In this document: in pieces, positions 1 to 64,000 of the stretch
Position numbering within the stretch: position 1 is the first letter of the stretch
How the letters are laid out: the number at the start of each line of letters is the position of its first letter
NCBI GenBank assembly: GCA_963924555.1
Contig: OZ004584.1
Coordinates: forward strand, 124,001-188,000
DNA length: 64,000 nt
DNA from: Crambe crambe
Lineage: Eukaryota > Porifera > Demospongiae > Poecilosclerida > Crambeidae
Reading direction: 5' to 3'
The notes under the pieces: model-generated
What the model saw: the letters and a program-made list of their open reading frames with translations, nothing else
The model's database searches: none
What the model was told of the DNA's origin: nothing
Translations under genes and position numbers: made by a program

Positions 1-2526
1 TCCTTCTGTGGATATCGAATCTTTAAACTTGCTCATCAGGTAAGAAGTACAAGCCATCCTCAGCATATCAGATAATATGTATATTTTTGTGGCTGTACTA
101 TTTGCCCGTTTTCATGGCTGTGTTATCTAGTTTTGTTTGCCTGTGGCCATGTTTTTTTGTGGGTCTTGTCTCAGTAGCTTAGTAAACAAGCTAGCTATCC
201 TGCCCCACCTCTCATAGCTATGAGATTGTGTTATTCAGATTGGACCAGCAGTGTGAGGCTAAGTTTAGTGAACTCATAGCAGTATGGTACAAAGCAATGG
301 TCGTCAGGGTTCTAATCTCAAAGAATGCAAAGGTGAATGCATGGGTTCGGGTCGTTTCTTCTATCAGATAAACTGGTGTATCTATTCTGTAGGTGCAGAA
401 AAAAGCATTTGTGTTAGTCAAGGCTCACCAGGAAGGTGTCCACAGTAACCATGAACTAGTTCAGTGGCTCTGTGGACGATTGAAAGAAGTAGGTCTATTG
501 AATGTGTTGCTCTTTCCAAATGCATAGAAAGGAAGCCATGCAGTGCAGTGATGGCCTTTAACATCCTTTTGTCTGTTCCACTTAGCACACTCTTGAAGAA
601 ATGTTGACACAGTTATCAGAAAGAGGTGTGGACCATGCCCATATTCTCAACACCTGGGCACACTTTGTATTTGTCATTGGAAAGGTGAGCACTATATAGA
701 GTCGATTCATGGTCAGGTGACAGTCATGTGATCCCTCATTAGGTTTTGCATAAGCATGGGACTTTTCTGAACCGAATGCTGCTCATCCCAGAAACAGTGA
801 GCAAGATACACCCCTTTAAAACCACTCGAATAAGCCCTTCCTTTCTGAATTTGCAGGGCTTCAAGCATAAGTCATTGTTGGCCGTGAAGGCAACTTACAA
901 AGCTTGGATGTTCCTTATCTCTAACTTTGCCATGGATCTGAGTAAGTCCTAAGTCCTTAACCCTCCAAACTGGAGTGTGGTCACTTGGTGCTCCAGCTTA
1001 GGGTGGAAATGAATAATTCCATTTCTTGTCTCTCTCCAGATCTTCTTGTGTCTCGTAAGCGTTTGAAGTTGCTGCTGTTGCCGCTGCTGGGGACTTCCAT
1101 GAAGGAGAGGCATGCACAGGTGGAAGTTGCCCGCCTCAGAGCCTGGTGGCATCTCATCATAGCCCTGGGCAGCAACAGACCCTTATGTTTCAATCAAGTA
1201 AGGGAAGGACCATCTGTGTAATCAGCATTTATCTTCTCATTTTCATAGGTGTGCAGTCCATTCTTAATGTTTTGCTTGGATTTGGATCCAAAATCAGATA
1301 TAAACCCACTATCATCACTCATCAGTGAAAAAGGAATCAATTGCATGTTTCGGTTTGGTTCCAGATCCACTCCAAAGTCTGATTCCTGTTCAACACCTAC
1401 TCTGAAGCATTCGGCTCCAGCACAGACACTTCAGGACGCCTTGCAGTGCACGCCAGGACAAAGTACAGGATTGTTGGCTGCAATCAGCCCTCCTGGTACT
1501 ACCATAGGTAATCCCTACTACCTGGCCACACCCACTCTGCCGATGCTGCTGACTGGTTGCCACGCCATCCTCCAGTTCACAGGAAACAAGGAGCAAATTC
1601 CAGAGAGCCTCATTGAGTCAGGTGATAATCATGTGATTTTATATACCAAACCTATAAAGTGTAGGAGTGTAGAACCCTGTAATATATATATGAGTGTAGG
1701 ACCCTGTAGGTAGAACCCTATTAATTTAAGGGTGTAGGTAGAACCCTATTAATTTAGGGGTGTAGGTAGAACCCTATTAATTTAAGGGTGTAGGTAGAAC
1801 CCTATTAATTTAGGGATGTAGGTAGAACCCTATTAATTTAGGGGTGTAGGTAGAACCCTATTAATTTAGGGAAGTTTCACTGTTGTCATGGACATTTATT
1901 TGGTGACAGGTTCGCTAACAGAGGTGACCTTTCCTAAAGGGTATGTCCCCCTTGAAGTGGTGCAGTTCCTGGTGCTATTCGTAGATTCCTTGGCCACTGC
2001 CATTCCTGCGGCTTCTATCAGAGGCTGCAGTAAGTTTATACCAGTAGAAGGGAATGGTAAAATTAGATGGACTCTGTGTGTGTAAAACTTCATTAAAGTT
2101 GTGATGTTTTATGCTAGGCATCATGCTGAATGGTAAGAGTCAATATAATTATGGCTTCCTATTTATCATATGACTTTTTCATGTGACTTCCTTTTTATCA
2201 TGTGACTTCCTATTTATCAGGAACTAACTTGGACAAGGTGGTTAACTGCTTAGTGTCTCTGGTGATCAACACGTTAGTGGTTATGATCAAAGAGAATGCC
2301 CCCCTGGTGGAGATCTGGGACATCCATTTGCTAGAAGTCATGCTCCATTTCATCACCTCTGGTACTTTGGCGTCCCTGACAACTGAGCAGACTCAGATGA
2401 CCTTGTTTTCTAGACTCCTCTCCCTCCCTCCTCACCTCCTCCTTAGGAGCCATTGGAAACACCTCCTCCATGCTTTCATGATACTCGGCAACCATGGCAA
2501 CAAGTACGTTTGTCTATCTGTTTGTC

Positions 2527-2571
<45 letters not shown>

Positions 2572-5500
2572 ATATGTGGCAGTGAGTGGTTAGCACTCTG
2601 CTTTAAGGGATGACTGTCCCGTCCCACCTATGGTGTTTATACTAGTACAAATTTGAATAACTGGCTGCTTCTCTTGAGACTTTGCCACGTCAGTCCTCCT
2701 GCAAGTTCCTAGCCAACCAGGTGCACGTGACCAGCTGTATGATGTATGTACGTATGTATGTATGTATTGAGGTTAGACTTCTTCTTTAGTGAGTGGTTAT
2801 GTGCCAACTGGGTCAAGATAGCTGGGATGGCAGGCTCCAAGTCCCACACCCCTGATCCTCTCTCATACTTGCTCGACTTGTCAGACCAGCTTCTCCTGAT
2901 TGCTAATGACGATAGCACCAATCAGTCAACCCTGACTAGAATGTGGACTGCTTTAGCACACAGTTTCTCCAAGTCAGTGCTGGAGGTAAGTAAACAACAT
3001 GTCTAAATGCTTCAATCATGTAGTACTGCTGTATTCAGACCACTCAAATCAACCATGGCAGTGCCCTGGAACCAAACTTCAAGGCAGTCCTTCAAATTCT
3101 GAAGTTTCCATTCCAATTCCTCCTCCATGGCAATGATAAGGTACGGTTAATTTTTATCCCAAATAGTGCACATCATCCTTTCTTCTTCTTCACTATTAGA
3201 GTCACGTGATTGGTATTTTTGAGGTGTGGCGTTCACTATACGATATGGCTCTCCTGCATATTTCCTTGGTAGTGAGTGACCCTAATCACTGTGCCCTCTT
3301 GACCCTGGGAGAGCTCCATGCAGTATACAGGGATGGGCAACACAAAGATGCTATTCTTAACCAGAAGAATTGGGTCTTTGACTTTGATATGTGCCAAGAG
3401 GCAGTGGCCTCTGCTGTTTCCTTTATCCTCCACAAGCTCAAGTGGTCAGATATCGTCCCACAACGTACGCTCCACAAGGATCAGCTGTCAGACGATGGGT
3501 CAAAGTGCATCAAGAAGGTGTTGGAATTATTACCATGGCAACTGGAAAGATTCAATAGTGGCACGAAAGAAGTGAGATAATAAAAAAATAATATTGAAAT
3601 TAATGATGGCTGGTTATTTATCCACTCTTAGAGTCCAAAGCCACTCTCTTATTTGACTACACCCACCACCCTCCACGAGATCATCTCAACCCTCTTTCAG
3701 CACCTTCCGACCTTTGACCTGCTGACAGTTGCAGTGGAGAGTATAGCAGAACCACTTGCTTCTTTATGGGAATCACTCCTTCGGGTAGTAACATCCTCCC
3801 CTACCCATGGCAAGCAACGTACCAACATCAAGGACCAAATAATCTCCACATGGTCTACCATCACTACCTGTTTGCAGGCACGTGGCCCCTCCCCTTTCCC
3901 TGCCTCCTTGTTGCCAATGCTGACACCTCTGTTGGCAGCCACTTTGACTTCAAAGTGTTCAAAGCTCTCTAACATCACCCTCAACTTTTGGGCTCTCACT
4001 TTTGACAAGGACGAAAATTTTTCCTACCCTATAAAGTTGAAGGAGACTTTCCGTCAATATTTCTCCACATCCCCTCGTCCCCATGGCTTGCAGCTGTCAG
4101 GATTGAGGGATGAGTCCAAGGGCAGTCCATCTAGAGAAATTATGGACATCTCCACTGAAGTTATTTCAATTGAAGAGAGTGTTCCTGTGTCCGATTCTGA
4201 TGTCATGGAGTGTACGGAGACTCAGTCCCATTCTGAGGAGGTTATTATAATGCCACACCCATCTCCATCAAAGGGCATCGTCAGTTCTCCCTGCAAAAAC
4301 GTGTGTTCCAGTTTCCTTAGGGATGGACAAAAAGGCCACGCCTCTCCACACAGACCATCTCCACTTTCCCTCTCCCCTGGCTCCAAGGCACTAGATAAAG
4401 TGCTGAATAAGTCATTGGGTCAAAGGTCAAATGGAGTGTGCAAAAGATTGTCTATGGGTGGTGCTGATGATACGGTACGTATGTGCATATCCCATGAAAA
4501 ATTACTCGGTGTGCAGTAACTATTGTTATTATTGTTTGTTGTGTGACTGTGTATAGAATTATGTGGTGATCCCCCCAAGGAAGAAGGCGTGTCTGTTGAC
4601 TGAACGACAGCAGGAGGTTCGGAGGGAGAGACGGGAGTTGCCCTCCATGTACAACAACCTAGAACCTTCTCTGGACCATTCCCCCCCTCTGGAAAACCAT
4701 CAGAAGTAAGCACCAACAACCTTCACTCAAAATTTTTTTTGATTTTTAAATTTATCATTTTGTATGAAGTGAGGAGCTCCCTATTGTTATTCCTGAGTCA
4801 GATGACTTGCCTGATTGTGATGACCCTTTACCTATACAAAAACTCGATTCAGCAGAGCCTTCTGTCACCATGCCCGTCTCCCCCAATGTTCCCACCCCAT
4901 CATCTGCTGCCATGCCTACCACCAGAGGTATTACTGATGATCAAAATCCCAAAAGAGATGGCACTTCTTGTGACAATGACCACCTTTTCTGTCCGGATGG
5001 AATATCACCTCCCAGTGGAGTCACTCTCCTCCCTCAATTCACCAAGTCTACAACAACCAAGTCATCACATGAGAAAACTTCTAATTCTAAGTCTGATCGA
5101 ACCCCACTCATTAGTGTGCCGTCCTCTGAGACTAGAATGGTGACTTCACCCACTAATCCACTGGGTGATTCTGGCACTAACAAAGGGCAGGGCAATATAT
5201 CTAAATCAACTATTTCATCTAGCAGTTTCGATCTGACTACACCCACTTCTTTTATCCTATCATCTTCAGGAAGTGGTTGTGTCACTTCCAATCCCTCTAC
5301 AGCTACCACCCCCAACCCTTCATCACTCACCAAACCCATCCCTCAAACCACACCCATCCCCTCCACCAGAAAGGCCAAACTTCCATCAGCTGCTCTTCCA
5401 TCGAAATCTCTGCCAACTTTATCAACGATGCCTCCCACTTCAGATTGTTCCCTAGCCAAGTACCCACCCTTATACCAATTCATCAACTCTGAACAGTTTC

Positions 5501-8500
5501 TCTCCCAAATCAAGGAATGTCTTGGAAGTCCTATTCTGAGCAGTCCTCAAACCACACCCACTTTGAATAGCTTCATTTTTACCACTAAGAGTGCCATCCC
5601 CCATGCTGTGCCTTCCGTCAACCACAGCTCTTATGGGGTGGCTCCTGCAATTAGGTCACTAAATAGTGCAACAGTTGGGCTTCCCATTGGTGTACAACAT
5701 CTTCAGCTTGTAGCAGCCAGTACCACTCACCCCATAGCAATACCTGTCCTCACCAATCATCTCTCCATAAATATCCCCCCTGGAGCGGTCAAAAATCTCT
5801 CATCTTGTGCTCTTGTCGTTAACAAATCTCAACCATCCACCACTCAGTGGCCCAGAAAATCTGCTCTATCTTCAGATACTGTGAAAATACGTTCTAACAC
5901 CATTCAATCTACCACATGTGTTAACACAGCTACTACATCCATTCCTCTCTCTAGTCGCTCACAACCTTCAAATGCTGTACCTCGTAGCATCTCTCACTCT
6001 GTCTCGGGCATTGCTCCCTCGAGCATATCATCTAGCACTTTCTGGAGTACCACACAGGTGACCACTGCTCCCTCAAGCACATCATCTAAGATCTCTTACT
6101 CTATCTTGAGTACCACACAGGTGAGCGCATCGTCTAACGCTGCCTCCAATACCACACAGGTGAACACTGCTCCTGTCTTGGGTACTACTACTACACCAGT
6201 GAACATTACTTCCTCAGGGACCACGCAGGTGACATTTTGTAGCACCTCTCCTGTGTCACAGACCACACAATTGAAAAGTGTTGCTCCCTCTAGCAACCAT
6301 CAGTCAAGCATCATACCTCTAGGAGCTGTCCCCTTGAGTAATTTTGTCTCTCTCCCTTCCAATGTTCCAATCAGCACTCACACACCCACCCTTTCTTCTA
6401 GTGGAACTACTGCTGATGCCACACCCTCCAGTGCCCCTCCCCCTGGACCACCCCTTCCTTTTACTACTTACGGTGTACTTGGCTGCATCTTATCCAATGA
6501 TGGCAACAAAACCACGACTACACTGTCTCATCCAACCACTACCTCTATCATCACAACAAATACAACAACAACAACAACAACAACAACAGGTGCTGCCTTG
6601 TGTATGAGAGCAAGTGATGACCGACCAAAGAGAAAGAGAGGACGACCAAAAAAGTATTTAGAAACTACAGAAAAGATAAGTACTGAGGGTGACCTACCGA
6701 AGAGGAAAGGACGACCAAGAAAGTGCTTTCATGAGCAAAAGGAAAAGAAAAGTACTGACAAGAGGAGGACCAGGAGAAAGGTAAAGGCAGGTCAATATGA
6801 AGTAGGCAGAGAGGACAAAGGTGAAAGAGCAGTTGAGAATGAGGAGAAAGAAGAGAGTAATGAAGATGGAGAAGGTGTTGGGAAGACTTCAAGAGAAGAG
6901 TCCGGTGGGAAGAGGAGTGAATTCTTGGAGAGTGGTGAAGGAAAGAGGAAGGACATAGCTGTTATAAAGGAAGTTGAAGGCAGTCCTACACAGGATAGCA
7001 TCTGTTCCAGTAGTGATGGCAGTGTCACCCCAAAACTTGTCATTGTGGAGTCAGAATCAGACAGTTCTGGAATGAGCCCAACACTGATGCCTGCAAAATC
7101 GTATGAGAATGAAGATCCCTTGGTGGGGTTGGAGCACCAAACCCAACAAAATGAAACATCGATGAGCATCATTGGGGATTCTGCAAGAAATAATGTTGAG
7201 GATGGTGACATTCAGAACCAAGATCCTGCCACAGTGGAACAGAATAAAGACAGAGGAACTGTCTTTGGTTCCAATCATGGAGCTGATGTGGTAATGTTGG
7301 AAGAGTCTAGTGGAATGGAACATGCAGTCCCTGAGAGTAAGGAAGATTCTGGAGAGGAGAGGGAGCAGTCGATGGCACCAAAACATCCAAAAGAGAAAGA
7401 CCAATCAGTTGGCAAGGATGGAAACACCACTCCTCAGTCACATGACATTATTCCTCAGTCATGTGATCCAGCTCCTCAGTTATGTGACATCACTCAGTCA
7501 TGTGACCCAGCTCCTCAGTCACATGACATCAATCTTCAGTCACGTGACATCACTTCTCAGTCATGTAACCCAACTCCTCGGTCATGTGATGTAAGTCCTC
7601 TGTCACGTGACCTAACTCAGTCATGTGACGTAACTCCTCAGTCACATGAAACAACCCCTCAGTCATGTGACTCGGCAGCACCAAGGCAGAAGATAGGATC
7701 AGTCTTGGGGATACTGAAGCATGTCAGTCAGTTTGATACCCCTTTTTTCGCAAAGTCTGCTAGTATTCGACATCGAGTGCAGTTTGCCAGTAAGCCCGAC
7801 TACAAGGAGGCTGGGGGTCGCAGGACACCTGTAAAAGGTGACAACTCTCTAGTTAATGATATTTGACTGCTAATCAGCCAATTCTTATTCCATTTAGCTC
7901 GAGTGCTTCAGATCCCACCATCTTCTCGACGAACCCTGTACATGTCTCGTTCATCTCCTAAGGTCAGTTTTGATGGTCACAACCTGGGTGGTTTTATTTG
8001 GTAAAGGGTTTTATTCCTCTTGAGGTCATTCTTTAGATCACTGCTTCACCTCCTCAAGCAGCCACTATCAGTGGTCCTGTGTACCCCTCATTGAGGGGCT
8101 GTACTTCTCCTGTGGAGGACATCCTTTCAGCACTTTCACCAAAATTGTGAGTTCATTAGGCAGTTCAAAATAAATTACTTGTTTAACGGATGTCCCTGCC
8201 CTATTTTGACAGAATTGAAATAAATTTAAACTTGTATATTCTCAGTATACTGCTGTTCATCTTTGTATACTAGATCCCAGTATACTCCTGTTTCTCTGTA
8301 TACTAGAACACATGACTGATGTATAGTATACTGAGGTAGTTTATGTTTAAGTTTATTTCGTCCTGCCTGCCTATAAGAAAGGAGAAAAAATCTGTTAAAC
8401 AAGTGATTAGTTTGGAACTGCCTTACTGTAATGATTATTGTGCTCTCTCTCTCTCTCTCTCTCTCTCTCTTAGCACTCATGGACTGGTGCAGCTGGTCCG

Positions 8501-9598
8501 AGCACGTAATATCACCACGGTGGGGGAAATGAGTTCCCTCTCTGAGAAACAAGTCCAATCCCTCCCCATCAAGTCCCCTAAAGTCTTCACTCTCCGCAAT
8601 GCTCTACGCTCCTTTGAACAACAGGTAAGTTATTGTAATAGTCAGGGGGGGGGGGGGGGGGGGGGGAAGTGGTCCCTACCAAAAAGTGGCTGGTGTGTGT
8701 AGTGGATGTTGTAGAGAGAGAAGGAACGAGCCTGATTGGTTTTATTATATCTCAGGAATTGCGACGGAGACCAGCTGGTCCTGCCATCGAAAGCTTTGCT
8801 CTTGCTCCACCTCCCAGCAAACGCTCCAAACCTTCAGCTCCTAGCAACCACAACAGCAACAGTGAGAACACTACAACTCCTTGCAACAGCATCAGCGAAA
8901 ACACTACAGAAAAGAACACAATACCCCACTGTATTTCCAATCATGTGGCCACACCCACCCATCAGGAGGAGGATAGCTTCATGATGGAGTCGGCCCAAAC
9001 TGGTGATTCTCCTGTGGCAATAACATTAGCCGCACCTGACAGTTCAATCAGGGACGAGACTAAGAGTAAATCAGATCTCCAACATGATGTCCAACACGAC
9101 CATACCTACTGTTTGCAAGCTGAACCTGTGTCCTCTGATCTCCCACATCTCGTTAAGGATCAGGTGTGTGAGAAAGACCTTGAAATGTGTGAAAATGAAG
9201 TTGTGGTCACGCCTGAGACCACATCTGGGGAGGAGGGGGAAATGTCTCAAGAGTTGTTTTCAGAGTCTCAAGAATCTTCCATGGAATTGGATGGTTGTGG
9301 TGATGGTGATGTGGTAAAAGAAATGGATACTGTTTCATCTGTTGCTAGTGCTGGGGACAAGTCCAATGCTAGTGGTGATTCCAACTTACTTCCTTGTACG
9401 ACCTACATCAAGAAACTGACTGAACTGGAGGAGTTAATGACTAATTCATCCACTACTCTCTCTCACCAGGAGCTGGTGGAGATGCTGGATGGCTTGTCAC
9501 AGGTGGCGGTTGCGGTGTGCAAGGTCACAGCTACCATTTCCACCAAGTTGAAGGAAATGGCACTTCCATCCACAGACAAACCCAGTGACAAAGCATAA
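1..9598 (+). CDS. RIF1: RIF1, replication-timing and DNA-repair factor (5' end outside window)
   Basis: RIF1 recruits protein phosphatase 1 to chromatin, where it controls origin firing and double-strand-break repair. Exons I can place: 586-684, 743-796, 857-941, 1040-1197, 1249-1621, 1910-2029, 2221-2503, 2790-2985, 3039-3140, 3200-3571, 3632-4474, 4557-4705, 4770-7837, 7898-7962, 8037-8146, 8474-8624 and 8756-9598 (stop TAA). The first window exon ends at 39. The HEAT-type N-terminal part has family signatures such as SRKRLKLLLLPL and ARLRAWWHLI. The exon at 4557 reads YVVIPPRKKACLLTERQQEV, as at the end of the RIF1 HEAT array. A long Ser/Thr/Pro-rich exon follows, with two AT-hook-like motifs (KRGRPKK, RKGRPRK, about 6630-6720), an 8-residue repeat block, and PP1-docking motifs GILK (7708-7719) and RVQF (7774-7785). 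The C-terminal domain has ITTVGEMSSLSEKQVQSLPI then SPKVFTLRNALR, a RIF1 hallmark. It converges on HPRT. Identification is secure; the first 580 bp are poorly resolved. Confidence 0.93.
1700..1870. repeat. Intronic minisatellite, about 29-bp unit
   Basis: About six near-identical tandem copies of a unit containing GTAGGTAGAACCCTATTAAT. It fills most of the RIF1 intron between the exons ending at 1621 and starting at 1910. It codes for nothing in the gene frame. Confidence 0.9.
2519..2568. repeat. (TG)n microsatellite in RIF1 intron
   Basis: A run of alternating TG just after the splice donor of the exon ending near 2503, preceded by TCTG-type units. A (TATG)n stretch at about 2743-2767 lies in the same intron. 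Confidence 0.9.
7434..7672 (+). repeat. In-frame 8-codon minisatellite inside the RIF1 coding exon
   Basis: About ten imperfect copies of a roughly 24-bp unit, built on CCTCAGTCATGTGAC and encoding variants of PQSCDITP / PQSHDINL. Copies keep the reading frame and often alternate CATGTGAC with CACGTGAC. It lies about 40 bp upstream of the GILK docking motif. Confidence 0.88.
8441..8471 (+). repeat. (CT)n microsatellite serving as polypyrimidine tract
   Basis: About 15 CT units run straight into TTAG, the 3' splice site of the RIF1 exon starting at 8474. The next intron holds a run of 20 or more G (about 8645-8667). Confidence 0.9.
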
Positions 9599-9808
9599 CT
9601 AGGTCCTGGCCACAAGTGCTCCCCATATTAATCCGATCCCTTTATTAGGGATCTTTGAATCTTGCTAGTCTATGTATGTTAATTTCAAATTATATACAAG
9701 TCATTTTAATTCCAAGAAAAATAATGAGCTATTGTGTGTCCAGTTGGTTACTTAGGAAGTGGATGCAGTACTGCTTGATCCCAATGCCATTGTTGATACA
9801 GTACACCT

Positions 9809-11235
9809 CTAGGCATATCTGGTCTTCCCTGATTCGTTCAGCACACACACATGCTGTATAACAGAAAGTGGATCAGGTTGTCAAAGTTTTATGGTGAGGA
9901 TATTGATGTCCTATGGCACTCACGTTGAGGTCTCTGAAGAACTCATTATAGTCCAGAGCATACCCCACTACAAACTCGTCAGGAATCTCAAACCCAGCAT
10001 CTGTATAACAAAGATTGTCACCTAGCATCTTCATGTAAAGATTTACAATGGTACAAATGTACAGGTCAGTAACTACTAAAGCCCATTGTTTTCAGTGTGG
10101 GAATTGTGTGTCTCACAATAAGGAACTGTGGACTTACAGTCAGGCACATAGCCACTACTTCTTGAGGTACGCTTCACCAGCAAACTATATAAATACACAA
10201 ATAGAAAGAGGAAAACTACACAAGACGAGACTTTACCTGGCAACTTTTACACTTGCAGGCTCGTATTTTGCCAGCAAGTTGAGGAGTTTCTGTATTGTAG
10301 CTCCAGTGTCGATGATATCCTTCATACAATTAACCATCAACTCTATCTAATCTTCAAGACTCTTACCTCCACCACAAGCACACTCTGATGGTTCAAAAGA
10401 AATCACCACATCATCAACCAAAGTCCCAAAGTCAGCATGCAATAGTTACCATAATAACAATGACATGTACTCTAAATAAAGCACCCCAATCCATACCTTT
10501 CCTTTTAACTTCTCAAAGCTATCTCCTCCTATCACTTGTACATCCCCACTGGACTGCTCCCCCTGCACTCAATATTGAAAATATTTCCAACCTCCAAAAT
10601 GAGGTTAAAGGTCATATGCACACACAGCATAACTCTTGAGACGTATGAAGTCCACTTGAATCTGACAGGAATTGCTGCCTGAGGCATGATAGTTCTTGAT
10701 GAAGTCAAGGAGGTCTGTGAAGAATTGGTAGCCTCCTTTCAGCACACACAAAGCAACCAGTGGAGACTGCAGGTCACTGCAGATATCCTGGGCCAATTTT
10801 GCAGTCCTAAAATAGTGCATACTAAGTTATCTTGTAATGGAACCACTGATAAAGAACATTCTAGAAACCACCAAATAGCGTATAAATTTTGGAAAAGGGC
10901 ATACGAAATGTACAAAAGGGGTGGGAGAGTAGTCTCGTGTGGGCCTAGCGCCTGGAGACTAGTAGGAGAGGACTGACCTGTCCATGATGATACCCTTGGG
11001 GATCATGATGTCACGAAGATCAGATGCATAGTGATGAGGAATACAGAAGTGCTCCAAGCTATAGCCAGTATATTTGTCAGGAATCTGCAGTCAGTCAAAA
11101 ACAATTCAGAGGCCTATTTAATTGGTATCGGATTAAAAAATATTAAACTTGCATGGTATTGATTCTTACATACTGATGCAATCTGTGTCAACTTACAACT
11201 ATACACTGAGAGGTCTTCTGTGGATTTGCAGCCAT
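9809..11235 (-). CDS. HPRT1: Hypoxanthine(-guanine) phosphoribosyltransferase
   Basis: Cytosolic purine-salvage enzyme that converts hypoxanthine or guanine plus PRPP to IMP or GMP. Exon 1 (11197-11235) starts [10 protein letters not shown]. The next exon, 10978-11084 (107 nt), encodes [20 protein letters not shown]. Exon 10626-10806 encodes TAKLAQDI and [15 protein letters not shown]. Later exons give [20 protein letters not shown], then the PRPP-binding loop [11 protein letters not shown] (across an intron near 10316-10367), [13 protein letters not shown], and [19 protein letters not shown]. The last exon reads [14 protein letters not shown] and stops at 9809-9811. All catalytic segments of a type I PRTase are present and the length is normal for the family (about 220 aa). 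The gene converges tail-to-tail on RIF1 with a gap of about 210 bp. An NRF1-like palindrome lies about 80 bp upstream of the start. Nothing is broken. Confidence 0.96.
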
Positions 11236-11313
11236 CGTAGCGCTGTGCAATATGCGGTCTCCGTGTTGGTAAAGGGTTAGTCGCGTCGGCGGGCGTGCAT
11301 GCAGCGGAAATAT

Positions 11314-11325
11314 TGCGCATGCGCA
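11314..11325. promoter_or_regulatory. NRF1-like palindrome upstream of HPRT
   Basis: TGCGCATGCGCA fits the NRF1 consensus. It lies about 80 bp upstream of the HPRT ATG (11235, minus strand), in the short gap before the RNASEK stop codon. The role is inferred from position and motif only. Confidence 0.55.
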
Positions 11326-11347
11326 TAGATGGAGTACAATATTAATT

Positions 11348-12366
11348 TTAGTGTCCCTTATATACCACCATATCAGTTTTGGATTCAGATTTCAATTCAG
11401 AAGTGTCCCTTATATCAGTTTTGGATTCAGATTTTGATTCAGAATTGGATTCGGATTCGACTTTAGAGTCATCAGATTTATAAAGGATTGTAAGTGTATT
11501 TTTCTCATATCGAAATATTGTAGCCTTTTGAGGATGCTTTGATCTCCAGATATTAATGCCAATGAACGTTCCAGAGAGGACCAGAAAGAAGAGATAGATG
11601 ACAGCAGCACCCCAGCATGATCTAAAAAGGCATAATATGATCAATAATCAAGTTCATTGTGTGAAGTCACTCACAATGCAGCATTGTGGTATGCTTTGGT
11701 GATATCTGTGTCATTATACAGTGTTACTTCATCCAGAGCTGTGTACGAGAAATTTTTGTGGCTCAACTTGGGCACAGCATCAATAATGTCCTCTAGAAGT
11801 ACCACAGCTTCAAGATAGTAGAAGACACCAAGAAAGAACTGAAAATCAAAGTAATACAATACCTTGTGAAAAAGGGTCACTTCCACTAGTCCCCCCTCTT
11901 ATCACCCCTGTTGATCTAGCTTTAGATTTCCAGAGTGAAAGTTATTTGCTGGGCTACACTCATTATACGATAGTGGCTAATACCTAGGTAGTACTCAATG
12001 ATAGTTTAATAAGGTCATGTAGATAATACTGGATTTAGGGGAATTATGTTCACTTGCTTAATAGCTACTTCAATATAGCTACTCAATTCTGAATTCTGAA
12101 GATTAGATGTGCTATGCTGGTGTTTTTTACAACCCATATCTCAGTTAGGTACTAGCTAAGATAAATCAGACATTATTGCAGCTTTATCAAAAATCTCTAT
12201 GTTTTGTGACATGGTTTTCATCCTTTTTACATTCTTACTGCCTGCCCCATGCAGTAATTCTTACCAACATGATTATTGCCCAGAGGCTGAATAAGAAGCA
12301 GCAGACAGAGCCCTTGGGTCCACACAAACAGAACACCACCTTTCCAGTCACGTATCTAGCTCCCAT
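11348..12366 (-). CDS. RNASEK: Ribonuclease kappa with a long acidic/Ser-rich C-terminal tail
   Basis: A small two-pass membrane protein of the endosomal/V-ATPase compartment. Exons: 12265-12366 (MGARYVTGKVVFCLCGPKGS and the first membrane segment ending AIIML), 11675-11838 (FFLGVFYYLEAVVLLEDI, then the luminal loop), and 11348-11621 (SCWGAAVIYLFFLVLSGTFI, the second membrane segment). Splice phases join cleanly. The order of a CGPK-type N-terminus, a short loop with LLEDI, and a second membrane segment is the RNASEK pattern. The usual protein is about 100 aa. This model gives about 179 aa because the last exon continues past the usual end into a tail made of SES/KSESKTD repeats, encoded by a partly duplicated DNA unit (11348-11460). 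An extra intron removing the tail cannot be excluded. Confidence 0.85.
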
Positions 12367-12425
12367 AGCAAATCGCGGGCAATTGACTAGACTCTCTATC
12401 TAGCAAGCAGAGCTACAGTACAGAC

Positions 12426-12437
12426 TGCGCATGCGCG
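12426..12437. promoter_or_regulatory. NRF1-like palindrome upstream of RNASEK
   Basis: TGCGCATGCGCG lies 60 bp upstream of the RNASEK ATG (12366, minus strand), in the 122-bp gap between RNASEK and the end of the neighbouring ROCO gene. Its function is inferred. Confidence 0.5.
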
Positions 12438-12488
12438 CTACAAAAATTATGTATTACGTAATTATAATACAAACAAGAAAACAGAGTT

Positions 12489-15400
12489 TCAGTTTGTCTT
12501 CTTTTTGTCAGTCTTCTTGACATGCTACATATTATGAAGATTATACCATGGCCCATGGGCACAATAGTAAAACATTACCTCTTTGACTTTCTTGGCTACT
12601 CCTCCATGATCCTCACTTTCCAGGGCAGCGATCAAACCACCCCAGGTCCGACTGTCCCTTCCATTTGCTGTTGCCTTCATTACATTATCATCTCCTCTCA
12701 ACCACGCATGCATTATATCATATTTTTCCATGTCCTTTAGTTTATGATAGTGTAGTCCCAGGGATCCACCAACCCCCCGCAACTCCTTCTTATCCAGTTT
12801 CTCCAGGAGGGAGCGGACTTCTTGGAAATTACTTGTATCAAGGGATTGTGCTGGAGTGTCCAGGGAGGAGGAGAAAGGTCACAGTGAGTGGGGTAATCAA
12901 AATTCAATATCCAAAACAGATTTAAAGAGATCAAAGGGAACTATAACTTTTCTAGCCTCGTACCCAGGCCCATTTTTTCAAGAAAAAAGCGGGCCTGGGT
13001 ACAAGGCTATAACGTTTCTTACCTAATTTGGAGCTGGCTTCATCATCAAGTTGTAACTACATCAATAAGAATAATGGATGATACCTTATGTCAATGCTTA
13101 TAACTAAGGGACCCCTTACCTTAGCTAATTCATCACGTATATTAGTCTTTGTCTTGCATTTTTTACATGCGACAGAATCACTTATTTCTTTTTGTCCATA
13201 TCCATAGCTCACGTAAGGAAGACTAGGCTGACTAGGCTTTGAGCATTTACGACACTTCACCTCAAGGGGCCCCCCATAGTACTTCAGTCCTTCAAGATTA
13301 CTGTCTTTACATATTGCAGAAAGAGATTTGTGGATATCTTTGATATGCTCAAGCTTATCATCATAAGGAGACCTGTGCAAAAAAATAAGTGACATTATTA
13401 CTGCAAGTTGATACAATTGGTTGTGGCTATTCTCTGCACAGAACTTACAAAACAGCGACAAAGAGTTTGTGGGAATTCCTCTCGTATTCCACTTTCCAGT
13501 GACAATCTTTGACATTATGGAGGAGACACACAGTACTGGTGAAGACATCAGTTTCTTGTGGGTCTGGTGAGGAATCAGTTTCAGCAGTATCAAGGAGCAA
13601 GCAGACCAACCGGTGGTAGATCTCGGCAGGAAGAAAACCACAAAAGTCAAAGTGCATGGAGAACCAGGGAAGATCAGAATGAAGATCTTCTTTTGTTAGT
13701 TCTGGAAGCTTGCAAGGGATGAAATATTTTACCTCTGAAGTCTCCTCAGCATGTGCCACCTCAAGATCAGGAGAATTAGACTCAGAATCTGCAGTTTTTT
13801 CAGCGAGAATCGAACTTCTTATGGGGAAGATGAGACAGTAAGCTCGAAGTATGAGACAGAGGTGACGTATTTCAATGCTAGTGACACCATTGTCATTCTG
13901 ATTGGTGAATTTCTTCCAGCAAACTTTAAGGAGGTTAAGATCAGCCACACCTTTCGTATCAAAGGTATCAATCTGAGTATTTGGAAGAATCTTTATATTT
14001 TCACTGCTTAGCTCCATTATGACTTTCATGACATCGAATATCCATGGTCGATGGAGAATCACAAGATCTTCGAGTTCCTTACGGTCATTGTCAGCTAAAA
14101 AGAGACGTGGCAAGTTTTCTGGAAAAAAAAGGAGAATTTTTATGAATTAAACCAGCTAGCTATTACTGGTGCTACTCACTTAGCCAGAGAATCTTGCCAG
14201 TATCATGGAAGAATTGGAATGCTACATCTTGCTCTTTCTCCTTGCCAAGACCACACTGCTTGGCTATTTCTCTCATCCTGCTCACATCCACAACAGGTGT
14301 GGATTTGCTGGAGATACGAAGATACTCAATGCAATCCTCCAAATAGAGGTAAATGACAGGGTGGTCCTCTTTCAGGAAAGGGAGGTCTTTAGTAGTTTCC
14401 TTGAGCTCATCTTGTAGATCCTTTGTCCCACTCTCAGCAAGGTACTTGTCGCCACGGGATTCTTTATCAATGGAATTCTCCACAAAAAACAGCTGCCTGT
14501 GAATATGATTACGATATCTTGATTTTTGATCCTTATCAAAAAATTTTTTAATCTTGTCGAGTTCAGAAGCACAGTCCCCTTTATGTGTGCCAACCAGAAG
14601 GACCCTTCTCAGATTTTGTTCCTCCTTAGAACTTTCTGTTGGGCATATTATGTGAGCGTGGATCGAGTGTAGCCAGTAGCGGAGCTCTTCAAACGGATTA
14701 AAAGCAGGATCATCAACTTTTTTTTCAATTTTTTCAATGTATTTCACCATATCTGGGGCTTTGAAGACTGCAAGGTACAGTGCTCGTCTTGAGATGAAGC
14801 AATGGTGCATTGGTCGATATTCCTTCTGCCCTGCAAAATCCAGAGTGTTTAGCACCAGAGAAGGACCCTTGTACTTCACATCAGCTCTCTTTTTCAATAA
14901 CTGATTGAGCCTTGAATAGTGTTTGCGACCCAGTGTTAGTGTTTCGGTACGTGATGGAGGAGGTGCTGGGGCGGTTGGAGTGGATGGAGATATCACAGGA
15001 GAGCTGGTTGGTGTTCCACTTGCTGCTGATTTTCCTGGTGGAGGTTTGCTGGCAAGTGGAAGTTTTTTTGTTGGTTTTTCTTTCTTCTCACTCTTTGCTG
15101 TTTCATTGGTGCTCGGAGGAGGAGGAGGAGGAGGTTGGGGTTGTGGTTTTTGCAGAGGTTTGCTCCTGCTGCTGAGACTAGAAACTGGATGAGTGATGGG
15201 AATTGGTGAAGGACCAAAAGATACGGTTTTCCTGGTTGGAAAATGTTCATAAAGTGGTCCATATGACTCTAATGAAGGGAAAGGACCACGTTGATAACTA
15301 TGGACAGGTGCAGCATCTAGTTGCTCAGACTCTAATCTTAATAACTCTTCAATTTCTGATATTATCTTTCGGATGATCTGTTTCAGATGCTCACAAGGAA

Positions 15401-17755
15401 CCACTTTCAACCTCTCCTCTTCCTTTCTCTTTGCATCAGGTATTTTTGGCCGCAGCAAATTTGCAACCTCTTCAGAGAAGAGGTTGCCACTCTCAGGAGC
15501 ATCTTTCTCCTGCCATTCCTCTATACTTAACTGTCTCAGATCGACTACAGTGTCCACTATCTTGTTATCAATCCCTCGTGTGGGATCCAGATCTTTCTGG
15601 AATTGTTTTCCGACCAGCTGGTGGTATAGACTTGTTTTGCCTGTTCTCTCCTGCCCAAGAATCAGCAATTTACAGCGAGGGATCTTGCGTCTGCCTTCCC
15701 GCAAGGTTTCTATGTAAATCTTCTTAGCTTGGGGACCTCTCTTCTCTATCTCCACAGGAATAATGAAAACTAAAGGGACCATGGAAAATCAGTGACAACT
15801 TATCAAACATTGTGGCTATTTAAACCACCTTCTTTTGGTGATAAATCATTAGGGATTTGTTGCTTCTTGAAAAAAAAAATAGAAACAGCCATCATAATTA
15901 TCTTGAGAATTTAAAAATATATCGTTAACTTACATTATTTTTCATCTGGTCCAATTTAGCACCACCATCAGAGCCCCTTATAACACTGGCAACAGAATTG
16001 CTTAACTTCTCAACTGCTATGTGCAAAGCTGTGTTATCCTGAAATAATTGGGGAGAGAAAATAGCTGACCTTCCCCAAAGGGTGTTAGAGAGGCACAACA
16101 CCACTCTGATGGGACCCATTTGTGGTTAAAACAATGTATTTTTATAGCCACAAAAATATCAAAATCCTTTAATGTGGTATTCAAGCACCACTCTGATCAG
16201 TTTCACTGGGGAGAACCCTGTGCAGATATAGTTACACTCCATTAAATATTGTAGCTAGCATTGAATCTGAATTTACATTAGCTCCAACTGTGCACATACA
16301 TACATTGGCATCTTGAGCATCCATGGGACACCCTCCTTTGATGAGGAGTCTGGCCACTGCATCTGTGTCATGGATGGCTGCCAAGTGGAGTCCAGTGTTC
16401 TTCATTCTAGTAGTACAGGCATACACGTCTACCAATGGCTTCAACTCCTGGTCCTCCAGCAGGTATTGGACCACCTCTTCCTTGCTGTACTCGCATGCCA
16501 CCAGCAATGGAGTGTAACCATTCTAATCACATGATTATCAGGTGAGACTACATGTACATAATTGCTACATGCATGCAGTTTACCTCCGACTCTTGGTTCA
16601 AACATTCTCTGGTTTTTAGCTCAGGGATGGTTGCTAGGAGCCACTTTAGTATGTCCACATGTCCCCTGGCACAAGAATGGTGGAGGACGTTCCAACCTTT
16701 CTAAGTAATGAAAAAGTATACCAGAATCAGTCAAGAACACATTAGCTATCCTGCTAAAATGAACCTTGTCTCTAGCCAAGAACAGCTCGCATCTCTGATC
16801 GTCACCAGAAAATATCATTGATGCTTCGTGGAGGTCTTGCAGCACGTGTAGCTGTCCCTCCTTCCCAGCTATGTGCACAGCATTCTGCCCCTTCTGTCAG
16901 TCCACATGCACCAAATCACACACCATGACGTACATGCAGAGTGGAACGTATATTTTTGTACCAATCCACTCTTTCTAATAACTTGCTTAGCAATAGTACA
17001 CACCTTATTAGAATCTGCACACTTTAATTTGCTGCATCCCATCAAGCTTTTGACTATTTCTTGATGGCCATTCTTGGCGGCATACATCAGAGGTGTCCAA
17101 CCCTAAATATTTAGTGCGTCCAGAGAATCGTATTGATAGACCCTCAACCAATATTATACCTCAGGGCGTTTCTTGCCATTTATGATGTGATCAAGGTCGT
17201 ACTGCTTGCTCTCTCGAGTAGCCAACACTTTCTGGTTCTGAGCCTTTTCCAGGATCATGTCTACCAAGTCAGCCTGTCCTCTGTTAGAGGCAATGTGCAG
17301 AGGTCCAAGGTGATTCTGCTACAAGTCAACAACATTAATAGAAGTTCCAGAATATAGAGACACTTGATACCATGTTATACCTTACTCCTGAATGCCACTG
17401 AAGCCCCCAACTCCACCAGCTTCTTTGCAATGTCTATCTTTCCCTCCTCCAAGGCCATCATGAGGGATGTGTATGCCAGGTACTTCTTAGGAACCTAAAT
17501 AGTTATCTCGATCAAACTAGCCGGCATAACACAGCAAGATCAGCTGTAACTACGAGCTACCTTAAGCTTGTTGCTGTCTACATCACTGCCATGGAAGTCC
17601 AAGGCTTGAGGTCCCACACTTTTCTTTCCCTTAAAGTGCTGCACTAGCGCGTCCCCGGCCATCTCCACCGCCTCCAAGTGCCCATTCAAGACGGCCTGGA
17701 ACAACACAGTCCGAAGATCTTTCTTCTTATTGTCTAGATTATCAAGACCCGACAT
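12489..17755 (-). CDS. ROCO protein A: ankyrin repeats - Roc GTPase - COR - Cys-rich - Death domain
   Basis: A large multi-exon gene read right to left. Exon 1 (17561-17755) starts MSGLDNLDNKKKDLRTVLFQ. Ankyrin units follow down to about 15930, with recognisable cores GWTPLMYAAKNGHQEIVKSL, GWNVLHHSCARGHVDILKWL and TGLHLAAIHDTDAVARLLI. The Roc exon (about 14172-15781) has P-loop GQERTGKTSL, switch II DFAGQKEYRPMHHCF and GTHKGD in the usual G4 position. Between P-loop and switch II is an inserted Pro/Ser-rich stretch. COR follows (about 13446-14113, PRLFLADNDRKELEDLVILH), then a segment with two CxxC pairs (CRKC, CKKC; about 13130-13375). The Death domain (about 12590-12830) has HAWLRGDDNV and TWGGLIAALE. 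The last exon (12489-12524) reads HVKKTDKKKTN. Roc-COR proteins are usually regulatory GTPases, and the Death domain implies homotypic signalling partners. The ligand is unknown. It shares an 84-bp promoter gap with ROCO B. Confidence 0.85.
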
Positions 17756-17839
17756 TTTTAAGCAATAGTATAGCTACGCCCACCGCACTTTTGTAATCAT
17801 TGCGCGCGAATAGTGCGCATACGCTCGATTGAGGGGAAA
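17756..17839. promoter_or_regulatory. 84-bp bidirectional promoter region between ROCO A and ROCO B
   Basis: The two ATGs (17755 minus, 17840 plus) are only 84 bp apart. The gap contains TTGCGCGCGAATAG and TGCGCATACGC, both GC-rich and similar to half sites of the NRF1-like palindromes elsewhere in the window. I see no TATA box. Shared control is inferred from spacing. Confidence 0.6.
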
Positions 17840-20800
17840 ATGTCTCAAAAGAAGAAAGACTTAGAGGGAGAGCTTCGGACAGCATTAGTGCAGGCTGTCC
17901 TGCATGGCCACTCGGAGGCGGCAGGAAAGGCGGGGAGTGCGCTAGCTCGGCACTTCAAGGCCAAGAAGAAATTCGGACCGCAAGCTCTGGATTTTCTTGT
18001 GCCAGACGAGTCCAAGGTAGCTATAGGGTAGGTGTGGGCATAGACTATAGAGGTTCATGTAGGAACCTATATAGTCTATGGTGTGGGTATTATGAGTCAG
18101 TCCCTATTATGGGTTCACCACTTGATAAAAATCTACTTTTTTTTTTTGGTCTTTTGATCAAATAAAATCATCCAGAAAAGTGCAGGGAAGCAATGATGCC
18201 ACAAGATGTTAAGTAATCTAAGGTTATTATTTTTATTTTGTAGAAATCTTAGCTACATTATCAATTTTTAGGACAAAAATCAAGCCAGCGACTCATAATT
18301 CATACCTATGACTCATAATACCTTCCTGAGTATGTTATGTAAGATCATAACTCCTATCTACAAGATGCAATATTTTTATTACTTTCTCCACACATTAGTT
18401 CTACATAACCTATTTTATATCTGGAGCAATTTTCAGGATTCTAAGATAGTCCATTTCCAAGAAAAGAGCAACAATACTTAGCTGACTCATAATACCCACA
18501 CCTACCCTATATATATATATAAGCTGAATATTTGACTGAATTGATGTTGCTTTTCAGGTGCCTGATGAGTTTAAGACTCACTCTCCTCTGATGATGGCTC
18601 TGGAGAAGAAGCAGTCTGACATTGCACAGAAGCTTGTAGAGTTAGGTGCCTCAGTAGCATTCAAAAACAAGGTAGGAAATCAGCTGCATAACTCAGATTT
18701 GAAAAAGTATGTTTTTAAAAAAATATTGGCAGGATGGTTTGACTGCTCTACACATCGCCTGCAACCAGGGAATTCCTAACACAACCCAATTCCTTCTTAC
18801 GACTGCCCAAACTCAAAAGCGATTTTGTCCGAAGAAGAAATCGGACAAGAAACCGGACCAGAACAATGATTGTGAGGTGGTAATCAATGCAAAGGAGAGG
18901 CCACAGGTAACTTAGCTATGCCTTCTATGGAACCAATAATTATTGTGCAATATTATTATTGATTTGCTTTAACTTTCTTGTTGTTAATGAACAACATCGT
19001 TGTTGTTTCAGCAGCTATACAATGTGCACAAACACTTTAAGTTTAATGATATCTTGATAGCATGGATAGCAAAACATGGCAACATGCCATCAGCCCCCAC
19101 TTTTAGCTTGGTGTTTCTGCCTCTGCTATAACTCCTTTCCCCAGGGTTGGACTCCACTGATGTATGCAGCAAAGGGAAGTCACCTGGACACCATCAAGGA
19201 GTTGATGAAGTATCCTTCCCTCAAATATGACGTCAAGAACAAGGTAGGAAGTACCAGGAATGCTTTCACACTATCTGTGGTTTACTGCAGTACTGTTTAT
19301 GTTCTGGTAAATCTGATAACATTTATTTCCAGAAACAACAGAATGTTTATCACGTGGTAGTGAGAGAGGGGAGACTAGAATGTCTGAAGTATCTCTGCAC
19401 ACCATCAGACGATTATCCACTACTGACACAGGATATCATCACGACAGCATGCTTGAGTAAAGATAAGGTATTCCAACACTGCTTCATGAAACTGATTTGA
19501 CCCTGACTACAAGCTCCTATTATTGACAGAAAAATTGGAATCTTCTTCATCAAGCATGCACTCGTAAAGAGGTGGAACTCTTAAAATGGCTGCTAGAGAA
19601 CATCCCTGGGCTAAAAGCAGAAGACAATTTGAACCAAAAGTCAGAGGTGAGTTCACCACAAGAATGGAATAAAAGAGGTTTTAACATTTATATAGCCATG
19701 AATATATGGTTACAACTGCATGCCCAGATTGGTTCTACTCCTCTTCTGGTGGCTTGTGAGTATGAACACCTGGACATTGTGAAGCATTTGACTACTGATG
19801 AATTCCTGAAAGTTGATGTGAACGCTTGTTCCCATAGTGATGGAGAAGGAGAAGGTATTAGTTGTCTTCACCTAGCAGCTATTCATAATTCCCAAGAGAT
19901 GACCGAGGTTTTGATCGAGGCTGGTTGTAAGCTGGACTGCAGAGATGCGGAGGTGAGAGAGCCAAGCAAGTTATTTGTGTGATGATTATGACTGCTATAA
20001 TAACTATTATAGGGAAACACAATTCTTCATGTTGCCAATATGAGGGCAAATCTCAAAGTGGCTCGTTTTATCATTGAAAAATGTAAAGAAGTAGAAGTGA
20101 ACTTGGAAATTATGAAAAACAAAGTATGTGCAGTGTACAAAACTCAGAATACCAAACAAAATTTAACTTCTGTATTTGTTACATAGGATGGAAAGCTTCC
20201 CAGTGAAGTGGAGGAAGGTGAGGGTTATTCAATTCAAATGGATTGTCATGATCTAAAATAATGTTCAATATCATAGAAATTGTCGTTCCTCTTGAAATTC
20301 TGAAGCTTGGCCAAGAAGCTGTTGAAATTTACATGAAAGCATTGGAAGAGGGCAGAGAAAAGATTCCTTACTGCGGTTTGCTGATTTTGGGGGAGGAACA
20401 AGTGGGGAAAACAAGTCTATATCGCCAGCTGGTCGGCAAGGAGTTTAAAAAGGATCTTGACAGCACTCGTGGTATTGACAATAACACAGTGGACACTGTG
20501 GACCAGCGACACGTTGATACCGGAAAATGGAAGGAAGAAGATGAACCTGCAAGTGGTGAGCAGTTCACAACTGCATTGGCTGGGGAAGTGGCAAGTAGAC
20601 TCCCTGATGATGCACCCAAGGACGAAAAAGGCAAGGAGATGGTGACAAACGAGGATCTCATGAAAAGAATTGATGAAATCACTCAAGAGATAACTAAAAT
20701 GAAAGAAAAGTCGAAAACCCAGTCAGAACAGCATCGAGTGAAGTCTACTACGCCAGCTTTTCCACGAGAATCTCACCCCTCCAAACCTGTCCCCAAGTCT

Positions 20801-23442
20801 CTACCACCTCAATCTCCAAAGCAAACCCCACCAGAGAGTTCTCCCCCATCTAAGAAACCCAAGATCGATGAAGATAAAGAAAGGCCTCAACCTCTGAATA
20901 AACCGGAAGACCGAAACAGGCAAATAAAGATTGCGATGCCTAAACCGATCGAAGAGCCTCCTCCTCCATCACTAGATGAAAGTGATTCCATGGCAATACC
21001 TGAGACGGCAGAAGACCCCTCTCCCTCTGATGCTAACCCAGAGGAAAATCCTCGCAAACAGGAAGCAGGGCTGCTGAATCCCAAGCAGGCTACTGTCTTC
21101 AAAGATCGTATCAAGAACAGAGGGAAATTCAAGAAGAAGGAGCCATCACTGGTATTGAATGCTCTGGATTTTGCTGGGCAGGAGGAATATCGACCGATGC
21201 ATCACTGCTTCATCTCAAGACGAGCCCTCTATGTTGTTGTCTTCAAGATCCCAGATGTACTGGATTTCATTAATGGAAAAAGTAAAAGCAACCCTCTGGA
21301 AGAAGTCCGCTACTGGATCTATTCCATACATGCTCACATCTACCCTCCCGATGAAGACCTGAAGGATGTGGATGAAAAAATCAACAGGGTATTCCTCGTC
21401 GGAACACACCGAGGCGATCCACCACGTCCTCAAAATGAGCTTGAGAAAATAGATGATTTGATTTACACTACATTGATTGAGAAGAAGAAAGAAGGTGTGA
21501 ATCCCTGCATCAATCACATTCATCCCTTTGGGAAAAAGAGTCTTACTAAATATTTTTTAGCCGTGGAGAATTCAATTGATTGTATAAAAGATGAGAACTA
21601 TCTTACCAATAGTGGAACAGAATTCTTGCAAGATCAAATAAAAGAGAAGTCTAAAATGATGCCAACTTTAAATGATGATCATCCGATTAAGTGGCTAAAG
21701 TTTGAAGAGCGTCTTAAGAAATGTCGGGAGTCCAGGAAACCTGCTCCAGTGATGAAGATGGAAGAAGCTCGAGAACTCGCTGCTAAGTCTCGTATCATTG
21801 CAGAAGATGAGCAAGACTTGGCACTGCGATTCTTTCATGATACAGGAAAGATCATTTGCCTCAGTAAGATAGTCCTATTTTTACATATTTTTTAAAATAT
21901 TTTTTTAAAAATGAAATGTAGGATACTTGCCACGCCTGTTTTTGAGCCCTAAAGAACTGGAGGAACTGGTTCATCTGGTGGTGCTTCATCCTCACTGGCT
22001 CATCTCTGTGATGAAGGTCATCATGGAACTCAACATTAAAGAGTTCAGTGGAACACTAAAGCAGTCGCAGATACAAATTCTGAAGGAGGAGGGAATAGCA
22101 GATCTTGAAGTCCTTGAAGAATGCTGGAAACAGTTTATGTCTGTTCCTGGATCACCTCCTGATATTGAAATACGCCACCTTTGCCTGATCTTGCAAGCTT
22201 ACTGCCTCATTTACCCAGTTCCTCAATCACCTGCTTCCACTTCCACTTCTGAAGAACCTCAGGAGGAGAAGGTTCAAAAGTACATCATTCCTTGCAAGCT
22301 CCCTAAAAACTTTTCGGAATATCGGGTCCCAAAAATTACCAATTGGACCACTTTTTTCTTTGAATTTGAATATTTTCTTCCTGATGAGATCTATCACCGG
22401 ATTCTCTGCCTTGCCTCATCTGAAGCTAAGCCTCCTCGAAAGAAGTGTAACATTTACTCCAATAAGAGATGTTTATATTATGGCTTGTTCGAAACTAACT
22501 GGATCTTCGAAATTGAGAGAGAGAAACAGAGACTGAAATTCATGGTCATGTGAGTCCAATGAAGAAGTTACATTAGCTAACTATTTAATTTTCAGGTTAT
22601 TATGCCTTTTATTGCAGTATGAAGAAAGGGAAGAAATTTACCGAGTATGTCTTGTTCATCCACAACTACCTTTACAAGATTTGTAAGAACAGTGGCGAAG
22701 GAGGGGGCAAGGAGAGTGGTCTAAGAGGACTCACCTTTCATGGAGGGCCTGAGGTGACTTGCTGTGGAGAGACCACTGTGCTCGAATGTGTTTACTATGA
22801 CAGCAATGAAGAAGGCTGTGAGAAAGAGGTTAACTCCAACCCAGCTTGTGATGACTGTGGGATGGAGTATGAAGTGAATGAAATGTTCAAATATAAGGTA
22901 ATGATCTTGAAGTTCTAGCTAGGAGGAGCATTTTCACTTCTTCTGACACTGTGTACAGGCACCACAAGCTCAGCCAAAGGAAAAAGATTCTGCTCCTCCA
23001 ACAAGTAAGTTTCATTTAGCTATATTCATAGAGTGATAGCTACTTTACCTTCTTGGATATTCCAGCACAACTCCTAACAGAGAAACACCACCGCAAAGTC
23101 TGTGATCTCCTGTGGGAGCTAAACCCATATGATTGTAGGGTTGTGGGTGGAGCTCTGGGACTCTACCACTTTACTCTAAAAAAGATAAGTGATGATAAAT
23201 TCCCTGATGATATGGTTGGGGCGTGGTTGAAAGGAGATGATAATGTACTGAGAGCAGCAGCAGATGGAGGAGACAGTCGGACCTGGGGTGGTTTGATTGA
23301 TGCCCTGGAAAAGCAGCATCATGGAGGAGTAGCCAAGAAAGTCAGAGGTAATAAGCTCTTAGTGTTGTGCCATGGGCATACTCTTTATTATCATCATGTA
23401 GCATATCAAGAAGAGAAAGACAAACTGAACCTCAGTGTGTAA
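17840..23442 (+). CDS. ROCO protein B: ankyrin repeats - Roc GTPase - COR - Cys-rich - Death domain
   Basis: Fifteen exons placed from splice signals: 17840-18016, 18558-18671, 18733-18906, 19145-19243, 19333-19467, 19530-19646, 19738-19952, 20013-20123, 20187-20217, 20277-21863, 21922-22549, 22618-22897, 22959-23004, 23066-23347 and 23402-23442; about 1,345 aa. Start MSQKKKDLEGELRTALVQAV was chosen because it matches the starts of A and C. Ankyrin cores include GWTPLMYAAKGSHLDTIKEL and STPLLVACEYEHLDIVKHL. The Roc exon has P-loop GEEQVGKTSL (about 20390-20416), DFAGQEEY (about 21167-21190) and GTHRGD. About 250 residues separate P-loop and switch II, mostly a charged helix plus a Pro-rich stretch (PPQSPKQTPPESSPPSKK). 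COR starts PRLFLSPKELEELVHLV. The Death domain has GGALGLYHFTLKKI and TWGGLIDALEKQHHGGVAKK. Intron 1 carries a MITE-like insertion absent from C. Biological role unknown; a signalling GTPase is inferred. Confidence 0.88.
18022..18511. mobile_element. MITE-like element with ~30-bp terminal inverted repeats in ROCO B intron 1
   Basis: The right end (18482-18511) is the reverse complement of TATAGGGTAGGTGTGGG plus TATTATGAGTCAG. The left end has the same sequence (18022-18038 and about 18081-18100), split by a 42-bp palindromic insert (18039-18080; arms CATAGACTATAG / CTATATAGTCTATG). No coding capacity. The matching intron of ROCO C (23932-23991) lacks the element and retains the flanks, giving an empty site. 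TA or TATA looks like the target duplication. Confidence 0.75.
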
Positions 23443-23493
23443 TCTGATGAACCAACTTTTTAGCAGTCCATTGGCAATATACATTACAGATAT

Positions 23494-23505
23494 TGCGCAT
23501 GCGCA
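23494..23505. promoter_or_regulatory. NRF1-like palindrome downstream of ROCO B and upstream of ROCO C
   Basis: TGCGCATGCGCA lies within a longer block (about 23485-23535) that recurs at about 28835-28885 downstream of ROCO C. It is about 230 bp before the ROCO C ATG, so it probably belongs to the promoter of the following gene. A GCGCATTGCGCATTGCGC cluster follows at about 23655-23673. Confidence 0.5.
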
Positions 23506-23536
23506 CTGGCTAGGTCAGCTCCACCCATTTTTTTGT

Positions 23537-23612
23537 TGAGATCATGTCCATTAAGTCAGCCTGTCCGCTGTTGGACAGAGATTCATCAATGCGAGGTTCC
23601 AGAGCATAGACA
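23537..23612 (-). pseudogene. Relic of an ankyrin exon of a ROCO-A-type gene, inverted
   Basis: GATCATGTC...AAGTCAGCCTGTCC..CTGTT matches the plus-strand sequence at about 17250-17310, which is the minus-strand ankyrin exon of ROCO A, followed by GGTTCCAGA.CATAGACACT as at about 17343-17370. The middle is deleted and no open frame remains. It suggests that a third minus-strand copy once sat between B and C, or that a breakpoint captured part of one. Confidence 0.6.
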
Positions 23613-23698
23613 CTCGGCAGTCTAGAAAGAAGCGCCCCCCCCCCTCCCCCATACTGCGCATTGCGCATTGCGCAGTAAGTGATGGCTCACATGCGAAT

Positions 23699-23728
23699 TT
23701 ATTATGTGGGCGTGTGCTCGTAGATAAA
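23699..23728 (+). promoter_or_regulatory. Conserved upstream box of ROCO C, shared with the DD-DD gene
   Basis: ATTATGTGGGCGTGTGCTCG followed by TAGATAAA ends a few bases before the ROCO C ATG (23734). Almost the same string recurs at 28987-29017 upstream of the DD-DD gene. It is probably a core promoter or 5'UTR fragment carried along by duplication. Confidence 0.5.
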
Positions 23729-23733
23729 GTAAA

Positions 23734-26700
23734 ATGTCTGGTCGAGCTCATAGCAAGCAAAAGGAACTGAAGAAAAAAGAGGGAGAACTTAGGACGGCAT
23801 TAGTGCAGGCTGTCTTGCATGGCCACTTGGAGGCGGCAGAGAAGGCGGGGAGTGCGCTATCTCAGCATTTCAAGAGCAAGAAGAAATCTGGACCGCAAGC
23901 TCTGGATTTTCTTGTACCAGACAAGTCCAAGGTATATAATAATAGCTATATATAAACTGAATATTTGACTGCATTGATGTTGCTTTTCAGGTGCCTGATG
24001 AGTTTAAGACTCACTCTCCTTTGATGATAGCTCTGGAGAAGAAGCAGTCTGACATTGCACAGAAGCTTGTAGAGTTAGGTGCCTCAGTAGCATTCAAAAA
24101 CAAGGTAAATCGGCTGCATAACTCAGATTTGTGAAAAAGAAAAAGTATGTTTTTAAAAAATATTATTGGCAGGATGGTTTGACTGCTCTACACATAGCCT
24201 GCAACCAGGGAATTCCTAACACAACCCAATTCCTTCTTAAGACTGCCCAAACTCAGAAACGATTTTGTCGGAAGAAAAAACTGGACCAGAGCAATGATTG
24301 TGATGTGGTGATCAATGCAAAGGAGAGGCCACAGGTAACTTAGCTATGCCTTCTATGGAACCAGTTATTTATCTTGACGTTTCTGCCTCTGCTATCAGTT
24401 GCATAAACTTTTTTTCTTTCTCCTTTTCCCCAGGGTTGGACTGCACTGATGTATGCAGCAAAGGGAGGTCACCTGGACACCATAAAGGAGTTGATGAAGT
24501 ATCCTTCCCTCAAATATGAGGTCAAGAACAAGGTAGGAAGTAATAGGAATGCTTTCACACTATCTGTGGTTTACTGCTGTACTGATTATGTTCTGGTAAA
24601 TCTGATAACAATTTTCCAGAAAGAACAAAACGTTTATCATGTGGTAGTGAGAGAGGGGAGACTAGAATGTCTGAAGCATCTCTGCACACTATCAGAGGAT
24701 TATCCACTACTGACACAGGATATCATCAAGACAGCATGTTTGAGTAAAGATAAGGTATTCCAACACTGCTATATGAAACTGATTTGATTGACCCTGACTA
24801 TTATTGACAGAAAAATTGGAATCTACTTCATCAAGCATGCACTCGTAAAGAGGTGAAACTCTTAAAATGGCTGCTAAAGAACATCCCTGGGCTAAAATCA
24901 GAAGACAATGTGAACCAAAAGTCAGAGGTGAGTTCACCACAAGAATGGAATGAAACATGTTATCTACATAGAGGTTTTAGCATTGGTTACATCTGCATGC
25001 CCAGATTGGTACTACGCCTCTTCTGGTGGCTTGTGAGTATGAACACCTGGACATTGTGAAGTACTTGACTACTGATGAGTCCCTGAAAGTTAATGTGAAT
25101 TGCCATTATGATAAAGAAGGCAATGGTATTAGTTGTCTTCACCTAGCAGCTTTTCATAATTCCCAAGAGCTAGAGATGGCTGAGGTTTTGATTGAGGCTG
25201 GTTGTAAGCTGGACTGCAAAGATGCTGAGGTGAGAGAGCCAAGCAGGTTTGTGTGATGATGACTGCTATAATAACTATTATAGGAAAACACAATTCTTCA
25301 TGTTGCCAATATGAGGGCAAATCTCAAAATGGCTCGTTTTATCATTGAAAAATGTAAAGAAGTAGAAGTGAACTTGGAAATTATGCAAAACAAAGTATGT
25401 GCAGTGTACAAAAATACCAAACAAAATTTAACTTCTGTGTTTGTTACATAGGATGGAAAGCTTCCCAGTGAAGTGGAGGAAGGTGAGGGTTATTCAATTC
25501 AAATGGATTGTCATGATCTAAAATAATGTACAATGTCATAGAAATCATCATTCCTCTTGAAATTCGGAAGCTTGGTCAAGAAGCTGTTGAAATTTACATG
25601 GAAGCATTGGAAGAGGGCAAAGAAAAGATTCCTTACTGTGGTTTGCTGATTTTGGGGGAGGAACAAGTGGGGAAAACAAGTCTATATCGCCAGCTGGTCG
25701 GCAAGGAGTTTAAAAAGGATCTTGACAGCACTCGTGGTATTGACAATAACACAGTAGACACTGTGGACCAGCGACACGTCAATACCGGAAAATGGAAGGA
25801 GGAAGATGAACCTGCAAGTGGTGAGCAGTTCATTACTGCATTGGCTGGGGAAGTGGCAAGTAAACTCCCTGATGATGCACCCAAGGACGAGAAAGGCGAG
25901 GAGATGGTGAAAAATGAGGATCTCATGAAAAGAATTGATGAAATCACTCAAGAGATAACTAAAATGAAAGAAAAGTCGAAAACTCAGTCAGAACAGCATC
26001 AGATGAAGTTGGTATTGGAGCATCTACTATCAGCTCTTCCACGAGAATCTCCCCCTTCCAAACCCCCTGTTCCAGAGTCTCTACCACCTCAACCTCCAAA
26101 GCAACCCCCACCAGAAAAGTCTCCCCCTCCTAAAAAACTCAAGATTCACGAAGAAAGACCACAGCCTCCGAATAAACCTCCAGAAGACCTTGAAAATAGG
26201 ACAAGAGAGATTGTATTGCCTAAACCAATCGAAGATCCTCCTCCTCCATCACTAGATGAAAGTGATCCCATGGAAATAGCTCAGACGGCAGACCCCACTC
26301 CTTCTGACGCTAACCCAGACGAAAGCCCTCACAAACAGGAAGCAGGACAACTGGATCGCAAGCAGGCTACTTTCTTCAGAGATCATATCAAGAACAGAAG
26401 GAAATTCAAGAAGAAGGAGCCATCACTGGTATTGAATGCTCTGGATTTTGCTGGGCAGAAGGAATATCGACCAATGCATCACTGCTTCATCTCAAGACGA
26501 GCCCTCTATGTTGTTGTCTTCAAGATCCCAGATGTACTGGATTTCATTAATGGAAAGAGCAAACGCAACCCTCTGGAAGAAGTTTGCTACTGGATCCATT
26601 CCATACATGCTCACATCTACCCTCCCGAAGAAGATATGAAGGATGTGGATGAAAAAATCAACAGGGTGTTCCTCGTCGGAACACACCGAGGAGATCCACC

Positions 26701-28787
26701 ACGTCCTCAAAATGAGCTTGAGAAAATAGATGATTCGATCTATGAAACATTGATTAAGAAGAAGAAAGAAGGTGTGAATCCCTGTACCAATCACATCCAT
26801 CCCTTTGGGGAAACGAATTCAACTAAGTATTTTTTAGCCGTGGAGAATTCAATTGATATAAAAAAGGATAAGAAGAACTATCGTAGCAATAGTGGAACAG
26901 AATTCTTGCAAAATCAAATAAAAGAGAAGTCCAAAATGATGCCAACTTTAAACGATCATCATCCAATTAAGTGGCTGAAATTTGAACAGCGTCTTAAGAA
27001 ATATCAGGAGTCCAGGAAACCTGCTCCAGTGATGAAGATAGAAGAAGCTCGAGAACTTGCTGCTAAGTCTCGTATCAATGCAGAAGACAAGCAAGACTTG
27101 GCACTACGATTCTTTCATGATACAGGAAAAATCATTTGCCTCAGTAAGATGGTCATATTTAGCTATGTACTTTAGATATCAAAATCAAAGTGTTTTGTTT
27201 TTGTTTATTTGTTGTTATTTTTTGATATTTTATTGTTGTTATTTTTTCTCGAAATGTAGAATACTTGCCACGCCTGTTTTTGAGCCCTGAAGAACTGGAG
27301 GAACTGGTTAATCTGGTGGTGCTTCATCCTCACTGGCTCATCTCTGTGATGAAGGTCATCATGGAACTCAACACAAAAAATTATGTTCAAACACTGAAGC
27401 AGACGCAAGTACAAACTCTGGAGGATGAGGGAATAGCAGATGTTGAAGTCCTTAATGAATGCTGGAAGAAGTTTGTGTCTGTTCCTGGATCACCTCCTGA
27501 TATTGAAATACGCCATCTTTGCCTGATCTTGCAAGCTTACTGCCTCATCTACCCAGTACAGTCAACACTTGCTGAGTGTCAAGATCCTACACCACCTTCT
27601 CAATCACCTGCTTCCATTTCTGTTTCTAAAAAGGAGAAGGTTCAAAAGTATATCATTCCTTGCAAGCTCCCTGATGATCTTCCAGAATGTCAGGTCAAAA
27701 AAATTACCAACTGCAGATGGACCACTTTTTTCTTTGAATTTGAGTATTTTCTTCCTGATGAGGTCTACCACAGGATTCTCTGCCTTGCCTCATCTGAAGC
27801 TAAGCCTCCTCGAAAGAAGTGTAATGTTTACTCCAATAAGAGATGTTTATATTATGGCTTGTTTGAAACTAACTGGATCTTCAAAATTGAGAGAGAGAAA
27901 CAGAGACTGAAATTCATGGTCATGTGAGTGCAATGAAGTTACAGTAGCTATTAACTTTCATGTTATTATGTCTTTTATTGTAGCATGAAGAAAGGGAAGA
28001 AATTTACCGACTATGTCTTGTTCATCCACAACTACCTTTGCAAGATTTGTAAGAATAGTGGCAAAGGAGGGGGCAAGGAGAGTGGTCTAAGAGGACTCAC
28101 ATTCCGTGGAGGGCCTGAGGAGACTTGCTGTGGAGAGACCACTGTGCTCGAATGTGTTTACTATGACAGCAATGAAGAAGGCTGTGAGAAAGAGGTTAAA
28201 TCCAACCCAGCTTGTGATGACTGTGGGATGGAGTATGAAGTGAATGAACTGTTCAAATATAAGGTAATAAGTTCTAGCTAGGAGGAGCATTTCACTTCTT
28301 CTGACACTGTGTACAGGCACCACAAGCTCAGCCAAAGGAAAAAGATTCTGCTCCTTCAATAAGTAAGTTTCATTTATATTCACAGAGTGATGTAGCTACT
28401 TATAAATACTTTGCCTTTTTGGATATTCAGAGCCACAACTCCTAACAGAGAAACACCACCGCAAAGTCTGTGATCTTCTGCGGGACCTAAACCCAGATGA
28501 CTTGAGGAATGTGGGTGGAGCTCTGGGACTATTACATTCTACTCTAAAAAAGATGAGTGACAATAAACTCCCTGATGATATGGTTGAGGCATGGTTGAGA
28601 GGGGATGATAATGTACCAGAGGATAGTCAGACCTGGGATGGTTTGATTGTTGCCCTGGAAAAGCAGCGTCATGGAGGAGTAGCCAAGAAAGTCAGAGGTA
28701 ATAAGCTCTTAGTGTTGTGCCCGGCCTGGACCATTACATACTTTTTATTATTATCATGTAGCACATCAAGAAGAGGAAGACAACTGA
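23734..28787 (+). CDS. ROCO protein C: ankyrin repeats - Roc GTPase - COR - Cys-rich - Death domain
   Basis: Tandem copy of ROCO B with the same intron positions and very similar introns. Exon 1 (23734-23931) starts MSGRAHSKQKELKKKEGELR. Ankyrin exons run to about 25450. The Roc exon (about 25548-27147) has P-loop GEEQVGKTSL (about 25669-25695), switch II DFAGQKEYRPMHHCF and GTHRGD. Its Pro-rich insert is slightly longer than in B (PPQPPKQPPPEKSPPPKK). COR (about 27262-27925) starts PRLFLSPEELEELVNLVVLH; the Cys-rich exon spans about 27984-28264. The Death domain exon starts at 28431. Compared with B it lacks six residues after GDDNV, an in-frame loss before QTWDGLIVALEKQ. The last exon (28762-28787) ends QEEEDN. 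About 1,350 aa. It has diverged from B mainly by substitutions in the Roc insert and COR. Function inferred as for B. Confidence 0.86.
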
Positions 28788-28842
28788 ACTCAGGTGTTTT
28801 TTAGCAGTCCATGATTACATAATTTTTATGAACTGCAGATAT

Positions 28843-28854
28843 TGCGCATGCGCA
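28843..28854. promoter_or_regulatory. NRF1-like palindrome upstream of the DD-DD gene
   Basis: TGCGCATGCGCA inside the duplicated block also found at about 23485-23535. It lies 207 bp before the DD-DD ATG and just after the ROCO C stop codon. The shared promoter box at 28987-29017 lies between it and the ATG. Confidence 0.5.
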
Positions 28855-29060
28855 CTGGCTAAGTCAACTCCACCCATTTTTGTTATTTTAGACCCACTTC
28901 CACCTACTGCCATGCTTCCTGAGCATCATCTTCTGAAGCTCTTTCCTAGATCCTGCTGTCTCATAGCGCGCGCCCCTTGCTGATCTATTATGTGGGCGTG
29001 TGCTCGTAGAGATAAATTATAAGCCCCGCCCCTTAATGAAGATACTGATTACGTGCATAA

Positions 29061-29956
29061 ATGGCTGCTGAACTCGATCCTGAATCGCAGAGTGAGTTTT
29101 TTTGTTTTGATAATGTGAGTGATAGATAATCTGTTCCAGCTTTGGGTGTTAGAAATCTCAAAGAAGTGAAGAACTTTATCTGGGATGCTTTTACAAAATG
29201 GCACCCTTTAGGGGTGGAGTTGGAGTTAAATCCTGTTGCACTGCAAGCCACCAGAACCAAATTCAGCGATGATCCTGCCATGTGCTTCGATCAAATGCTA
29301 CAGGATTGGTTATTGGGTCAAGGTTTACAGCCTACATGGAGAAACTTGGCATCAGCTTTGAGGGCACAGCCAATCAACATCCCTGCCCTTGCAAGTGCTA
29401 TTGAGAAGAAATACCTCAATAAATATCAGGTAAACTTTAGCTAGGAGGAGCATTTTTTACTTCTTCTGACACTGTATACAGGCACCACAAGCTCAGCCAA
29501 AGGAAAAAGATTTTGCTCCTCCAACAAGTAAGTTTGTTTATTCACAGCTAGCTATTCATATACTTGACCTTCTTGGATATTCCAGCACAACTCCTAACAG
29601 AGAAACACCACCGTGAAATCTGTGACCTCCTGCGGGAGCTAAACCCAAATGATTGTAGGATTGTGGGTGGAGCTCTGGGACTCTACTACTTTACTCTAAA
29701 AAAGATAAGTGATGATAAACTCCCTGATGATATGGTTGGGGAATGGTTTAAAGGAGATGATAATGTACTGAGAGCAGCAGCAGATGGAGGAGACAGTCGC
29801 ACCTGGGATGGTTTGATTGATGCCCTGAAAAAACAGCATCATGGAGGAGTAGCCAAGAAGGTAGAAGAGGTAATAACATCTAGTATTATGCCCATTAACT
29901 ATAGACATTATCTTCATTATTTTATCATGTAGCACATTAAAAGGAAGGCAAACTGA
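29061..29956 (+). CDS. Small two-Death-domain protein (DD-DD), likely signalling adaptor
   Basis: Five exons (29061-29091, 29140-29429, 29482-29527, 29586-29869, 29933-29956) join in phase to 224 aa with no enzymatic domain. The first domain (residues about 12-105) follows the Death-domain pattern: LGVELELNP, then FDQMLQDWLLGQGLQPTW, then LASALRAQ and ALASAIEKKY. It has no close copy in the ROCO genes. A 15-residue linker APQAQPKEKDFAPPT follows. The second Death domain (residues about 122-215) reads GGALGLYYFTLKKISDDKLP, MVGEWFKGDDNV and TWDGLIDALKKQHHGGVAKK, nearly the same as the ROCO Death domains. The last three exons and parts of their introns copy the end of the neighbouring ROCO genes. 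A basic tail HIKRKAN ends the protein. An adaptor role by homotypic pairing with ROCO A-C is inferred; no such gene is known to me. Expression is not shown by sequence alone. Confidence 0.8.
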
Positions 29957-30159
29957 AGCTCAGTGTTTGATCTAATGGACCAGCTTTAGAGTACCAACAG
30001 TCACATATTAACAATTCATTATAGTTTTTTTATATTGCATGTATTGGTGGGTCAGCTCCACTAACCCTGGACTAAAGAGTGACATTTTACTCCAGCTTGA
30101 GTCTCATAAGCCAGAAGGGTCTGGAAAGTTGTGTTGGCAATTTTATCTGTGGAGTGATA

Positions 30160-30275
30160 CCCTTTAAATCCTGTTGCACTGCAAGCCACCAGAACTAGAT
30201 TTAACAATATTCTGCAGGATTGGTTATTGCATGCATCCTGCACACTTGATTCCTGTCCTTGTAAATGCAGACTAG
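30160..30275 (+). pseudogene. Decayed second copy of the first-Death-domain exon of the DD-DD gene
   Basis: AATCCTGTTGCACTGCAAGC, then CACCAGAAC and CAGGATTGGTTATTG, match 29229-29319 of the DD-DD exon in the same orientation. Internal deletions remove part of the domain and the frame is lost. It lies about 200 bp after the DD-DD stop codon and shows that the gene was duplicated at least once more. Confidence 0.75.
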
Positions 30276-30477
30276 CACTCTCACCACCTTTGCATAAGAA
30301 GTTTGTAGCTATTAACTAATGTTGAATGCGACATGATGCCATCTTAATATGGCTGACCACATCAAAGTCTGTAGGCTCCCTGTTGTTAGGCAGCCCGCCC
30401 ACTCAGTCTTAGGTGTGCACTATAACGAAATTGCAGGCATAGATGACTGCGGTGGAAGCTGAAAGCAGGAGCCAAAA

Positions 30478-33400
30478 ATGTTTGGAAGAAGTTGCCGCTT
30501 GAGACCTTTTTCTAGACTGCAGGTGAGGGACTTTGCTAGCCGGCTAATATTTATTAGCACCTAGCTATTATTCTTAGTGGAATTTCTCATTCTATGCTTC
30601 AACTATTGACTTTAGGTGGCAGGAATTCTATTTATTGGATTTTTTGTAGGCTACCATTTCCTTCCTCAAATACTGTCAGGCAGTGTAAGTCGGAAAGTCA
30701 GTAAGACAAAGTTGTCAAACACGTTTCAACGTAAGTGGGGGAACAACCGTGTAGCTAGTTTAGCTACTAAGCAGTACCAGTTTTCAACAGCTAATTTAGC
30801 TTGATTAACTAGGGGCAAAGCCACAATAATGATAGGACTTTAGTTATACTAGACTACCAAATGATATTGCACTCTCCCATTCAGAAAGAGCCCTAGTGGA
30901 TGAACAGCAAAGAGTTCCGTTGGCTATGCAGCTAAGCAGAAAGGCGGTGAAGAGACAGAGGGCTATTCAATTCACACCGTCAGGGCGAGAGTTTGTGATA
31001 TTGGGGAAGAAGAAGAAGATTCTAAGTGGAGCCATTCACTACTTCCGTGTGGTGCCAGCTTACTGGAATGACAGGCTTATTAAGCTCCAGGCTGCTGGTC
31101 TTAACACTGTCGAGACGTATGTAGGCATAGATACCGCATGTGAACGTCATTTGACATGTCACTTATAGGTACATGCCATGGAACCTGCATGAGCCCACTC
31201 CTGGGAAGTTTGATTTTACAGGGATCCTGGATGTGGTGAATTTCTTAGCCATTGCACACACCCTTGGACTGCATGCTATCGTGCGCCCTGGACCATACAT
31301 ATGCTCCGAGTGGGAACTGGGAGGATTCCCTGCGTGAGTGTAACCATCCCTTGTAACCTCCACCCCTTTCATCCCTTCATCATTCCTCCTCCAACCCCCT
31401 CCTCAACCTCCTACCTCACGCCTTCCTCTTCCAACCCTCCTCTTCCTCCAACCCCCCTCCTTAACCTCATGCCTCCACCCTCCCTTTCCCCTCTCCTGCC
31501 TCCAACCCTCCCTCCTCATGCCTCCCTCCTCTCACGCCTCCACCTCCCTCTCCCCTCTCCTGCCTCACACTTCCCTCTTCCAACCCTCCCTCCTCATGCC
31601 TCCTTCCTCAACCTCCATCCTTATGCCTCCCTCCTCACCCTCCCTCCTTTTACACCTCTCTCATCTTACCCACCTTCTTCTTTCAGCTGGTTGCTGCACG
31701 ACCCAAACATGGTACTGCGTAGCACTTATCCTGGTTACTTGGAAGCAGTGCAACGCTACTTTGCCAAAGTGTTGGAGCTCCTAGGTCCTCTGCAGTCAGT
31801 GAATGGTGGTCCCATCATTGCCTTCCAGATTGAGAATGAGTATGCTGATTACTTCAGGGACTTGAACGAGGGCAGGAAGTACATGAGTTTCCTGTACAAG
31901 GTAAGGGATGTCAAATTGGAAGGTAGAGCCTGGACAGGGACATGGAGATTTTGGGTAGGAACCCCCAAAACAAGGAAATGGCTTTAAAAATTTTATAAGA
32001 CCAATAAAATCATAATATAAAAAATAAGCATTTTTGAAAGTCTAAAAAAATGGCTTGAATGGTTAGATTCACATTAGAGTGTTGTTGGTCTCGTGAAGCC
32101 ATTTTTTTGGAGATTTCCTAAGTCTATAGCCTTGGGAAATAGCTAAATGTTTTACATGACTGATTTATGTTTTAATGATCAAAGTCAATCTAGGCATCAT
32201 GCTGAATGGTTGGATACATATCTGCATTCAGCATGATGCCTAGATTAACTTTAGACCATTAAAACCTAAATCGGTCATATAAAGAATTTTAGACTTTGGG
32301 AAATTTCCAAAAATGGCTTACATGACTGATTTAGGTTTTAATGGTCTTGTAAAAAATTAACCATTTCCTTGTTTTGGGTTGTTGTTTTTTAAAAACTTTC
32401 ATCATACAAATCTTTGTGTCGCTTTCAGCTAATGCGTAATTTGGGAGTAGTGGAACTTCTTTTTACTTCTGATAGTCAAGACTCAGTGGAGAACTCCCTC
32501 ATGCTCCGCCCAGCTGAAGACGTCTTGCTTACCATCAACTTCATGACAGATAGAAATGGAATTAAGAACCTCACAAGACTTCAGGTGGGCTGATCACATG
32601 ATGATCATGTGACAGGCAGCTTGATTTACGTAATTATGTCTCAACAGCCAGACAAACCAGCAATGGTGATGGAGTTGTGGTCAGGCTGGTTTGACCGCTG
32701 GAATGAGATCCATCTGACTCGCAACCAGATGCCTCTTGAGTTGGGGGCGAAGGTGGGTGATCTCTTGGACAGAAGTGTTTCCATGAACTTTTATATGTTT
32801 CATGGTAAGAAAACAGTATTGAGTATTCTGAACTTCCCCTTCAGTATCGAGTGTTCTAATTAGAGGAACTTCCCCTTCAGTAGCGAGTGTTCTAATTAGA
32901 GGAACTCCCAGTGTTCTAATTAGAGGAACTTCCCTTCAGTATCAAGTGTTCTAATTAGAGGAACTTCCCCTTCAGTATTGAGTGTTCTAATTAGAGGAAC
33001 TTTCAGTGTTCTAATTAGAGGAACTTCCCTTCAGTATCAAGTGTAGTGTTCTAATTAGAGGAACTTCCCTTCAGTATCAAGTGTTCTAATTAGAGGAACT
33101 TCCCCTTCCTTTTTATAGGTGGGACCAACTTTGGATTTATGAATGGAGCAAGTTGGGGCTACGGAGGTTCCTATCTCCCTATTATCACCAGTTATGGTAT
33201 GTGACTCATACAATCCAACCATGTGATCCTATGACTCTCTCCGTGACCAATCATGTGACCAGATTATGGAGCCCCTCTGGGTGAGAATGGAGACATTACT
33301 CAGAAGTACCAAGAGATAAGGAAAGTTATCCAAGAGAAGGCAGCCAGCAGCATGGGTAAGTCAGCCTCTTCCAGTAAGCAACTAATAATGACCTTAACAC

Positions 33401-34724
33401 TTCTGCCATGCCTATGCAGTCTTTAACCCTTTGCCTTCAATTCCCGAAAACATCCGCACTACTGCTTATGGTGATGTCAAGTTAACCCTCTACATTTCAA
33501 TACTCAACACCCTCGAGTACCTTCCTGTACGTGAGTGATTCATGTGACCATCACATGACTATATGCACTCTATGAGCTCCTTTGTATTTGCTAGGAGCCA
33601 CATGTTTCAAAGCAGCCAGTGCCAATGGAGTTTCTTCCCCTGCATGGATATGGACAGTCTTATGGGTTTGTCCTCTATCGCAGTCTCATTCCCGCCACTG
33701 CACACACTGTCAATGTGTACCAACTTAAGGACTATGGAATGGTAAGGGGTCACCATGATTTGGTGTGGTAAGGGGTCGTCATGGCTAAATAGTGCAGCAC
33801 TATGGAATGATAAGGGCCAGGGGGGAAGCCAGCACATCTGATATGATTCTCTTACTTGCAGGCCATGATAGACAGCAAACCAGTGCATACGTTATCATCC
33901 TTCGAAATGCAGAGTTTCATTGTTCCCAAACTAAGCGAACCGGTATACATACTCTTACTAGATTAGACTTCTCTTTCAGTCATGTGATATCATGTGACTA
34001 ATCATAGGGGAATGGCCAGAGAGTGTTGGATATTTTGGTGGAGAATGCTGGACGTGTCAACTATGGTCACCCTCTGGAAGGTAGAAAAGGTATGTGTGCT
34101 TAACACTGTTATGATGATCATGTGATATCATGTGACTTATTACCATGACTACTCAGGAATCTTGGGTAATGTGGTAGTGGATGGGAGTGTTCAGATGAAA
34201 TGGAAGATTTATTCCCTGGAGTTCAAACGTTCATTTATAGAGAGGTTTGTCAAGTATTTATCAAGTATTGTGAATCAGTATTCCTGCTGCTGCAGCATAG
34301 AGTCTGGTGGTCTGTGGGTAAGGACTCCTGCCTCTCCTAACCTCGCTCCATCTCTCTTCAAAGGAACCTTCTCCATCATTGGCAGACCTATGGACACCTT
34401 CATAGATATGACGGTATTGTACCGTGTGGATCTCTGCAAAAAAAGTAATGATTGTGATAATTGCAGGGGTGGGAGAAAGGCGTAGTCTTTATTAATGGAG
34501 TGAATCTCGGACGTTACTGGAAAGTGGGTCCTCAGAGGACATTGTATGTCCCAGCTCCTATACTCAAGAGAGGTGTCAATAAGGTAGAGTGAAGTTCAAC
34601 CTCTTTAATGTATGTATCAGCTCGCTCACATCTACCCTCACAGGTGATGATATTTGAGATGTTTACTCCTAATAATCCACAGAGAATCACTTTCAGGGAA
34701 CATTCGGCATTAGACACAAACTAG
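30478..34724 (+). CDS. GLB1L2: GH35 beta-galactosidase, membrane-anchored, GLB1L2/3 type
   Basis: Glycoside hydrolase family 35 removes terminal beta-galactose. Exons placed: 30478-30522, 30616-30730, 30885-31116, 31169-31333, 31687-31900, 32429-32584, 32648-32804, 33119 onward, and further short exons to the TAG at 34722-34724. The N-terminus [15 protein letters not shown] is followed by a single hydrophobic segment [19 protein letters not shown], a type II anchor or uncleaved signal. Catalytic-domain signatures: [54 protein letters not shown], the acid/base motif IAFQIENEY, the nucleophile region [15 protein letters not shown] and [14 protein letters not shown]. The C-terminal beta-domains end [16 protein letters not shown] and [14 protein letters not shown]. 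All catalytic motifs are intact. Several introns carry repeats. Partner substrates could be galactose-bearing matrix glycans, which is inference. Confidence 0.92.
31340..31685 (+). repeat. Pyrimidine-rich minisatellite in GLB1L2 intron
   Basis: About 345 bp of CTCC-rich imperfect repeats (units such as CTCCAACCCTCCTC and TCATGCCTCCCTCC) filling an intron. It runs into the 3' splice site TTTCAG at 31681-31686. The long Ser/Pro/Leu reading frame across it is an artefact of composition. Confidence 0.88.
31958..32386. mobile_element. MITE-like palindromic element in GLB1L2 intron
   Basis: The ends are inverted copies: CCCAAAACAAGGAAATGG at the left (about 31963-31980) and its reverse complement CCATTTCCTTGTTTTGGG at the right (about 32362-32379), continuing inward imperfectly. 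The interior holds a second palindrome with arms CTAGGCATCATGCTGAATG / CATTCAGCATGATGCCTAG (about 32192-32247). No coding capacity. Related sequence occurs at about 55370-55690, and the hairpin arm occurs at about 2114-2132. Confidence 0.72.
32830..33112 (+). repeat. Intronic minisatellite, about 36-bp unit
   Basis: Around eight copies of AGTGTTCTAATTAGAGGAAC followed by TTCCCTTCAGTATC, some truncated. They fill the GLB1L2 intron before the exon starting at 33119. Many copies contain CTTCAG, a potential decoy splice acceptor. Confidence 0.9.
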
Positions 34725-35713
34725 TACTTCTGGTTCAATGTCTTATCCTCCCCCTAACCCCTCCCCTTTCCCCTCCATACCTCCTCATCATTCAGTTATG
34801 ATCACGCCCCACCCCCTCATTCCATTACTCTGGACAGTGTTCACATAGAATCTTTCAATACCCCCATTGACCTCAAGTCTGTCAGCAAATGCAATTATCC
34901 AAAAAATGCAACATTATAAATCAGTATGGTTGATATAATCCAAGTGTGGGTAGGGCTTGGGGAATGTTTGTGCGAGTTTTCTGGACCACCCAGGGAGATT
35001 GTATAGGTATATGATGGTTTGGTATGGCAGGAGCTGCACAAGTGGTAATTCTCTTTGTTCATAAAGTTGTAAAATTGAGTATCAAAGGTGGACAATATCC
35101 AGTGACATGATTTTACAGGGTACTTATTGAAACCATAAAGCTTAGAGCTTAGGGCCACATGATTATGCACATAAACCACTGCACATACATGTGCAAAAAA
35201 TCGCTGCATGCATTTACAATAACATTAGAGAGGAAATAAATAGTTTTTGATTGGTCAGTCACACACACAAGTATATCTTTGTCACACACACATAAAGTTA
35301 TGTCTGAGTGGAGACACTACTCACTGTAATGTACACAAAATTGACTAAACAGAAACAATGACTTTAAAATCTCAATAGAAAATAATGACTGGAGTAAAAA
35401 AAATTGTGTGAACAAAAATCAGCAAGTGGTGATATAGCATGGGATGGGATAAAAGCTAGTATTGTATTGTTTTTTTGTGCAGCACATTATGTGAACATGT
35501 ATTTGGAGTTTGAGAAAGAAGAACAAATATAGATTGAAATTCTTTGATACACATTATACACTGGCAGTCATCATGTGACTGTCATGTGATACAGATTTGT
35601 TGGTAGTTGGTTGTCAGATGAAAGTGTAAATAAAATAATGAGGTGATAATAGGACATACATTGTAGGAGTGTTAGGCGAGATATTATGATAGAGCTAGTC
35701 ATGTGACTAGATG
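34725..35713. other. Convergent 3' intergenic region between GLB1L2 and PARD3
   Basis: 989 bp between two stop codons. It is AT-rich and holds the probable 3'UTRs of both genes. Several TCATGTGA-type octamers occur (about 35573-35590, 35698-35707). I see no gene or RNA structure in it. Confidence 0.5.
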
Positions 35714-48351
<12,638 letters not shown>

Positions 48352-48951
48352 CTTGATCTTGTATCTCGTAGCTAGAGACACGGCCTGAGGCGTTGCGAGC
48401 TTGTTTCCTTGCAGGCGATTAGCTAGCTAGCTAGACTACCTCACAATGCATTTAGAGTGGATGAAAGTTCTTTGTTGATTTTAGCTCCTTCTTTCTCGCA
48501 ATGAGCTCCGCAGACACTACAAACCAAGTTTGCAGCTTTACAACTGAAAAACTAATTAGAGTAAAGTGGGCCGGCCCACACATGCCCGGCCGGCCCCAAT
48601 TTAGTAAGTCACATGCAAGTCATGTGATCGAATTAAAGTCTAGTAGGCGTGTCAATAAAAAATTAAAAAATTAATGTAACCATGAGACACGCCCCTTTTT
48701 TGTGGCTGCAACTTTATTTATGCAGACGTAGTCTAGTGTATTTTGCTTAAAGAGAGAATTTGTCAAGTTACTTGCAGTCAACTTCGCCATCAAACATTGA
48801 ATGGAATGCACTACTTAGCTTCCAATTTCTCATAATAACAGGTAGGACGGGACAGGACAGGACAAAAAGAAAAAAACAAAGTGATCTGCTGGCACTGACC
48901 CATCGCTTGGGTCAATCTCTCCGTCGAATAGGAAAGACTTTGCTAGCAGCC
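48352..48951. promoter_or_regulatory. Divergent promoter region of PARD3 and the GT31-GT7 gene
   Basis: 600 bp between the PARD3 start (48351, minus) and the next start (48952, plus). It contains a GGGCCGGCCC-type palindrome pair (about 48569-48597), TCATGTGATC (48618-48627) and TTTTGTGGCTGCAACTTTAT. It presumably holds both 5'UTRs and a divergent promoter; no motif proves this. Confidence 0.45.
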
Positions 48952-51900
48952 ATGCGTTGTGTGAGCAAGTGTTTCATAGGTTCCAGAAACTTTCGTATGT
49001 ACTCGCTCCTGCTGATAGGAGTTATGGTGGGCCTCTCCCTCTCTCTCATGCTACAGTCCTTCGCAAAACTTCACAAAGGTGACACTTTAGTTGATGCGCG
49101 AAAAAACGCCAAATCTAGAGACTCGGACAGAATAGGGTTCTCTAACCTCCCGCATAGAGACCTCGGTGAAGACCAGGAGATAAATCAGCAGATTAATTTT
49201 GGGGATTACAATTATGAGAGAGAACTTGAAGGAAGACAACAACAGAGATATAATAATCCTGTGTCAGAATTGCAACCACCACCATCGAAAGCTCCATCCC
49301 CAGCCACTCTAGGTAGTCCATCTCTCACTGTTCCTGAGGCTGTCCAATTGAGGAAGAGAGAGTACCAAAGCAAAAATTGGCAAGGGAGAAACGTCCGAGA
49401 GAGTAACGAGGATGGTCTCCCTCCTAATAAACTCTCTGACGAGCTTGCTACTCGGCAGACACTCCTGGTGGCTGTGATTACATCAGCAGCTCAACTGATT
49501 TCTCAGACACTGGCCATCCAGGGGACTTGGGGCCCTGAAGCTACTCAAGTGATATTCTTTGTGGGGGAAGGGAGTACCCTGCCACACCTCCCGCATGGAA
49601 TGAACGTGATTCAGCTAGAAGGAGTGGACGATGAGATTGGGGGGTGGGAGATGAAGGAAATCGCAGCCATGAAATATCTTATGGATCACTATGTGGATAA
49701 AGTTGATTGGTTTATGATAATCGGAGATCGGACGTATGTTGTTACAGAAGAGTTGGAGAAGAAGTTGGAAAATGTGGATCCTCGTGTGTCTGTTTACATG
49801 GGGCTTGCAGGAGAGATCTCGGAGAACGGGAAAAGCCTGTTGTGCAGGAAGGATCCGGGGATCATTTATAGTCGGACACTACTGGAGGGTTTGCGTCCAT
49901 ACCTGCCCATGTGCTGGCCAAGACAGGGAGAGACCAGCTCACTGGGTGGCTGCATTTCTACTATGGGGGTCAAATGCACACAAGCAAAGGAGGTAAGCAG
50001 TAAAATTGTTGTAACATCAACATTGTGATGATGTGATCTTGTTGGCATAAGGAAAATAATGATGATTTTAACGAATTGTATTAACTACTTTGTTTATATT
50101 GTATGAGTTGATTCGTCTGGGGCCACCACCTGCCAACCAACAGTTTCACTTCTTGTTGAAAATTTGGCAAAAAATGGGTTACATGATATTTCAAATAGAT
50201 TCTCTCTCTCTCTGATAAGATAATATCTTGTTTTTTTGGTAGAATAGAAATAGACTTTGATCTTTCCTTGTGGTAAGCTCAGACAGGTGTGTGACTACTA
50301 TTGAGGTTGCAACAAAAATTAATGTGGTTATGAAACCAGTGACTGCACCTTTGAGGCTTAATTTCATAATCCATGTGGTGATGTTTTGATTGTAACATAT
50401 GAGATCAGCTGTTTGTTTGTTTGTTTGTTTATTAAGTGAATATTTGGTTTCATAATTGCAGTGAGAAGTTCATGTGTGTAGGGATCTGCACCCTAGCCCT
50501 GCAGGGCTTGAGTCATCTAAAATTAAAGAATGGGTGATCAAAGTGGTATATGCTTCAAATTAATCGGACATGACAGATAATGAGTGTTTATACCCTATGA
50601 TCAAGGTGCTAAGGGGGGTGTTAGTAAGAGTAGATGTAAACACATGAGGCTGAGCAGCTATTCCATGTAGGATAGCAAGGAACTAACTTCATTCGATGTT
50701 CCCTCTAGTGAAGAAATGAGCCCTCTCCTCTTCCCTCCTATTGGTACCCACCAGCTGAAGCATATTTTTTAAAGCACATTATTTTCGAGCTCTGCATGCT
50801 CTCTTGTGCATCATCAAACTTGCTGCTGATTCAACAGGGGTCTCAGATGCATAATATGCTTGCCAGCAAGCTGGAATGACAGGCTGGAAATAAACTGCTA
50901 GTTGTCTTCAATGAGTTCATGGTGTGCATGTCTGGACTAAGGCCAGCACACATTCTTCACAAATTAACACTTGACACTTGTGTAGATAAGGAGGGGGAGT
51001 GAAGATAGTAATGTCCACAGCATGGTTCACTGTTGGGTTTATTTATCAGCTGCTCCAAGAATCTGGTTAAACCACCACAGGCACCACCATACAGTTCAGC
51101 TCAGAGAGAGTAGTAGTAGTAGCATATTAGGAATTGTCCTTTAGAGTTGGAGGAAGGATAGGCATGCAGATATACTCTCAGTACAACGGAACTGACAACT
51201 GTCTATATACACCCTAGAATTACTACAGTATTGGTATTTTTATTTCTAGATCAACTCTTTTTATACAAACATTCATTCCAGGCTCCATAGTCACATGACT
51301 TATGGCTGTGGGCACATGACTGCATAGGAGAATGACTGAGCACTACATCATAGAATGTTGAGCCTAGTGCTGATTTTTACGTTAGTGACCAGAATTTTAA
51401 AATTTCCATAATTCAGTGTTGTACATTCCTCAGACTCCTGGTCCCAGGTTAATTGAGTATCTGATTGCAGGGAAGAGACTGACTGATTCAATCAGTGAGT
51501 GCCTACAACCTGCATCAAAGGACATGTGGCTGGTGATCCCATCAGTCCCACAAATGACCACATTCATGGAATGTTGGACAGTAACCTAGTTATCCTTGTC
51601 TTTGTATATTAAATCCCCTTCATGTATTCATAAGTAACCCTCTTCAAGCTGCATGATTGACTCTGATCTCACCAAACAATGTTATGAAAGGTAGCATGCA
51701 TTGGCTACTTCTCAACTTACACTGTTTGCTGAATTCTCATCAATTTTTAATTCATTACAAAATCACTTCAAATTGCACTCTCCACTTTTTTACCCCCTTT
51801 GTTTTTTGTTTCTTGGGTTGCCATGGTGAACCCTATGATGATAAGTATTGTGTTGGTGTAGAGTGTAGAGTGTTGTGGATAGCACAGGTAGTTCCAGGCT

Positions 51901-53652
51901 TGTTGGCTAGTCATGCTCTTATTCATAGTTAATGTGTTAGCATTGTTTAATATTCATTGGTTGTCTCCATATCATAGTGTCCAAGTATAATATGATATGC
52001 CCTCCTTTCCCTCTCCCCCTCCCTCCCTTTCCCTTCCCCCTCTCCCCTCCCTTCTCCCTCTCCCCTCCCTCTCCCCCTCCCTCCCTTCTCCCTCTCCCCC
52101 TCCTTCCCTTCTCTCTCCCTCCCTCCCTCCCCTCTCTTCCCTCCTCCCTCTATCTCTCCTCCCCTCTCTACAGACACAGGAACTGTTTCTTCCAGAAGCC
52201 AAACTCCTAATAGAGTCGTCTTCGTTATTCCAGCAACGTGATCTTGCAAAGGCAGTGGCCATCTCTCCAGTCCAGTCCCCCAAGTATATGTACCGTCTCC
52301 ACAGCTTCTACAAGGAGCTCCAATATAATAGAACCATGGAGAAGGCAAAACTGGTTGCAAACAAGATGCTAGCCTCACAGCCTTTCATTCCTTCTCACCT
52401 TCGCTCCACTTTCCAGCTCCATGCCTCCACTGCCACGTCCCCGCAAAGTCCCAGCCACGCCTCTCAGCAGCAACAAAAACTTGATGGGGGTGTGGTTATC
52501 CGCCCACGACACATTCCAAGAAATAAATTTGAGGTAAATTACTGGGAGTATTTCAATCAGACGAGGTTGATGTCAATCATGCACGAGTCACCAGCTCGAG
52601 GCATCATAGGAGGGATTCGGGAGGAGGCTCGATTCGCTCTCACCAAAGCCATTTACCAAGCCAATCATGGAATTCCACAGGCTCAGCGATACATTTTCGA
52701 TAAACTTGAGAACGGATACCACCGAGTGGACCCCATGAGAGGTTCAGAGTTCATTCTTGATTTCATCTTTCGGAAGCAGTCCGATAAAAGTGTCAAGATC
52801 AAAAAAAGACTTTCTATTCTTCGTCCGTTTCATGAAACAGTAGTCCCCATAGAAGCACCCGAAATGCTCCCCACTGTCAACTTCCTTGTGACCCTTTCGG
52901 GTTTGAGTAACCGGCTGGAGCACTTCCTGATGCAGTATGAGAGGAACGTGCTTCAACTAGGAGAGGATGCTACCCTCACCATCGTCCTGTTTGAGAGTCC
53001 AGATGCAGCCAAAGTACGATTTATGGTCCAGCAGTACCTCACACGTTACCAAGGTGCTAAGATGACTGTACTTGACATTCGAGGAGACTTTGCCAGAGGG
53101 GTGGGGCTGCATCATGGAATGGAGAAATTCCAGGAGGACCAGTTAATGTTTATCGTTGATGTGGATCTTGATATATCAACAGATTTTTTACAGAGATGTC
53201 GACTGAATACAATCAAAGGCAAACAAATTTATTTTCCAGTTTTCTTTAAACTTTATAACAAGGAGTTTGTTGATCGCTATCACCACAAGAGAAACCACAC
53301 CCTTTTAATCTCACGGCACAGAGGACATTGGGCCCACTATTCCTATGGGATGGTCTGCATTTATGCCTCTGATTACCGAAAGTCGGGAGGTTTTGATGTT
53401 TCCATGCGAGGTTGGGGGGAAGAAGATGTGGATCTATTAAACAGAGTCTTGAAGAGTGGACTAGAGGTATTTAGAGCACCTGACCCTGGCCTTATTCATA
53501 ACTGGCACAGTAAAAGTTGTAACAAGGACAAAATCTCTAATCCAGCTGTGTACGAGCACTGCCTGCAATCAAAAGGTGAAAACTTAGCTGACAGAATCGA
53601 ACTGGCACAGTACGTGTTTGAGAATGAACTTAAGAAAGGGAACACGTTATAG
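48952..53652 (+). CDS. Chondroitin synthase/polymerising-factor family protein: degenerate GT31 plus intact GT7 domain
   Basis: Two exons, 48952-49992 and 52174-53652, join in phase to 839 aa. The ATG at 48952 is chosen because a type II membrane anchor (YSLLLIGVMVGLSLSLML) follows it. The N-terminal GT31 (beta-1,3-GlcA transferase) fold is recognisable (LLVAVITS, TQVIFFVGEGS) but key motifs are lost: the usual DDD-x-Y reads IGDRTYV, CMGGPG reads CRKDPG, and EDVELGRC reads SSLGGC. The C-terminal GT7 (beta-1,4-GalNAc transferase) domain is complete: IVDVDLDI (DxD), FLQRCRLNTIKGKQIYFPV, GWGEEDVDLL and LIHNWHSKSC, closest in wording to CSGALNACT/CHSY. It likely acts in the Golgi on chondroitin-type chains, either as polymerising partner or GalNAc transferase. 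Relation to CHPF is plausible but not decided by sequence alone. Confidence 0.85.
51985..52172 (+). repeat. Pyrimidine-only tract before a 3' splice site
   Basis: About 180 bp of CCCTCTCCCT-type sequence with almost no purines leads into CTCTACAG (acceptor for the exon at 52174). The rest of this 2.2-kb intron (49993-51984) is AT-rich with scattered repeats and no gene I can support. Confidence 0.88.
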
Positions 53653-54039
53653 CATATCACCGTGTCATAGGAATGGGAATTAAATTATTGACATGGGAAT
53701 GGAAATCACTATAGAGCTCAAATTCAAGTCATCATAAATTATTTTTGATTCTGCTGATTTTTTTGACAAGTGTAACTGTTTTTACACATCTCCAACACAA
53801 TATTGCAATTTAAAATTGACAGCACTTCAAATTGAATACCTTATTATTATTATAATTATACCAACATGAAAGATTAGTATTATAGTTGGTGGGGACTAAA
53901 TCAAAAGTGACTAAACAAAGAATATAAACAGATAAGCATTTGCTAAGCAGATTATAAAACATTTTCATTCTAGCTATAAAAAGGAGCAGGAGTCATGTCA
54001 AAATGTACGAACACTATGTCACACGATGATCACATGACT
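53653..54039. other. Convergent 3' intergenic region
   Basis: 387 bp between the GT31-GT7 stop and the stop of the membrane-protein gene on the other strand. It is AT-rich, with short TTATTATTATTATAATTAT runs. Nothing else is recognised. Confidence 0.5.
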
Positions 54040-57000
54040 TCAGAGGTAGCGAGTGAAGCTGTAGATTCCTGTTTGGAAGAGGATGAGGAAGCAGAAGGAG
54101 ACGGCCGTAAAAATGGCCCACCAGAGCCAGGGGTACACCGGGATACCAAACATGGTAGCCTGCACAAAAAGGTCACGATGATCACATGACTGTATGATGT
54201 TGTTACATGATAGTCACATGACGATGGTCACATGACTAAGGAGAAGCTCACCCTTAGCCTGACAGCCTGAGTGAGGGTAATGTAGGAGTCCAATTCCAAC
54301 TGCGGAGTGGAAGCATAGAGTTGGGGGCGTGCCCTGAGTTCAGGCCCCATCCCCTTTAGGCTCAGACAAGCATCAGTTACACGTGCCGCCTAAAAAAAAA
54401 AACAACCAAACAAACTTAAGCACACACCCAAAGGTTTGCCACACCCACCAGTATGAAAGGATTGCCACACCCATCCCACCCTAAGTACCTGTATGAAAGG
54501 GAAAGTGACAAGGCCCATCCAGAGGATGACATTGAAGGCGGCCGTGACTGTGGGGAGTTCAGTGGAGACCAGGGTAGAGCGAATCACATCTTCACCACTG
54601 ATTGCATTCAAGTTGATGATGGCTGAGGGAAATGATAGGAGAATTAAACAGGGAGGGGGAGGGAGGAGGAGGGAAGAGGGGGGAGGGAAGAGGGGGAGGA
54701 AAGGATACACACACACACCTGTGATGCCAGCAGATCCCAAGTTGAAGAGGATGAGAGCAGTGGCTGTAGCTGTCTTACCATTTAGGACACGCAAGTATTT
54801 ACGAGACTCAATTATGTCCTACAGGCATGAATAGAAATCTATAAGAGTCTATTTGCATTCACCAGGCACCTTTTACTACAACTGCCTCAATTCCTGACCA
54901 AATTTCAAACACCAGCAGAGAGAGTGGATAATTGGCTCTCTGTTGATGCTAGAAAATTTGAGAAAGGAATGATCAAGGTGCCAGGTACATGTAAAATAGA
55001 GTATGTTCATAATATTCATGTGCTTGAGACAATTTGAACATATTTGGTTCACCTTGATTGACCCATCCAGTCCAGCAGTGCCATAACCTTTGTCCTGTAC
55101 CAGCTTCTTGATGGCTCGGAGAAGATGAATGTTCATCTCACTCTGACATGCATAGTTCATCACTGCAGCAACATACACAAGGTCGAAGAAAAGGAAACCA
55201 ACGATGGCCAGAATAACCAAAGTATACTTCGCTGCTCCATTGAACCTGCACACAAGTTAAAGACTATGGTAAAGGGTCACCAATATGTGAATCTAGGCGC
55301 TAGGTGTGGTATATAGGTGCTAGGCATGGATGCTTTGAAATTTCCCAAGATCTTGGGGAAATTTTTCACATTAACAGTGAGTCTAGACATCATGTTGAAT
55401 GCTTAGTTCCACATTTGAGTGTTAATGGTCTCGCTTAAACATTTTTGGTAGTCTATTTTCCCAAAACTTTCTATTTTCCCAAGTTTATATAATTATAGAC
55501 TTGATATAACATGGCTAAGATTTTATCGTGACTGATTTAGGTTTTAGTTAGGCATCCTACTGAGTATCATTGGTCTCACTTAAAAATTTTGGAAATTAGT
55601 AAAACGCTGAAAAAAATTTTTTGTGACTGATATACAGTTGAAAGTGAGTCTAAGCATCATGCTGAATGCTTAGATTCACATAGAGTGCTAATGTTATTCA
55701 GTGTTGAAAAATAAACAAGTTACATGACCAGACAGTCTAGTCGAAGGGGGTGCTAGCTACTTTGTGGTGACTCACACAGTGGTTTCTCCCCATCTTATGA
55801 TGGTGTCACTGTCCCAGTAATGAACAGAGAAGGCAGTCATGATCCGCACACAGAAAGACAGCACCACCCACAACACTCCCATGATAAAGTACGTTCTAAT
55901 AAAACCGAAAAGATGGTAACATACATACCTTTACCAGTGACTTACATGATGGTAATCACTAGGCAGTTGGCAGTTCCTTGGCCAGCACTCTTGATGAATA
56001 CCTGTAACCATAGAATATATTCTAAATAATGCTCACCAGAGGAGTTACGCTGTTGTTGTTGTTTTTTAAACCGACCTTGCTAGCAAGGTTGGTGAGATAC
56101 TCTGTCTCCTCTTTGGAGAAGAGGTAGATGCCAAAGAGGTAGGAAGAAATGAGGAGGAGATCAGTGAGGATGAAAACACTGATCAGGTGGTCTTCACAGC
56201 GAATCACTCGCACCATTGTGCCATCCATATTGGTGACATTTGTCGGCAAGGTCTAAATACAGTACACAGAATGCTGCAATCTGATTGGTCAATTCCAGGG
56301 TGCTATATCACATAGTGTCCCGCTGTCCTACCAATGAGGTAGTTCCCCTTTGCTCTCAGAAAATTAGTCAACTACTTGGAAACAGTATACTTAGACACTT
56401 CAATCAACAGTATTTGTTAGTAGTGCCCTCGTTGTACTTAGGCTGCTTCAACCTAGGGCCAACAGGTTTCTAAAATATCATAGATCCTTCGGTCTTACAT
56501 CCCACAAGTGCACATCTTTGCTGACTCCACCCACTTACACTGTCTCTACGGAAACAGGAGAGGATTTGAGTGATGCAGGTCCCAATGATGATAGTCATCC
56601 AGAGCAAGACCAGTAGGAATCGCAACACCCTGTGTACCAATCTCTCGTCTGTGCTCAGTGGAATCCAACCAAGCTACGTAGGGGAGGAAACACCAAAGTC
56701 AGTATTGCATTCCCTTTGTCATAAAGGCAAGCTTTGATAAGTGTCATGATTAATTAACCCACCCATCCTGATACTCACCAATTTCAGTACTACTTTATAT
56801 GGCCGCAAAACAAACTTCTCCGTCTTTTCCAGAGCAGCTGCTGTTGGATCAGTACCCTAGCAGATCATAAGATTAGATTAACACACACCAACCTCCCTTT
56901 TTTATTTATTTTGTTATTATTTTTTTTTGTGTGTGTGTGTGTCCAGAGCTAGCATGGGACAAATTATCCTTGGCATTGAAATTTAATTTGGTGGTGGTTC

Positions 57001-57358
57001 CTTCACATAATTATGTTGGTTTTAGTTAGCCACCTTTTTCATGCATAATTTGGGGTGGAGAGGACTCATTAATGTAACCACACCCTGCACCTTATCATAA
57101 AAATGACAGCTGGGAGAATGGAAGCTTGCTGCGTAGTGCTGCTAGCTAAACTAGAACTATAGATCTTACCACATTCAGAAAGTCGTCCGCACCACCTCCT
57201 AAGCTTCTCTCAACATCATCTGGTGCCAGCGCGGAAGATCCCGACGCCTCAAGAGACACAAACTCTTGCTGACTAGTTTTCTTCTCTAGTCCGCTCTCTT
57301 CCATTTCCAGCAATTCTACAGTATCCAGCTTTTTGTAATGGTACTTGACCTTTGGCAT
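54040..57358 (-). CDS. Seven-transmembrane protein, possibly gustatory-receptor-like
   Basis: About 11 exons, roughly 430 aa. Exon 1 (57170-57358) starts MPKVKYHYKKLDTVELLEME and is soluble and acidic. The next exons encode RPYKVVLKLLGWIPLSTDE and then seven hydrophobic segments: LLVLLWMTIIIGTCI; LISVFILTDLLLISSYLFGI; VITITYFIMGVLWVVLSF (over an intron); YTLVILAIVGFLFFDLVYVA; TATATALILFNLGSAGIT; AAFNVILWMGLVTFPFI; and WLWWAIFTAVSFCFLILFQT, followed by a very short tail ending TRYL (stop at 54040-54042). There is no signal peptide. A roughly 60-100-residue cytoplasmic start with a 'RPxxxxLxLLGxxPL'-like motif and a short tail after the seventh segment recall the insect GR / GRL ion-channel superfamily. 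That assignment is weak and needs structure prediction. An intron (about 55255-55775) carries a dispersed repeat. It is head-to-head with PDIA4. Confidence 0.6.
54640..54710 (-). repeat. G/A-rich stretch (pyrimidine in gene sense) in the 7TM gene intron
   Basis: GGGAGGGAGGAGGAGGGAAG-type sequence followed by a short (CA)n run. In the sense of the 7TM gene it is a C/T tract in the intron upstream of the exon ending at about 54623. Confidence 0.7.
55320..55700. mobile_element. Dispersed repeat related to the GLB1L2 intron element
   Basis: It contains GCATCATGCTGAATG.TTAGATTCACA, AATGGTCTCGCTTAAA and GACTGATTTAGGTTTTA, which also occur in order or inverted at 32060-32340. The copy is degraded and its ends are unclear. 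It lies within an intron of the 7TM gene. Confidence 0.55.
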
Positions 57359-57574
57359 CTAGGCATTTAATAAGTCACGTCGCATGCACGTGCATATAAG
57401 TTTGTGGGCGGGGCTAGGGTGGATTGTATAATATACAGGGACCGCCTCAAAACACGTGTCCGTATGTCTTTGGGTACTGGTTTGGGGGCGTATTAGGGGG
57501 TGTGGAGCTGAAAAAAAAAAAAAGGCGAAGAGAATCGTTCTAGATAGAGCTAGAGGTGTGGGGAGACTTGGAAG
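57359..57574. promoter_or_regulatory. Divergent promoter region of the 7TM gene and PDIA4
   Basis: 216 bp separate the two ATGs. It contains CATGCACGTGCAT (57383-57395), CACGTG again at about 57456 and an A-run at about 57512-57523. CACGTG E-boxes are the only recognisable sites. Shared control is inferred from spacing. Confidence 0.45.
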
Positions 57575-60543
57575 ATGAAGAGCTTTGCTTGTGTGCTCGT
57601 AATAGGATGGCTGCTTATGATGAGTCAGAATAGTCCGACTTGGGCGGATGGTGATGAAGATTGCGTTGAAGGGGAGGAAGGCTGCTCTGCGCAGGGTTCT
57701 TCAGAGTCATCCTCTAGTGGGGCGAGTGTAGCAGATGTCCAGAACAATATACTGGTGATGAATGATGCAAACTTTGCTGATGTGCTCAAGAAGGAAGAGA
57801 TGATAATGGTCACTTTCTATGCTCCATGGTTAGTGTGTGTATTTATAAATAAACCATATCAGCTACTAGCTATTATCAATCCACATAGGTATAATACCAT
57901 TCATTAATTAAATTCCTTTATGATCCCCCCACCCCCACCTACTCCTACCCCACACCAAATATGCGCACTTGGAAAATCCCATCTTTCTTATTGCCCCTTC
58001 AGGTGCCACCACTGTCACAATGCATTGGCAGTCTTTGAGGAGGCGGCACCCTCCCTCTCTCCCCATGGCATCGCCATTGGCAAACTGGACATTGCTGACA
58101 ATAAGGATACCAAAAACAAGTAAGTGTAGCCACAAATGGAGACAATGAGTCTCTCAATACACTAAAAAGACGTGCATTTAAGTCCACACTGACATAAGAT
58201 TTCCATTTCAGGTACCAAATTAAACAGGTTCCAGAAGTTCGTATCTTCAGGAGTGGGGTGATGTACCCATACGAGGGTCCTGGAGATCTCGAAGGTGTCC
58301 AAGGTGAGAGAACACACAAAGATATGTAGAGGCTTCATTCCCTTGACCTCTGACCTCTTGCCTCCAGCTGTGGTCGACTACATGATCAAAGAGAGACTGA
58401 AGGATGATGGAGGAGCAGTCCTGAAACTGACCGAGGACAACTTTGACAACATTCTTCGTGTGACTCCTCTGGCTCTGGTGGAGTTTTTCGCTGATTGGTG
58501 TCCGGCCTGTCAGGCCCTGGAACCTCATTTCTTTGCTGCTGCTGGCAGGTACAGAATTACTGACTGGATTACTGATGTTGTGATTAGATCTGGCTTAGTC
58601 TAGATGGTTTGTGATAGCTTCTTGAATGTATACTGATTTTGTGATTACTGGCTGACACTCTTATTAAAAACCACACCCCTTTGCAGATTACGTAAGAACA
58701 AGCCACCTGTCATATTAGGTCAAGTGCGCGTCCCCGAGCAGCTGGAACTGGCCAAGAGGTTCACCCTGGGAGGGTATCCTCTTCTAATGGTGTTCCGATA
58801 TGGCAAACAGTACAACTATACAGGATCTAGGGAAGAAGATGGTATGACCATGTATTTCATCCAAATGTGCCCAATTAATCCCCTTCTCTTCCCTTCCCTC
58901 CCCCCTCCCTCCTTCCCTCTCACTTGCAGGAATTGTCACGTATATGTTGCGTCAAGTAGGTCCCAGTTCCACTCCACTCAACTCAGAATCAGAAGTGAGT
59001 GAATTTGCCCCTGATGAGTCTGAGACACGTGCTGTGGCCTTTCTCTCGGACCCTAAACTCCTGGATGCCTACTTCGAGGCAGGCAACGAGATCAGACTCT
59101 TTGTGAAGTTGGGACACATCACCAGCGAGAAAGTGGCCAAGAGTATGGGAATCAAAATGGGATCCATAGTTCTATTCCATCCGAGGTGAGCAAAATTACC
59201 AAACACAATATAATAATAATAGAAGTGTGAGCCATTACAGGACTCGATATAGCAAGGACATTATTTCTTATCATAAAGTGTCAGGGCAATGTCACTTAGC
59301 CCTCCGGTATTTTTTTCATCTGACATTTTAGTCCTGACAACTAGGCCAAGCAGTTTGATTGGGTTATATTGAGCTCTGCATTAAAGATTCCCCATCTTAC
59401 CCCTTCATCTTACCCCTTGAATATTACCTGCTGATGTTCTTGACTTTGCTTGCAGGAATCTCGTATCTAAATTTGAGGAAGGTCAAGAGGTCATTTCCTC
59501 CCTCCCCAGCGAGAGTAAAGAGATTGCTAATCTCTTGTTAGAGCATGCCAGGCCTTTAGTAGGGGAGATGACAAAGGAGAACCAGGTGGCTATCTATGGA
59601 GGCAAACGTCCTTTGCTTGTGGCCTACTTTGACGTGGATTGGGACAAGGGACTCAAGAAAGGTGAATTGTTGGGGGTGGGGCACATGATTGGGATAAGGG
59701 ACTCAAGAAAGGTAGGGGTGTGGCTGGTGTGGGGCACATATTTTGGACCTGTAGTTCTGGCCAAATGTCTCAAACATTTCATGATTGTTTATTTGTACAG
59801 CCACTGCCTATTGGCATAAACTGATAGCATCTATCGCTACCAACTTCAAAGAGGAAGACATTTACTTTGCAATTGCCAATGAAGAAGACTTTATGACGGA
59901 CATTAAGCTGCTGGGGATGGAAGACTGGGGAGAGGATGTCACAGTGGGAATATTCGCCCCCCAAAATGTCCGTTACCCCATGAAGGAAGAGCTTTACCCA
60001 GAAACGCTACGAGAATTCGTACAAGATTTCCTGAAGGGGAAATTGACGCCACACTTACGATCAGAATCAGTTCCCCGGAAGTCAAAGGGAGCTTTAATTC
60101 AAACAGTCGTTGGGAGCACGTTTGAGAAGTTCATGAGTAACCCCTCAAAGAATTGCCTAATTAAGCTTTGCATGCCTGAGGCTAAAGATTGTGAGGATGC
60201 GGAGAAGCATTTCAATGAGGTGGTGATTCGCTACGAGGGATCAGAAGAAGTGATCTTTGGAGAGATGAACATGGCTCTCAATGATGTTCCCATTGGAACG
60301 AAATATGACGGAGACTTGCCTGTGTATCTCTTCCAAGCCAAGGGGTCAAAGGACATTGTTCAAGTCAGTCCCCAACCTACTGATGAAAACGATATCATCT
60401 TCTTCCTGAAATATCGCAACAGTATTCGACCAACTGTCTCTGACAGAGAACTCGATCGGAGGGCAGAAAAAAAGAAGAAGGAGAAGAAGAAGAGAAGAGA
60501 GGAGGAAGAAAAGAAGAAGAAAAAGAAGAAGGATGAACTCTAA
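57575..60543 (+). CDS. PDIA4: Protein disulfide-isomerase A4 / ERp72-like, with KDEL
   Basis: Eight exons (57575-57828, 58003-58119, 58212-58303, 58368-58548, 58687-58841, 58930-59185, 59456-59661, 59801-60543) total 2,004 nt and 667 aa, close to ERp72 length. The signal peptide MKSFACVLVIGWLLMMSQ is followed by an acidic linker. The first thioredoxin domain has active site WCHHC, split by intron 1 inside the Trp codon. The second has WCPACQ. The two b-type domains follow. The last, a'-like domain, lacks the CGHC site: around residues 535-550 it reads NCLIKLCMPEAKDCEDA. The C-terminus is a Lys/Glu run ending in KDEL, so the protein is retained in the ER lumen. It folds secreted proteins by disulfide exchange. 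Its neighbours are Golgi glycosyltransferases, but no operon logic applies. The loss of the third site is unusual for PDIA4. Confidence 0.9.
59637..59740 (+). repeat. 50-bp tandem duplication over a PDIA4 exon end
   Basis: GGGACAAGGGACTCAAGAAA with its splice donor GGTGAA (59661) is repeated 50 bp later as GGGATAAGGGACTCAAGAAA followed by GGTAGG (59711). The second donor is closer to consensus. Using it would add 50 nt and break the frame with the next exon at 59801. Confidence 0.85.
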
Positions 60544-60735
60544 CTCCTTGCTGAGCGAGGACTTTATTTAGTGCATTATTATTATATACATGACGAGGCA
60601 AAACGGTTCTATTTTTTTTAAAAAAATTGTTATATTGCATTCTCAAAATACAGTAGTTGAAATAATTTTGCGCGCGAAATTAAGAGTTGCGAAGCATTTC
60701 TCATTTGCGAGAGAGAGAAGCAGGTCATAGCACAG

Positions 60736-62281
60736 ATGTTGCTTCGAGGGAGCACTGTAAAGGTATCTATTAGTGTGCTCCTAGTGTTAGTGTTCCTGTC
60801 ATTTTGCTTCATCTATGACTACATTCTTCATGGAGAAGATTACTGCCACAAGAAACTCTTGATCAGTCGTGCTAAACCAATGATCAAGAATCCAGAGACA
60901 CTCAACACTGAAGACTTTATCAGCCAGTACATCACTCTAAGTGAAAAGGTAAATTCACTTCATCCTGGAGAAAAACTTGTTTCTTTCTTTCACTATTTCC
61001 TTGACATTCATGTTACTATGAAGAATAAAATATTGATAGCCGTTGTGACAACAGAAAAGTACCTTCTCACTAGAGCAGTGTCAATTCAAAAAACCTGGGC
61101 AAGAGATATTCTTCCTCACAGCAAACTATATTTCTTTGTTGGAGAGGGTTGTAACACAAGTCACCCCAAGTTGAAATCTCTCCCGATCATAAAGATGAGA
61201 GGGATACAAGATAACATTTATCCTCCACAGAAGAAAGTGTTTGCGGTACTGACTTATATCTACTTGCATTTTGGAAGAGACTTCAAGTGGTTCATTCGAG
61301 CAGATGATGATGTTTATATCAGGATGGATCGATTGGAAGCATTGTTAGACCAATTGGAATGGACAGAGCTGATGTACCTGGGTCATCCAGGGTATGGGAA
61401 ATTGAGCGATAGAAAACGTCTTAAACTTTTAGACCATGAGAATTACTGCATGGGAGGTCCTGGAATAGTATTCAGTGCCACTGCCTTAGAAGCACTGTAT
61501 CCTCATCTTGGACGTTGCCTGATGGCCGTGGAGCACTATAACTTCAAGAAGGAACAAGAGATTTGGTGGTACAATGAGGATGTCGAGCTAGGAAGGTGTG
61601 TCAGTAGAACACTGGGTATTCATTGCTCCCCAAAGATTAAGGTAACCAGCAATTATAGAAGTAGTTTACTTTCAATGTCACTCCCTGAAACATATCTCAT
61701 CCATTGTGAGCTTAACTTCACCCCAGAAGATGAGATGCCTCACTGAAGGCAATCAGCTATGTACTCCTGCTATTAACTAGTCAATAAGCCAATTATTATG
61801 GCGGTACTCCAGGATTGGCATTTGATTTTTTTAATTTTTTTTTTTGAACAATGGATTCCTTCATGTTCCTATTCAATAGCCTTTGCAAAGGAGTCCATGT
61901 TAGCGTGTGTCAAGTGCTTGAGTTCCCCCCAATAGCTTCATACACCTTGACCTCGCATACCTAACCATTCTGAAATTATAACTAACATTACAGGAAAGTA
62001 TGAAGTACTTCTACTATGATTATGAATCTCAAGCCCTCGATCCTGTTGCCCTGTGGAGAGAAGCCTCTTTCAGGGACCTGATAACCCTCCACCCTGTCAA
62101 ACACCCTCACAACCTTCTCAGTGTCCACCATTTTTACAAGACATTGCAATACCAGACCTTGTCACTTGACCTGGTCCATCGGCACTATCAGATAAAACAA
62201 CTCTGCAAAGATCTGCCCCCTCACCTTCGACCTCATCCCACAAACAAAAGTGATCTCAGTTGTTCATACTTCGGAGCATAG
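60736..62281 (+). CDS. Chondroitin-synthase-like protein with GT31 domain only
   Basis: Two exons (60736-61641, 61994-62281) join in phase to 397 aa. A type II anchor (VSISVLLVLVFLSFCFIYDY) leads into a GT31 domain with intact signatures: IAVVTTEKYLLTRAVSIQKT, YFFVGEGC, WFIRADDDVYIRMDRLEALL (DDD metal site), NYCMGGPGIVFS and YNEDVELGRCVSR. The second exon reads MKYFYYDYESQALDPVALW and LHPVKHPHNLL.VHHFYKTL, the linker found before the GT7 domain in CHSY proteins, and then stops after CSYFGA. No GT7 exon lies between here and the next gene start at 62467. So this looks like a beta-1,3-glucuronyl/glycosyltransferase half of a chondroitin synthase. It is 190 bp after PDIA4. Cofactors and acceptor are inferred from the family. 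Confidence 0.82.
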
Positions 62282-62466
62282 TTATTGTTGTTTGTTTGTC
62301 TGTTTGTCTATTTGTTTGTTTAGTTTTTTTAGTCAATTTGGCATAAACAAATTTCCGTGGGATAATTATTTGCGCGGATTAATGTGGGCGTATCTGATAA
62401 CGAAGCCAAGCTCATCCTGTTTGCATTGTTAGATCTCCATGATCAGACTGCAAGCTGGTGGACGAG

Positions 62467-64000
62467 ATGCGTGTCCAATTGAGCAGCCTGAGGTCCACCT
62501 TGCTCTTTCTTTTAGGCATGTTTTTCGGATGGCTACTTACCTTTTATGGTTCGTCTTCCATCCCCGAGTTCTCCTCGCTACAAACACGTGAAGTGCTCCA
62601 AACTATCGAAGCATCTCCCCAGGTGGAAAACATGGAGAAGAAAGAAGACTGTGTATGTGGCATGGCGGCAGAGAGACTGAAGCGTCTCTCCAAAATGGCT
62701 CTCTTTTTCAGTCATCTGAACGCGAGCAGCAAAGCCCCGCCCACTGCTGTGGAGGACAATGAAAAGGGCCTGAGGGAGTTCCTGTACCCACCCAACCAGC
62801 ACCCCATATTGGACGCGGGAGATAGCATGAGATATAAACCAGATATTCAATCTGAACCCAAGATGCTTCAGGAGGAGTATCTGTTTAAAAAAATACTATT
62901 TGTAGGCGTACTAACTCAAGAGGAGTACCTACCAACGCGGGCTAAATTCCTCTATGAAACATGGGGGAAGGAGGTCGATAAGTTAATTTTTTTCGTTGGA
63001 GAAGATTGCAATATATCGACAGAGCTGTCGTATTTGCCAGTTATTAAACTGAAGGGAATACCTGATAAGGTGTATCCTCCTCTCAGGAAATCATTTGCCG
63101 TCATGAAGTATATGTACGAGAACTTCAGAAACCAGTTTAACTGGTTTATCCGTGCCGATGATGACATGTATGTCCGTACCAAGAAGCTGAAAGAACTGCT
63201 GACTCAGCTACACCCTTATGAGAAGGTGTATCTTGGAAGGGCAGGGACAGGACGAAAAGCAGACCTTGGTCGGTTACGACTCTTACCACATGAGCGGTAC
63301 TGCATGGGAGGGCCAGGGATTATCCTAAGTATGGCTTCCCTAAGAGGGGTGGGACCTCACCTCTCCAACTGCCTCAATGCAGGTACGTCAAGACATTACC
63401 CCTGGGTCAATCCCAGCTATATAACTCGTCACTAGCTGCAGGATTTTTCATTAATACAGTGGAATTAACTCTCTGAAAGAGGACAAACCTCTCAACAAAG
63501 GACAATCTATATTTACTCTGTACAAAATAACCTCTAAAAGAGGACAAAAGGATGGGCCCATTATTCAGAGGTTCCCACTGTGTCCCCTTCCTAAATGGCT
63601 AGAACAGTGTTAGAATGATTTTGTATTTCTAGTGTTAAGATACAGCGAATCTAATTACAATGATGATGATGTGGAGATAGGACGGTGCATAAGCAGGAAG
63701 ATAAATATCCAGTGTTCTTCTTCCACAGAGGTTGGTGACCTTTAATATTCAAACTTGCTGTGGTCCATGCAAGAAGTGTGTTTAGCTAGAGATGTCATGC
63801 ACAGAAGTGTGTTTAGCTGGAAATGATTATCCCACATTTCAATAAACTAACACTTCTTTTCATTTGAATGCCTCCATGCAGTGGTACATCTTTTTCAAGC
63901 ATTCATAGATCTGTCATACTACATACTGGTTTACATGTATGTTGTTATTCACTAATCCTTTATTCACCATTCAGTCTCGTCAGTACTTCTTGTTTGACTA
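62467..64000 (+). CDS. CHSY1: Chondroitin-synthase-like gene, 3' end outside window
   Basis: The ATG at 62467 precedes a type II anchor (STLLFLLGMFFGWLLTFYGS). Exons: 62467-63382, 63633-63730 and 63975 to the edge. The GT31 domain is intact: VGVLTQEEYLPTRAKFLYET, KLIFFVGEDCN, WFIRADDDMYVR, RYCMGGPGIILS, and in exon 2 YNDDDVEIGRCISRKI. The third exon starts SRQYFLFDY, matching the region after GT31 in the neighbouring gene (MKYFYYDYE). It is a tandem relative of the upstream GT31-only gene, with one extra intron. Whether a GT7 domain follows cannot be seen, so the family symbol is provisional. Confidence 0.75.

Follow-up and report, generated by a model that had tools for sequence, protein, structure and literature searches.

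The DD-DD gene encodes a small protein with two Death-type domains, DD1 and DD2, and by its alignments it is a chimera, with exons 3 to 5 derived from a neighboring ROCO gene and joined to a foreign Death exon. In its layout it looks like the third unit of a tandem ROCO array, with the Ank-Roc-COR body swapped for that exon. Our first choice among the readings, to which we give a probability of roughly 45%, is that this ROCO-derived hybrid acts as a bridging adaptor. The window, the whole 64,000-nucleotide stretch of DNA analyzed, corresponds to C6:124001-188000, and the genome searched comprises 143 Mb in 119 contigs. A gene with two Death domains is in itself unsurprising in this genome; the distinctive part is a hybrid origin that can still be read.

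The gene model and its ROCO-derived parts

The five-exon, 224-aa gene model is present as an earlier note on this DNA described it, with four GT-AG introns (48, 52, 58, and 63 bp), a frame kept across all the joins, and no internal stop (Table 1). Exons 3 to 5 and their splice sites have homologous counterparts in both ROCO B and ROCO C, and exon 2 is backed by a family of paralogues. For exon 1, which follows an in-frame TAA immediately 5′ of the ATG, the best ungapped match across 19 paralogue loci (about 3.3 kb each) agreed at 20 of 36 bases, and none was a convincing counterpart. The predicted protein consists of one Pfam Death domain, a linker, and a ROCO-type end domain; no other Pfam family exceeds its cut-off in the 224 residues, which hold neither Roc-COR nor a TRADD-N domain. 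A PDB search with the protein returned no Death match. The spliced protein gave no match at E 1e-3 among 775 candidates from the protein database, a result that says little, since the database appears to consist of single-exon ORFs and the length filter would discard relatives the size of an exon. None of the four polyadenylation-type hexamers sought occurs within 260 bp 3′ of the stop of either DD-DD or ROCO C, and one of them, AATATA, is located 3′ of ROCO B.

Table 1. Features of the DD-DD locus, in window positions
Feature	Position	Strand	Remarks
ROCO A (Ank-Roc-COR-DD)	12525..17755	-	extent read from ORFs and homology
ROCO B (Ank-Roc-COR-DD)	17840..23442	+	extent from ORFs and homology; closest relative of the DD-DD 3′ half
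ROCO C (Ank-Roc-COR-DD)	23734..28787	+	extent from ORFs and homology; has the 25-bp 5′ block also found upstream of DD-DD
46-bp block	28836..28881	+	44/46 identical to the ROCO B-ROCO C spacer; holds GCGCATGCGC
25-bp block	28986..29010	+	its end lies 51 bp 5′ of the DD-DD ATG; same sequence as 23700-23724
DD-DD exon 1	29061..29091	+	MAAELDPESQ, 10 aa; weakest part of the model
DD-DD exon 2	29140..29429	+	Death domain 1 (DD1); last 9 bases and donor site match a ROCO exon end
Approximate fusion point, DD1 sequence/ROCO-derived sequence	29418..29421	+	ROCO B/C similarity starts at AAATAT before the common donor
Segmental copy of ROCO 3′ end	29421..29987	+	introns and 3′ flank included
DD-DD exon 3	29482..29527	+	linker; ROCO exon copy, 45/46 bases as in ROCO B
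DD-DD exon 4	29586..29869	+	Death-type domain 2 (DD2), ROCO type
DD-DD exon 5	29933..29956	+	C-terminal tail; reading frame differs from ROCO B and C
Decayed partial second DD1-exon copy	30164..30230	+	87% over 53 bp plus 15/15 bp

Each of the three neighboring ROCO genes combines ankyrin repeats, a Roc domain, a putative COR region, and a DD2-like end domain. Roc scores 49.5, 58.1, and 56.8 bits in ROCO A, B, and C (Pfam cut-off 27), all COR-A matches stay under the cut-off of 35.3 bits when the genes are scanned ORF by ORF, and no kinase domain was found in the scanned ORFs. The ROCO B ORF matched 332 proteins in the protein database, the top two being the window’s own. The earlier note had all three ROCO proteins ending in almost the same Death domain as DD2; that is apt for ROCO B (88% identity) and ROCO C (74%), but not for ROCO A, which is on the opposite strand and reaches 50%.

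Similarity to the ROCO genes runs through introns and 3′ flank as well as exons. Positions 29438-29987 are 85.8% identical to ROCO B (22916-23459) over 564 aligned bp, and positions 29421-29968 are 79.4% identical to ROCO C (28255-28799). The similarity begins within the ROCO exon that precedes the linker exon, 9 bases before its donor, and since it starts inside that exon, DD-DD exon 2 is a fusion exon using a ROCO donor. Dated by the Death exon shared with ROCO B (dS 0.106, dN 0.054), the union is a recent one.

On the 5′ side, the spacer separating ROCO B from ROCO C has counterparts in two blocks located after the ROCO C stop and before the DD-DD start. The longer block, whose 23-base core occurs in just two places at ≤2 mismatches, sits at the end of the alignable part of the ROCO B and ROCO C 3′ flanks; it is thus explained as ROCO 3′ flank and is uninformative about DD-DD itself, which leaves the 25-bp block to carry the 5′ argument. 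The counterpart of this shorter block stops 10 bp short of the presumed ROCO C ATG, and at ≤3 mismatches the 143-Mb genome holds these two copies only, with none for the reversed control; nor did any of 200 spacer shuffles give a match at E 1e-8. Searched against the genome, the 180 bases 5′ of the DD-DD ATG found only themselves, so the flank similarity is confined to the short block. This block suggests that ROCO sequence has been retained on either side of the unit; DD-DD and ROCO C may be under common regulation.

The earlier note had read the linkage of DD-DD to the ROCO genes as a receptor-plus-adaptor cassette. Because both the 3′ half and the 5′ flank block are copies of ROCO DNA, the linkage is explained instead by tandem duplication, and a conserved cassette of DD-DD and ROCO genes was rejected as the reason for it. 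As a separate observation, the palindrome GCGCATGCGC, which we take to be NRF1-like, occurs four times in the window (11315, 12427, 23495, and 28844) against a mean of 0.00 in 100 shuffles, and three of the four copies lie just past ROCO gene ends.

The source of the first Death domain and other Death pairs in the genome

DD1 is a Pfam Death domain (PF00531; 31.1 bits against a cut-off of 22.6), and the profile of its family finds PIDD Death domains in the PDB at E 0.02. For DD2 the assignment is less direct. Alone it has no match to Pfam Death (PF00531), although 3 of the 20 members of its family alignment do (E ≤ 0.1, best 0.003). When family profiles are compared, that of DD2 aligns with the DD1 profile (hhalign 85.8%, E 5e-6) and, more weakly, with a profile of seven Pfam Death domains from the same genome (47%, E 2e-4). 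Among PDB entries the DD2 profile finds PIDD Death domains at E 0.16 and 0.31, with unrelated proteins scoring better (best E 0.005). We treat DD2 as a probable, divergent Death domain, an assignment made by profile comparison. The two Death domains beside three Ank-Roc-COR-DD genes that the earlier note described are therefore there, DD1 by Pfam and DD2 by profile only, and its separation of a ROCO-type DD2 from a DD1 of another type is borne out, DD2 being a ROCO copy and DD1 belonging to a family of Death-TRADD-N type.

That family is large. At E ≤ 3.5e-26, DD1 has at least 67 non-self matches in the genome, at 51-66% identity; among the matches listed, at least 55 are on contig C10, two have an internal stop, and a few are partial. 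Ten 10-kb contexts were fetched, nine of them around DD1 paralogues, and seven of these nine share a TRADD-N-like downstream ORF of about 260-285 aa whose homology is clear; L051 has a weak relative of it (20% identity) and L055 has none. Pfam TRADD-like_N exceeds its cut-off in one of eight downstream ORFs and NCOA6_TRADD-N matches three of eight below its cut-off; run against the genome, the TRADD-N Pfam model gave no match, but its controls gave none either. Pfam ankyrin repeats are present at L049, L050, L056, and L057. Judged by the company its paralogues keep, DD1 is an N-terminal Death domain of the Death-TRADD-N family kind.

This kind of family has been described in another sponge. 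In Amphimedon, 357 proteins of the Death-TRADD-N (NCOA6 clade) family represent a huge expansion, the majority of architectural types carry one to three N-terminal Death-like domains, and ankyrin repeats are among the commonest C-terminal parts (PMC8195603). Architecture shuffling of Death-TRADD-N genes in sponges is therefore already published (same source), and exon shuffling within ROCO genes, of LRR exons, is described for brown algae (PMC11378527).

Against 22 paralogue exons, some of them mutually identical, DD1 shows dN of 0.23-0.33 with dS above 1.6 or saturated, and three paralogue pairs gave similar dN values (0.25-0.31). By these distances DD1 is no recent copy of any of the 22 exons compared and has long been constrained; given that the union with the ROCO sequence is young, most of this constraint would predate the fusion. 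At C10:810105-815073 (L012 and L013), DD1-type exons stand in tandem every ~1.7 kb, with retroelement-looking sequence between them.

Paired Death domains are not unique to this locus. The genome has at least 150 Pfam Death matches (the best 150 of 965 candidates). At L060 (C6:392000-394000), one ORF holds two Pfam Death domains and, after them, a hydrophobic segment that by eye looks membrane-like; L059 (C20) has two Death exons about 280 bp apart; and at L050 (C10:1156821-1157756, minus strand), a different Pfam Death exon (26.0 bits) comes 295 bp after a DD1-type Death exon. The last pair lies upstream of a Death-TRADD-N-like-Ank gene and fits the one to three N-terminal Death-like domains given in the Amphimedon study (PMC8195603). 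These three loci resemble DD-DD in that two Death domains, at these loci both recognized by Pfam, lie close together (the first at L050 being DD1-type), but the L060 pair shares its ORF with a membrane-like segment, the other two are neighboring exons that may belong to separate transcripts, and none of the three has a DD2-type (ROCO) match at E 1e-3. A fourth candidate, L061, was dropped, as Pfam gave one Death domain only. Further Death matches lie on C6 up to 405 kb.

By eye, no other co-located pair of a DD1-type and a DD2-type match at ≥50% identity was found among the matches listed (150 of each). At lower identity, L062 has a 39% DD2-type and a 29% DD1-type match about 1 kb apart, and at C10:7667295-7670100 (plus strand) a 38% DD1-type match (7667295) and a 46% DD2-type match (7669846) lie 2.5 kb apart, a possible second DD1-DD2 neighbor pair. 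In at least five places (C9 twice, C16, C8, and C18; by eye), DD2-like matches of 34-45% follow Roc-like GTPase ORFs on the same strand at 1-3 kb, where a tail of ROCO type would be expected. Among the matches listed, the nearest relative of DD2 beyond the window (53-56%) is the last part of a locus, L053 (C9:8133000-8142900), that also has a long, by eye ankyrin-like ORF and matches ZU5 at borderline strength. On C21, a fusion of DD1 with a Roc-like GTPase (L055) was considered and rejected: the splice phases fit, but a 90% identical copy of the GTPase at C21:821098 has no nearby DD1 among the matches listed, and the frame changes between the two ORFs. Counting itself, the L055 GTPase has 92 matches (E ≤ 1e-20), L066 among them, and open frames of about 700-850 aa hold most of these; the C21 copy had no PDB sequence match at E 0.01.

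A proposed bridging adaptor and the competing readings

The hybrid origin of the gene, like its two domains and their families, is legible in the sequence itself; expression, co-regulation, binding, and bridging are predicted. On the sequence evidence, the last unit of a tandem array (ROCO B, ROCO C, and a unit D) retained its three final exons and a portion of its 5′ flank, and where the Ank-Roc-COR body would be it carries a Death exon of the Death-TRADD-N-like-Ank family. A small protein with two Death-type domains results, encoded behind a 5′ flank that is ROCO-like. Such a protein would be made together with ROCO C; DD2 would bind the ROCO Death domains homotypically, DD1 would bind partners that recognize DD1-type Death domains of the Death-TRADD-N type, and the protein would thereby bridge the two families. 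A bolder version is promoter and tail capture, in which a tandem GTPase-receptor unit was hollowed out and refilled with the Death exon of a second receptor family, so that a co-expressed adaptor between two previously separate death-fold networks arose in a single step; we hold this to be doubtful. The locus offers a view of an early step in the rewiring of death-fold networks, with fusion point, donor family, 5′ block, and relative age all readable at one place. The hybrid might link two protein families of the sort implicated in cell death and immunity, and if it does bridge them it would be a concrete, testable case of a new adaptor arising through exon exchange.

Our second choice, which we nonetheless think unlikely, is that the protein is a decoy or cap, with DD2 occupying the ROCO Death domains and damping ROCO assemblies. 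The small protein has two Death-type domains and no effector or GTPase part, DD2 is nearly a copy of the ROCO B end domain, and the common 5′ block suggests co-expression, all of which would suit a decoy; there is, moreover, precedent in the CARD-only and pyrin-only proteins, which damp inflammasomes; regulators of this kind are a recognized theme (PMC3775265, PMC10803020). But a pure decoy would have no need of a second, separately constrained Death domain, and DD-DD has one.

In comparison with ROCO B, 24 of 352 aligned sites differ in exons 3 to 5 and 32 of 162 in introns 2 to 4 (p = 3e-5); the corresponding counts for ROCO C are 43/333 and 35/169 (p = 0.03), these pairwise contrasts also including constraint on the ROCO genes. 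When the changes are polarized with ROCO C, the DD-DD branch carries 13 in 310 sites of exons 3 and 4 as against 15 in 160 intron sites (p = 0.04), and inclusion of exon 5 moves the test to 16/333 versus 15/160 (p = 0.07). The coding changes on the branch in exons 3 and 4 are 5 synonymous and 7 nonsynonymous (p = 0.11); over the whole comparison with ROCO B they are 6 and 11 (p = 0.16). Constraint on DD-DD as a new gene is suggested by these figures, not established.

The same figures bear on the view that DD-DD is a neutral by-product, a recent chimeric duplicate devoid of function whose decay is still to come. The dS to ROCO B is low, informative changes are few, the branch test rises above 0.05 once exon 5 is counted, and the adjoining second DD1 copy has decayed, as a neutral history would allow; however, the frame is intact through five exons, the exons have changed less than the introns, and DD1 bears the marks of a long history of constraint, albeit mostly from before the fusion. 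We judge a neutral origin to be improbable. More improbable still is an alternative ROCO C tail, in which exons 2 to 5 would be spliced to the ROCO C Death exon to give Ank-Roc-COR-DD-DD1-DD2 and there would be no separate gene: exon 4 of ROCO C ends in the phase in which DD-DD exon 2 starts, joining the two gives a frame that stays open as far as the stop, and exon 1 is the unsupported part of the DD-DD model, but ROCO C already has a last exon of its own with a stop at 28787, and a ROCO-like block lies near the DD-DD start codon, which itself follows an in-frame stop.

DD-DD beside known systems

FADD and CRADD are small, soluble, bipartite adaptors in which a Death domain is paired with a DED or a CARD. 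DD-DD is like them in being made of two death-fold domains only, and unlike them in that both are of Death type and its partners are only predicted. In their Roc domain, putative COR region, and Death-type end domain, the ROCO genes of the window resemble ROCO proteins of the DAPK1 type, which have Roc-COR and a C-terminal Death domain (PMC6337361), and DD2 is a copy of the end domain of such genes; unlike that type, the scanned ORFs of ROCO A to C have no kinase domain, and the DD-DD protein lacks a GTPase part. With the Death-TRADD-N proteins of Amphimedon (PMC8195603), DD-DD has in common DD1, the same kind of N-terminal Death exon; it differs in having neither TRADD-N nor ankyrin repeats and in taking a second Death-type domain from a ROCO gene. 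Among the titles and abstract beginnings listed in searches of an open-licence library, none names a hybrid, made of Death domains only, between a ROCO gene and a Death-TRADD-N gene. Directly downstream of DD-DD, at 30836-31987 (plus strand), is a gene of glycosyl hydrolase family 35 (beta-galactosidase type), with its Pfam match in the ORF 30836-31168; farther along the same strand are a chondroitin N-acetylgalactosaminyltransferase ORF (51991-53652) and two Fringe-like glycosyltransferase ORFs (60661-61746 and 62443-63435).
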